64,000 bases of DNA, taken from Erythroxylum novogranatense (lineage: Eukaryota > Streptophyta > Magnoliopsida > Malpighiales > Erythroxylaceae). The stretch is from the NCBI GenBank assembly GCA_029891385.1, contig CM057234.1, forward strand, positions 20,446,350-20,510,349, written 5' to 3'. The notes beneath the pieces were generated by a model. The model searched no databases. It was not told where the DNA came from and saw only the letters and a list, made by a program, of their open reading frames with translations. Of the stretch, positions 1-64,000 are shown one piece after another (positions within the stretch are counted from its first letter, which is position 1; every line of letters begins with the position of its first letter). Both the position numbers and the translations under genes were made by a program.

Positions 1-849
1 CCTCGTTCCAGGTACTGCTCCTATATCTATCCCTCCATATAGGATGGCTTTGTGGGCCGGGGAGTGAAGGTTCATTCTGAGGAGTTATTAGAGAAGGGCT
101 TCATTAGACCCAGTGTCTCACCGTGGGGAGCTCCGATATTATTTGTGAAGAAAAATGATGGGACTTTGAGACTGTGCATTGATTACAGGTAGTTGAATCG
201 GGAGACAGTGAAGAATAAGTATCCACTTCCTAGGATTAATGACTTATTTGATCAGCTGTAGGGAGCTCAGGTATTCACGAAGTTAGATTTGAGATCAGGG
301 TATTATCAGCTGAAGATAGCCGAGGCTGATGTGCTTAAGAGTGCCTTCAGGAGCAAGTATGAGCATTTCGAGTTTCTGGTGATGCCGTTTGGGTTGACTA
401 ATGCCCCGACAGCTTTTATGGCCTTGATGAATAAGGTTTTTCAGCCTTACCTTGATCAGTTTGTAATTGTCTTTATTGATGATATTTTGGTGTATTCGAG
501 GAACAGACAGGAGCATAGTGAGCACTTGAGGATTGTTTTGCAGACTATATGGGAGAGACAGTTGTATGCCAAATTCAGTAAGTGTGAATTTTGGCTAGAT
601 CAAGTGATATTTTTGGAGCATATAGTGACTAAAGAGGGTATACAGGTGGATCCGAGTAAGATTGAGGCGGTGTTAAAATGGGAAGCTCCACAGAATGTGG
701 CAGAGATTCGGAGTTTCCTTGGATTAGCTGGATATTACCGGAGGTTTGTCGAGGGGTTTTCACTGATCTCATCCCCTCTGATAAAGCTCCTGAGGAAGAA
801 CGTACCATTTAGATGGACTGAAGAGTGCCAGAAGAGCTTTGATGAGTGA
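1..849 (+). pseudogene. Chromovirus reverse transcriptase, degraded
   Basis: This copies element RNA into DNA in intact relatives. Around 130-290 the sequence encodes the RT start ([14 protein letters not shown]) but is broken by TAG in place of CAG at 190-192 and again near 259-261, and by a frameshift before position 110. From 289 the frame is open: [20 protein letters not shown] and the catalytic FIDDILVYS are all visible, followed by the thumb motif [11 protein letters not shown]. The frame ends at 847-849, where RNase H should continue. Both early stops are C-to-T changes. Family identity is clear; a functional product is excluded. Confidence 0.9.
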
Positions 850-1499
850 AACATCGGTTGACTCTTGCCGGTGTTAGCTAATCCATCGAGGACCTGGAGG
901 ATTTGAGGTGTTGATGATGCATCGCATCGAGGATTGGGATATATACGATGCGGCATGGTAGAGTGATTGCATATGCCTCGAGACAGTTGAGGTCGCATGA
1001 GGTAAATTATCCAGTGCATGATTTGGAGTTAGCTGCAGTTGTTTTCGCTCTGAAAATTTGGAGACATTATCTGTATGGTGAGACTTTCCAGATTTTCACT
1101 GATCATAAGAGTTTGAGGTATTTACTGAGCCAGAGGAAGTTGAATTTGAGACAGAGGAGGTGGATAGAGCTACTCAAGGATTATGACTGTACCATCGAGT
1201 ACTACCCCGGGAAAGCCAATATGGTGGCAGATGCTCTAAGTAGGAAGTCTTATACTAATGCAGCTCAGATTCAGGTAATGAGGTTGCCTAATTTGATTCA
1301 ATTGCGAGCTTTGAATGTGCAGTTGAATTTGGAGCAGGATGGAGCTCTATTGACCACTTTGAAGCTTAGACCGATGCTACATGACAGGATCAGGAGAGTT
1401 CAGGACAAGGATCCTGTTATGGTGAAACTGAAAGAGAAAGTGAAGGCCAACCCGGATTCAGAGTTTGAGTTTCGAGATGAGACTTTATGGTTGAGATAG
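850..1499 (+). pseudogene. Chromovirus RNase H and tether to integrase
   Basis: The open stretch 948-1499 encodes an RNase H core with [10 protein letters not shown], the [13 protein letters not shown] helix, [11 protein letters not shown] and VADALSRK at its end. This enzyme removes the RNA strand during reverse transcription. The first catalytic strand (normally CDAS) falls in 850-947, which is shifted and interrupted. Downstream, residues after SRK form the usual linker and the start of the integrase region, ending in a stop (TAG) at 1497-1499. It is continuous with the RT pseudogene upstream and the integrase pseudogene downstream. Confidence 0.88.
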
Positions 1500-2549
1500 A
1501 GGCTGTGTGTACCGAATGTAGATAATTTGAGACGAGAGATATTGGAGGAGGCTCATATGGACGCTTATGCTATGCATCTTGGTACTACCAAGATGTATAA
1601 CACTCTCAAGCAACATTTCTGGTGGCCTGGCATGAAAAAGCAGGTAGCGGAGTATATATCCAAGTGTATGACATGCCAGCAGGTTAAGGCTGAGCACCAG
1701 GCTCCAGTGGAAAAATTGCATTCGTTGCCCATTCCGGAGTGGAAATGGGAACGAATTACGATGGATTTTATTATGGGGCTACCTAGGACGCCGAGGCAGC
1801 ATGATGCTATCTGGGTCATAGTGGACCGGTTAACTAAATCGGCCCATTTCTTGCGATGAGGAGAATAATTCCTTGATCGAGTTGGCCCCAAGTATGTGGC
1901 TAAGGTAGTGAGGCGCAGGGGTTCGGTGTTGATAATGTCGGACCGGGATCCAGTTACTTGAGTTCTAGCGAGCTTGCGATCGCTATAGGTACTAAGTTGA
2001 ATTCGATCTGACATTTCATCCTCGATGGATGGGTAGAGTGAGAGGGCGATTAAAGGCTGTTGAGGATATGCTTGAGCTTGTGTATTGGAGTTGAGAGGAG
2101 CATGGGATCGATTTGGCTCGATTGAGTTAAACTATAATAATCATTATCACAACTGACATTGGAATGGCACCGTATGAGGTTACAGTATGGGCGGCGATGT
2201 CGATCGCCTCTGTATTGGGATGAAGAGGGTGTGAGGATGATTGAGGTCTGAGTGATTCGGGATCTTGTAGATAAGGTGGCGATTGAGTCGCATCAAAGCA
2301 GATCAAGACAGACAGAAGAGTTATGTGGATCAGCACAGGAGGGAGATGGAGTACAATGTGGGAGACAGGGTATTCTTACGGGTGTCCCCGTGGCGTGGTG
2401 TACTGAGATTTGGTAAAAGGGGGAAGTTAAACCCTAGGTACATTGGTCCCTATGAGATTACTGAGAGGATAGGACCTTTGGCCTACAGGTTGGCTTTATC
2501 GAGCGAGATGTCTCAGTTGCATGATGTCTTCCACGTGGTATGCTCATGA
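1500..2549 (+). pseudogene. Chromovirus integrase, degraded core
   Basis: Integrase inserts the cDNA copy into chromosomes. At 1527-1859 the zinc-binding module is visible (HMDAYAMH, then CMTCQQ) and then the start of the catalytic core (MDFIMGLPRT, IWVIVDRLTKSAHF), holding the first catalytic Asp. From 1860 to about 2280 the core is so mutated that the second Asp and Glu region gives no open frame; only hints such as SDRD near 1940 remain. An open frame returns at 2283-2549 with the C-terminal integrase fold (YNVGDRVFLRVSPWRG, then YIGPYEI and LHDVFHV). Confidence 0.87.
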
Positions 2550-2811
2550 ATATCGATCGAGATCAGACACATGTGATCTGGCTCGGGAGATTGAGGTTGC
2601 CGATGTCGAGTTATGTTGAGGAGCCAATCAGTTAGCCGGGTCACTGAGTTAAGCATTAAGGAATAAGAGTATCCCATTGGTGAAGGTTATCTGGAGAAAT
2701 CACTCAACTGAGGAAGCCACTTGGGAGACCGAGGAGCATATGAGGAGACAATATCCTTATTTATTTGATCAATCAGGTAAGAATTTCGCGGACGAAATTT
2801 TTATTAGGACG
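2550..2811 (+). pseudogene. Chromodomain-like integrase tail
   Basis: After the integrase C-terminus the frame is interrupted, then 2658-2811 encodes a tail with IPLVKVIWRNH, EEATWETEEHMRRQYP and a final NFADEIF. Chromoviruses end their integrase with a chromodomain that steers insertion toward marked chromatin, and this residue pattern (W, EEATWE, YP) is the usual one for the Tekay/Del group. The tail runs up to the polypurine tract. Confidence 0.8.
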
Positions 2812-2818
2812 GGGAAAT
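2806..2818 (+). promoter_or_regulatory. Polypurine tract of chromovirus
   Basis: AGGACGGGGAAAT lies directly before the LTR start TGTAACATCCC and follows the last coding codons. This is the expected place and composition of the plus-strand primer used in reverse transcription. One C interrupts the purine run. Confidence 0.8.
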
Positions 2819-4640
2819 TGTAACATCCCACCACCTTCAGGAAGGGTGGAATAGTAATTTGGCATAGGATGAGAGTGATTGGGATTAATTAGGACTGTTC
2901 ATGCATACTAGTATTGGTAAACAGTGAAATTTATGCACATGAAATACCTGTACATGCATACATGACATTCCCGGTTTTTATGCCTAATGCAATTTTATTG
3001 TAAATAACGTGGTAATTGATTTGAAAAATTCATTTGAGTGAATCTTTGTGTTTCTTATATTTTAAGGGATTTTTAGGAATTTTTTTGGAATTTTCTGGAG
3101 AAACTTTCCGGACTAGAAAAATCGCCAAGTGGTGAACCGGTTGATTTTCGGTATCGAAAATTTCTATCCAGTGGCACTATAATATTGGATATATTATTTT
3201 TGGATTGGAATTAGGGCCATTAGACTTGAATGGGTCAGATTTTATTAGGGTTGCTAAATCCTATTACAAGTTTTTGTTTTATCTCCATTTTGTATTTTTC
3301 CAAAACATGCCACTTGTCCTACATGTTATTGTTTTTTTCTTATGCTTGGCCTTGTATTCTCAGAAACTTCATTGTTAAGGAAGGAAAAGTCAAGTGTTTC
3401 ACCTATTTCTTCATTCCAACCGAAATTGTCTCTTCATCTTCTTCCTTTGTTTTCCTTTCCATCGATTTTGCTCCTTCTTAAGTAACACTTCCTTCAACCT
3501 TAAGAGCCCTCCTTCATGCAACCAAGCTACTTCTTTCCATGATGATGATGATGATGCACATGCATGGTGTTAGAAGAGAGTGGAGAAGGTATTGAGTTAG
3601 GGTATTCATTAAAGAATTGAAGAGATGGAAGGGGTAGGAAGTTTTAAGTAGGTAAGGTTTATTTTAAGCTTTACTTATGTATTTAATAAATCATGGTTGT
3701 TAGATGCATTCAATGGGAGTTATTGTTTACTAATCATCATTTATGATGCTTAAATGTTATGAAAATTATAGTTTGAATTGTTGGGTTATGTTTGAGTATG
3801 ACTTGACGAAGTAGTATGATTGAAGTGTTTTCACTTGATTTTCGATGATTCTTGATGATTTTTCTTGCATGGAAATGAAGAGTTTAGTGCTGCCAAATTG
3901 TGACTATTGGTCTAAGTGAATGTATGAATGATCTAGTGACTGATTTCTTGTCCATTTGGATGCTTAGTGATGTGTTATTGGTATTGGAAGTGATAGGATC
4001 TAAGGTTAGTACCAAAGCTGGAAACTTGGTTTTGTACTAATTACACTGTTTTGATCATAACTAATGGTGTCATTGTGCAAATGAGGTTCGGTTTGCTCCA
4101 ACAGAAACTTTAGTTGATTGGCTACAATTTTGTGTGAAATAGGTGTTGTCTAATTGTAGCTCTAAGAGGTTGAATTTTGGCTTGGAAAATCAGAGATCTG
4201 GGCTATGTGAACAGTACCCAGATTGATGACCTAATTGTTTTGATGATTTTTTTAGATTAATTTAGAAGGAATTGGTGAAAATGGTCTTAATGAAAGTTGA
4301 AGCCTATCTAGTTAGCTTTCCATTTCCACTTATTTTACAATTTTTCGATATGTAGATTGTGAGTTATGACCTGTGAATGTTGGTTGTTTATGTGCATTAT
4401 GTTGGAACCTAGCCATAAGTGTAGGTTTTGTGAGTATTTTGATTGGAAGCAAATTTAGAGATTTCTGTGAATTGAATTGGCTTATCTGATCTTCTAAAAG
4501 GTTGTATAGGAAGTAATTATCTTGAAAATGTTATATAGCATGCTATTTTTGGATATCATATTTGGGAGTAATGAATTTGGAAAAACTGAATCTGAATTAG
4601 GTCATTGACTGCTGATTAGGGCAGTCACTTACATGACAGT

Positions 4641-6130
4641 TGATCGGCGGTTTATCGTTCAATATTAAAATTGATCCCTGGAAACCGGTCAAATTAAATT
4701 TATACCAAGGATTGCAATACGAGGATGCAACCTCGAATTCGACTCTCAAGGAACCAATGCATCAATTGATCTAGACTAGCCTAATGTTTGAATGATGCAT
4801 GCAATTAAAGCAATAGAAGGGGTTTTGATTTGATTAATTAGAAATTAAACTAAGCCAAAATAAGAATAAATGTTTTGGAATTTTAGAAAACTAAATGATT
4901 GAAATTAAACAAGTTTGAAGTCAAATTACTAAAACTCTCACGAAAATGTAGCTCGGGTCATCATCGTTGAGAAATAATGTTGGGGTTTGAAATCCACTAA
5001 GTTTGAAAATAAAACCTTAACAACTCGTTAAGTCCAAGAATTAATTAATCAACTCGATTAATTACAACTTGTTAAAACCCTTAGTGTATGCATGGATTGA
5101 TTAATGCACTAAATCAACCAAATAATAACACAACCAATTCAATCAAACACAACTAGGCGATTAAATTAGTTAATGCAATCATTTAAGCGATATACATGAA
5201 CTCCATGTATTTAAGCACAGTATTCAACAATAATCTATCCATAACACAAATCAAAGTCTAACATCCTACTAAACTATAGCAGGATTCAATCAGAAATACA
5301 TTGCAAAAATACCAACTCGGATTGTGCAAATACATTCTGAAATCTAAACTAAGATTGATTACCCTTGTTTAGTTCGGAACTCCAACCCTCACAACATTTC
5401 AGAAGACTATGAGCTTAGCCACTCATGACTACAGACGACTCCATCATTGTTGAAGTATCACGAAGACCATGCTCGACGGCGAATGCGGAAGAGTAGAGAT
5501 GAAGGAAATGGCTGCGATGATCGTGCTTTGTGACTAAACACGAAATCAAACACAAAATGAGAGACATTAGATCAAAAGCGAAAATGTAAAAGAAGAAAAC
5601 GAAGAAAAGCGGAGAAGACGAAGAGAAGAGAAAGCGAAGAACTCTTTTGTAGGCGGCCCTCCTTCTCATTTGCCCTAAATGGTAAGGTTTTATAGGAATC
5701 TGTCTTGGTAGGGTCGAATAAAGTGGATACTTTTGCCATTTTGGTCGGGTCACCCGACATTATTGCTGGCGAATGATCGTAGTTCGCCTGGCGAATGAAT
5801 TTAGTCACTCGTCGCAGTGAATGAATTAAACACCATTAATTAGCCTTGGCCGAATGGAAGTCTGATTCGTCGGTGAACTCATGGCGTGTTGACTTCTTAA
5901 TTGTTGACTACTTTGGTCCTACAAAATACAACCCATTTGCACTATCAATTGTCCCAATAAAGATTATGCAGAATTAATGACAAATGACAACAAAATATTG
6001 ACAATATGCAATTTATCAAAACTCAATGTACGGGACCAAAATAAGCATGAAAATTATAGATCAGGAGTCAACAGATGCATAATTACTAAAGAAAATGGGC
6101 CTGATTTATAGTATTTATTTGGTCCAATCA
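4641..6130 (-). mobile_element. Nested solo LTR with ACAGT target duplication
   Basis: ACAGT at 4636-4640 is repeated at 6131-6135, and the 1490 bp between them start TGATCGG and end CCAATCA, the TG...CA form of an LTR. Removing the insert rejoins the surrounding LTR cleanly. The minus strand is preferred because, read that way, a block near its end (about 4670-4745) resembles the 3' part of Athila/Tat-type LTRs, as also seen at 26038-26105. No internal region, primer site or second LTR was found, so it is a solo LTR left by recombination, or less likely a small non-autonomous element. Confidence 0.7.
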
Positions 6131-6664
6131 ACAGTTTTGAGCTTGTTAATGATGGAATTGGATTCTGAGTCCTTTATGAAAATTGAAGTATGAGATCTTA
6201 TCTTTCCAGTGATATAAGGTAGTGATTTTTTTTGACATTTGTACAAGGAGCTATCTTTGTTTTAAAATTTCTTTGTCAGTTAGGGAATTTCATTGGCGAT
6301 TCTTTGTTGAATTGTTTGACCTAGTTAACAAGTGAATTTGATTTCAGGTTGTTCATGAAAGTTGTAGAAAACATTGTGATTTTTCTGTGCACATTTATTG
6401 TGTAATTTTTGACTGAGGAACTGGAAAGTTATGGATTTTGCAAAATCCTGCACTGTTTTGAGAGGCAATGACTAGGCAGTAGCTTTGATTGGATTTTTGA
6501 AACCATTAGGGGTGAAGTTGATTTTTATGGTCTTCATGAAACTTGTAGAGGTTTTCATGATCTTTCCAACGAGATATGATTTGTAATTTTCTGAATTGTG
6601 TGCAAAGCGTTATAGGTGTTCAAATTTCGGTTTGAAAATAGGAAAAAGAAAAGGAAATAGGGGC

Positions 6665-6713
<49 letters not shown>
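6665..6713. repeat. Compound CA/TA microsatellite
   Basis: A run of about 15 CA units passes directly into about nine TA units. It lies inside the chromovirus LTR. Short ORFs across it, giving Thr-His or Cys-Val repeats, are artefacts. Confidence 0.95.
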
Positions 6714-7614
6714 TAATTGTTTTATTTGATTTTTGTGTTTTTTTGGGAATTTTTGGACGGAAAATTGACGTGCGTCCGAGTAATGGTTCTTTAGTCACTG
6801 TTTTATTTATTTTTGGACCGATAGAAGTCCGAATTGAGTAATTTCTGTGTTGTTAGATCTCTAATTTTTAGACAGATTTTTATGATGAAAAAGTTTGGTG
6901 TATGGCCGAGAATATTATGCACATGCATTGTACACCTTTTAATTGTTACGCATGCATCATTAACTCGTTCTGATTGGACAATTAGTAATAGTTATCTTCT
7001 CTGATTATTATAGAGGTACAATTGGAGCGTCGACCTACCGACGTAGCAGAGACTTCCCGGCATTAGCTCGGAAGTAATAGGTGAGTGACTGAGATGGTTT
7101 TCGTTCAATTATTATATGTCTAATGTGGGGAATAATGGTGGGATTAGTGGTTGCATTTGTTTCTGACTGGATTCCGGACAGATGGTCCGATGAATTGGGA
7201 GATTTGACATAGAAGTGCCTTGATGTGTTAATTGTTACTTGTTTGCTATTACTGTGATTGATTGTGATTCACTGATTGTTAATTGACTGTTAAATTGGGC
7301 ATATGCATTTCATACAGATGCATAAGCGGATAAGAATAGTTGTGACAGAGTCGCCGCGATCATCGAAACGAGCCTCAAGCTCGAAGGGAGATAATCCTAC
7401 TCCCTAGACGCGTCTACTGCTTACTGTTTACTATTTACTGTGTAAGCGCTCGGTCACAACACTGTAATAAAAAATAGAAAAGTGTCACATGTGCATTGCA
7501 TACATATTGGACTGAATAACTGAATACCTGAAATGCCTTTTTGTTGTATGTGACTGTATGATTTCTGTGACTATCTTATTTCTGTAATTTGTTTGTGTGA
7601 TGCATGGATTGGGC

Positions 7615-7633
7615 GAACCATCGATGATGGTTC
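7615..7633. promoter_or_regulatory. Conserved LTR hairpin GAACCATC-GAT-GATGGTTC
   Basis: Perfect 8-bp arms flank a 3-nt centre. The hairpin sits beside a block reading GAGTTCGCAAACTCACCCAAA, itself an inverted repeat (GAGTT/AACTC). The same pair of elements appears, in the opposite orientation, at 11903-11948, 14745-14790 and 20808-20853 in three other LTRs. The role is not known; conservation between diverged LTRs suggests a transcript-processing or packaging signal. Confidence 0.6.
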
Positions 7634-8051
7634 CTCACTGAGTTCGCAAACTCACCCAAAATTGCAACCTATTTTTCAGGATCGAGTGGTGATAGTTCCG
7701 AGAGGCGTAGAGCCGCGTAGATCAGATTGGCGAGAGAGGCTATGGCTCAAAGGTCGGTCAGCTGGGATTTCTTTTGAGATGACCTAGTTAGGACTGCTAT
7801 TTTTTTCTTGTTGTATATAGTGTTCAGAGTGATGTACAGACATGAGAACACTAACAGTTGTATAAATTACTGAGTTTGATGAAATGAAATGGATCACAGT
7901 TTGGTTTTAAAAAGTTTAAATTTCATATTACTGTTTTATTATTGTGATGCCATGTGGAGTTTAGAGTTGTTTGTCTGTAGTTCTCTCTTATCGTAGGATA
8001 TGTACCGGAATGACCTACGGGTGTTCCGATGGGTACTCTACGGTAAGGGGA

Positions 8052-8085
8052 TGCTACAGGATAAGTCGTGCTACAGGATAAGTCC
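8052..8085 (+). repeat. 17-bp tandem duplication at the element junction
   Basis: TGCTACAGGATAAGTCG (8052-8068) is followed directly by TGCTACAGGATAAGTCC (8069-8085). The first copy spans the chromovirus LTR end; the second runs into the Athila-like coding sequence. Confidence 0.9.
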
Positions 8086-9451
8086 AACATTTTGTATGGA
8101 TCGGTTAAATTTGGAGGAAGATGCAAAGCCAGTTCGGGAACATCAAAGAAATCTCAACCCGAATATGAAGGAGGTCGTGAAGAAAGAAGTGCTTAAACTT
8201 CTAGCTGCAGGAATTATCTATCCGACTTACGATGGTACATGGGTAAGCTCGATCCATTGTGTCCCTAAAAAGGGAGGTATGATAGTGGTAAGAAATGATA
8301 ATAATGAGCTGATTCCAACTAGAACTATAACAGGTTGGCGTGTGTGTATAGATTACAGGAAATTAAATAAAGCAACACGTAAGGATCATTTCCCTTTACC
8401 CTTTATTGATCAAATGTTAGAGAGGTTAGCTAATCATGATTACTTCTATTATTTGGATGGTTATTCTGGTTTCTTCCCAATTCCTATTCACCCTAATGAT
8501 CAAGAAAAAACATCATTTACATGCCCTTACGGTACCTTTGCTTATCGAAGGATGTCGTTTGGTCTGTGTAATGCCCCAGCTACCTTTCAAAGGTGCATGA
8601 TGGCAATCTTTTCTGATTTTATTGAGGAAATTATGGAAGTTTTCATGGATGATTTTTCAGTATATGGGGTTTCATTTGACTCATGTTTATCTAACCTTGT
8701 CAAAGTTTTGAGCAGGTGTGAAGAAGTGAACCTTGTATTAAACTGGGAAAAGTGCCAATTTATAGTGCAAGAAGGCATAGTACTTGGTCATCTTTTTTCT
8801 AATCGAGGAATTGAGGTAGACAAGGCTAAAACTGAAGTGATATCAAATTTGCCTCCACCTACCTCGGTTAAGGAAGTTAGATGTTTTTTAGGGCATGCTG
8901 GTTTTTATAGAAGATTTATCAAAGATTTTTCTAAAATAGCTAAGCCTTTGACAAATATATTGAATACTGATGTCCCTTTTGTGATTGATGATGCCTTTTT
9001 GAATTCTTTTCGCAGGTTAAAAGAAACCTTAATTTCTGCTCCAATTCTTCAACCTCCGGATTGGTCTTTACCATTTGAAATTATGTGTGACGCCTCTGAT
9101 TTTGCTGTAGGAGCTGTGCTTGGACAAAGAAAGGATAAAGTAGTTCATGATATCTATTATGCAAGTAAAACACTCAATGATGCACAATTGCACTATGCGA
9201 CTACTAAAAAGGAGCTCCTAGCTGTGGTGTTTGCAGTGGACAAGTTTAGGTCCTACATAGTTAGTTCCAAAGTAGTTGTCTATTCAGATCATGTCGCTAT
9301 TAGGTACCTACTTGCAAAGAAAGAAGCTAAACCAAGGCTAATACGGTGGATACTTCTCCTTCAAGAATCTGATTTGGAGATAAAAGACAAGAAGGGGGCA
9401 GAGAACGTGGTTGTAGATCATCTATCGAGGCTTTCAAACTCAACTCATTAA
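8078..9451 (+). pseudogene. Athila-like reverse transcriptase and RNase H, open frame
   Basis: The frame is open for about 458 codons. It starts in the RT approach region ([18 protein letters not shown]) and shows [41 protein letters not shown], the catalytic [10 protein letters not shown] (FMDD, as is usual in Athila), and [12 protein letters not shown]. RNase H follows with [42 protein letters not shown] and VVDHLSRL, so all its acidic catalytic positions look present. An ATG at 8000 lies in the neighbouring LTR and is not a real start. The protein is a fragment because protease and gag are absent. Its upstream edge is the 17-bp duplication. Confidence 0.9.
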
Positions 9452-10904
9452 TTGGATATAGATGATAATTTTTGTGATGAGAATTTGTTTTTTCTTGTAG
9501 GTGCCCAGCAAACAGACTGTGCAGATCTGAACGAGTTATGTTGTGTTGTTCAAAAACTAGCAGCAGTTATAGCTTCCATTGGTCCTTGGTACGCAGACTT
9601 CGTGAATTACTTGGTCACTGGAGTTACACCACCTGATTTGTCCTACCAGCAGAGGAAGAAATTTTTCTTAGATTTGAAGTATTACATGTGGGAGGAGCCA
9701 TATTTATTCCGGAGATGAAATGATGGAATTATTAGGTGATGTTTGCCAAGTGAGGAAGCTGAAGAAGTGTTGATGAATTGCCATTCCTCACCTTATGGAG
9801 GACATTTTAGTTCAGAAAAGACAGCAGCCAAGGTGCTACAACCAGGATTTTATTAGCCAACACTTTTTCGGGATGAAAGGAATTTTGCTCAAACATGTGA
9901 CCAATGTCAAAGAACTGGAACCATTTCAAGGAAGCATGAGATGCCAATGCAAGGAATTTTGGAAGTGGAACTCTTTGACATGTGGGGATTGGACTTCTGG
10001 GGCCTTTTCCACCTTCTTTTGGTAATAAGTTTATTTTGATGGGAGTAGACTACGTTTCAAAATGGGTAGAAGTTGTTGCTTGTCCAACTTGTGACACGAA
10101 AGTGATGCTAAAATTCCTTAAAAAGAATATTTTCATAAGGTTTGGGACCCGAGGGCCATATTAAGTGATCGAGTGAGGTCCCAAAGGGCCATATTAAGTG
10201 ATCGAGGGACTCACTTTGTCAACAGTTCCTTCGAGAATTTGCTGAAGAAATATGGGGTCTACCATAAACAAGCATTAGCTTACCATCCTCAAGCTAACGG
10301 TCAAGCTAAGATTTCTAACCGAGAGATCAAATCTATATTAGAGAAGACGGTTAATTCATTAAGGAAGGACTAGTCTTTAAGGCTTGATGATTCTCTGTGG
10401 GCATACAGGACAGCATACAAGACCCCTATAGGGACAACTCCATATAGACTAGTTTTTTGGAAGTCTTGCCATCTTCTAGTGGAACTTGAACACAAAGCTT
10501 ATTGGGCAATAAGGAATCTGAATATGGATTTTAAAGAAGCAGGTGCTAAATGACTGTTGCAACTGAACGAGTTGGAAGAGTTAAGGCATGACGCTTATGA
10601 AAGTGATAGAATCTACAAGGAACGAATTAAAAGATGGCATGATAAGAACCTTGTTAGGAGGGAATTCAAAGAAGGACATTTGGTGCTACCCTTCAATTCA
10701 AGACTGAAAATATATCCTGGAAAGCTAAAATCTCGATGGTCAGGGCCGTTCAAAGTAGTGAAGGTTTTTCCTTACGGAGCAATAGAGATAGAGGACCCAA
10801 AAACTGGAGTTTTCAAGGTCAATGGACAACGTCTAAAGCCATATATTGCTGGAGCTCAAATCGAGAAAGGGACAGTTTACTCCCTTTCTAATCCAAAGCC
10901 TTGA
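9452..10904 (+). pseudogene. Athila-like integrase, frameshifted
   Basis: Linker residues ([22 protein letters not shown]) lead to a stop at 9716-9718. The zinc-binding module (GGHF, then CDQCQRTG) follows in another frame, with TAG replacing a Trp codon at 9853-9855. The catalytic core shows the first Asp in DMWGLDFWGPFP, the second in RAILSDRGTHF, and a Glu in AKISNREIKSIL, so the D,D,E triad can be traced. A one-base loss near 10148 shifts frame just before the second Asp, and stops interrupt 10371-10552. The C-terminal part 10557-10904 is open (ending SLSNPKP). Confidence 0.88.
10153..10206 (+). repeat. 21-bp repeat, 33 bp apart, copying the integrase RAILSDR codons
   Basis: GGGCCATATTAAGTGATCGAG occurs at 10153-10173 and again at 10186-10206. 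In the frame of the downstream core both copies encode RAILSDR, the segment holding the second catalytic Asp, with four extra residues between. The offset of 33 bp keeps frame. Confidence 0.85.
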
Positions 10905-11287
10905 GAGAAGAATTCAAAATCTAGCTATGGACTTTAAACAAGCGTTTATTGGGAGGCAACCCAATTTTCTTTCCTTTACTTTTTAGTTCATTTATTTATT
11001 TTTGGTATAACACCTCCATTTTTCCAAACTCAAGTTAATAATTCTCAATGATTTTTCTTGAAGGAACAACAACTCGGGACTGTGGATGAATAGAGGATTT
11101 GGTTGGAAGCACACTCACCATCACGGTCCAGGGAGTTCTCATTACACTTCCTTTTATTATTCTACAGTAATGTTTAATTGATGAATGAGTGTGGTTTGGT
11201 TGAATTTTGTGTTTGATTTATATTGTGCATTGTGTGAAATTTTATGGATGAGAATTATTTGGCTTATTTGACATTGAGGACACTGTC
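10905..11287 (+). other. Athila-like post-integrase noncoding segment
   Basis: No gene is seen. GGGAGGCAACCCA at 10951 and the phrase around ACATTGAGGACA at 11271 are typical of sequence that follows integrase in Athila/Tat-type plant elements. The last five bases CTGTC (11283-11287) are the left copy of the target duplication of the next insertion. Confidence 0.7.
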
Positions 11288-11479
11288 TGTAGCATCCCAC
11301 TTCCGCATGACCCGAACCCGACATCGACGGTGATATCCGAGTCCGTGCCCGCGAAGGTAGCATGCTAGAACAATCAAACACCCATAAACCGGTATAAATT
11401 TTTTTTAACACTCACATTCCAATGTGGGCCATATACAGTTAACAGTCGCAATAATAAACTTGTTTTCAAACAGTACCAT

Positions 11480-14368
11480 TGTAGCGCCCCCTTGCCGTAG
11501 GGTACACACGGGACGCCCGTGGGTCGTTCCGACGCATATCCCACAGTAAGGAAGTGCTACTAAACGAAACAATCACTAGATGCTCGCATGGCATCAATAA
11601 AATAAACCACAACATGCAATTCACTAATATTTAAAACCACAATATTTCTTTCATTTCACAATATCAATCTAAAATATAGACCAGTCTATCAGTCCCCTAC
11701 AATCATACCACAATCCCAAAAAGGGAAACTGATAAAAACGTCTATATTAGGTCATCCCAAAAATATAGTCCCAAAAGAAGTCACCCCTGCTGACCGACCT
11801 GCGATCCATCACTGCACTTGATCACGAACGCACACTGCAGAAACGTCTGACACGGGAGCTAGAGTCCCATCGACTTTGTCTGAAAATATATTGCAATGTT
11901 GGGTGAGTTTGCGAACTCAATGAGAAACCATCATCGATGGTTCACCCAACTCATGCATATACATCTAATATATATCTCATAGATATATTTTAACACAATT
12001 TATAACACTATAAACACTTTACACAATTTACACAGTTACACTATCACATATCAATTCACACTATGCACACATCACACATATTCACAATTTCGCTATACTG
12101 ACAAATGCATAATGTATGCAATTTCTCATTTTATGATGTTGTTGTGACTGAGCGGCAATATTCACATTTTGGCAAGTAGGAGAGCCCTCGTGGTATGCAC
12201 TACTCGCCCACTCACTTTAGGAATAGGAGAGCCCTCGGGTATGCACTATTTCCTTTTGGCCTTAGGCCCATTCAACGATATCGAGCTTAAAGCTCGATCA
12301 CTAAGCTCCACCACAACCGATTAATTACCACTTATGTTCATGCTTAGCATGCACTAACACTGCACTGCCTCTCGACACATTTATCTCACTTCACTCGCTA
12401 ATCACAATCAAAACACTTACTCACAATTTTATACGTTGATTCTCATTCACAGGTATTCACATTTATAAATCACACTTGGTGCAATCACTAACACTTATCA
12501 CATTTAGCTCATTCACTTCACATTTATATCACTCACTTTGACACTTAATTCACACACATTCACAGCACATTTAATCACATAAAAACTGAGGAACCAACTA
12601 GGTTACTCACCTGTAACTTCCAAGTTACTGCTAGGAAGTTCCAGCAATGTCCATGGTCTGTCGATCCAACGGCGCCTCTATAACAATTCAAATGAATTAT
12701 CATCACCACTTGCTCAATTAATTCAATTCACTGATGCACATGTCTTAATTCAAACTATATGATGCATGATCATGATTTCCCAGCACTAAGACCCAATCGC
12801 TATCTCTCGCTTCAAAATCACAATTCACTATTCATTAGGTCAATAGCATTCCCTTAAATTCAAATTCACTCACTCAAACTCTAATCATACTCCGCTAGTT
12901 ACAACATAACTCTTTGGTCACATTAGAAACTATAATGGACTCTCTTTCGATAATTGCAATCCCGTAAATTAAAATTCAAACTCTCAGTCTTTATCACAAT
13001 TATAGACCTCTTTCTCTAGTTCATAACGAATCAAGTATCACCTTAATAGGAATACCACAGACCAAGATATCATCAAGATATCAAACATGTTCATAAAACA
13101 TCTAGTTCATGTTCCTCCACCAATACCCTTACTTTGATTCAATCAATCATTTCCAAATTAATACTAAAAACCATAAATTGTTTGTGGAGAGATAAAGAAA
13201 TGTGTTAGGAATCCAATGCTTCAAAAATCAGGTCATTTGGAGCTCTATAGTTCAAGTTATCCTCAAAACATCGATCTATGCATGCATTGTTTTCCTTCCG
13301 TCGATTTTTGCTTCATTGGTTTTCGCTTCATTGATTTTCCTTGGTGATTTTCGCTTCGGTGATTTTCACTTCAGCTGATTTTCCTTCAGCTGATTTTCGC
13401 TTAGCTGATTTTCCTTCATTGCTTTTTCTGTCCGAACATGTCCACTTATATAGATCATATCACGAACACCAAAAGTTTTCTCAACAACTCATTTAACACT
13501 ATAACATAATTTATTTCTCCCCGATTACCCAAGATTTATGAACAAACATATGAAATACATTTTCTATGAAGATGACAGAAATCTCTCAACTTTATTTCAC
13601 AAATCCCTAACAGAAGGGATTTCTCTAACACTTACTGTTGAGAACTCAAACAAATCTTCAAGCCCTAAACTCTACACGAAAAGATCAACACGGTTTCTCC
13701 TTAGAGTCGAAAAACCAATGGCGAGAAAGGTTGGTGAAAGAAAGGAAGAACACCAAAGTCCTTTAGAAGATATTTTGGGTGGGAAAGCTCTATGTCTCGA
13801 GAGAGAGAAGTTTTGAAAGAAAGGAATAAAGAAGGCTTGGACAAGACTTAACCCATCACCCTCGAGGAATAGTGACCACCTACTCTAGCTAGAGTACAAA
13901 GTCCAAGTACACATGTCACTTTCAGTAATGAATAAACTCTAACTTAGTTACTTTTGAACTAACTCCATTTAGTTCTCCCCTTTCCAATATAACCAAACTA
14001 TCTCCAAAACTTCATTTAATTTATTTCTTGCTCCCAACTATAAATATATCTTTCAATACACCATAACTTTACCAACATATACAAATACAATAATTCCACC
14101 AAAATTCAAAATCGCAAGATTTCACTAACCCAATTATTTCAACATTTTTAATAATCATAATTCACAAAATCATCTCAATTTCACTTTTCCAAACACAATC
14201 ACTATCAAATGCCGGAAAAATCATGAATGCATGTCACTATGTATATGTATGTGCAAAATGATCTATCTCTCTAAAATCAGAGGCCACAAAACACTCAATC
14301 ACAAATTAAGCACTAACAACTCTACACTCATAACACGATGCTCATCGCATCGGTAACGGGATGCTACA
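11480..14368 (-). mobile_element. Solo LTR of chromovirus type, target duplication ACCAT
   Basis: ACCAT at 11475-11479 recurs at 14369-14373, and the intact sister LTR reads straight through this site near 20434. The 2889-bp insert begins TGTAGCGCCCC and ends GGGATGCTACA. Its left 75 bp, reverse-complemented, resemble the end of the chromovirus LTR at 8058, so it belongs to a related family and lies on the minus strand. No internal region remains, hence a solo LTR. The frame at 13538-13816 has no recognisable domain. Confidence 0.88.
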
Positions 14369-16432
14369 ACCATCGATACGATTTCAATAGTCAATTTGAG
14401 CCCAATTTCATTTTTTACCCTTTTTCAATAACAAAACAATCTACTCTGGGCCATTAGGGCCCATTTCAAAACACAAAACACATATAATCACTTCCAATTG
14501 GCAATCAATATACACATTCATATTCACATTTCTAAAATCCCCATACTTTGTCACTTATTACACCGAAACATTCAATTATACACTGTACAGAATTCGATGA
14601 ATACATGTGATACAGAAATAAGACATATCCTAATGCAGACGCGAACTAATCCCGACCCCTAACCTTCCTCTGTGTGTAATAAGTCTACTCCCGTTGCAGA
14701 ACGGGTACTCTTCTGAATCCTGAAAAAAATATATGCAAATTTTGGGTGAGTTTTGCGAACTCAGTCAGTGACCATCATCGATGGTTCACCCAGTCACCCA
14801 ACATATAATTCAAATAATGTGACTCATTATCAACATATGGCATCACATATATTCGATCAATCATTTCACATCACTCTTATTCGATCCATGTCATTTGCAT
14901 CATTGCAAGAGCAACCATATTATATCACATACATGTGATCAATCACTTCACATAAGCATATTGTTTTGTGCCCTATACACTGTATCATTCATATAATCCT
15001 TATGCAATGCACATACAATTCACTTTTCAACATAATTTCACATGCCCATGCAATACAATTCCTTATGCCTATTCAATACTATTCCATATTCCCATTCAAT
15101 ACAATTCATATGCCCGTTCAATGCAAGTTCACATTCCCATTCAATGCAGGTTCACATTCCCATTCAGTGCAATTAAATCAGTCATATCATGCATACATAT
15201 GTTCATGAGACCTAATTTCTATTTATTTCTTCGTTGTGATCGAGTGCCTAAACTGTCCCGTATCCATTGGATATCGGGCTCATTGATAACTGTCTCGCGT
15301 GGGGCTCATTGTAAACTGTCCCATATAGGGCTCATTGAACGTTGAGCCTGAGGCTCTGAATCACTTATGAGCTCGAAGCTCATTTTCATTCGTTGAGCTT
15401 TAAGCTCGATCATTAGCTCCTCGATCACAACGAGCTATATTTAGTGCATTCATGAAATGAAATGCATTGTTCGCATTGTATGCACTTGTTCAATCACAAT
15501 CATGAATCATCGGACCATAGTCCCAAGATTCAACATATAGTTGCAGAATCACATTTTCACTTGTATGCATATGCAGAAACACTTAATAACTTCAATACAC
15601 TTAGTTCGGCCAGTTCACATTCAAGTAACACTTCAATATCACACTTACCAGTATACAATCATCGGACCTCCTGTCCGGAACCCATATTCAATCCCAATCA
15701 ATAAAATCAATCCATGTTCATTTAATTTATAACAAAAGCAATAAACCAATAAATAAGACCATCTAGGTCTACTCACAGTACGCTCCAGTTAGCATTTGCT
15801 TTGATGATCCGGAAACGTCTGGATGAGGACGTTCTATCCTGTATCATCCATATACAAAACACAATTTGCACACACATTAACAAAAGCACAATTTTATAGC
15901 CATCCCATTTTCACAAGTGTATATGTGCAATATATCATGCATGCTCAATGACAATCCCGGGTATTTACTAAAAACTTACACTGTATGCCCATTCTCTACT
16001 CATAATTCAATAGTCTAAGTTTTACACTTCATTTTCATATGATCATGTTCAATAAATGCATATTTGACTCTTTAAGAGTCTAGCATATCCCTAAGCTTGT
16101 ATCTCAAGAACATTTGCCCATTTGTATCATAATTAAATTTTCCATCATTCATTTTCCAATCCCATATGATCGCATAAGATCCAATTCCCTTCCATAAATA
16201 ATCATTGAACACCTATTACTTACCTTCCTTAAATAGCATTACAAGTATATAAGCATTTTCACCTCCAATCCACTTATGCATTTGACACTTTGATTTCATC
16301 CATTTATTCTCTAAGTTTTATCCTTCAATTTCACTTCAAACCTTTCATATATTAGTCCCATAAACCAAGGATCATTCTAGGTTCACTTTAAAACCCATTT
16401 GAGGCTTAATTAGTATCATTTGTCCAGTGAAT

Positions 16433-16519
16433 GTCCGTTAAACGGACATGAGTCATTCAAAGTTTTCCAATTCACCCGAAGCTGTCCGTTAAACGGACTC
16501 CCATGTCCGTTTGACGGAC
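16433..16519. repeat. Cluster of three GTCCGTT hairpins in the left LTR
   Basis: GTCCGTT-A-AACGGAC occurs at 16433-16447 and 16484-16498 (7-bp arms), and GTCCGT-TTG-ACGGAC at 16505-16519 (6-bp arms). Matching copies are in the right LTR at 22500-22587. Confidence 0.85.
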
Positions 16520-16619
16520 ACACGATCTTCATACCCTCTTCAAATTTTTAGGGTTCTAAGCTCACATGCACCAAATTTTTAGGGTGTCAAGCCTTTCGTA
16601 GGGAGACCGGGATATTACA

Positions 16620-16634
16620 ATTCTCTCCTCCTTA
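16620..16634 (-). promoter_or_regulatory. Polypurine tract of LARD-like element
   Basis: On the minus strand TAAGGAGGAGAGAAT ends directly at the LTR start TGTAATATCCC. It is preceded by CGAGGACAAAATTTC, the motif also found before the chromovirus purine tract at 2786-2818. Confidence 0.82.
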
Positions 16635-19600
16635 AGAAATTTTGTCCTCGAAATTTATATTCAATTAATCAGGGAGGTAGGGGACTTAGTTCCTCAATCA
16701 CTTCTCAATGTCCCATTCAATTTCCCAATTAACTATTTTCAATGAAATCAATCACTCCTATGCTCATTTCGTCATATATATCACAATATCTAATTGATTC
16801 CCCATATTCATTTAGATCACTTTCAATTCCACTTTAAACAACTACCAGGTCACAGTGACATTTTCGAATGATATCTAGGGAATACTATATGAATCCGAAC
16901 ATCAATAAAGAATAATTTCATTCAGATCATGTCATATCAAGCTTAACTCTTCCTTTTTCCTAACCCGAGTACACCTTGGCAAGGTGATACTCTTAGAGAC
17001 ATTGCACCTTTCACTTGCAAGTTCATAACTCTTTAGTGCATATTCTATATCTTCAATAATGATCCACCCATTCATTTCTTCCCTTTCACTTATTAACCGC
17101 ATCTTTGGCCTTTTATCATTTTTAGGACCTCTTTATTTCAATGCAAGGGCGAACGACTCCTTTTTGTCGTTTTACGCCACCAACAGTATTCTACTGATGA
17201 CACTATGATAATGATTGCTATACTTAAAGTTATTTAGACTACACATTAGCCCCATGTTTCTATAAGCTCCAAAGTATAAGCCTTAAGCATATTCCCCAAC
17301 AGTTAGGACTGTTGGTAATGCAAACATTCAGTCACTTGTTTCTAGATCCTTAGCAGTTAAATATCATTTCGGTGTATACTTGTTGGGATGGTTAGCTTAA
17401 GTGGGACTTGCTTTCTCCAGTGGTCTCTTTGCTCAATCATCATTTTTATTGAGTACCCATCCCTTTTTATTTTATTCACATGTTATCAATTTTCAATCAA
17501 ACTCAAAATTCAAATTCATTTTCAATCGCTCAATGAGCAATTTACACATTCCAACTTGGGCTTTCTTTACATATGAAACTGATCTTCATGCAACAGTTCA
17601 CAGTACTTTGCTATACTCAAAGTTTAACTCATCGATCTATGCTTTTTATCGCACCCAGATTGGCGGCCTCAATATCAACACTTATGATACACTGCTATGA
17701 AATTTTCTCTTCACTGTATTACTTTACAACACTCACTTACGGAGCAACACACATTTGCTTAATCAACATCTTTTAGTAACCTTAGTCATTGTCTCATTTT
17801 CAATTGTCTTCCAAATCCCACAATTGCCTCATCAAGTAATAATTCCTAATTAACTTCATAATGTTTCACTGTACCTATTATGCATTCACGCTCTCATCGC
17901 CTTTACTTTTCTTTGAGTCTCCCATTGTGCCATGTCCAACTATGCTATACTTCACCTTTTTTTTATCAAATTTGAATTCACTCGATGAAACTCAGCACAT
18001 AACCGTTTACACCCTTTTGATGTGTAACCCCCTTTCACGTAATCAAATAGTTCTTGTTACTTTCAAATACACTCAAAATCGGTGGTTATAGGTTACTCCC
18101 ATAATGCTGTCGGGGCATTGACCTTCTCATACCCATGATTTGTTCCCTTTTCTTTCTTAAAACTTTGATTCCTCAAGATAGCACTAGTTTCTCACGATAT
18201 TTTCACTTTTTCCCAATTTGACTTTTTATTCTCGATGATTTTCTCAATTCGTTCTATTTCCTTTTAATTTCACGTTGACGTGTGCTAACATCTGTTTATT
18301 CTTATCAGCTTTTCCACAATCTTTAATTGTGGGTTGATAACACCCTCATCATAACTAAGTTGTCTCTCCCAAGTGTATTTACACAAAATAACAGGTCTGT
18401 ATTTTCCTCATTTTAGCAACTTCCTCATTTTAACCAATTGTGTCTCCTCATTTTTTTTAATAATTCAAACATCCGCTATTTTACATCAAACACAATACCT
18501 ACGTTCTGAGTAGCATTTTCTACCCCTTATGCTTGAGTCTCCACAAGGATTGGGACTCCAAAAATCACTTTAATTCATTTTGTATTCCTTAGTTTGTCCC
18601 TCCATTGCATCGTCTCAATTCAAAATCAACCGATCAAGTTAACTCCATTTAGGGAAATGCTTCATGGAAAGAAGATTTCCTGTTACTATCTTTGATACCA
18701 CTCATGGAATCTGTATCAATCAACTATTTTCCTTAATCACATAACAATCAATCTAATACTTCAAGAAAATCAGTCTCAACCATTTATATATCTCACTACA
18801 ATCAATTTAAATCATAACCTATATAACCAGAACATCCCTTTTTAATAAGACTTATTCCAGCATTACTCAAATGCTTTACTTCAATACCTTGGTATTTACC
18901 ATCAAATCCTTACATCTTTTCAAAAGACGTAATTAAGACAATTCACCAAATAGTAAAACACACATTTCTCTTTTTATGCCTATTCTTGATCGGGGTTCTG
19001 CCATGATCATAGCCTTTTTCTTTTTCCTTCATTAATCATGTTTGGTAACATCATTATAAATCTCAATGCATCTCCAATGGATCATTATAAACACTTTCAC
19101 GTCGCACTTTTGAGACTTTAATTGATAGGCATTAACAAGCACTTATTCAATAAGTCACCAATTCCTTCTTGTATCATCTCCTAAAAGATAATATACTTAT
19201 GCTTGCGAATGTCACTTATCATGATCAAATATACACTTACAAACAAATCAATTAATCCTTAACAATTTCTTCATCTCCCATTATTCTCGTCTCACCTTTC
19301 AATACCCAGTATACCGATATAGGTTCACAATCAATTTAGAGTCATAGAGGATAATCATATTATCTCACTAAACCATAAACTCATATCATCCCAAATCCAA
19401 TATCATCCTCTTTGAATCATAGAACATTTTGTTTTCAATTAACTTTGTTTATGCACGTTCAATCGTGCCAGTTCTACCATGTCATTGCTTTCCCTTATCA
19501 ATCCCCAACAATAATATACATATCTATGCGAGGTTTTATCTCCAAAATGGTCAAAATTGCAACTTTCCGAAATTATCCTGTGAGTGTTCGTTAAGACATG

Positions 19601-20220
19601 ATTCAACCAAACTGCCTCCTTTTACCCGAGAAAGTTCGTTAAACGGACCTCCATGTCCGTTTGACGGACATCTATCTTTCACAACCATTTTTCTTTTCAA
19701 ACCCTTTCCAAACTTCCTACACTTATTCTCTCATGATTTCTTCCCATAAACTTCTCAAATTCACACCCTCAAACATTAAACCATTCCATGACAACTCAAA
19801 ATCAATTTAATTTCATGAAGTCCCTAATTCTCATCATTTCCTTTGTCAAACTCACTACCCTTAGTTTACATTTCATACCTTATTGCTGAATATCAACCAC
19901 TTTATACTCACACACTCATTGTATCAAGTTGATAGCCTTCCATACACACCTCACTTGTCCTAGTATGGCAGTGAAATCATATTCCAGAATACAGTAATGC
20001 TAACTTACTTTCATATCATATCTAATCAAACACAATTCACCTCCATTTCTCACATTATGGCATATCATCACTTACATCACTTCCTCACTATTAACACTAG
20101 ACACATGCTCATGCGTGTGACTCATAGACTCGACTGGGGATCAGTTACTACTATCTGCTTAACATGACTTAAATGCATGTCACTTGACCACATTTCAGAA
20201 AACGCCCATAAGATTGTACT
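16635..20220 (-). other. Coding-free interior of LARD-like element
   Basis: The interior is about 3.6 kb, rich in TTCA/TCAA words, with no minus-strand frame matching gag, protease, RT or integrase. Just inside the purine tract (about 16655-16735) the minus strand gives WEIEWDIEK and other scraps that could be a decayed chromodomain, but this is weak. A second copy of the GTCCGTT hairpin pair lies at 19635-19669. Plus-strand frames at 17388-18091 and 19412-19749 have no recognisable domain and run against the element's sense. Confidence 0.65.
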
Positions 20221-20238
20221 TCTGGCGCTCTGATACCA
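20221..20238 (-). promoter_or_regulatory. tRNA-iMet primer binding site
   Basis: The minus strand reads TGGTATCAGAGCGCCAGA. The first 12 bases match the complement of the plant initiator Met tRNA 3' end. It lies four bases from the right LTR, which proves the minus orientation. Confidence 0.88.
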
Positions 20239-20242
20239 CATA

Positions 20243-22685
20243 TGTAGCATCCCACTTCCGCATGACCCGAACCCGACATCGACGGTGATATCCGAGTCCG
20301 TGCCCGCGAAGGTAGCATGCTAGAACAATCAAACACCCATAAACCGGTATAAATTTTTTTTTAACACTCACATTCCAATGTGGGCCATATACAATTAACA
20401 GTCGCAATAATAAACTTGTTTTCAAACAGTACCATCGATACGATTTCAATAGTCAATTTGAGCCCAATTTCATTTTTTTACCCTTTTTCAATAACAAAAC
20501 AATCTACTCTGGGCCATTAGGGCCCATTTCAAAACACAAAACACATATAATCACTTCCAATTGGCAATCAATATACACATTCATATTCACATTTCTAAAA
20601 TCCCCATACTTTGTCACTTATTACATCGAAACATTCAATTATACACTGTACAGAATTCGATGAATACATGTGATACAGAAATAAGACATATCCTAATGTA
20701 GACGTGAACTGATCCCGACCCCTAACTTTCCTCTCGTGTGTAATAAGTCTACTCCCGTTGCGTAAGCAGGTACTCTTACGAATCTGAAAAAATATATGCA
20801 AATTTTGGGTGAGTTTTGCGAACTCAGTCAGTGACCATCATCGATGGTTCACCCAGTCACCCAACATATAATTCAAATAATGTGACTCATTATCAACATA
20901 TGGCATCACATATATTCGATCAATCATTTCACATTCACTCTTATTCGATCCATGTCATTTGCATCATTGCAAGAGCAACCATATTATATCACATACATGT
21001 GATCAATCACTTCACATAAGCATATTGTTTTGTGCCCTATACACTGTATCATTCATATAATCCTTATGCAATGCACATACAATTCACTTTTCAACATAAT
21101 TTCACATGCCCATGCAATACAATTCCTTATGCCCATTCAATACTATTCCATATTCCCATTCAATACAATTCATATTCCCGTTCAATGCAAGTTCACATTC
21201 CCATTCAATGCAGGTTCACATTCCCATTCAGTGCAATTAAATCAGCCATATCATGCATACATATGTTCATGAGACCTAATTTCCATTTATTTCTTTGTTG
21301 TGATCGAGTGCCTAAACTGTCCCGTATCTATTGGATATCAGGCTCATTGATAACTGTCTCGCGTGGGGCTCATTGTAAACTGTCCCATATAGGGCTCATT
21401 GAACGTTGAGCCTGAGGTTCTGAATCACTTATGAGTTCGAAGCTCATTTTCATTCGTTGAGCTTTAAGCTCTTATCATTGGCTCCTCTGATCACAACGAG
21501 CTATATTTCGTGCATTCATGAAATGAAATGCATTGTTCGCATTTGTATGCACTTGTTCAATCACAATCAATGAATCATCGGACCATAGTCCGGCATTCAA
21601 CATATAGTTGCAGAATCACATTTTCACTTGTATGCATATGCAGAAACACTTAATCACTTCAATACACTTAGTTCGGCCAGTTCACATTCAAGTAACACTT
21701 CAATATCACACTTACCAGTATACAATCATCGGACCTCCTGTCCGGAATCCATATTCAATCCCAATCAATAAAATCAATCCATGTTCATTTAATTTATAAC
21801 AAAAGCAATATACCAATAAATAAGACCATCTAGGTCTACTCACAGTACGCTCCAGTTAGCATTTGCTTTGATGATCCGGAAACGTCTGGATGAGGACGTT
21901 CTATCCTGTATCATCCATATACAAAACACAATTTGCACACACATTAACAAAAGCACAATTGTATAGCCATCCCATTTTCACAAGTGTATATGTGCAATAT
22001 ATCATGCATGCTCAATGACAATCCCGGGTATTTACTAAACACTTACACTGTATGCCCATTCTCTACTCATAATTCAATAGTCTAAGTTTTACACTTCATT
22101 TTCATATGATCATGTTCAATAAATGCACATTTGACTCTTTAAGAGTCTAGCATATCCTTAAGCTTGTATCTCAAGAACATTTTCCCATTTGTATCATAAT
22201 TAAATTTTCCATCATTCATTTTCCAATCCCATATGATCGCATAAGATCCAATTCCCTTCCATAAATAATCATTGAACACCTATTACTTACCTTCCTTGAA
22301 TAGCATTACAAGTATATAAGCATTTTCATCTCCAATCCACTTATGCATTTGACACTTTGATTTCATCCATTTATTCTCTAAGTTTTATCCTTCAATTTCA
22401 CTTCAAACCTTTCATATATTAGTCCCATAAACCAAGGATCATTCTAGGTTCACTTTAAAACCCATTTGAGGCTTAATTAGTATCATTTGTCCAGTGAATG
22501 TCCGTTAAACGGACATGAGTCATTCAAAGTTTTCCAATTCACCCGAAGCTGTCCGTTAAACGGACTCCCATGTCCGCTTTTGCGGACACGATCTTCATAC
22601 CCTCTTCAAATTTTTAGGGTTCTAAGCTCACATGCACCAAATTTTTAGGGTGTCAAGCCTTTCGTAGGGAGACCGGGATATTACA
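20243..22685 (-). repeat. 5' LTR of the LARD-like element
   Basis: The uninterrupted copy is 2443 bp, from TGTAGCATCCC to GGGATATTACA on the plus strand. It serves as the reference that exposes the insertion in the other LTR. The third hairpin of its GTCCG cluster (22572-22587) is GTCCGC-TTTT-GCGGAC, different from the left LTR but still able to pair. Confidence 0.9.
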
Positions 22686-22690
22686 CTGTC

Positions 22691-24086
22691 AACTTTGAGT
22701 TTAGGGGCGTGACTGAAATTTTTGTTTTCTTCTTCTTTTGCAATTATTTTACATGCATTGGTATTTATGTATTCATTCATGGCATATATTTCAAAAAAAT
22801 CCAAAAAAATCCAAAAAAGAAAATTATGCCTTATCCATGGATGAATAGGAATTGTTTTGAAGAGTAACTGAATCCGCTTTTAGACTGGGTTGTGGATTGG
22901 AAAGTTCCTGATTGGTGCAAGAATCTTAAGAATTTGCTTTTGTTTATGTTCATTTAATTGGAGATCTTCCTAATTCTTGTTAGAAGTTTTGAGAACTTAA
23001 AAGGAAATTTCTAAGCAATTTATAACTATTTGATATCTCACCAATCCTAGAACAAGCTTTCTAATCCTATCGAGGTGAAATCTTAGCATTTATTAAATAA
23101 GGAAACGATTTAGGCACCGTTTTTTGTTATCTAGCCTAAATGTCTTTTAGCTTACTCACCCTTATTTCCCTTAGAACCCCTTTTGAGCCTTACACATTAT
23201 CCTAATTTTTCTTGGTACCCTTAATTAAACCGAGCCTATGACCTTAATTTCTTACCCTTTTACGTGGTTTGATTGTTTAAGATTTGTGATGTTTTGGAAT
23301 GTGTATAATTTTGAAAAAAAAAAAAGAAAAAAAGAATCGCATCTAAGAGTTGTTTGTTTGTTCCCAACTATGAAAAGGAAAAATTTGAAGCCCCAAAAAT
23401 ATGTAATGAAAAGAGTTTGGGGGAAGTTGTCTTAATTTGTGGAGACTTGATGTTGTTTATATGTGAACCAAGCCTATTTAAATGCACTTGGAGATGGGAG
23501 CTTGTAATCAGTTGAGATATTTGGATGTCAATTTTATATTTCCTTATTTATATAAAAAAAGAAAAATAAGAAAAAAGATAAAATACATTGAATTTATGCA
23601 TGTTTTCTACATTTTCATGTTTTAAACAATCATTACTCTCTTTTTTTTAGCCTTTATTTCTCCTTTCTTTGTTTTAAACCCACATTACATAGCCAATAGC
23701 CCCATTACAACATAATAAGACCTATTGATCCTTCATTAAAAAATGCTACATTAGTGGAGATAGGTTAGGATGTCTTGCCTATGGGATTGGTTAATTAACT
23801 ATATCATCATTATGTATGAGATACTTGAGTTAAGTTGTTGTGGAACCAATTTTAGTTTTCTTTGCTTCTTGCAATTAGAGGGTTTTCTATAATTGATCAA
23901 AGGTTAAAGGAATATTGGCTTGAGTAATTTCTTAGTTTCTTGTATCATGAAGGTGGGAACAGCTTGAATGGAAAGGCTAAAAGTGAATTTGAGAGCTTGG
24001 ATTTACAGTTTTTACGATTCCTTTAATGAGCAACTTTGAAAACGTTTTTTTCAATCTTTATTTTGCTTAGGGACAAACAAAAATTT
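22691..24086 (+). other. Athila-like 3' noncoding region
   Basis: It resumes the host element directly after the CTGTC duplication with AACTTTGAGTTTAGGGG. Runs of AAATCCAAAAAAATCC at 22798-22818 and a second AGGGACAA...GAGTTTGGGGG phrase at 24069-24097 are usual for the stretch between integrase and LTR in Athila/Tat elements. The only frame (23238-23435) is short and lysine-rich, with no known domain. No envelope-like gene is seen. Confidence 0.7.
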
Positions 24087-24101
24087 GAGTTTGGGGGCAT
24101 T
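24087..24101 (+). promoter_or_regulatory. Polypurine tract of Athila-like element
   Basis: GAGTTTGGGGGCATT immediately precedes the LTR start TGTTGAAGG at 24102. The position and the G-run fit a plus-strand primer. Confidence 0.7.
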
Positions 24102-26110
24102 TGTTGAAGGCATTTTTATCATTGAAATGAGTGGCATTTTCCCTTAATTTCTAGATTAATTATTGGGTTTTATACATATATTTCCTGCTAAATTGTTTAG
24201 TTTACCTGAATTTGCATTTATAATTGTTCATGCTTAATTTATAGGAAATGCACCTGGTTTTAATTATAAAAGACCACAACAGTCCAAGGAAAACGTGGGT
24301 AGAAGCAGCAGTCCAAAACGGCAAGTAAACAAGGAGCAAAGCGCAAAAGGAAAAAAGAAGAAGCACACATCATAAACACCAGCCCAAAACGCAAGCCACC
24401 AAGGAATTAATTTGGGGAGGATTTTAACCAGGAGCTAGCTTGAGGAGAACCGTAAAAATTACAACATCAGGCTACATGTGGAGGCGTCAATTTCTGCTAC
24501 AAGAGGAGAGGTCTAAAAGATCCACTACATGACACATAAAAAAAAACAACAAAAATATAAGGAGGCTAGTCGCAGCTACATAGAGGCTAGAGTGGAAGCT
24601 ACCAACAAAAGGACACATGACGCATGCAATTGGAGGAGAAAAATAAACACATGACAGCTCCAAGAAAACAAATCACGCAGCCAAGAAAGAAAACAACGAC
24701 GCAGACCAAGAGGATTTTAATGAGGGGACCACCACGTATGGAGAGAAAAGTCACCACCAAATGAAATCAGCGCACCAGCTGGAGGAGCTTGAGACCCACC
24801 AACAACGTTACAAACAAAAGCAAAGAGACTCCAGAATTTTGGCAATTTTCGAGCACTCATGTTATAGCAAAAAGTAGAGTGGAGACGTGGAGTTGAAAAA
24901 GAATTAAGGCATGAGCACAAGAGAGGGCCAATCACGTAGAAGATGGAGGCTCCACAACTCACGTTGGTAGCTATTTTCAATTTTTTACTCTTTCCACTAA
25001 GCATACACCAAGGAAGGACTAGCTAGAGAGGGACGACGTGACCCACCAAGCTCAAAAGCCCTACCAAGCATTCACTCATGATAAAAACTCTCCACTCATG
25101 CTACTTGGGATTACTCTCGACTCACTCTACATCCAACACTCACGCTACATTGAGCTATCAACTTTACACAAGGAGGAGAGGGAGGCTTGGACACAAAGGA
25201 GTAGCGGCAACAACGTGAGTCAAGCGCAACAGAGGAAAAACGCACAAGGAACGTAGTAGCAGAGGAGAACACGCAGTTGGAGGATCTCACGCAGGTGGTG
25301 ACGTTGGACGCATGACTTCCCTGTTTTTTTCGTTCCTCCTCCTGTAATGTTTATTTCCATTGATTTAATATTTATTTTTTTGAACATAAACATGATTGAG
25401 TAGATCTCTTGTTAGGTTTCAAAGATGGGTAGTAGTTTTCAAATTTCTATATAATTTGATTCTGGATTTTGTTCAATAAAATTGGCTGTTAACTGTTGAT
25501 TCTTGTTTTGAGTATTATTGTGCTTGTTATGTGTTAGGCATCACATAATTTGCGTCGAAATTATCGTTTGAAGAATCGAAAGGTGAAAATTGGTAGTGGA
25601 AAACCAAAATTAAGAACTTATAAGTTTGGACCTAGACATAGGCAAAAATCTATGAGAGGAATCACCAAGTAGATAAAAATCTTAATAGGTTTTAGTTAAT
25701 TTCATGAGCTACGATAGTCGGGTTTGATTTTAACTACGATACTTCTTTGACATCTCGATAGAGAATCATAGATAATTTAGTTCTAGTTTCCTTCAAAGTC
25801 TAGGAATCAAGTTTATTGAATAAACCAGAAGAGAATAATTAGAAATCGATCACGAAACCAAATTTGAAACCTGTCTTTTACATATTTGATTCATCCCTTT
25901 CAGTCATAAATTACGCGATTATTCTATTTGTTTTAGGATTAATTTTAGCAATTTGTTAATTAATCAATTTCTCAATTATCAATATTTAAGTGATCAACCC
26001 AAATAATTGAATGGTTTTAGCCTAGTAATTGTTTAGTAACTCCCTGTGGATCGATACTCTTACTTCCTTATTTACTTGTGTGAACCGTACTTGTGGGACC
26101 TCGGCCACGG
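24102..26110 (+). repeat. Athila-like 3' LTR
   Basis: It starts TGTTGAAGGC right after the purine tract. Near its right side (26038-26105) is the block CTCCCTGTGGATCGATACTC followed by ...GTACTTGTGGGACC, which recurs near LTR ends of Athila/Tat-type plant elements. The exact end is unclear, and no target duplication can be tested because the left LTR is not in the window. The middle (24270-25330) is A-rich with no convincing gene. Confidence 0.65.
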
Positions 26111-26639
26111 ATGTTCTTATCTTTATTCATTTGTTGTCAAGTTCTAATATCAATGTCAAGAAAAAAAAAGATATGAGTATAACTAAAGGCTGTGATTTGC
26201 AACCAATAAATGTTACAATGAACAATAAGTTGTCTATATATATTGATACCTTGCAATGTCGTGCTCTAGATAAGATTCAATCAGCAAAATTATCTAGTGA
26301 GTTGGGAGTGATTGCAATAACTAAATTGCCTTGACTAAAGCATGCCAAGCAGTTGAAGGAAGGCAACTTGCTAGGGAATGCTTCAGATAAAATTTAAGTA
26401 AATTTTCAATTTATTTAATTATATGCAATATTGTTTTACTTATTTAAAAATTAATTTCATTTTTACTTGTTGTTTATAAATGAAGTCGAATATTATCGAT
26501 CTCAACAACCCTGATGTTTCAAACTGTGTGACTTCACTATTGAAACAAAGGACTAGGGATTGTCATTATCGACTAAATCAAAGTTTTAATTATTTTGTAT
26601 AATAAATTAAAACAAAAATATAAATATTATGTACAATAA
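26111..26639. other. AT-rich segment, possible CACTA transposase scrap
   Basis: The frame ending at 26334 has LSIYIDTLQCR and KLSSELGVIAI, a weak echo of the KLSSYIGVLAR phrase common in plant CACTA-associated proteins. A following stretch, 26485-26600, is open in part with no recognised domain. The identity is a guess. Confidence 0.25.
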
Positions 26640-27150
26640 TATGGTTAAAATGTCACGAATAATTACAATTCACATGGTATAACATTTAGGTAAAATATAT
26701 ATTAAAAATTTGACAACATTTTGCAAAACATAGCTAAAACAATTTTGTACTTTTGGATACATTTCCGGAAAGGTAGCTAAAAACCTTTGGCTACACTTTT
26801 GGAAATGTAACAAAAAATATTTTAATACGTTTTTTTTAATGTAGAAAAAAACTTTTTAACTACTTTTCTAAAAACGTAGCTTATCTTTAGCTACAAAAAG
26901 TAAACGTAACGAAAAACGTATCAGAGACAATTTTTCAAAATGTTGCCTCTATTTATTCACTATGAAAATAAAGTGTAAAAAAAGATATTAACAATGATTA
27001 GGGAAAAAAATTGCTTATAGTTTTTTGCTATAGAAATTTTGGGATGCTTTCAACGATGAATACATATCATCGCTAATAACTACTAGTGACAATTTTGTAA
27101 CTTTTAGTAACAAAATAGATCATCGCTAAAAGTCACTTCTTTTGTAATGA
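26640..27150. mobile_element. Degenerate CACTA-like subterminal repeats
   Basis: Short words such as ACGTAGCTA, TTTAGCTAC, GTGACAATTTT and ATCGCTAA repeat in both directions, a habit of CACTA termini. The tract stops at TCTTTTGTAATG (27138-27149), close to the CACTA end TTTCTTGTAGTG. The opposite terminus is missing. Confidence 0.45.
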
Positions 27151-27595
27151 GAAGAGAAATACTTTAAAGTAAGTTTTCATAACTATTACCATTGAACTCA
27201 AATAGAGATTTTGTAAACTTAGCGTTCTTCAACTTTCACTAATTGTTTGTACTTAAAATTCCCCGAAACTTTAAATAATTAAATTTTCAAGCTTATAAAC
27301 TTGAGATCAATCTAACAAGTTTACTCTAAATTCAATTTACATCAAATTATGAGAGCAATTTTGAAATGATATTTTAATCCATAAAATAAGGGGTATTAAT
27401 AAATCGTAAAGACTTTGTTATATAAGGATATGCCTTTTAAAATGATTTTTCAAGAAAAATAGAAGTTAGATTTTAAAATTTCAAACAATGTTTTTAATAT
27501 ATATAATTTGAGAATTTTAAGTCTACTTTTCTAATTTTAGGAAAATCTTTTAAAATATATATCGTAAATATATTTTTATAAAGTCGATCGTTATT
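27151..27595. other. AT-rich noncoding spacer
   Basis: No frame, repeat or known motif was seen. The very low GC content suggests old intergenic DNA. Confidence 0.6.
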
Positions 27596-27879
27596 TTCTT
27601 TTTTTTGTAACGGATAAGAAAATATAACTTAAGTAACAAAACAAGGCAAGGAGACCCCTATGACATCCTCTAGGAGGATCGAAGAACAACACACAGGCGG
27701 GTGTTAAAAGTAGTGGATGCCCAGCTCGAAGCAGCTCAATTTTTCTCACGGTAAATATACCTAGCTTTCACAATCCACTTACGGTTGATGAACTGTTGAA
27801 TACCCAATAGCAGAGTATTACAGGGAACTTGGGTAGAATAGAGGGAGAGAGAGTGTTTATGACAAGCATGGAATCCACG

Positions 27880-28855
27880 TCAAGCTCTACTCGTCGAAAG
27901 CCATGGTTCCATGCAAGCTACAAGCTAGAGAATACTCCCCAGAGTTTGGCATAGATGACCGATCCAAAACCTATATTTTGTGCAAAACCATCGAGCCATT
28001 CCCCAATACTGTCCCGAATAAGGCCTCCTGTGGTAGCCCACGAAGTCGAAGTTTTATATGTGCCATCAATATTGAGGCGGATCCAGTCCGATGGAGGGGC
28101 TTACCAACCCACAAGCATCTCCTCTCTCCCCTGGGTTGCAATAATGTTCTACCGAGCAATTCCGAAGCCTGGATGATCGATCTAACATAATCCAGAATGA
28201 TTACATAAGGGTTGTCTGGCCAGGAAAAGCTTGGATCAAATATATTTTAGTTCCTCCAGAACCAGAGGAACTAGCAAGCAGTGCCAAACAATAGGGACCA
28301 ATCGAATTCTTGAATGTGCTAGTGAATTTGCAGATTCTTTAGCAGCCATCGATGGTTGTCCCCCTAGAAAAAATCGTCGGTGAGAACCCTTAGGAAGAAA
28401 CCATGGTAGAATCTTTGAGCGTAACATCTGTCACGTAGGACATGTAAAGTGGATTCAGTGTCACCACACCAGTGTTAGCACGGGTTCGAAGCTTGGTGTC
28501 TGAGAAATTGATGTTAATTTATTAGCAGTTTGCCGCGAGCAAGGAGCCATAAGAATGCTTTGATTCGGTACAGGCCTGGACAGCTCCAGAGTATTGCCCA
28601 TATGCTACTGGTGCTGTTGTCGAACCTCCTATCAATTAAGTTGTAGGCAGAACGAGTGGAGTAAATACCGTTTTTGGACGCTTCCCAAATCAGATGATCC
28701 AGGCTAAAATGAATGCATGGGGGAAGGAGCCCTACACTTGCCAAGCACACTGAAGGGGGAAGTAGAGCTTGGAAGAGATGCCACCTCCATCCCCCATAAT
28801 CATCCGCAAATGCTTTAACCGATTGATACAATAAATACGTTGAACTTATACCCAT
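27880..28855 (-). pseudogene. LINE ORF2 C-terminus: zinc-binding domain and RNase H
   Basis: The frame 28855-28514 encodes a zf-RVT-type domain: WRWHLFQALLPPSVCLASVG, DHLIWEASKNGIYSTRSAYNL and IKAFLWLLARGKLL. In other frames below it, to about 27880, come SDWIRLNIDGTYK, GGLIRDSIGEWLDGF and AKLWGVFSSL, the plant RVT_3-type RNase H with its DG and E positions. Multiple shifts separate them. The upstream catalytic domains are absent, and the fragment abuts the ORF1 remnant. Confidence 0.8.
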
Positions 28856-29686
28856 GGGCCATACACAACAGTACCATCAGCCTCCTTTGTGGTTGTAGGT
28901 CGCTGATCACCTGGGCCATGGTTTGTTCGCTAACTTGCATCAGTGAGGGTGACCGGATGATTGTGTTCTCAATTCGGACAAGTACCTTCACCATGACTAA
29001 CTCTCTCACAAGCGCAACAAATCTGAGGTAGGCCTTCATACGCCACCTTTATCTCTTCCTCGTCTATTTCCACCCGTTAAATCAATGTCCACTACAACTC
29101 TGGCGAACTTACCCCGCTGTGTTTGTTGAGTATGTTCATCAAGTTTCACAGTATGCCCAACGAGGTTTCCCAAAAAGTGAAAGATGACTGGGTGATACCG
29201 AGACACTGGGAGATCGGGGAAATGCACACAGACGATAGCTCTCGAAGCCTTGCCATGTGCCGGTTGGAAATTGGGGGATCAAGGTTGCACTGCAAGTGCA
29301 TGGTCTAAGATTACCCGGGGGCCTTTTGTAAATGCGATTAAATAATCCTCAATTTCCACTAAGTTCACCAGAAAAAAGTCATTCTCGAGGTCGATAACCT
29401 TCAAAGGGCTAGATAAATTCCACATATTGATTAAGTGATTTCTTAACATCTGAAAACCAATACGTCGTCCCAGTAATTCGACAACAACAGCACGGGACCA
29501 AGTTTTATCCAATTGAGTTTTAAATGTTTCGGAGAGTTCTATTGCGTTCCCAAAAGCTCCTTGGACTCTAGTTATGACCCCTTCTTCAACCTCCATCGGG
29601 GGTTCTTCGGGTCAAGCTAGTTCATCCTCCTCATCTGTTGAAGTTTGTCCAGTAACAGCAGCACGATAACTGAGACATTGATTCAT
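28856..29686 (-). pseudogene. LINE ORF1, DUF4283 and CCHC nucleic-acid-binding protein
   Basis: A start at 29686 (MNQCLSYRAAVTGQ) leads through one stop to the DUF4283 domain, open at 29596-29279: VVVELLGRRIGFQML, then VIDLENDFFLVNL and a typical W/GP...VQP end. It continues shifted as DLPVSRYHPVIFHFLGN and FARVVVDIDL, then YEGLPQICCACERVSHG at about 29037-28987, a damaged CCHC knuckle, and finally YGPWV near 28860. In live L1 elements this protein packages element RNA. Several frameshifts and stops make it dead. Confidence 0.8.
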
Positions 29687-29760
29687 AGTAGGAGGGTTCT
29701 CATCCCTTTCTCTTATTCGAACCTTCTTGGTAGTGTGACCATCGTTCGCAGAAAAAGTGA

Positions 29761-31395
29761 AATCTTAATCCCCTCGCGTGGCTTCAGAACGTTTTGGACT
29801 ATCCGTTTTTTTATAGTTATTTTCTTTTTCGACTTGAGAAATCATGTATTGCTAACTCTTCATGTTTGTTTCATCACTACTTTCATATTTTATAATATTT
29901 CTATCTTTTCTAATTTCCATATTTTTCTATTCTCTTATTATTTTTAAACATGTTTAGAAATTTATTTTGTTAAAATTTTCAGTAAAAAGAAAAGAAAATA
30001 TAATGAAAATAGAAAATATTTTTGTTACTAAAAATAATTTTCATTCATAAAACTGTACTTCATCTTGAGTTTTTACATATCAATGCTATTTCTCTTCAAG
30101 GACATAGTTTTTATTCAGTTTCCTTGGATTTGATATTAAGCCTTCTAGCACCATTAATGGAGACAAACTCTACCCTAAAAGATATTGATATATTATGAGG
30201 TTACTAAAAGAACACATACATGTAATGAATTATAGCTTTCACTATAACCATGCGGGGCGTATGCGTGACTTTCAATCAAAAGAACTGCACGAGATGGGAA
30301 TTTGTCTCCCTATTTTTTCAATCTGTCACTTTGGACCGAGTCTTTGCTTCTCGATCCATTCAAAATCAACCCAGATTTAAAAAAGAAAGGAAAAAGTAAG
30401 AGAGAGAAAGAAAAGCAATGAACAGTCTTAGCTTTGCTTTCGCTTTTGAGGCATACCCAATAGATAAATAATAGCAACTTTTAGTAATTATGTCCTTAAG
30501 ATATCAAAAAACGCAAAAGCCTAACTTTTCCAGTAGAGGAAAATTAAGTGGATAATTTACATACCTTAATAGTTTAAGCTTGATTCAATGACAAGACATA
30601 TATTTCTGATATTGTCAAGTCAGTTGATAATATAAGGAAAAAAAAAAGGAAATGAAGCCATCTGCTGTCATTAAATGTTGTAAAACTAAATTTGAAGTAG
30701 GTGATGTAACTTTGGAGATTGTGATCATCATTAATTGTTGGGTTTAACCAATGTATATCACCCTTAGCACCATTCAAGGAAAAAATGTTTTGAGATGAGA
30801 GCAACTTTAGTTAATGGGGGATGCTTTTAGCTATGGAGAAACAAAGCAACTTTGAAACCAAAGCCAATCCAATTGAATAAAGAAGTGTACATAATTAAAA
30901 TATATACGAACAGTGTTACAGTTCCTACCAATCATGTACAGATACCAGGACTCTTCTTGGAGAGTGTTCCATTTTGTCATGCAAAGTGCAAATCCCATCG
31001 GTGATAATACTCTTTTCATCTTTTGCAAAAATCATCAAACAGGAAACCGCGCAATTAGTCCAAAAGTTCCACACTTTTTTTCTGTACAAAGTTTTGAGTG
31101 GCTACAAATCTTTCTCAAATTTAGCCATCAAATACAGTAGACAATGATTCGTGACACAAAATGACGCTCCATCCATTAAAATTGAAACGGTAATTAACCT
31201 CCGAAGTTTATTCAAGTAATTACTCAACAAACTTAAAAAACTAACTACTTAATTGAAGAAACTCAACTCTCTACAGCATATATGTGCTATGAGCTCAGGA
31301 ACTATCTAAACCAGCACAGATGGTCCAGTGGAACATCTCTCAATTTTCAAATAATATTGTCCTCAGCATCGTAGTCATGAGATTCCTCTCAAAGC
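29761..31395. other. Intergenic sequence downstream of the CLE gene
   Basis: AT-rich, with no recognised gene, repeat or RNA. Short frames on both strands (for example 30574-30804 and 30913-31140) look random. Part of the right end is expected to be the 3' UTR of the CLE25-like gene. Confidence 0.6.
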
Positions 31396-32280
31396 TCAGA
31401 TTCGAACAGGAGGTTGTCTACACTTGGACGCTCTCCTAAAGAAACATATGAAAATACGTTAGCCATGATAACCGCGGACCTATTTTGGTGAAGCAATTAA
31501 TTATCTGGTTATTGGGTGTTTCGAGAGAAAAGGATTTGAAGTATAGGAAATAGAGAAGCTATTGGTGTTCCCTCTACAAATCTATTAAAAGTGGTCCAGT
31601 TCTTTCTCCAATGTCTTTATTTTTTATGAAAATAAGAGAAAGATTGTTAACTAAAGAAGCTTTTGTTGAAGAGTAATGGCATCATCAGCTTTCATGCATT
31701 TCAATAAGTTTATGATCAATATTTCTTTTCTCCTTACACACTCTAAAACAAAGAGGGAAAAAAAAAATGGAGAGAGAAAGAAGTAAGAAATTTTAATCTC
31801 TCTTTTAAATATCCAGAATCGAGTACATAAAGAAGTATGCACGAAGTTGTTAATATCCAATTATTATTTTTTGTTAATGACTGCGTCAAAAATGCATACT
31901 TCAAACATGATCTATCAAAGAAAAGATTTCGGCAATTAGATTGACATGTGAACTGCTGAGCAACAACTAATAGCGCCATCAAACTTCGCGGAACAAGCTA
32001 GCCAGAGAGATATATACAAGTACCTGTTGTGAATAGGATCAGGTCCATTAGGCACTCTTCTCTTGCTAACATAATTGGGATCAAAGTCGTGATGGAACGG
32101 GCGTCTTTCTCTTCCAATGAATCTCGTCCAGTGCTCTAAAATACCTGCTGATGGAGCCGTAGCTCTTGTCACCATTTTGGTTGCATTATCCGCTAGGATT
32201 CCAACGTAGAATAACCAGACAACCCCAAAGAACATAACAGCTCGAAACAAAGCCTTAGGCGACACAATCCCACTTCCCAT
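31396..32280 (-). CDS. CLE25: CLE25-like signalling peptide precursor, two exons
   Basis: Exon 1 (32280-32024) gives an N-terminal hydrophobic signal segment at about residues 10-30 (ALFRAVMFFGVVWLFYVGIL), a variable middle, and the CLE motif RRVPNGPDPIHNR at residues 74-86. The final Arg codon is split by an intron. Donor GT is at 32023-32022, directly after ...CACAACAG; the acceptor TTTCTTTAG ends at 31436. Exon 2 (31435-31396) adds RASKCRQPPVRI and a TGA, for 98 residues in all. CLE precursors are secreted and cut to 12-13 residue hormones read by CLAVATA1-class receptor kinases. The VPNGPDPIHN core matches the CLE25 type, known in Arabidopsis for phloem and dehydration signalling. The exon structure is inferred from splice signals; reading through the donor gives an unlikely 114-residue product. 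No disruption is visible. Confidence 0.88.
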
Positions 32281-32421
32281 CTCCTACCCTCTTTTTTACT
32301 CCTATAATTCAATAGTCAAGGATAGCTGTAGTTAAAATGAAGATCCACGAAGAACCCAAGAACCCCATTCTTTCTGTTCCTAATGAGGAATCTCCAGAGG
32401 TAAATAGAAGGAGAAGCTAAG

Positions 32422-32429
32422 TATATATA
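32422..32429 (-). promoter_or_regulatory. TATA box of the CLE25-like gene
   Basis: TATATATA lies about 140 bp upstream of the start codon at 32280. Transcription would then begin roughly at 32390-32400 and leave a leader of about 110 bases. The assignment rests on sequence and spacing only. Confidence 0.5.
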
Positions 32430-33746
32430 CTTAACACAGGGAGTCAAGTGGGTTTCTAAGTTGGCGGGTATGGGATTATTGGTGGCTCAATCTAAAGGTG
32501 GAGACTAGACGGTGACCGTGAGAAAGAGAGTGTTGTCTGTGTGAGAGGAGCATAACTAAAAAAACAGAAAAGTGGGTTACCCTTGTTGCTTTATACGTTT
32601 GAATGGGTCCGAGAAATGTTGTTCACCTGCATTTCTTTTGGGGACCTCACTGTCTTCCTCTCCCCCTAACTCTTATGCGTTAATATAGGCATAGGGGCCT
32701 TGTGCCCCTATATTAAAATAGGATGAGGAAATGTACATTATCGGTTCTACCGAAGGGACTGGTCTTAAAATAATCATTTCCAAAGTAATGCAACTTATTG
32801 AACTCTGTACAAATGCTGTGCTTTTGGTGTAAACTTATAAATGCTCAAGTAAAAGAGTAATGACTTTCAGAAATTTAACAGAGAAGTGGCCATCAATAAG
32901 TGCTTCTCAAAATGAAAGAGCAACAGATTCAAGAAGGAAAAAAGCATTAAAGGGAATTAATGCTTCTGACAGAGATTTGGATATATGAGAGCGTGGCCAA
33001 TCCTACTTTCATCTCCGTGTCAACTGGAATGTACTAAACTGGCAGTTAGTTCTCAACCCCCACCTAAAAGAAGCGAATGCCTGATAGAAACAAAAGGATG
33101 TCTCTGAAAACATGCAATCAAGCTCCCTTTTAGCTTTGTTTCGCTAGTGAATCTCTCTCAACTTCAGTATTTGCAATTACTTTGGCACACGAAACACCAA
33201 AGGCATGGAATATACGATAGAGATAGATCCGTCCTTAGAAAAGCTAGTATACTCTTTTGGAAAAGGAAGTCTCATCAGACTTTGGATCAGTTTCTTCCTC
33301 GCGCAATGAATCAAGAAATACTTGAAAACTTTCCGAGGAATAAGAAGATTCATACAATGATTAATGGAATCGAATCAAACTGCCTAAAAGCAGGACAGGC
33401 AGAACTTTTTATACAAGTAGTATCATAATTCTAAGTGACATAAGAATTCTCATTAATATGTCACAGCTACAAACATATCAACGTACAATAATTCAATCGT
33501 TTAATCCATTTTTTCAGGTAAAAAGTTAAAGGTATCAAACTTTCTTGAGCATCAGGTTTCGGAAACACCAAATTCATTAAATCCACGTACTAAAATATGT
33601 TTTTCGAAATGACACGCACTAAAATATGTTGTTAGTTCTTTAAGTTCCGTGCATGTCAGTAATAAAGCTTTAAGATGAGAAGTGATCAAGTTTAAATATA
33701 GCATTGTAGGTTAAATGGCTGTTAGATGCCAATCACAAATTAAAGT
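32430..33746. other. Promoter-proximal and intergenic sequence
   Basis: Upstream of the CLE25-like gene. It contains a hairpin at 32691-32711 (ATAGGGGC, loop CTTGT, GCCCCTAT). A 93-codon frame at 33147-33428 has no recognised domain and no sign of being a gene. Nothing else was recognised. Confidence 0.55.
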
Positions 33747-34346
33747 TGATTCCTTACTTTCAAGTGTAAGTAGAAATCTCAAATTAGAAAGAGATGGAAT
33801 TAATGAGAATATATAAGTAGAAAGGATCTATAAACCTAATGCTTTAAGGTTTTAGGTGTAGTGTCAAGGCGTATGTTCCCTCACTAGGCCCTTGATGTAG
33901 ATCTCCTATAAAAGTGAACTCCTCATATCTAACAAGTGGTATCAGATTCAATGCTTTGACAAGGGACAAATATAAAGATAATAGTCAAATCTTATGATTG
34001 CCTCCCCACAAATAAGAGCAAGGAGATTCCTGGTAGGCCTAGACCAGTAGATTAGAAGGGCTTTTGGTGATGTCATATAATCGAGTTGCTAAGAAAAAAA
34101 ACTTTCTCTTAAGGGAGAGTCCAAGCCTAATGTAGAAATTCACACATGAAGAGGAGATTATTGGGATGTCAAGTGTGAGTAGGAATCCCACATTGGAAAG
34201 GAATATAACTAGTGAAGGATATATAAATAAAAAGGACCTATAAACTTAATATCTTAAGGTTTTGTGATGTCAAGGCTCATGAGTATGTTCCCTCACTAGG
34301 CTTATGATGTAAATCTTCCATGAAAATGGACCCCTCGAATCCAACA
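33747..34346 (+). mobile_element. TRIM element, copy 1
   Basis: Two direct repeats of about 188 bp (33747-33934 and 34159-34346) flank a noncoding centre of about 220 bp. Each repeat carries AAGTGT[A/G]AGTAG, the phrase CTATAAAC(C/T)TAAT and a CTAACA or CCAACA end. AGTGGTATCAGA follows the first repeat, a tRNA-iMet primer site (33937-33946). GAGGAGAT before the second is the purine tract. With 600 bp and no gene it fits a terminal-repeat retrotransposon in miniature, which moves by borrowed enzymes. The left edge is set by alignment and may be a few bases off. Confidence 0.8.
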
Positions 34347-34891
34347 CTTATAATAGACAAATTACCCTTCCGTCAAGCTCCTTCAACCTTCCAACAATAT
34401 GCAACTAGTTTAATGAGATTTTGATTGTGTCACTTCCCAAACCCAAACTAATTTTATTGGTTGCGGCGAATCACCACTTAATAATAAGACTCAATTACTC
34501 GAGTCTTATCATCAAATTTAAAATTAAATTAAGATGTATAGAACATTAATCCATAAATTCTCAAGCAACTAAAATCTTAAAAAAAAATCACAAATTCAAC
34601 TATATCTAATGTCATTTGCATAATTAACAAATTAAATCTACGAATCTTTGAAATTCAAATAGCACAAGATAATGATTTTTTTAACTACAAAGCTACACAA
34701 CGTACATATATTTTATTGGGTGTTTTGTTATGTTTTCATGTTTAATTCTTGTAAATATTTTATGTAATTGAGAAAATATTATTTTGAGAATAAGTTTATC
34801 GAGAAATCAAGATCTTTATAGAGAAACTAAGGGAGAAATTATACTACTGACTAAACAGGGTCTCAAGTACAAACATGTTGTAATTTATATT
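34347..34891. other. Spacer between the two TRIM copies
   Basis: AT-rich with no recognised gene or repeat. The two TRIM copies are separate insertions, since their repeats and centres differ by many substitutions. Confidence 0.55.
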
Positions 34892-35365
34892 TGTTGGAAT
34901 TTCAAGTGTGAGTGGGAATCCTACATTGGAATGAGATGAAACTAGTGAAGAGCATATAAGTGGAAATGGCCTATAAACTTAAGGCCTTAAGTTTTTAGGT
35001 TAAAGTATAGTGTCAAAGCCCACAAGTACGTTTCCTCACTAAGCTCATGATGTAGATCTCCCAAGTAAGTAGGCTCCTCAGGTTTAACAAGTGGTATCAT
35101 AGCCGATGGTTCAACAAGGAACAAGTATGGAGATGACAGTCAGAACCTATAGTTGCCATCCCCACGTGGAAGAGCAAGAAGACTCCTGGGAAGCCCAAAC
35201 TAATAGAGTAGATTTGGTGACTTCATAAGCTTGAACTGCTAAGAAAAAGGAAGAAAAAGTTTTTCTCATGGGAGAGTGCAAGCCCAATGTGGAAGTTAAC
35301 ACTTGTGGGGGAGATTGTTGAGATTTCGAGTGTGAGTGAAAATATCACATTGGAAGGAGATATGT
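34892..35365 (+). mobile_element. TRIM element, copy 2, 3' truncated
   Basis: The first terminal repeat runs 34892 (TGTTGGAATTTCAAG) to 35089 (TTTAACA), followed by primer site TGGTATCATAGC at 35092. The centre ends in the purine tract GTGGGGGAGAT. The second repeat starts at 35316 (TGTTGAGATTTCGAG) but stops matching after about 50 bp. It is related to copy 1 in both repeat and centre. Confidence 0.78.
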
Positions 35366-36409
35366 AATCGCCAGTTTTCCAAATTGAGGGATTAGAACCT
35401 TAGACTATTGCATAAATGCTATACCATTGAAAATTAATGAATTACATTTCATTCACATGCACAATGATAGCATACACACATGAATAATGATTTAGTATAC
35501 ATTGCAAAGAATGTATATGCACTCAATTAATTTATTTTAGGGTATGAAAGGTTTAAAATGATCACGATGTGAATTGTGTAATGTTTATGCCTTGCATTTT
35601 GGTTTGATTGATTATAAGTAGTAAATTTGGAATTAATTGGTACAATTGAAAAATTGATGAATTAAATTATACAATTGGTCTAGGAAAAATATCAAGTGAT
35701 AAGACAAGTGGACAAGTGGAAAATTAAGATGACTAAGCCTATAATTGAGTGACATTTGGCATAGATAAATAAGTGGCATTTGACATAGCTAATTAATTGA
35801 CAAATGGCATTAATCATGGAGTGACAAATGGACTAATAACTAGGTGACATTTGGCAATAAATATGTAGGATAAATGGAGAACATGCTTAGGGATATATGT
35901 CATGGTAATATGGAGATACCTAGCATCTAAGGTGTTAAGTTTCTGCGGGAGTGAAATTAGTTTTGTTCATTTCTTCTTCTCATATCATCGAAACTTAAGG
36001 AATGGATTGTTTTGATATCAATGTATATGAATTTGGGAAGTATGAGTTTTTAATGGTGTAAAGATGTTCTTATGAATGTAAATGTGATTCAAAGGATATG
36101 AACATTGTGAACTAGGTATAAATGAATGAGTGATGAATTTGGAGTAATCAAACTTATTTAAGACATAGCCTAATTGAAAAAAAGTTATTTACAAGCTATA
36201 ATATTTGAATGATTAATATCTGTGATTAAAGATACATACCCGGGAAAAGTCAATTGAGCATGCATTGAACATAACACATATACATGTGTATGATTGAGTA
36301 CTTATTTGATTAAACTAGTTAGTAATGTGTACATATATGTGTATTGCATGATTTAAAAATGAAGTGAATCACACGTTATTACAACAATGCTTATTATACG
36401 ACGTACAAA
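35366..36409. other. Noncoding region with short inverted-word repeats
   Basis: No gene is seen. Between 35748 and 35855 the phrases GTGACATTTGGCA, GTGGCATTTGACA, TTGACAAATGGCA and GTGACAAATGG recur about every 20-35 bp, so the same word appears on both strands. The source element is not recognised. Confidence 0.55.
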
Positions 36410-37434
36410 TGCACAAGAAGGGGGGTTGAATTGTGTATTTCCCCTTTTTGAAAAATCTTCAAAATCGTTTTGTCAAAAGAAAAACTAGTTCTTTTCACAA
36501 GAAATACTGTAAATCAAAGTTAATCGTATTCTTGATAAACTTGTTTGAAAACTAAGTAAAAAATGAAACTTTGAACGATAAGAGAGATAAGGATAGAGAG
36601 AAGTTGACACAGTAATTTTTATACTGGTTTACCTCAAACCATGGGCTACGTTCAGTCCTCAGATGTCTTTCTGAGATTTCACTATCTCTCAACAAGTTTA
36701 CATGTATTCTTTCTTTCTGAGCCTTTTCAGGTCTCTTTACACTCAGTATTCTTTTACTCTTAGCCTTTGCAGGCTATCTATACTACTTTCTTATAGAAAG
36801 ATGTTTCGAGCTTCGTTACAATAAGATAGCTCTAGCTATTTGCACAATAAACTCTCAATTAATCTTTTTAACGATCACGTATATGTATATCAGCTAGCTT
36901 TGCAATCTTCGACTTCGACTCATATTTATAGCCTTTGTCTGTAACTGCTTTTTGAATCTTTCTTCTTGAATCTTGCTTCTTGATTCTTGAAAGAAACGGT
37001 TATTCAGTTGAGTTCTGTAACTAACTCGAACTGACTCTTGAATTGCTTCCGTCTGTTTTTCGTTTCCGTCTATTTTTTAGCTTCGTCTGCTTTTTATTCA
37101 TCGTCTGCTTTTTTATCTTCCGTCAATTTTTCAACTTTCATATGCTTTTCATTCATTGTCTGCTTTTCTATCTTCTGTCTGTTTTTCAACTTTCGTCTGC
37201 TTTTTATTCATCGTCTGCTTTTTCTTTCGTTTGTTTTTGGCTTCCGTCTGCTTTTCACTTCCGTCTGCTTTTCTATCTTACGTGTGGTTTTCATCGTCTG
37301 CTTTTTCTTTCGTCTTTTTTTTGCTTCCGTCTGCTTTTTGTTCATCGTCTGCTTTTCTATCTTCCGTCTGTTTTTCAACTTTCATTATTTGTACTTCATC
37401 AAAATCATTAATGTAAAGTCATTTTGACTTAACA
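36410..37434 (-). repeat. 3' LTR of a SIRE-like copia element
   Basis: TGCACAAGAAGGGGGGTTGAAT at its left end parallels the LTR start at 60912-60936 (AGAAGGGGGGTTGAAT), and TTAACA ends it at 37434 beside a purine tract complement. The start is approximate. Between about 37045 and 37385 it carries an imperfect array of CGTCTGCTTTT-type units. Frames through that array give Ser/Phe/Leu-rich strings that are artefacts. Confidence 0.7.
37050..37385. repeat. Array of CGTCTGCTTTT-type units inside the copia LTR
   Basis: Roughly 20 imperfect units of about 15 bp, with consensus near TTCCGTCTGCTTTT. Spacing is irregular. The array occupies a place in its LTR similar to that of the GTCGACTGG array in the copia LTRs at 53748 and 61547. 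Confidence 0.8.
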
Positions 37435-37448
37435 ATCTCCCCCTTTTT
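37435..37448 (-). promoter_or_regulatory. Polypurine tract of the SIRE-like copia
   Basis: The minus strand reads AAAAAAGGGGGAGAT next to the LTR start TGTTAAG. It is nearly the same as the purine tract at 54337-54350 of the full copia element. Confidence 0.8.
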
Positions 37449-37654
37449 TATGATAAAAAATAATCATATGATTAAGGTGAAAAACATATCTTCATAATGT
37501 CTTCGTCTGACTTCTTCATATTTCGCTTGCTCTTCCTCCCCCTATCTTTTTTCTTTCTTCTTCAAAAAAATTCAAAAATTCATCTCCTTCGTTCACCCTC
37601 TTTGATTTATGCTTTCCATTTTCTTCTCCTCCTATTTGTTATAATAAAAAATGA

Positions 37655-39034
37655 TTAGTGCCGATGATGCTTCAACAACTCTTTCACCATCTCCTTCAAC
37701 TCCTTGACTTCTCTTCGTAGGTGCATTACCTCTGCTTGCAAGTCAAAAGGAAGGGTAGGTTGATCATCATCCTCCAGGAGTTCTTCAAAAGAAATTGTAG
37801 TAACATATGCATCAGAAGATGGAATACAATCTTCAACAATCTCAAAAGTAGGTGGTTGAACCGATAGGTTGGGCTCAGGAAGATCTAAGTCATAAAGAGC
37901 AGGTAGCATTAGCATTTGTCTTCCTCGCAGGGGTAGGGCTTCTTGTTCAATGGACAGTGTATTAGATAGTGGCCTAATACGCACTACTGTCTACACAAGG
38001 GATTCCGTAAACATCCCTTTAATCAGCTTTCCCCCCACTGGACAGTGTTCATCCTTCTCTGTAGAACTACAATTGGCTCCTGTAAACGTCTTCTTTGAAG
38101 TGCATGCTTCATCTATTCTTCTCACTTCTTCTTCAATCTGATTTGCGGACAGATCATCAATTACCCCTTCTGGGTATAACTTCTTCTTCCCTTTATTAAC
38201 ATCCATGGGATATCTTGGTTGAAGGTCTGGTACAACCCTTATCACCGTTTCCTCTGTAATCGGGTAAATAGTGTGTGGTTGACTAGTTATCTTTGTAGGG
38301 TACTTTGTGGCCGCATACCTCAAGGCTTCATAAAAATTCCTTTCATCTTCATTCAACAGATGTCATGTCTCACTATTTATCGGAATGGGTTGTAAGTATG
38401 CCTTTACTAACCTCTTCGGTGTATCCCTAATGATTATTGAAGTGCTCCTTGTAGTCACAGGCTCAACTACTTCAATCAATCTAACTTCCAATTCGTCTTT
38501 CTTCATAAATTCATAATAGTTATATAGAACCAGACTGAGTTCTTCAAATTCTTCTTGTTGGATATGTACCAAAATAAGTTCTGTTGCTTCCCGTTGATGA
38601 ACCTTAGTAGGAATAACACTTACCAAACTTAGTTCTGTTGTTGTCTCTTGTGAAACAGCAATAGGAGTATTCTGTTTCTGACTAACTTTTGTTGATTTCT
38701 CTGGTGGAACAACAGTAGGATTAGCCTTCTCTTGACTTGGTTTCTCAGTAATTAAATTAGTCGATTTCTGACTAACTTCCCTAGCAGTAGTAACACTCTT
38801 CTTCTGACTAACTACCTTAGTCTTTGTGATTGCCTCAATCAGTCTTAGAGTTTTCTGAGGTTAGGGTGTCTGCCTCTCAGACTCCAATTTTCTTTTCTTC
38901 TCAGTCTTCTTGGCCTGTTTGGCTGAATCTTCACTCAAGATCGAGACTAGAGATCTCGTAGCCTTTGGTGCGCGAATCTTAGAGACTTCTACCTGAGTAA
39001 ATTCTCTTCGCCTTCTTAGGAATATCACTCAGAA
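37655..39034 (-). pseudogene. Sense ORF between copia pol and 3' LTR, C-terminal part, degraded
   Basis: One frame can be followed on the minus strand from about 39020 down to 37655. It is broken only by stops near 38860, at 38363-38365 and at 37991-37993. It starts Lys/Ser/Thr-rich (AKQAKKTEKKRKLESERQ, then VSQK repeats), has a central segment with NEDERNFYEALRYAATKYP, and ends in a Leu/Glu/Lys-rich coiled coil (LRREVKELKEMVKELLKHH). Its place, downstream of pol and in sense, is that of the extra ORF of SIRE/Maximus copia elements. The sequence is unlike the ORF at 54748-56034. No function is assigned. Confidence 0.6.
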
Positions 39035-42000
39035 TGTTGGGACCCGATCCGGGAACCGGATCCCAACCGGAAAACGAAAAACGGAAACGAAAAAGAACGA
39101 AAAGCGAAACAAAGTGCAGAATCGGAGCAAACAGAAAACTCGGAACGTCTCGAAACTAAATACACATCGAAGCGAATCGAAATCAAGTGTCCGACATCCG
39201 GTAACGAAGATTGGTCGAGAAACGAAACGAGATGCGTTGGATAACCTAGACTAACCATCCGAAACCGGTATAGTTTTTTTTTCTTTCTATTTTTTTCTTA
39301 TTCATTCCTTTTCCCTTTACTCAATCACATTCAAATCATAATCAATCCATACAATTTCCTTTTTGGAAATTTATCCTCATATAACACTAAATTCATATCA
39401 TTTGGTCTTAATCACACAAATCTCATCTTTACCAAACTAATTTTTTTATTCGTATTCTTATCTTAACCCGATTTTTACCGAAAATCAAAAGATAACTACT
39501 GTATTTTGATGCCCAAAATCTGCAAAGGCAAAAATACACTTCTATAAACCAAATCCAATCACATTAAAGTCATCGGACTCCCGTCCTAATCCAAACACCG
39601 GCAAGAACACACATCTATATCTAAGCACTTCATAATCTTAATCCATCATACATACTTCAATTCAATACAATTCAATCATATTCATATAAATTAACATGAT
39701 CTACTTAAATAATCCAATTCCACTATCATACATAAATTCAATTTCAACTCAAATACATCATCAATAGCAAAGTGACATTTTCAATCCACGATATCAAACC
39801 AAAAACCACAATCTCAACGAACCCTATTATCGACATATGCAGAATCGATGATCGACTGTTTTCATCCAATCTCCCGCTGGAAACCCGGAGATGGGGATGA
39901 GAGGGTGAGCTTGATATTCGATGGGTAACATACGATAAATGAAACATAAGCGAAAATTTTCTTTTCAAACTTTTCAAATCTTTCCCATTCGAAATTTATA
40001 AACCTTCATCAATATTTTCTAAGATTTTCTCATCATCTTCATTTATTTTAAAATCCTCATAAACCGTTTCATGAAATTTCGTGATTGAAAATTAACCATT
40101 ATTTCTCAAATTCTCAAACTTTTCACAAATTATGCACCATTTCAAACACGAGTGTATCACATCATAGAATATCACATACAAACAGAGCAAGATCATCTAA
40201 CACATCATTGGTTTGATGTTGGACCCCACACCCCACCAGTAGGTGTTTGCAGGTGTTATATCTTTGGCGTGTGTTTCATGGGTTATACCGCTGCATCCAA
40301 CACCAAGCACATAACATATTAAATGGTTTGGTCGGTCCTAATGATGACGATCGCACATTCTCAAGATAGCGGTCGTAATGCAACCGGAATGTAGGGGAGT
40401 CCAAATCGAAACTCCTATGCCACTAGCGGCGTGGAGAAGGCTATCGAGAGGAAACCAAAGCATCGACTCATCGGAGGGACCTTACCAAACCCACATAACA
40501 TATATCAAACTCGAAAATCATATTGCCGGAGGCACATTTCAAAACTTGATTTTCATATCGCCTCACATTATCATTCATAATTTCACATAATTCACATAAC
40601 AAAATCAAATACCATCACAATTCATCAATCACTTTTATACCGATTCACAATCATATTCGGTTTGTAACTATGCATAATTAAAGTATGCAACACAAAATAG
40701 ATAACAACTTTATCAATTCCTTTGAAACATACAATACACATGTCCCATCCAAAATTTAAACCACGATTTTCACCTTTTATTTAAAACAATAAAATCACTA
40801 ATCATTTTAATTTCTTAAATCGATTTCCAAAACATTTCTCTCCTTGATTTTCCAAGAAATAATAACAATCTCTAAAAATTTTCGAATATCTTTGAATAAC
40901 AATTTCTTCATTCAATTTTCAAAAATCTTTAGAAACAATAAATCTAACTTTTGTAATAATTTTCGTAATTCCGGACATACCGAAATCTATCAATATTGAA
41001 AACCTTTGAAAACTTTCGAATTGAAAGTTTCAATTTCTCATATCATTGAACATATAACAAAATTTCTAAAGTTATTCCAAAAGCAAAGAATTTCATCGAA
41101 TCTAAAATCAAACAATTACATAAACAATATTTTATAATTAATTTCTAAAACATTCGCAATCATATATTTCCTACTTTCCAAAATAGTCGAAATCATGATT
41201 TTCCAACTTTTCAAACACGTAGAACTTGGAACAATTTTCCAAACCATTTGAAATCAATACCAAAATTCGATACTTTCTTTCTTCCACCTTCTCGAAATCA
41301 TTCGGAAATCAAAATTTCAAATCAACCAAACCATCATTCAAAATAATAAATCGAATCATTTTAACTATTTTCGAAACCTTCTTCTTTTCTTGATTTTTCG
41401 AAAACATACACAATAAATTTGCAAAACATTTTCTCCATTCAGTACAAAATCAAGGAATTTAAGCATTTGAAGCATTCGAAATTAATAATTGGAATTCCAA
41501 AATCATTGAATATATAACAATTTCTACAGAAATTCCGAAAGCAAGGAATGTACTCAACGGAGATTAATATTTTTAAACATTTTCATAAACAAGAGTTTAT
41601 AACTAATTCCGAAGGTAATTGGAAATCATAAACTTTAAACATTCGCATAAACCATATTTTCTACACGATTTCAAATGCATTTTTGGAAATCAAAATCTTC
41701 TATCATTCATGTAAAGAATACATTCTAAACACTTCCAAGTTTATTTGGAAATCAAGGTTTTCAAACCCTTTTTTTAATATAAACTATAATTTATAAACAC
41801 TTTAAAAAATCTTCGGGAATCATAAATTGTCAAACACTTTTATAAGTTTATATTTTCTAACATTTTCAAAGCTTTCGAAATCCTAGTTTTCAAACACTTT
41901 CATAAACCGTGGTTTTATAAAATTCCAAAGCATTAACGTCCATCATTCTAACCCAAGGATTTCTCAAATATCAAATATCAAAAAGTACAAATCTTGTCAT

Positions 42001-44501
42001 AAGAAATCATTTTATCAAACAGTTAAATTACCAACTATTTCATTCTTTATCAAAACATTCAAAAGCGATGAATGTAATCAATTGAATCATCTTGTTTGCT
42101 TTGTCCAACAAAACAATTTCTTCGAGTAATTTAAACGTCATGAATAACAATTTCTTAAACAAATTTTCAAATCTTTTCTTCTTGGTTCTTCAAAACATAA
42201 TTTCCTTAACTTATTTCAAATATCATATAACATCGCTTTTTTAATTAAACCTTCAAAATCAATACTTGCAACAATTTTCATAAACAACAATTTTCCAAAA
42301 CATTTTCATTCTTGATTTTCACAAACTTGTACAAAGCTTAAAATTCAAATACAAATACGTTACCCACCTCGAATCGATGCTAACATCTTGTCCAAAGCTT
42401 TACTTTTCCAAATCCTTCTTCTTTCCTCAACTTTAAAATACCTAAGCCATAATCATCCATATTTAATATCATAAAATCAAAATCCTCACAATTAACTTAA
42501 GCAAACACTAATCCCACATATATCCAAACTATCTACCTTAACAATTTCCAACATCCCCAAATCTACAAACTTAACATAAATCCCTAATTCATCAAATCCA
42601 AATGAAACCTCACTTAAGGCATAAACACCATAAATAACTTCATAAATCACAAATCCATATAAACCTTAAGTCACTTAACCAAAATCTTACTAAAACCTCA
42701 TAGGCATAAACCCCACATTCATTAAATCAATATAACCATAGTCTAATCTCTTCAATAAACTTTAGAAAACTTAACTTCATAACCTTTCCAAGCCAAATCA
42801 ACCAACAAACTCATCAAAATTTCAAAATCAAAACTTTCTCTCTTACCTTCTTCTCCTCCATTTTCGTTATTTTTTAGCTCCAAGACAAGCTTTCCTTCTT
42901 CTTCTATCTCTTCCCTTGAAATAGCATCAAATTCCTTTTGAAACCATCAAAACCAAATTAGCTTTCTTTTTTTCCCCTTCATCTTCTTCTCCTTCAACCT
43001 CCACGCAAGTTTCTCTTCTCTTCTCTCTTCTTCATCTTTTCTTTCTTTTATTTCTCTCTTATTTTCTTTCTTGTTTTGCTGCTTATTTCGTGCATTCCAG
43101 ATGCTTAATACGACAGTCCCAAGTGAGTTTTGCCATGTCACTTAAAATGGTGCCAAAATGACCCTTATGCCCTCACTTGTTTGCTTATTTCCAAAATTGC
43201 CCCTGCAGGAATTTGAAAAATTGATACATTGCGACCTGATTTCGAGTGACTAAAAGAAATAATTTGGACAAAATTTCTTCATGAAAAATGTTCCTCCCAA
43301 TCTTACGAATCCAACGCCACTGACAGCGCTCAATTCGGATCTAAAACGAAGAAGTTATGGCCAAATTACTAACTGACCTGCACAAAATCCGAAACTGAAC
43401 ATTAACATAACTTCAATACAGAATTTGACAATCTTAGGGATGAAATTAAATTTCGACCCCTTCATAAGAGTTGTATCCATATATCTTAACTTTATTTTTC
43501 CTCAAGAATCAACTCAATCGGAGTTGTACATCTCCCAAAAATCACAAAATACTGAACCATGTTCAGAAAATTATCCAACTTATAACCTATAACTCATCTC
43601 TTACTTTGGTTCAATCAATCTCTTTCCATTTAATCTCCTAAAAATCATAATTCTTCATAAAAATGAACGTAATTGTCTTAGGAATCCAATGCTTCAAGAA
43701 TCAAATCAATCGGATGTCGGACGAAGGATGTATAAGCAAAAGATTACAAAAGGGTCGAAGTTCAAACCAAGTTACAAGACTTCAAATACTTATACCTGAA
43801 TTTTTCAAAGATCATATCTCCTAGCCCTGATATCGAAAAATTGCATACTTTATGGCGTCGGAAAGATCGAAATACAAGCTCCAACTTTCATTAAGATCAC
43901 TTATTCCAATTCAGATTAAATCTATACGACGAGTGGCCTCGAAGTATAGCACATGCAAATATAAACTTAGGTTATTTATACAAAACAAAGCTAGATCACT
44001 TAACTTCAGAAAATCATAACTCTCAATCCCGACATCGAAAAATAGCAAACTTTATGTCCACGAAAAGCTCTCGACAGAGGCTACAAGTTTCATGTAGATC
44101 ATTTTCTCGGATTTTGCCTCAATTAAAAAGTCAACTGTCAACCCCAAAAGTCAAACTTCAAACAAATTTCATACGTAACTTTGACTGATCATAACTTCCA
44201 CTCCCGATATCGAAAAATATCAAACTTTATGGCTACGGAAAGCTCTTGACATAATCTACAAGTTTTCAGAAGACCATTTTATCAAATTTTGCCTAAATCA
44301 AAAGTCAACCCTCAAAGGCCAAAAAGTCAAACTTTTTTTTCAATTTTTCATATAATCCATATAAGTTCACTCAAATATTAAAGTCTTCAAAATTTATAAT
44401 TTTATCAAATTTCCTTAAACTCAACATTTTCTCACTAATTTCTTTCTTACTTAAATTCATTTTATTATTTCTAATTCTCATCAAAAGTTCGGGGTCCAAC
44501 A
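39035..44501 (-). repeat. Very long chromovirus-type LTR (A), inserted in the copia ORF
   Basis: TGTTGGGACCC at 39035 and GGGGTCCAACA ending at 44501 are inverted copies, giving 5467 bp with TG...CA ends. The phrase AAACCGGTATA before a T-run (39263) and CATCGGACTCCCGTCC (39573) parallel the LARD-like LTRs (AAACCGGTATAAATTTTT at 11391), so it belongs to a related group in the same orientation. Flanking 5-mers are CAGAA and TTTAA, so no target duplication is seen. Most of the interior is A/T-rich with AAATC words and no gene. Confidence 0.75.
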
Positions 44502-44818
44502 TTTAAGCTTCTCCCCTTTTCTCTTCAAGACATTTTCGTCTACACTCCGACCTTGGCTACTTTCTTTTTGAGAAATCATCTTTTCTTTCAAAGCTTCTTC
44601 AGATGATTTTCTTCTTTCAATAATGGGCATATTTGTACTAACTTGAGATTTAGAACTCTTTGTGGGAGACTTCTTCTGTATCCGCTCCCCCTCAGTTCTA
44701 GCTTTATTCTCAGAATCTGCCTCTATTCTGTTAAGATTCTTCAAGCCCATTTTTGTTATAATACCCGAGTCGATAACACTCTTAACAGGCACCATTCGTC
44801 TGATTCCCCTGTCAAGAC
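44502..44818 (-). pseudogene. Upstream piece of the split copia ORF
   Basis: Between the two chromovirus-type LTRs the minus strand is open throughout, encoding a Lys/Ser/Glu-rich chain (NLNRIEADSENKARTEG, IQKKSPTKSSKSQVS, SVDENVLKRKGEKLK). Composition and direction fit the N-terminal part of the degraded ORF at 37655-39034, separated from it by LTR A. Alternatively this is the last internal stretch of the chromovirus itself, because its end is purine-rich. The first reading is favoured since no primer site adjoins LTR B. Confidence 0.45.
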
Positions 44819-46565
44819 TGTTGGGACCCGATCTCGGAACCGGACCCCAACCAGAAAACGAATCAAAAGCTTTCTGAAATGAACACAAATCGGAAAACAA
44901 ACAAACAAACCAAAAGCTCTAATCGGATCGAAGGTCATCAATTGGAAACACAACCACAGATCCGAAAACAAATCGAAACGAAAAACGAAAAGAACGAATC
45001 AAAAGCAAGACGAATAACAAAGAGAGAAAGCGGAATCGAAGGAACGAATCCTAAACTCGAAAGCGGAATCGAAGGAATCAAAAACGAAACGAATATCTGA
45101 CATTGGTGAACAAAAATTTTAGAAAAGTGTCGTGTTGCGTTGGAAACCCTAAGACTGATCCAATCCGAAACCGGTATAATTTTTTTTTTCTCTTTTTCAT
45201 TCTAATCATCCTTGTTCAAACTTATACATATCAAAACCATTTGGAAACTTATTCTCAATCAAAACTCAATTCTTCTTAATTATATAATATCTCAATACCA
45301 TCTTTAACAACAATCTTATTCTTATTATATCTTTGCCATAAAACCAATTTTATTAAAAATCGGGCAGCATAATGGCTGTATTTTGCAAAACCCAAAAATC
45401 TGCAAATCAAAATCCCACACTTCTATAATCACATCCAACCATAACAACCATCATCAGACCTCCTGTCCGGATTTTCAACATAAACAAACACACATCTATA
45501 CCTAACACTTCAATAATTCTTAAGCATAATCAGAAATATCCATATTCAAATCCAATCCAAACGCAAACCAATCGAAATCATATACAATTGCAAACCACAA
45601 ACCATAATCATACACAATTTATATATCAATCCCATATACAATTTCTTAATTCTTCATAATTCATACACCTCATGAATTACTTGCTTACAAGAATATCTCA
45701 AATTCACTACATAAATCCATAATTCGTATTCATCAAGAATTCAATGCTTACAATACATTTATGGAATTCCAAGCCATAACAAAACTAAAACCAGAATCCA
45801 AAATACTTAAAACACAGGAAAACAAAATCGAACCCAAGTTTGATTTTCTTTCATCCGATCTCCGCTCAAACTTGGAGATTGGGATGAAAAAAGTAGCTTG
45901 ACAACTCGTGGATAACATGTTTATACATTGAAACATAAGCAAAAATCATTTTTTAAACTTTTGTCAGTTTATAAAAATCCCACAGTAGTAAACTTGCTTA
46001 CAAGAATATCTCAAATTCACTACATAAATCCATAATTCGTATTCATCAAGAATTCAATGCTTACAATACATTTATGGAATTCCAAGCCATAACAAAACTA
46101 AAACCAGAATCCAAAATACTTAAAACACAGGAAAACAAAATCGAACCCAAGCCTTGATTTTCTTTCATCCGATCTCCTGTTCGAAACTTGGAGATTGGGA
46201 TGAAAGGGGGGTGAGCTTGACAACTCGTGGATAACATGTTTATACATTGAAACATAAGCAAAAATCATTTTTTAAACTTTTGTCAGTTTATAAAAATCCC
46301 ACAGTAGTAAGACCATCGAAAGCTTATTTTTCAAACTTTTCAGACCATTCATAATTAATCTCATTTAATTTCACGGCAGAAAATCCCCAATTTATCATTT
46401 CTCAAAAGCTTCAAATTCTTTACAATTCACGAAAAAATTTTAAAACATGAATCCATCACATATTAAAATGCATCACATTATCAACCAAATCAGAACACAT
46501 AACACATCAAAGTGGATCGGTCCAAAACAGAACGTACTGCACATTCACGCATAGCGATCCTTTCT
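44819..46565 (-). repeat. Chromovirus-type LTR (B), truncated
   Basis: It starts TGTTGGGACCCGATC, as LTR A does, and matches LTR A through the AAACCGGTATAATTTTT block (45168) to the GCACATTC...ATAGCG phrase (46537-46557). LTR A has the same phrase near 40351-40371. The match then stops where a CACTA-type tract begins, so about two thirds of the LTR is gone. It carries an internal tandem duplication. Confidence 0.72.
45680..46305. repeat. 313-bp tandem duplication in LTR B
   Basis: Two copies begin CTTGCTTACAAGAATATC at 45680 and 45993 and end CCCACAGTAGTAA. They differ by a handful of substitutions and small indels, mainly near 45837-45900 versus 46150-46215. LTR A has one copy of this segment. 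Confidence 0.88.
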
Positions 46566-47512
46566 TTCCGTAGGTAAAAAGGCAGGAATTATTAGCGATA
46601 TAAATTTTTTTTGAGTTTAACTACGGAAATTTTCGTTGGTAATTTCGTCGGTAAATTTTTTTTAAATATAAACTCAGCCGACATCTCCCTCCCACTTGTG
46701 TCTTCTTCTTCCTTCTTCCTACATCTTCTCTTCGATTTTCTTGGAGTCCATTTCTCTGTTGTGGACTTCTTTTCTGCTCGATGGCATTGTCTTCTTCGAC
46801 TATTGTCATCTGTCCTTCGGTAGAGGTATTTTTTCAACTACTGTCATGTATTTTTTCATATATTAGATGAAAGCTAATTTAGGTATTTATTACTTTCGTT
46901 TATTTGTTTATTTTATTATTGGAAAACAACTTTAAGGTATAAATGTTAGTGATAGAAGGGACAAGACGTGATTTTAGTTGTGATATTGAGATAAATTTTT
47001 GATGCATGTAATGTGTTTGATGAAATGTTTGTTATTTGAAAAAATGATTTAAGTTCTTTATTTTCAGTTTTTTTTAGTATGAAGTTCAATATTTTAATTC
47101 TTTTACTTGAAATAATGAAGTTCCCTCCGTGGTGGCTTCTAGAGAAACTAAACACTTTGCAGATAAATTTTAAAAAATAGTTTTCAGCAAATTTACCGAT
47201 GAAAAAAAATTCCATTGGTAAAATATATTGGATTTACCGACAGAATTACAAAATCTGTTGGTAATTTTATGACAAAAGAATTTACTGTTTAAACAAAATA
47301 ATCATCGGTAAATTTACCGACGAAAATTTTTACCGTCGATAATTCCGTCAGTAAATTTACCAATAGAAAATTTACGTCGTTAAATTTACTAACGACCATA
47401 TCTCCAACGTCTTTTTTCTTCAATAAATTCCGTCATTAAATAAGCTTACCGACGGAATATATACAAATTTCATCGATAAATTTCGTCGCTAAACTCTATT
47501 TTTCTTGTAGTG
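46566..47512. mobile_element. CACTA transposon remnant, one end
   Basis: Words such as CGTCGGTAAATTT and ACCGACGGA are repeated in both directions, and the tract ends TTTCTTGTAGTG at 47512, the canonical CACTA terminus. The facing CACTACAAGAAA end is not found; the tract simply meets LTR B near 46566. The middle (46680-46830) is a C/T-rich block with frames on both strands and no known domain. The right flank is copia RT sequence. Confidence 0.72.
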
Positions 47513-48475
47513 TTTAATCATCATAGGAAAGCTGATGAAGAAAATTCAAGAAGTAAAAGATGCTTTGAAGAAATCCTTTGACATGAAAGACCTAGGGAGA
47601 GCTAAGAAGCTACTGGGAATGCAAATCATAAGGAATGAAGCTAAAGGGAAACTGTGGTTGATACAGAGGGACTACATTAGGAAAGTCCTATACAAGTTCA
47701 ACATGGAAGACTCTAAACTAAGCCCCGCTCCAATTGCCACACACTTATAGCTAACAGCTGATAAGAGTCCAACAATAAAAGTAGAGAAGGAACACATGCA
47801 GAAATATCCTTATGATGTGGGTATAGGTTGTATTATGTATATTATGATTTGTACTAGACCTGACTTAACACATGCAATCAGCCTACTCAGTAGATTCATG
47901 TCTAATCTAGGTCTGGTTTTAAGATAGTATGCAGATATCTGAAGGAAACCTCAAACCATGGTCTATGTTTTTCTAAATCTAACCTAGAAATGCATAAACA
48001 CATAAATTTAAATGGCTACGTAGATGCAGATTATGCACCAAACAAGGACACATGCAAATCACTATCAGCATACTACTTTACACTATCAGGTAATACAGTA
48101 AGCTGGAAAGTGCAACAATAAGCAGTGGTGTCACTATCTTCAACAGAAGCATAATTTTACGCAATCATAGAAGGCTTAAAGGAGCTGATATGACTTAAGG
48201 GACTACTATCAGAAATTAAAATACAAATAACAGAGGCAACTATACACACAGACAGTCAAAGTGTGATTTACCTCAGGAAGGACCCAGTCCTACATGAGAG
48301 GTCGAAGCACATAGACGTTCGACTGCACTTCATCAAAGATAAGGTCAACAGTAGAGAAGTCGACCTGAAAAAAATAAAAGGAGAGAAAAACCCGTCAAAT
48401 TTTGGAACAAAAGTAGTTCCAATAAAGAAACTTATTTTCTGTAGAAAGTTTCTACAGATAAATGAAGCACCTTGA
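47513..48475 (+). pseudogene. Copia reverse transcriptase C-terminus and RNase H, degraded
   Basis: The frame 47535-47750 shows the RT end (SFDMKDLGRAKKLLGMQI, then YIRKVLYKFNM). Interrupted frames beyond give MICTRPDLTHAISLLSRFM, CRYLKETSNHGL, GYVDADYAPNKDTCKS and SLSSTEA, the classic Ty1/copia RNase H. An open tail at 48263-48475 has IHTDSQSVIYLRK, HERSKHIDVRLHFI and NFGTKVVP. Stops include TAA for CAA or GAA-type codons. It is cut on the left by the CACTA remnant. Confidence 0.88.
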
Positions 48476-49421
48476 AAGAAAAAGGAGATTACTCATCAAT
48501 TGCACAACACTAGAGAAAAAGAAAAAAAATTAGGGTTTCGAATTTCAGAAATTGACCACGAATTGAAAGATTAAGTGAGGGCTTTTGAAGGAGGGAAGAA
48601 CGTGAAGAAAAACAGATGATTCTTCAAAAATCAACACTCAAACGCTTTAGATCAAAGAACACAGAAGGGGTAAAAGAGGAGAAGTCTAAATCCTACGAAG
48701 AGAAGAAGAAAATGACTCTTGAAAGTTCTAAAGGAGTTGTCTGAAGTCATTAACTCACCTATGCCACTTATGTTCCAGACACACGTGAGGCGCACTATGC
48801 ATAGCCACAACGTAGCACTTCATTTGGAAATATATTAAAGTGTGATTGAAGATTTTAAAGGAACAAAGGCAAAGGCTTTTCAAGTGAATCACGTGGACAA
48901 ATGCATGCACATTCATGGACCCAGTCAAAGGTTTGTGAGAAAGAACAAGATAATTAAATATAGTCTTTAATTAAAGTCACGTGGACAAGGCAAGCATATG
49001 TTAACTCAGTCCAATACATCTGAAGGTAACAGATCAACTACAATAATTATAAATAGCCAAGTCTCAAGCATTCAGACATAAGAGAAAATACCAATATACA
49101 ATCAATTCATTGAGTTTACATTCTGTAATTCAAGTAAGGAAATAGTGAGTGCTAGAGTGCATTACAGTGGGTACTAGAGAGTTTTTGGGAAAAACTCTTG
49201 CAGGTGTTTTAAACACTCAATCTCTTGTACTTTTTTTCCTTGATCTTAGTAAAAATCTAGTGTGTGTGTGATTGGCCTTTGGACGTAGATAGTTTTGTAC
49301 TATCGAACCAAGTAAACTCTGTGCATTTTCTTTACTTTCTTGCAGGTTTTCCATCTTTGCAAATCAAGTCCAAGCAAATCATCATCAGATCAGAAAGTAT
49401 TAGACAAAAATAATAGAAAGG
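48476..49421 (+). repeat. Downstream region and 3' LTR of the plus-strand copia
   Basis: AAAGAAAAAGGAGATT at 48476-48491 is a likely purine tract. The right half (49250-49421) has the phrase ATTGGCCTTTGGACGTAGAT and a Cys/Thr-poor A-rich end typical of copia LTRs. The LTR appears to finish with ATTCTAACA at 52773-52781, beyond the CACTA insertion. The LTR start was not found; a boundary near 48740 is possible. No gene is seen. Confidence 0.55.
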
Positions 49422-49699
49422 CACTACAAAAAATTAATATAATTTACGACGTTTTATTAAAAAAACGTCACAAATTATAAAACCTTTTTGCGACGTTTAA
49501 AAAACGTCACAAAAAGTGTGAAAGTTTTGCGACATTTTAGTCAAACGTCACTAATTTATAACACTTTTTTCGACGTTTTATCGTTAAAACGTTCCAGAAT
49601 AGAATTTTGGATGTTTTGTTAAGTAAAACGTCGTTAAACCTTTAGCAACATTGTTTGGTTTTAAACCAAATTGAAAGTCACCTTTACATTTCCCTTTGT

Positions 49700-50045
49700 T
49701 CCGTCAGAAGAAAGAACTCGCCATCTTCAACTGCCAACTACGAGAGCCCGACGGCCTACAAGCAAAGATCCCTCCCAATCTGATTCATCGGACACAGAGG
49801 CATGTGGCTGATGATAACCGCAGTGAACCTGATGACAGTGGGAGGATGGTTGAGGCGGAGGAGTAGTCTGGTAAGCGAAAGGGTGGAGAGAATTCGCCGA
49901 TAATTATCGCATATAGTCTCGGGTTGAACCATATTCAGACCCAATCTGCTCCGTCTCCTTCTCCTCTTGGTTTGGTCACGCCTTGCAAGTTTGAGAATGA
50001 TGACGATTTTCGTGAAGAGTATCTCAACCCTAACCCTAACCCTTG
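49700..50045 (+). other. Captured sequence of unknown origin in the CACTA element
   Basis: GC content is higher than in the surroundings. One frame gives IPPNLIHRTQRHVADDNRSEP, then GKRKGGENSPI and a Pro/Ser-rich stretch, interrupted by TAG. It looks like exonic sequence, possibly a 5' exon, but no family was recognised. A short AACCCTAACCCTAACCC tract is at 50026-50042. Confidence 0.4.
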
Positions 50046-50105
50046 ATTTCAATCAGAACATAACACAAGCAGTACCTCAAAAACTTGCTTCATTTAATTC
50101 TTGTT

Positions 50106-50276
50106 TTTAACACATACTAGAATGTGTAGGCTCGGTGGAGCAAGAGTCAATCTACGAGACCCTGAAAGATCACGGGTTGCCCATTGGTCTATTGCCAAAG
50201 GGCATAAGGGAATTTTTCGTTGACGATACTGGTGCGTTGTTAGATGAAAGTTGGCTAAGAAGCTATAAATGTACAC
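50106..50276 (+). pseudogene. Captured DUF538 gene fragment
   Basis: The plus strand encodes SVEQESIYETLKDHGLPIGL followed by LPKGIREFFVDDTGALLDES. The phrase Y-L-x-x-HGLPIGLLPKG with a following F/DD segment is the N-terminal signature of plant DUF538 proteins, a secreted or cytosolic family of unknown function. Only about 55 residues are present, and there is no proper start. Confidence 0.8.
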
Positions 50277-51011
50277 AGACGATCACTGAAATTGTATAAT
50301 ACTATCATTGAATGAAATCTCAGTTTTTCACTGAGTTCTTACCTCCTCTGTTCGACTCTATTTTTATATCGTTTCTCACACTAGTTTTCTCTCTCTACGT
50401 TTTCTGCTTCTTAGTCGTTTGTTTGTGTATGGTTGATCGATAATAACAACACATTTCTAGGAAAAGAATGCACACAGATAAACCTCATTTTGATGGTGAT
50501 TTTTTATATATAAGATTCTCTCTTTTGGGTTCTCTTTTTGAAAGATTCCCTCTTTTCAATGCTTAATCTTTTAGTTTGATTTGGAAATTCAATTTATCAT
50601 TCAACAGTTGTTGCTGCTTATTAATATACAATTGTCTAATGGCCCTTCACTTTGTTGACATTGACGACAACTTTGGCATGATGAAAGCTTGCGAAAATGG
50701 GTGAAATAATGGCACCATTATCATGTCTTTATGTGGTACCCTGCTTTGAGGAGTTACTGGAAGAGTAGAAACTAGGTCCAATTTTGATTGGCTTGACTTC
50801 GTAAAGTTATTTGCTTCTTCCTTTCTTTTTTTATTCTTTGTTCTATCTTTTCGGGTGAAGGGGCTCTTAAGTGCACAATCCAGACACATGAACTTTTGTT
50901 CATATTCATAAACAGTGACTGTGCATCATGGAAATTGTGAAATTGCATATCAACCTATTTAGTTAATAACATTACATTGTATATCTAAGTGAATCATGGT
51001 TCTTCTGCAGA

Positions 51012-51405
51012 TATGTTCCTTGCCCTTGATAAAGATATGAATGGAACATTGAGCAAGCAAGAGCTTCGAGAATATGCTGATGGAACACTGACAAACATTT
51101 CTGTGTTTGTGTTGCTTTTTCTTGTGATTATTCATCATCTTTTTGCTTGCATTACATTATTGAACATACCAATTGAATTTCTGGTTCTGACAATATGTTA
51201 ATTCAAATCATTATATGTTGGACACAGTACTATGATGTTGTGCTTTCCTCAGGTGCTTGATTTTCTTTTTTTACACTTTTGGAGATGTCTCCCCTTCAGT
51301 TTTGTTTTCTTATTTCATTATTTTCATTTCATTCCCAAATTAGTATTCGATGAACATGTTCGTCGTGGAAAAAATGGGGGAGGAAATTCTCGGGAGGATT
51401 GACAT
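51012..51405 (+). pseudogene. Captured TON2/FASS-type PP2A B'' subunit fragment, two exons
   Basis: A splice acceptor TTCTTCTGCAG ends at 51011. The exon after it encodes DMFLALDKDMNGTLSKQELR then EYADGTL, the calcium-binding EF-hand region of the TON2-type regulatory subunit, which positions microtubule arrays before division. Intron-like sequence follows to the acceptor ...AAATTAG at 51343, then FDEHVRRGKNGGGNSRE, the next exon in the same family. The first exon loses similarity after about 51095 and the second at about 51400. Introns are kept, so genomic DNA and not mRNA was captured. Confidence 0.88.
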
Positions 51406-51500
51406 ATTTATTTCGATGTCTTGATCTTCATGGGTGAGGATTCCTTACAACAGCCGATATCCACTCAATTTTAATTGTAACTGAATAAGCTTAATAGCTA

Positions 51501-51597
51501 AGGGAAAAATGGATAGAAGAAGAGCATCATAAATTCCTTAAAGCTCTAAAGCTCTATGGTTGTGGCTGGCATAAAAGAAGAAGAGCATTCGAAATAG
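51501..51597 (+). pseudogene. Captured LHY/CCA1/REVEILLE-type MYB exon
   Basis: REKWIEEEHHKFLKALKLYG, then CGW, matches the first half of the single SHAQKYF-class MYB repeat of clock factors (RERWTEEEH-x-KFLEALKLYG). A donor GTGAGT follows at 51598 at about the usual exon end, and the last third is frameshifted. Twenty-three codons are clear. The rest of the domain is absent. Confidence 0.8.
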
Positions 51598-51815
51598 GTG
51601 AGTACATAATTCATTTACAAATATTTATTAAATGAGACTGTGTATCTAATTAATTTTTAATTTTTCAAGAATTAATGTGTAAGGAATTTAACTGTTTGCT
51701 TAACGTAATATGTATTGGTCTGACGTGGCTTGCTCTGTGTCTTTTACTTTTCATGAATTAATGTTGTTAAGGTATAACATGTCTGTATAATGTAACAAGC
51801 CTTTGCTTCTTTCAA

Positions 51816-52005
51816 GATGCAGACAAAATAACAGAGGCATCAAAGAGGGAAAAGGAAGATATTTTAGTCAAGCTTACACAAACTGAAAGGACGCTTGCAG
51901 ATTCAAGAAACAGAGTAAATAAGTTAGAGGAAGACAATAGAAAACTTCGCATGCCAAGACTTAATAAAATGTCCGTGGACTTCGATTATTTAGTAAACTT
52001 AATAG
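51816..52005 (+). pseudogene. Captured GRAB-domain golgin fragment
   Basis: The frame encodes a coiled coil (TQTERTLADSRNRVNKLEED then NRKLR) followed by RLNKMSVDFDYLV, close to the RLNRMSVDSDxLVD phrase that begins the GRIP-related ARF-binding region of plant golgin candidates 3/4. Those proteins tether vesicles at the Golgi. A residue gap before RLNK and a later stop show that it is a broken piece. Confidence 0.75.
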
Positions 52006-52781
52006 ATACAAGAATGTTTATGTTCTTATATTAGTATCTTGATCAATGACTCGATATTTGGGTTGCCTTAATTTGGTCCCTCCATTTTTTTTCCAAAATA
52101 TCAAATGTTTCATCCTTTAGTTTTGATATTAATCGATGTATTATGTCTTGTGTGTGAATTGTAATTAAATAATACATGAATAATTATTAAAATTAATGAT
52201 ATATTAAAAACTAAAGAATTATTAAATAAAATTCATAAATAATATTGAATAGTTATTAAACAAATAATATTTAAAAATCGTTATTTTAAAAATTATTAAA
52301 TTTGAAAATTATTAAATTTAAATTATTTTGAAAAATAAATTTAAATTATTTTTGAAAAATAAAAAATTAATAATTGAAAGAAAATAACTCTAAAAACGTC
52401 ACAAAAGACAATCCGTGACGTTTTTAAAAACGTCACAAAAGACATTTTGTAATGTTTCCAAAAAAACGTCGCGAATTCCCTTACATTTTGTGACGTTTTA
52501 AAAACATCGCGGAATGTTAGACAATCTACGACGTTTTTTATAAACGACGTGGAATGTGTACACTTTTAGTGACGTTTTTATAAGCGTCGCAGAATGTGCA
52601 AACTTTTAGTGACGTTTTACATAAAACGTCGCGGAAAGCTTTTATCTACACCACATTCCGCGACGTTTTTTGCGCATTTTTTAAAACATCGCAGAATACA
52701 TTCTGCGACGTTTTTTGGACATTTTGTGACTTTTTAAAAACGTCGCAGAATGATTCTTTTCTTGTAGTGAGGATTCTAACA

Positions 52782-53113
52782 CATAGATTTAGTTGTGTCT
52801 GGAATAGTTTTCAGACATTTCCCACCAGATTGAAGCATTGTATATTGGATTGTCAGGATTTCTGGCAAGCTTATTCTAATTTTGTAATATCCCCAGATGG
52901 TGTAAAGTCGGATTATGGTTTAAAAAGGGAAACAAGGCTGAAGAATTACCAGAGCATTTGTGGGCGCATAAACCGGACTACTCGGGATACGGAAATTAAC
53001 TTATTGAAAAGACAAAAAGAAAATGAGCACTCACAGTGAAGAAAGGTATATAGTCCCATTTAATATTTCCCATCTGGGTTGCGTAAATGTTTGATCATAT
53101 GACCTCCAAGTTG
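52782..53113 (+). pseudogene. Unrecognised host coding fragment left of the copia insertion
   Basis: The frame 52782-53039 is open after the copia LTR end and encodes HRFSCVWNSFQTFPTRLKHC, DCQDFWQAYSNFVISPDGVK and a Lys/Arg-rich C-terminus ending ENEHSQ and TGA. The composition is like a real protein, with Trp, Cys and no low complexity, but I do not recognise the family. Sequence after the stop would be 3' UTR or intron. The next copia element splits the locus at 53113; the other side begins at 62171. It may be the last exon of a gene whose upstream part was replaced by transposons. Confidence 0.45.
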
Positions 53114-54336
53114 TGAAAGAGATCTAGAAGGGGGGTTGAATAGATCGTTTAAACTTTTTCGCAGAGTTCTACAAAAAATACGAAATTAATACACAATAAA
53201 CAATCAAATTAAACAAATGAAAAAGAGTATGGAAGAAAGCAAACACTGTTTTTATAGAGGTTCGGTGCTAAGACCTACGTCCTCTACCTAAGCTCCCACT
53301 TAGGATTTGGCAAACCACTATATTGTACACTTTTTAGTTCAGTGCGAACTTGTACAACCACTTGAATTCCGGCTCAAGTAAACCTTACAATCCCGATTTG
53401 ATTTCCGGCACAAATCTAACCACACCAGTGATTCTTCCTCTAATCACTCAACTCACAAATAACAATGATTGAAATATAGATTAGACAAAGCTCAGCACAG
53501 CTAGATAGGATTGAATGAGCTAAAGATAATTTGAGAGCTCCAAAATAGTAATCAATGATCAGTAAGCTTTGCAAAAAGTGCAGTCATCGATCTCTTGATG
53601 TTCTTCTTTTTATTTGCAGACTTCTGGATCAAAATAGCCATTGTAGATTGTCTACTAGCCGTTGTAGATCACTCCATAATGCTATAAAAATATTTCTTTA
53701 CCGTTTGATATCAATTGACTTCGTCAGAATCAGATCTTGTATAATCCTAGTCGACTGGAATAGGTTCTAGTCGACTAGTCGAGGGCTGCTAGTCGACTGG
53801 GACAGTTGCTGGTCGACTGGGACAGGTGTTTTTGCTGATTATAGTCGACTGGAACACATATTTCTGCTGATCCTAGTCGACTGGAAATGTTTGTAGTCGA
53901 CTGGAACTTACGAAGAATAATCTCCGCTCTTCGAATAGTCGACTGGTATTATTTCTAGTCAACTGGCACCCTTTGTAGTCGATTGGTAATGGTTGTAGTC
54001 GACTGGAATTTCTCCAACGGACAAATTTGCAGATAATCTTCGATCTTTCAAGATTTTTATCCATAATCTTCACCAGAATCTTTATTTACACGTTGTCTAT
54101 CTTCTCCAGATCATAGTAGATCATTTCTGATTTGATTTCTTAATATATTATCTCCTTAACATTTGTAGTTTGAAATTTGAACAATATCTATCACTTGCAT
54201 CTTTGAAAATTGTCCCTTGAGATTGCATTGAGCCTTTAATTTTAAAACCTGAAATAATTTCTTAACCAATTTCATATATTTTATAATTATCAAAACATAA
54301 AGGGATTTTTATTTGTCAACCACCATTGGTCCAACA
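53114..54336 (-). repeat. 3' LTR of the SIRE-like copia
   Basis: It is 1223 bp, from TGAAAGAGATCTAGAAGG to TGGTCCAACA. An array of about 11 units with core TAGTCGACTGG lies at 53748-54010. It differs from the other LTR by a few substitutions and by array length. Confidence 0.93.
53748..54010. repeat. TAGTCGACTGG array, 3' LTR copy
   Basis: About 11 imperfect units of roughly 20 bp. The core AGTCGACT is a perfect 8-bp palindrome, and one unit reads GTCGACTAGTCGAG. The matching array in the 5' LTR (61547-61845) has about 13 units, some decayed. Confidence 0.9.
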
Positions 54337-54350
54337 ATCTCCCCCTTTTT
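54337..54350 (-). promoter_or_regulatory. Polypurine tract of the SIRE-like copia
   Basis: The minus strand reads AAAAAGGGGGAGAT, ending at the 3' LTR start TGTTGGACC. This is a textbook composition and position. Confidence 0.9.
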
Positions 54351-54747
54351 GATAATGACAAAACATTTAGAAATTGTTTAAAAAATTGAAAACAAAGAAA
54401 AATTGATAAAGGTTTTTAAGCCTTGTCTGGTTGGTTAGTTTTAACTCCCCCTTAATCAATAAATCAATGAATCCAATAAATTGAGCACAATTTCATAAGT
54501 TTAGAAATTTAATCAAGAAATTTAATCACTTGGAAAGAAGAAAATTTGAAAAATTTCTTAACTTTCTTACTCCCCCTTTTTGTTATGATCAAAATAAATG
54601 ATGAATAATTATACTTCATAAAAAATATTCAGAAATCAAACATTAAACAAAAAAACAGCAATGAAACAAAAGGACAAACCGACTAATGTAGTAAATGTCA
54701 ATGTAACAAAGTAACATATATCGGTTGCAAACAAAAAGCAAAATACA

Positions 54748-56034
54748 TCAAGGTTGAGAAACATCATCATGTTGACAGCCTAATTTGTCGAAAATCTTGG
54801 TAAGCATACGGTGTTGTGCATTAATCTTCTTTATAAATGCACGGAACATATTCTGAATATCATCGACACGATCATTCAAATCATCTATTTGTTCGGTAAT
54901 CTCATGTAGCTCTTCATGAGTGACATCACTTCGTCTTACATTACTGGGCCTAGAGCTACTCGGACGATCTACTGCCTGCTTTGATCTTTGCCTCCTAGGA
55001 CCTTGTTCATCTTCCAATGTCAACCCAAGTTTGGCCACATGATCAAAATATACCCAACCTTTCTCAACCGTTTTGACCAATTTCATACTCCTCAAATTAT
55101 AGGGTGTAAACCTCCAACTTTGAGGATATGGAGAATGAATATAGGAACTCAAATTAACCTTTTGCAGCTTGGCTATAAATGGAATCAAGGCAGCATATGG
55201 CATGCCTTTATGCTTTCCCGTGTTACTTTTCAGCTCACCTCTTAATAAATTTGCCTTCTTCCTCATCATTTGCATAATCAGACTAGGAAAATTAATTTTT
55301 CTACCTTCCTCCAAGTGCCCCAAAATTTCCTTGTCCAATGATGTAATGTGGTTGTTACTAGCTTTCTTAGGATATACCACTCTATTGATAGCATAGTGAA
55401 GCAACCTATAATTTAGAGGCAAATCTATGGCCTCATACGGTGGTGAGGAATGAGCCGAACAAAGGCTATCTAGCAGTGCATCTCCCTTTTCTTCAGTATA
55501 TCCAAAATTTTCATCCGCTTCCTCGTCAGTATCTCCATTTTCATGTCGTAAAATATTAAAATCCAATAAGGAAGCTCTAGGCCGAATTCCACCCGTAGGC
55601 AATTTTAACCAAATGGACAGATTTTCCTTGCAAATAAAAATTTCCTTACCTTGAATACTTGATTTCAAGATAACCCCACGATCAACATCACTTCTAACCA
55701 CAATCAGATTTGCATAAAATTCTCTAATAAATTCTTCATAGATATCATCAGAAAAACCCAGAAAAAATCTCAAGCCTAAGCTATGTAGTTCCTCAAACAA
55801 CATCTTATACTCACTATTATCTAATTCCGTCCAATCAAACTTCATAGAAGGAATTAGAACTTCATTTTTCAATACCTTATAATACAGATTTTGCGCCTCC
55901 TTTGAAACAAATCTAGACTCAACTTCTTCATTTTCGCGTTCTACTCTACCCCGTGAAGAAGATCCACGTACTCTTGGTCCTTGTGGTGTGTCATCCACTT
56001 GTTTCCCTTTTCCAGAAGTCTTCCTTGGAGCCAT
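54748..56034 (-). CDS. Retroelement extra ORF, putative plant transposon protein-like
   Basis: The ORF is intact, with 428 residues from MAPRKTSGKGKQ; an ATG nine codons upstream (56061) is less likely. The N-terminus (about 1-35) is basic and Ser/Arg-rich. The body begins RFVSKEAQNLYYKVLKNEVL, has EEFIREFYANLIVVRSDV and GKEIFICKENLSIWLKLP, which resembles the plant family annotated as putative plant transposon protein (REFYANL plus a G-x-x-I/V-x-F/I pattern), then an acidic linker and an alpha-rich half. The C-terminus (HEELHEITEQIDDLNDRVDD onward) should form a coiled coil. It lies in sense, 686 bp past the pol stop, where SIRE elements carry an envelope-like ORF, yet no membrane segment or signal peptide is visible. 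A nuclear or structural role is possible. The function is unknown. Confidence 0.8.
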   Translation of the reverse strand: MAPRKTSGKGKQVDDTPQGPRVRGSSSRGRVERENEEVESRFVSKEAQNLYYKVLKNEVLIPSMKFDWTELDNSEYKMLFEELHSLGLRFFLGFSDDIYEEFIREFYANLIVVRSDVDRGVILKSSIQGKEIFICKENLSIWLKLPTGGIRPRASLLDFNILRHENGDTDEEADENFGYTEEKGDALLDSLCSAHSSPPYEAIDLPLNYRLLHYAINRVVYPKKASNNHITSLDKEILGHLEEGRKINFPSLIMQMMRKKANLLRGELKSNTGKHKGMPYAALIPFIAKLQKVNLSSYIHSPYPQSWRFTPYNLRSMKLVKTVEKGWVYFDHVAKLGLTLEDEQGPRRQRSKQAVDRPSSSRPSNVRRSDVTHEELHEITEQIDDLNDRVDDIQNMFRAFIKKINAQHRMLTKIFDKLGCQHDDVSQP

Positions 56035-56719
56035 TGTAATGTTCCTGAATAAAAATCGCAAATCTACGAAGTTAGGGTAGAAGACGATTTTGAATGGGAG
56101 ATGGAGGAGAGATGAAGACGATTTGGTGAAATAGAAGGGGGTTTCGACGTTTTGGCTCTGGGTAAGTGATTGAAGGGTCGGATCTGAAGAGATTTTGAAG
56201 ATTCAGTCGACTGGAGAACAAAAAATCGCAAAAGGAGAAGTGAGTGGGTTTGCGTAAAAACAAGAAGAAATGGGTTTTTAGTGAGAGAAAGAGATGAGAT
56301 GCTTAAAGAAGAAGAAGATATGATGCTATTGTTGAAGAAAGTGTGATTCTCCAAGGAATGAGAGGCTTAGTCGAGTGAGAGGGCTTTAGGTAGAAGATGA
56401 AGAACTTTTGAAATAAAGAAAAGAATGGGTTTTCGATATGTTTTAAAAACGAAACCTCCGTGTATTTTCCAGTCGACTGGACTTGCTTCTGGTCGACTGA
56501 TACATGCTTTTCTTTATTTCTAGTTGACTTGTCATGCCCTTCTAGTCGACTGGTACGTCTATTTACCTCAAAATCAGTCGACTTAAACTCTAATCAGTCT
56601 ACTGAAAAATTCTAAACCTTAATGCAGTCACTAAATGTAAATCATGATGATGTATCTCCGATGGAATTGTTTAATTTGCCAGACCATTTTGATATAATAG
56701 TGTATGCAAGTAAAAAAAA
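56035..56719 (-). other. Spacer between copia pol and the extra ORF
   Basis: This would be the leader of the extra ORF. A 96-codon Ser-rich frame at 56064-56354 has no recognised domain. CAGTCGACT-type words recur at 56471-56605, the same word as in the LTR arrays. No splice site could be fixed. Confidence 0.55.
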
Positions 56720-59700
56720 TCAACCAAGAGAGTTTAAATCATACATTCCAAGTTTTAATTTAATGTTTATGAAAACATCTTCTTTAAGAGGCTTAGTAAA
56801 AATATCAGCCAATTGATCACTAGACGAAACATGTTTTAAAACAATGTCACCTTTCAAACAATGATCACGAATAAAATGATGTCTAATTTCAATGTGTTTT
56901 GTTCTACTGTGCAAAATTGGATTTTTACTTAAACAAATTGCACTTGTATTATCACAATAAATTGGAATATTTTTAATCACAATACCATAATCAAGTAATT
57001 GATGTTTAAGCCAAATAACTTGGGCACATGCACTTCCAGCTGCTACATATTCAGATTCAGCAGTGGAAATAGCTACACTTACTTGTTTCTTACTAGCCCA
57101 AGAAATCAAAGATGATCCTAAGAAATGACAGACACCACTAGTACTTTTTCTATCAATTCTACAACCACCATAGTCAGCATCACTATATGCATATAAATCA
57201 AAAGAATCACAACAAGGATACCATAATCCATGATTAACAGTTTTACTCAAATATCTAAAAATTCTTTTGCAAGCAGTCAAGTGAGAAATTTTAGGACAAG
57301 ATTGAAATTTAGCACATAGACATGTAGCAAACATTATATCTGGTCTAGAAGCAGTTAAATATAAAAGAGAGCCGATCATACCTCTATAGAGTTTTTGATC
57401 AACATCCTCTTCATGTTCAGATTTTTCCAAGACCAAATTTGATGCCATTGGAGTAGCTGCTACTTTACATCCATCCATGTTGAATTTCTTTAAAAGCTCT
57501 TTAGTGTATTTGGATTGATGAATAAAAATTCCATCTCTATTTTGCTTTATTTGCAATCCAAGAAAGAATTTAAGCTCGCCCATCATGCTCATTTCGAACT
57601 CACTTTGCATTAAATTACTAAATTCTTTACACAAGGATTCATTAGTAGCACCAAAAACAATATCATCAACAGATATTTGGCAAATTAACAGATCTTGATT
57701 AACATGCTTTATAAATAAAGTATTATCAACTTTACCTCTAACATAACCATTTTGAATAAGAAAATTACTTAACCTTTCATACTATGCCCTTGGTGCTTGC
57801 TTTAATCCATAAAGTACCTTCTTTAGCTTGTAAACATAATCTGGATGTTCATGGTCTTCAAAGCCAGGTGGTTGTTTGACATATACCTCCTCTTGGATGT
57901 AGCCATTGAGAAATGCACTCTTGACATCCATTTGATTCAACTTAATCCTTTTATGTGAAGCAAATGCACATAATAATCTGATCGCCTCTAATCTTGCCAC
58001 TGGTGCAAATGTCTCATTATAGTCAAGTCCTTCTTCTTGATAAAAGCCTTGAGCTACTAATCTTGACTTGTTTTTGACTGCTTCACCATTCTCATCATAT
58101 TTTATCCTATTTACCCATTTGACTCCAATGATGGTTTTATCCTTTGGTGGAGCTACTAAATCCCACACATTATTCCTCTTGAATTGATTCAATTCGTCTT
58201 GCATAGCCAACAACCAATTTTCATCTTCAAGAGCTTCTTTAATGTTCTTGGGTTCTACCAGTGAAATAAAAGCTGAGTTATTCATATATTAAATGCGTAT
58301 TCCTCCTAGTCCTTAAACCATCATTTAAACCACCAATGACTTGCTCCATAGGATGATTCTTTGCTTTTGCCCATGTTTTCATGATAGGTACATGATCTTC
58401 TTCATCTTGTTTTTCTTCATCATTTGATTTTTCTTCAACTTCATTTTCTATATTACCTGCATCATCATCAAAACAAACCTTCCTCGGGGGTGAAACCATA
58501 TCATTGAATTTAACATGAATATTTTCTTCAACAGTTCTAGTTCTATTATTATAGACTCTAAATGCTTTACTAGTGAGTGAATAACAAAGAAATATACCAA
58601 TATCAAATTTTGAATCAAATTTACCTAAATTATTCTTTCCATTATTATGAATAAATACTTTACAACCAAAAGGATGAAAATAAGAAATATTTGGTTTCTT
58701 ACCTTTCCATAGCTCATAAGGTGTCTTGTTTTTGTCTCTTCTCAGATGTACTCTATTTATCACATAGCACGCAGTATTTATTGCTTCCGCCCAAAAGACT
58801 TTAGGAAGGTTATATTCATTCAGCATCGTTCTACTCGTCTCTTCAAGAGACCGATTTTTCCTTTCTACTACACCGTTTTATTGCGGAGTCCTTCGTGTTC
58901 CATCCCATATTTTTCACAAAGCCTTTCAAACGATTCACAATCAAACTCTCCTCCGTGGTCAGTTCTTATTGCAACAATAGTCAAATTCTTTTCATTTTGT
59001 ACCAACCTACACCACTTAGTAAACTCGTTAAAAGCATCACTTTTATGAGCAAGAAATCTCACCCAAGTAAATCTGGAAAAATCATCTACTATTACCAGTA
59101 CATATAATTTACCACTAAGACTAGCATGCCTAGATGGTCCAATCAAATCCATATGAACAAGTTCTAAAATTCTAGATGTACAAATTTCTTTCTTTGGTTT
59201 GAATGATTCTCTAATATGTTTACCTTTCAAACATGATTCACACAAATGATCTTTAACAAATTTTATTTTAGGCAATCCTCTCACTATATCATTTTTAGAC
59301 AATTTAGAAATCAAAGGCAATAGAGCATGTCCTAATTTTCTATGCCATAAAAATGCATTTTCTTCTAATGTCACTAAACACTTTTCATTAAAAGAACTAT
59401 CATCATGTAGATCAACAACATATGTATTTCCATGCCTCAAACCAATGAATGCAATATTTTCATCTTTCTTAACTACACAATGAGATGATTCAAATGACAC
59501 TTTAAAGTTCATATCACACAATTGTGAAACACTTAGCAAGTTATGTTTCAGTCCATCAACAAGTAAAACATTATCAATGGTAGCCAAAGGTTCCTTACCC
59601 ACTTTACCAATCTCAATGATTTTACCTTTATTGTTGTCTCCAAATGTCACATACCCTTGATTCTTTGGTTTGATTTCTGCAAACAAGTTTTTGTCTCCAC

Positions 59701-59740
59701 TCATATGCCTTGAACATCCACTGTCAATATACCATGTACT
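56720..59740 (-). pseudogene. Copia pol: protease, integrase, RT and RNase H, broken
   Basis: Protease has TWYIDSGCSRHMSG (DSG, about 59735). Integrase follows with LWHRKLGH...CESCLKGK zinc ligands, then MDLIGPSRH and IRTDHGGEF, two catalytic Asp. A small deletion near 58895 and TAA for CAA at 58878-58880 break it just before the Glu segment (VVERKNR). An open frame 58826-58278 carries the integrase end. A shift at about 58280 leads to the RT (WLLAMQDELNQFKRNNVW, VKWVNRIKY, LDYNETFAPVARLEAIR). TAG replaces a Trp codon at 57782-57784. The catalytic YVDD reads SVDD (57662-57673). RNase H is open (AYSDADYGGC, STAESEYVA, EIRHHFIRD), with a natural stop at 56720. Confidence 0.9.
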
Positions 59741-60883
59741 TGGTGGATTATCATTCCTTGCTTGTACCTCATCCTCATCATCACTTGTCATGGAGCTTCT
59801 TGCCATTAGAGCTAAGTTGTTCTCATCATTGCTTTGATAAGCTTCCTCATCATCGCTCCAAGTAGCTATAAGACTAGCTTTCTTTTTACCTTTGTCATAC
59901 CTATCATTTTTCTGGAAAATGGAAGAACTTTTGCATTCCCTAGCATGATGTCCTTTCTTTCCACATTTCCAACATTCTTCATTGCTCTTTTTCTCCTCAT
60001 AACTTTTGGTCCTTCTTTCCATGGTGGACTTCTTCTTTTCGTCATTTCTTCCACCACGTAATTCTCTTTTCCTATTTTTGAGTAGTCCCTTGAATTTTCT
60101 CAAGTTTCTAGCATACATTGCTAACTCTTCATCTTCTTCCTCCTCATCTAATTCTTCATCACTTTCATCCATAGAAGAAGTGTTAGCTTTAAAAGCAATA
60201 GATTTTTTTGGCTTACCTCTACCTCCTCTTGATTTGAGGATTATCTCATAATTTATGAGTGATCCCACCAACGCATTGAATTCCAAGCGATTGAGATCTT
60301 TCGACTCCATAATTGCTGTGACTTGAGAGTCCCATTCTTTTGATAGTGACCGAAGGATCTTTTTCACCTTCTCGCTATCCGTCATGTGCTTTTCGAGATT
60401 CCCTAAATCATTAATAATTTCTGCAAAACGATCAAGCATAGTAGAAATAGACTCACTTTCCTTCATAACAAACATTTCGTAATCATGAAGTAGCATTTTG
60501 ATTTTGGTTTCTCGAACTTGGTTGGTTCCTTCATGAGTGATCCGAAGCCTCTCTCACATTTCTTGAGCACTTGTGCAAGAATTCACTCTATTTCTGTCCT
60601 CAACAGTAATAGCGCAATAGATTAACTTCATTGCTTTGGCATTTATGTAGGCTTGCTTCCAATCATGCTCGTCATACTTCAGCTCCGTTTTTACCTGACC
60701 GTTTTCGTTCAATGGAACATGTGGACCGAAGATGATGATCTTCCAGTACTCTACTCCCTCGCTTATGATATGGTACTTCATAGGATTTTTTCACGAAGAA
60801 TAGTTAGAACCATTAAACAAAGGAGGACGGTTATTAGTGTTACCTTCTTCCGCCAGATTGTTATGTGTCATACTGAACGCCAT
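59741..60883 (-). pseudogene. Copia gag, UBN2-type with CCHC knuckle, broken
   Basis: It starts MAFSMTHNNLAEEG at 60883, only 15 bp past the primer site. Two TGA codons stand where Trp is expected (60791-60793 and 60554-60556), so the start is cut off from the open frame that follows. The capsid-like domain (MLDRFAEIINDLGNLEK, KILRSLSKEW) and the knuckle CWKCGKKGHHAREC (59974-59933) are clear. Gag coats element RNA in virus-like particles. An acidic run of Glu/Asp precedes the knuckle. Confidence 0.88.
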
Positions 60884-60897
60884 CCCTGGATGAATCT

Positions 60898-60909
60898 GCT
60901 CTGATACCA
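60898..60909 (-). promoter_or_regulatory. tRNA-iMet primer binding site of the SIRE-like copia
   Basis: The minus strand reads TGGTATCAGAGC, two bases from the 5' LTR. The match to the initiator-Met tRNA 3' end is exact over 12 bases. Confidence 0.92.
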
Positions 60910-60911
60910 AT

Positions 60912-62170
60912 TGAAAGCGATCTAGAAGGGGGGTTGAATAGATCGTTTAAACTTTTTCGCAGAGTTCTACAAAAAATACGAAATTAATACACAATAGACA
61001 ATCAAATTAAACAAATGAAAAAGAGTAGGGAAGAAAGCAAACACTGTTTTTATAGAGGTTCGGTGCTAAGACCTACGTCCTCTACCTAAGCTCCTACTTA
61101 TGATTTGGCAAACCACTATATTGTACACTTTTTAGTTCAGTGCGAACTTGTACAACCACTTGAATTCCGGCTCAAGTAAACCTTACAATCCCGATTTGAT
61201 TTCCGGCACAAATCTAACCACACCAGTGATTCTTCCTCTAATCACTCAACTCACAAATAACAATGATTGAAATATAGATTAGACAAAGCTCAGCACAGCT
61301 AGATAGGATTGAATGAGCTAAAGATAATTTGAGAGCTCCAAAATAGTAATCAATGATCAGTAAGCTTTGCAAAAAGTGCAGTCATCGATCTCTTGATGTT
61401 CTTCTTTTTATTTGCAGACTTCTTGATCAAAATAGTCGTTGTAGATTGTCTACTAGCCGTTGTAGATCACTCCATAACGTTATAAAAATATTTCTTTACC
61501 GTTTGATATCAATTGACTTCGTCAGAATCAGATCTTGTATAATCCTAGTCGACTGGAATAGGTTCTAGTCGATTGGTCGAGGGTCGCTAGTCATTGGGAC
61601 GATTCTTTGGTCGATCGACGATTCTTTGGTCATTGGGACAGTGTTTTCTTGATTATAGTCGACTGAAAATTTTTGTAGTCGACTGGAACACATATTTCTG
61701 CTGATCCTAGTCGACTGGAAATGTTTGTAGTCGACTGGAACTTACGAAGAATAATCTCCGCTCTTCGAATAGTCGACTGGTATTATTTGTAGTCGACTGG
61801 AACCCTTTGTAGTCGACTGGTAATGGTTGTAGTCGACTGGAATTTCTCCAATGGACAAATTTGCAGATAATCTTCGATCTTTCAAGATTTTTATCCATAA
61901 TCTTCACCAGAATCTTTATTTACACGTTGTTTATCTTCTCCAGATCATAGTAGATCATTTCTGATTTGATTTCTTAATATATTATCTCCTTAACATTTGT
62001 AGTTTGAACTTTGAACAATGTCTATCACTTGCATCTTTGAAAATTGTTCCTTGAGATTGCATTGGGCCTTTAATTTTAAAACCTGAAATAATTTCTTAAC
62101 CAATTTCATATATTTTATAATTATCAAAACATAAAGGGATTTTTATTTGTCAACCACCATTGGTCCAACA
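60912..62170 (-). repeat. 5' LTR of the SIRE-like copia
   Basis: It is 1259 bp, from TGAAAGCGATCTAGAAGG to TGGTCCAACA. It differs from the 3' LTR by scattered substitutions and by a longer, partly decayed GTCGAC array at 61547-61845. Confidence 0.93.
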
Positions 62171-63590
62171 AGTTGGACATGTGACTGCTGCCTCCATATC
62201 CATATAGTTGTGCAAATACTGACTTGAGTGTGCAGCTGTAACGAGAAAATGGGAGTGAAGGAAGAGGGTTCGCTACTCCGATACAAAAGTTTGAAATTGA
62301 CCATGTCCATGTGCTCTATTCAGGAATGATTGTAAGAATAATAAAGGCAACTCTTTTTCTTTTCGCTTTCAATTCTGGGGATTCAAGCATTTATGGTTAA
62401 CTAGTTGTCTATATAGTTTTATCTCCGGCATTATTTATCTCTGAGGCGATATTTACTCGATGAGACTTGAGGGTTCCAACCTGAAAGTAACATTAAGAGT
62501 TACAAGTATATATATTGAACTTACATTATTTTGTTTGAAGAAAATATTATGTATTATTTTTCAAGAAATCACCCCTTTTCTGATGGCAGAACGTGTGACT
62601 ATCGAGTTTTAACTTGGAACAGACAAAGGTAAAAACTATAATTACTTGACTTTATGCGAGTCTCTATATGCTTCTGTTCGTGTGCTTTTCTCTTATTATC
62701 TTGTTGGTGCTAAGTTGTTTCTTGATGTTGCATTTAAGGCGCTGGAATGTTTGAGAAAAACTTATGGTCGATTTATCTGCTTCACTCTTGGCTATGTTTG
62801 AGCCCTTAGTTGATGCATTTCTCCGTTACAAGTTACATTATTATGTGCGATGTGAAAAAGAAAATGAAGGTGATGCCTTAACCAATGTATGTTACAGATT
62901 TTCTCCAATCCGTTATGTTCCAAGCTTAAATGTCGTTTTATAACAGGAAAAGCCATTAAAAAATTAAATATGGTAGGAGTATGATGCGTTAATTCTTAAA
63001 AATGGATGCTTCTCCATACAACTCATCCTCCTGTGAAAGAATGCACTTGCACAACTATTGGCAATTGTTGCCCTGCCAGGTTTTATTTATAACCGCTAGG
63101 GAGTTTATCAGAATGCCGGGAGTAGAATGATGACTTTGAAGGAAAGAAATAAGGATAGAACCCTCTAATGAATCCTGACTAGCTCCGCCCTTCATCGGTA
63201 TCAATAACTTGTTAGACACGAATAAAAACTACCATGTGGTAGATGGCGGATTCGATCACTTTTCTTTTCCAGCTTTTTTATGAAACCTAAACGATACGTT
63301 TCTCTTCTCCCCTTTCCGTGACCTCGGAAAGTGAATTAATTGCTTTTGCTTGTGATCCAATCCACCCTTTTATATATAAATATAAAGATGGATAAAATTG
63401 CCAGGACATCCTGAAATATGGAGTGGCATGTTGATGGCATTCAGACTAAGAACTAAGTTGTGAATTTGTTTATGAATAATTCCAATATCATATAGAAAAC
63501 AAGAGCTGAAACAAAAATGCTGTCAGAATTTACATGTATAAGCTAGGAAAGGAAAGAGAACACAATTGCAAAAAGCAAAAGAAACTAGGC
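62171..63590. other. Host sequence right of the copia insertion
   Basis: It continues the locus interrupted at 53113, after one AGTTG copy. The frame VCSCNEKMGVKEEGSLLRYK at about 62230-62290 is short, and no family was recognised. The remainder to 63590 has no convincing gene. The part next to 63590 should include the 3' UTR of the minus-strand gene. Confidence 0.5.
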
Positions 63591-63905
63591 TCAAGAAGGC
63601 CTCATACAGCTCCCGAGAAATGAAAATATACAGCCCTTTTGACCCTTATTCTGTGGTTTAGAAGGAGTTGAAGATGAGGAACGACAATAATCGGTCTCCC
63701 TTTCTCTGCTACTCTCATAAATGTCTCCATTATACAACTCGTCCCCCCTACAGCTGTCCAGACCGTCATGAGCTCCGCCGAATTGAGTGGTTGCCGACGT
63801 ACCAACAACCCGTCCCCTCCTTGAGTCGATCTGCAGATTTTCCCATACTCGACCAGAAGACCCCTGCCGGCGAAATGAAACTGATGATCTCTGCAGCGTG
63901 TTCAT
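63591..63905 (-). CDS. Small DUF4666-like (MAPK substrate-type) protein
   Basis: A complete single-exon frame of 104 residues. It opens MNTLQRSSVSFRRQGSSGRV followed by WEN, the signature LQRS-x-x-SFRRQGSSG-x-VW of plant DUF4666 proteins, some of which are described as MAPK substrates in Arabidopsis (At1g80180 type). The middle is Gly/Arg/Ser-rich and disordered-looking, with several Ser/Thr-Pro or Ser-rich sites (SSSSTPSKP). The end is QKGCIFSFLGSCMRPS, a short Cys/Phe-rich tail as in relatives. There is no signal peptide or membrane segment. It reads away from the window edge, and the promoter is mostly outside. The frame is undisturbed and codon use looks normal. Confidence 0.85.
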   Translation of the reverse strand: MNTLQRSSVSFRRQGSSGRVWENLQIDSRRGRVVGTSATTQFGGAHDGLDSCRGDELYNGDIYESSRERETDYCRSSSSTPSKPQNKGQKGCIFSFLGSCMRPS

Positions 63906-64000
63906 GATTTTAATCTTTTTTTTTTTAAATCTTCTAAACGTCTTCGTCTGTTTAGTGGCTCCAATACTCGTAGATCCTTATCTCATTTCTCTTTTTAATC
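63906..64000 (-). other. 5' leader of the DUF4666-like gene
   Basis: T-rich (a run at 63918-63926), running to the window edge. No TATA box is identifiable in this short stretch. Confidence 0.4.

Follow-up and report, generated by a model that had tools for sequence, protein, structure and literature searches.

A CACTA transposon of Erythroxylum novogranatense with pieces of six host genes, very probably a Pack-CACTA element loaded in steps

Does one stretch of the genome of Erythroxylum novogranatense hold a single transposon loaded with pieces of unrelated host genes, and how would such a load have come together? The plant is a source of coca. The window analyzed here is the whole 64,000-nucleotide stretch at C11:20446350-20510349 of a 1.30-Gb assembly. 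A sequence-only reading had described in it one CACTA transposon with pieces of four genes, and the CACTA ends, AGG duplications and coordinates that it claimed were all exact on re-reading; the subterminal repeats are present too. We conclude that 49422-52769 is very probably a Pack-CACTA transposon whose cargo was built in steps (Table 1).

The element has CACTA-type terminal inverted repeats (CACTACAA at 49422 and TTGTAGTG ending at 52769), subterminal repeats at both ends and a 3-bp target site duplication, AGG/AGG in the window copy. An ORF scan of the window copy located no frame above 98 amino acids wholly within the element, and we thus regard it as non-autonomous. The same scan agrees with the absence of a transposase in Pack-CACTA elements. 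Also in keeping with that class, the CACTA ends enclose host gene pieces, five of the six with a source elsewhere in the genome, and the cargo is present at several sites.

Table 1. Features of the element and its cargo (window coordinates)
Feature	Position	Strand	Evidence and details
Left target site duplication AGG	49419..49421	.	Read directly
Non-autonomous CACTA element, whole	49422..52769	.	3348 bp; ends, sisters that share its 5' end but have other 3-bp duplications, empty-site reading
5' subterminal repeats, GACGTT/AACGTC type	49440..49640	.	Word search
IREH1/IRE-type kinase gene piece	49714..50019	+	91% to C10:89516503-89516812
DUF538 gene piece	50032..50238	+	Two blocks, 50032-50097 and 50114-50238; 97% and 92% to C12:19169 kb
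Deletion scar GTTAG	50239..50243	.	About 745 bp of sister L016 missing: more DUF538 and the ankyrin-gene piece
LTR-like scrap	50244..50449	.	76-87% to 31 scored places (best 40 of 74 candidates)
VARLMGL-motif gene piece	50452..50691	+	End of 5' exon and intron; 92.5% to C12:31844917-31845155
TON2 (PP2A B'') gene piece with introns	50693..51472	+	93-96% to C5:135443954-135445150
Deletion scar ATTT	51097..51100	.	About 640 bp of L016 missing: TON2 exon end and intron, 268-bp stretch
MYB (SHAQKYF class) piece	51496..51688	+	Exon piece 51496-51581, intron piece 51592-51688; profile match; nearest other place C4:13246354-13246655
Golgin candidate 4 exon piece with flanks	51739..52082	+	Source exon C12:67943360-67943641
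3' subterminal repeats	52392..52760	.	Word search
Right target site duplication AGG	52770..52772	.	Read directly

A search for sister copies, as the earlier reading had proposed, returned eight further copies of the family with overlapping cargo: C6:31.2 Mb, C12:7.6 Mb, C12:56.0 Mb, C8:91.0 Mb and four at C5:110.5-110.6 Mb. They are 92-98% alike in long blocks. The family occupies six sites with at least nine copies, which are lower bounds from the best 40 of 1327 candidates scored, and matching 3-bp duplications are found at both ends of four sites, one of them within a stretch present four times. At the three sites other than the window, the duplications are ACT/ACT (C6:31.2 Mb), ACT/ACT (C12:7.6 Mb) and CTA (each of the four C5 copies); the C12:56.0 Mb and C8 copies were read at one end only. 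The 5' flanks of the C5 copies are 97.9-99.0% identical, and on these common flanks and the common CTA we count the four as a single insertion, which would lie in a duplicated stretch; this is the better reading, and local hopping was rejected on the same observations. The terminal repeats of the family change faster than its cargo.

The window copy carries, in order, pieces of an IREH1/IRE kinase gene, a DUF538 gene, an LTR-like scrap, a VARLMGL-motif gene (which we take to be TRM/LONGIFOLIA-like), TON2, a SHAQKYF-class MYB gene and golgin candidate 4. The four genes named by the sequence-only reading are thus all present, but four was an undercount, as the IREH1/IRE piece, the VARLMGL piece and the LTR-like scrap had been missed. 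All pieces lie on the + strand, as had been claimed: the MYB frame is + as well, and no antisense match to the element was found among six fetched source loci (five for window pieces and one for an ankyrin piece of the sisters). When these six loci were compared with 30 shuffles of the cargo, the best chance match reached 38.1 bits (the IREH1 piece scores 420 bits).

The parent-gene search suggested earlier was carried out in the same genome and located five of six source genes, at the unlinked loci C10:89.5 Mb, C12:19.2 Mb, C12:31.8 Mb, C5:135.4 Mb and C12:67.9 Mb. The IREH1 piece itself matches P0051 of the IREH1/IRE-like N-terminal family (E 8.7e-5), and the next exon at its source locus belongs to this family. 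The DUF538 fragment alone (E 7.5e-5) is below the curated family cut-off, and its source gene encodes a full DUF538 protein (E 7.3e-33); all 17 candidates were scored in the genome search for these two pieces. The VARLMGL part has a sole other scored match outside the element family, at C12:31844917 (best 40 of 74 candidates). TON2, among the scored matches, is found only in the element family and at its source (best 40 of 1327 candidates), where one exon shares up to 97% identity with proteins that bear the name TON2; the piece in the element contains a 53-bp exonic deletion, and its EF-hand (E 6.5e-5) is below the curated cut-off. The golgin piece is 86% identical to the source exon in the gene at C12:67938722-67944738, its best protein match is an Erythroxylum novogranatense protein (P0119), and the fragment alone is also below the cut-off, as is the MYB fragment (E 3.2e-4). 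The DUF538, TON2-type PP2A B'', MYB and golgin motifs are real, even though each fragment by itself is sub-threshold. The MYB had been named LHY/REVEILLE; the evidence reaches the SHAQKYF class, and the claimed name is narrower than that.

The nearest other place of the MYB piece (L068) is itself broken, with a golgin piece following about 600 bp further on, and the intron part is found at 33 or more places outside the family with 91-96% identity (best 40 of 470 candidates). These matches indicate that the MYB piece probably came via other repeats. Gene sequence at 50244-50449 was considered and rejected, because 14 of the 31 scored outside places form seven pairs 4.4-4.5 kb apart, an LTR-like spacing (best 40 of 74 candidates). 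TRM-like protein and TON2 are partners in a known complex; the adjacency of their pieces was dropped as a signal, since one pair among few pieces is no evidence.

The cargo recurs in the sister copies. Golgin and some part of TON2 are present in all eight, most or the whole of the IREH1 piece in seven (17 of 17 candidates scored), and MYB and a nearly whole VARLMGL piece in six each. All eight also contain at least part of an ankyrin block, of which one C5 copy keeps the first 77 bases only; the block, from an ankyrin-repeat gene that is presumably XBAT-like, was not found in the window copy (11 of 11 candidates scored). Its nearest other copy at C10:91446883 (L070) is 91% identical and does not resemble a whole gene, and both this place and L068 look like partial copies. 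Compared with L016, the window copy has two deletions, and both lie at short repeats.

In which order were the pieces acquired? Three older relatives, L042 (C4), L043 (C6:76.6 Mb) and L044 (C9), share the junction of IREH1 and DUF538 together with the 5' end in one alignable block, and in all three neither the ankyrin piece nor TON2 was seen. The two deletions in the DUF538 piece recur in L042 and L043, the two relatives checked. L042 continues into a HAD-hydrolase piece, which we assume to be P-type copper ATPase-like. The C9 element is complete (L044 with L073, duplication AAT/AAT) and gave no match to TON2 or golgin. At the other end, 35 scored places other than the family and the source hold the golgin piece (best 58 of 3962 candidates), and 22 places also match the stretch after golgin (best 40 of 1327 candidates), with L048 read to the 3' end. 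The window copy and all 19 golgin places fetched from outside the family lack the same 18 bp and are cut at the same 3' position, which fits a single golgin capture. Among the scored matches, end-proximal cargo is thus common to other elements and inner cargo is not; absences in such best-candidate searches weigh little. With IREH1 and DUF538 in three older relatives and golgin at 35 places outside the family, the load appears to have grown stepwise. The serial capture proposed by the sequence-only reading is supported, as the sources lie at five unlinked loci and sisters and older relatives carry overlapping or nested subsets of the cargo.

We also considered distance to source as a clock for the captures. 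In the window copy, the distances are 5.1 and 6.3% for TON2, 6.7% for DUF538 and 7.5% for both IREH1 and VARLMGL. Over the family, they range from 4.4 to 8.4% for TON2, from 6.8 to 9.4% for IREH1 and from 6.7 to 10.8% for the first DUF538 block, and TON2 blocks differ by 0.8-6.1% between copies. The clock was dropped because the family ranges overlap and the inner VARLMGL piece is as distant as IREH1; the order that we suggest rests on the presence and absence of pieces in relatives.

An older subfamily thus carries IREH1 and DUF538 behind its 5' end, other elements carry the golgin piece ahead of a similar 3' end, and both end cargoes are present in the window family, with the ankyrin-gene, VARLMGL-gene, TON2 and MYB pieces between them. 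The window copy has lost two internal blocks. One possible route, which we hold to be a serious candidate though short of probable, is the fusion of neighboring CACTA insertions, in which compatible ends and the DNA between them move together and the inner ends are lost; the Pack-CACTA identity of the element would be unaffected. This model has been published for Pack-TYPE elements (in the relevant parts of PMC8903248 and PMC13317346), and as outlined in sections of PMC8903248 it would likewise bring two kinds of end together and leave new DNA in the interior. The left part of the window element resembles L042-L044 and its right part L048, and one such fusion fits this pattern. Several source loci would, however, demand several fusions. 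In addition, a search with six subterminal repeat words located no start of any of them between 49628 and 52394, the pieces abut closely at the four junctions examined, and the ankyrin piece replaces part of DUF538 (source bases 1818-1954).

The replacement of DUF538 by ankyrin sequence looks like repair with a foreign template. Since, moreover, the pieces abut with few bases between them and no terminal-repeat words intervene, we infer that at least part of the inner DNA may have been gained by template switching during break or gap repair. Tentatively, and with considerable doubt, we suggest that the family is a readable record of how a multi-gene CACTA load is built, through template switching at repaired breaks, with a filter on orientation, and not through fusion of neighbors alone. 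The seven kinds of gene piece in the family all have the same orientation, a chance of 1 in 64 if orientations are independent. A transposase from elsewhere would move the element, by now a decaying and probably silenced passenger that would yield no product itself.

A chimeric spliced transcript or protein, comparable to that of Tgm-Express1 inside a flavanone 3-hydroxylase intron, would be a different outcome, and we consider it quite unlikely. All pieces are in sense orientation, the first TON2 acceptor is kept within a 140-base stretch identical to the source, and the soybean element provides a precedent (as described in parts of PMC1947982). On the other hand, no host gene was identified around the element, the IREH1 piece has an in-frame stop, the start region of DUF538 is missing, and the DUF538 and TON2 pieces have internal deletions. 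The splice sites, reported earlier as kept, are so at the first TON2 acceptor; the donor of the first TON2 exon was lost in the window copy through deletion, the capture of golgin stopped short of its donor, and its acceptor reads CAAG, compared with CAGG in the source, in the window copy and 14 others of 30 aligned copies.

The codons of the golgin piece also speak against a protein product. We aligned 30 pieces (19 fetched and 11 others), which are best matches and hence biased towards intact copies, and the exon is free of indels and stops in 24 of them. Of 87 unique changes, 62 are nonsynonymous versus 65.0 expected (P 0.26, omega about 0.84), two stop changes compare with 3.6 expected (P 0.29), and change per site is higher in the exon (0.48) than in its flanks (0.35). 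Protein constraint was rejected on these counts; the golgin codons appear to drift neutrally, with no sign of purifying selection in the 30 copies.

It is very improbable, in our assessment, that the element or its sisters act in trans as a silencer, with RNAs of 21-24 nt lowering the expression of TON2, IREH1, DUF538 or golgin. Exact 21-base words are shared with the sources of TON2 (225), DUF538 (59), golgin (43), IREH1 (29) and the VARLMGL gene (27), which would in principle allow small RNAs to target these genes. Sense orientation, however, gives no antisense RNA by itself, the TON2 overlap is partly intronic, and the plain expectation in a retrotransposon-rich stretch is silencing of the element itself.

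Retrotransposon frames are abundant in the window and are of Gypsy as well as Copia type, with reverse transcriptase at 262-849 and 7997-9451 and Copia-type frames at 56720-60553. We searched the genome for the empty site with the two flanks joined by a single AGG and scored all 19 candidates. The left part of this query matches 17 other places, eight of which form four pairs 4.8-5.3 kb apart. At 15 of the 17 related places, which lack the element, the match crosses the joint by at least seven bases and ends 7-18 bases past it; the remainder of the right flank has no second match in the genome among the candidates scored. As these empty places read across the joint, stop shortly after it and are partly paired, the insertion seems to lie close to where an LTR-like repeat ends, and related copies would show this edge without the element. 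That old fragments in a retrotransposon-rich stretch merely resemble one element, as the Gypsy- and Copia-type frames might suggest, can be dismissed, since the same 5' end and shared junctions recur in sister copies with different target duplications, and related places read across the insertion point without the element.

The element is of a kind already known; new are how many pieces it holds and a history that can be read in part. Tgm-Express1, a soybean CACTA element with five unrelated host gene fragments and spliced chimeric transcripts, likewise has CACTA ends and several unrelated gene pieces with exons and introns kept as genomic DNA; in the portions of PMC1947982 considered, it sits within the intron of a gene that is expressed, and transcripts contain its spliced pieces. 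The window element, in contrast, carries pieces of six genes (of seven in the family as a whole), and no host gene was identified around it. Pack-CACTA elements of Arabidopsis, maize and rice share CACTACAA ends, the lack of a transposase and gene pieces from several loci, according to passages of PMC8903248, which also covers Catoni 2019; in the window family, part-loaded relatives permit a partial order, and one piece replaces earlier cargo. Pack-MULEs are also non-autonomous transposons with captured host gene pieces but belong to another superfamily, whereas the window element has CACTA ends and 3-bp duplications. Chenopodium CACTA elements carry host gene fragments too, but the text consulted (PMC8978399) names a single host gene for each element (Neprosin or AP2), and these elements retain domains associated with transposase. 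Gene fragments have been reported in maize CACTA elements as well (PMC2773423), in passages that give no account of their order inside the element or of its history. A literature search on transposable elements and the genome of Erythroxylum novogranatense listed a single paper, which concerns flax.

For genome annotation, these copies carry a warning: the IREH1, TON2 and golgin pieces in them are not genes. More generally, there is continuing debate on how DNA transposons collect parts of unlinked genes. A single genome with the sources, part-loaded relatives and clean junctions makes fusion and template switching during repair testable against each other by comparison of junctions.

The exon piece of golgin candidate 4 carried by the CACTA element occurs in at least 35 places beyond the CACTA family and the source gene (for example, L075–L093), counted among the best 58 of 3962 candidates scored. 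All 19 of the golgin-piece places retrieved have one deletion and one cut in common. On contig C5, a stretch at 110.49–110.60 Mb is present in four copies, each with the same CACTA insertion, and in two of the four the golgin piece is interrupted at element position ∼2384 by ∼7.5 kb or more. The older relative L042 on C4 (20.39 Mb) contains another captured gene, a HAD-hydrolase piece at L042:2612–2764, which we take to resemble a P-type copper ATPase.

The 484-aa frame in the window adjoins Copia-type frames, and the two arrays of one 23-bp unit, ∼6 kb apart, perhaps belong to a pair of long repeats. An isolated TTTCTTGTAGTG resembles a CACTA 3′ end; a word search of the + strand from 29098 to 47500 did not find CACTACAA.

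Features in the window
Feature	Position	Strand	Remark
23-bp unit array	15026–15174		
23-bp unit array	21090–21238		same unit
TTTCTTGTAGTG	47501–47512		
5′ terminal region	49422–49701		compared
3′ terminal region	52391–52769		compared
484-aa open frame	54751–56202	-	weak likeness to ‘Putative plant transposon protein’ (E 4.2e-10, under the curated cut-off)

Between relatives, the terminal regions of the element are more diverged than its cargo. The window copy differs from L042 by 16.4% in the ends and 9.1% in the cargo, and from L048, a golgin-bearing element outside the family, by 14.6 and 5.6%, respectively. Of the 55 differences in the 3′ end, 27 involve a CG site. Methylation has perhaps driven the excess divergence of the terminal regions.
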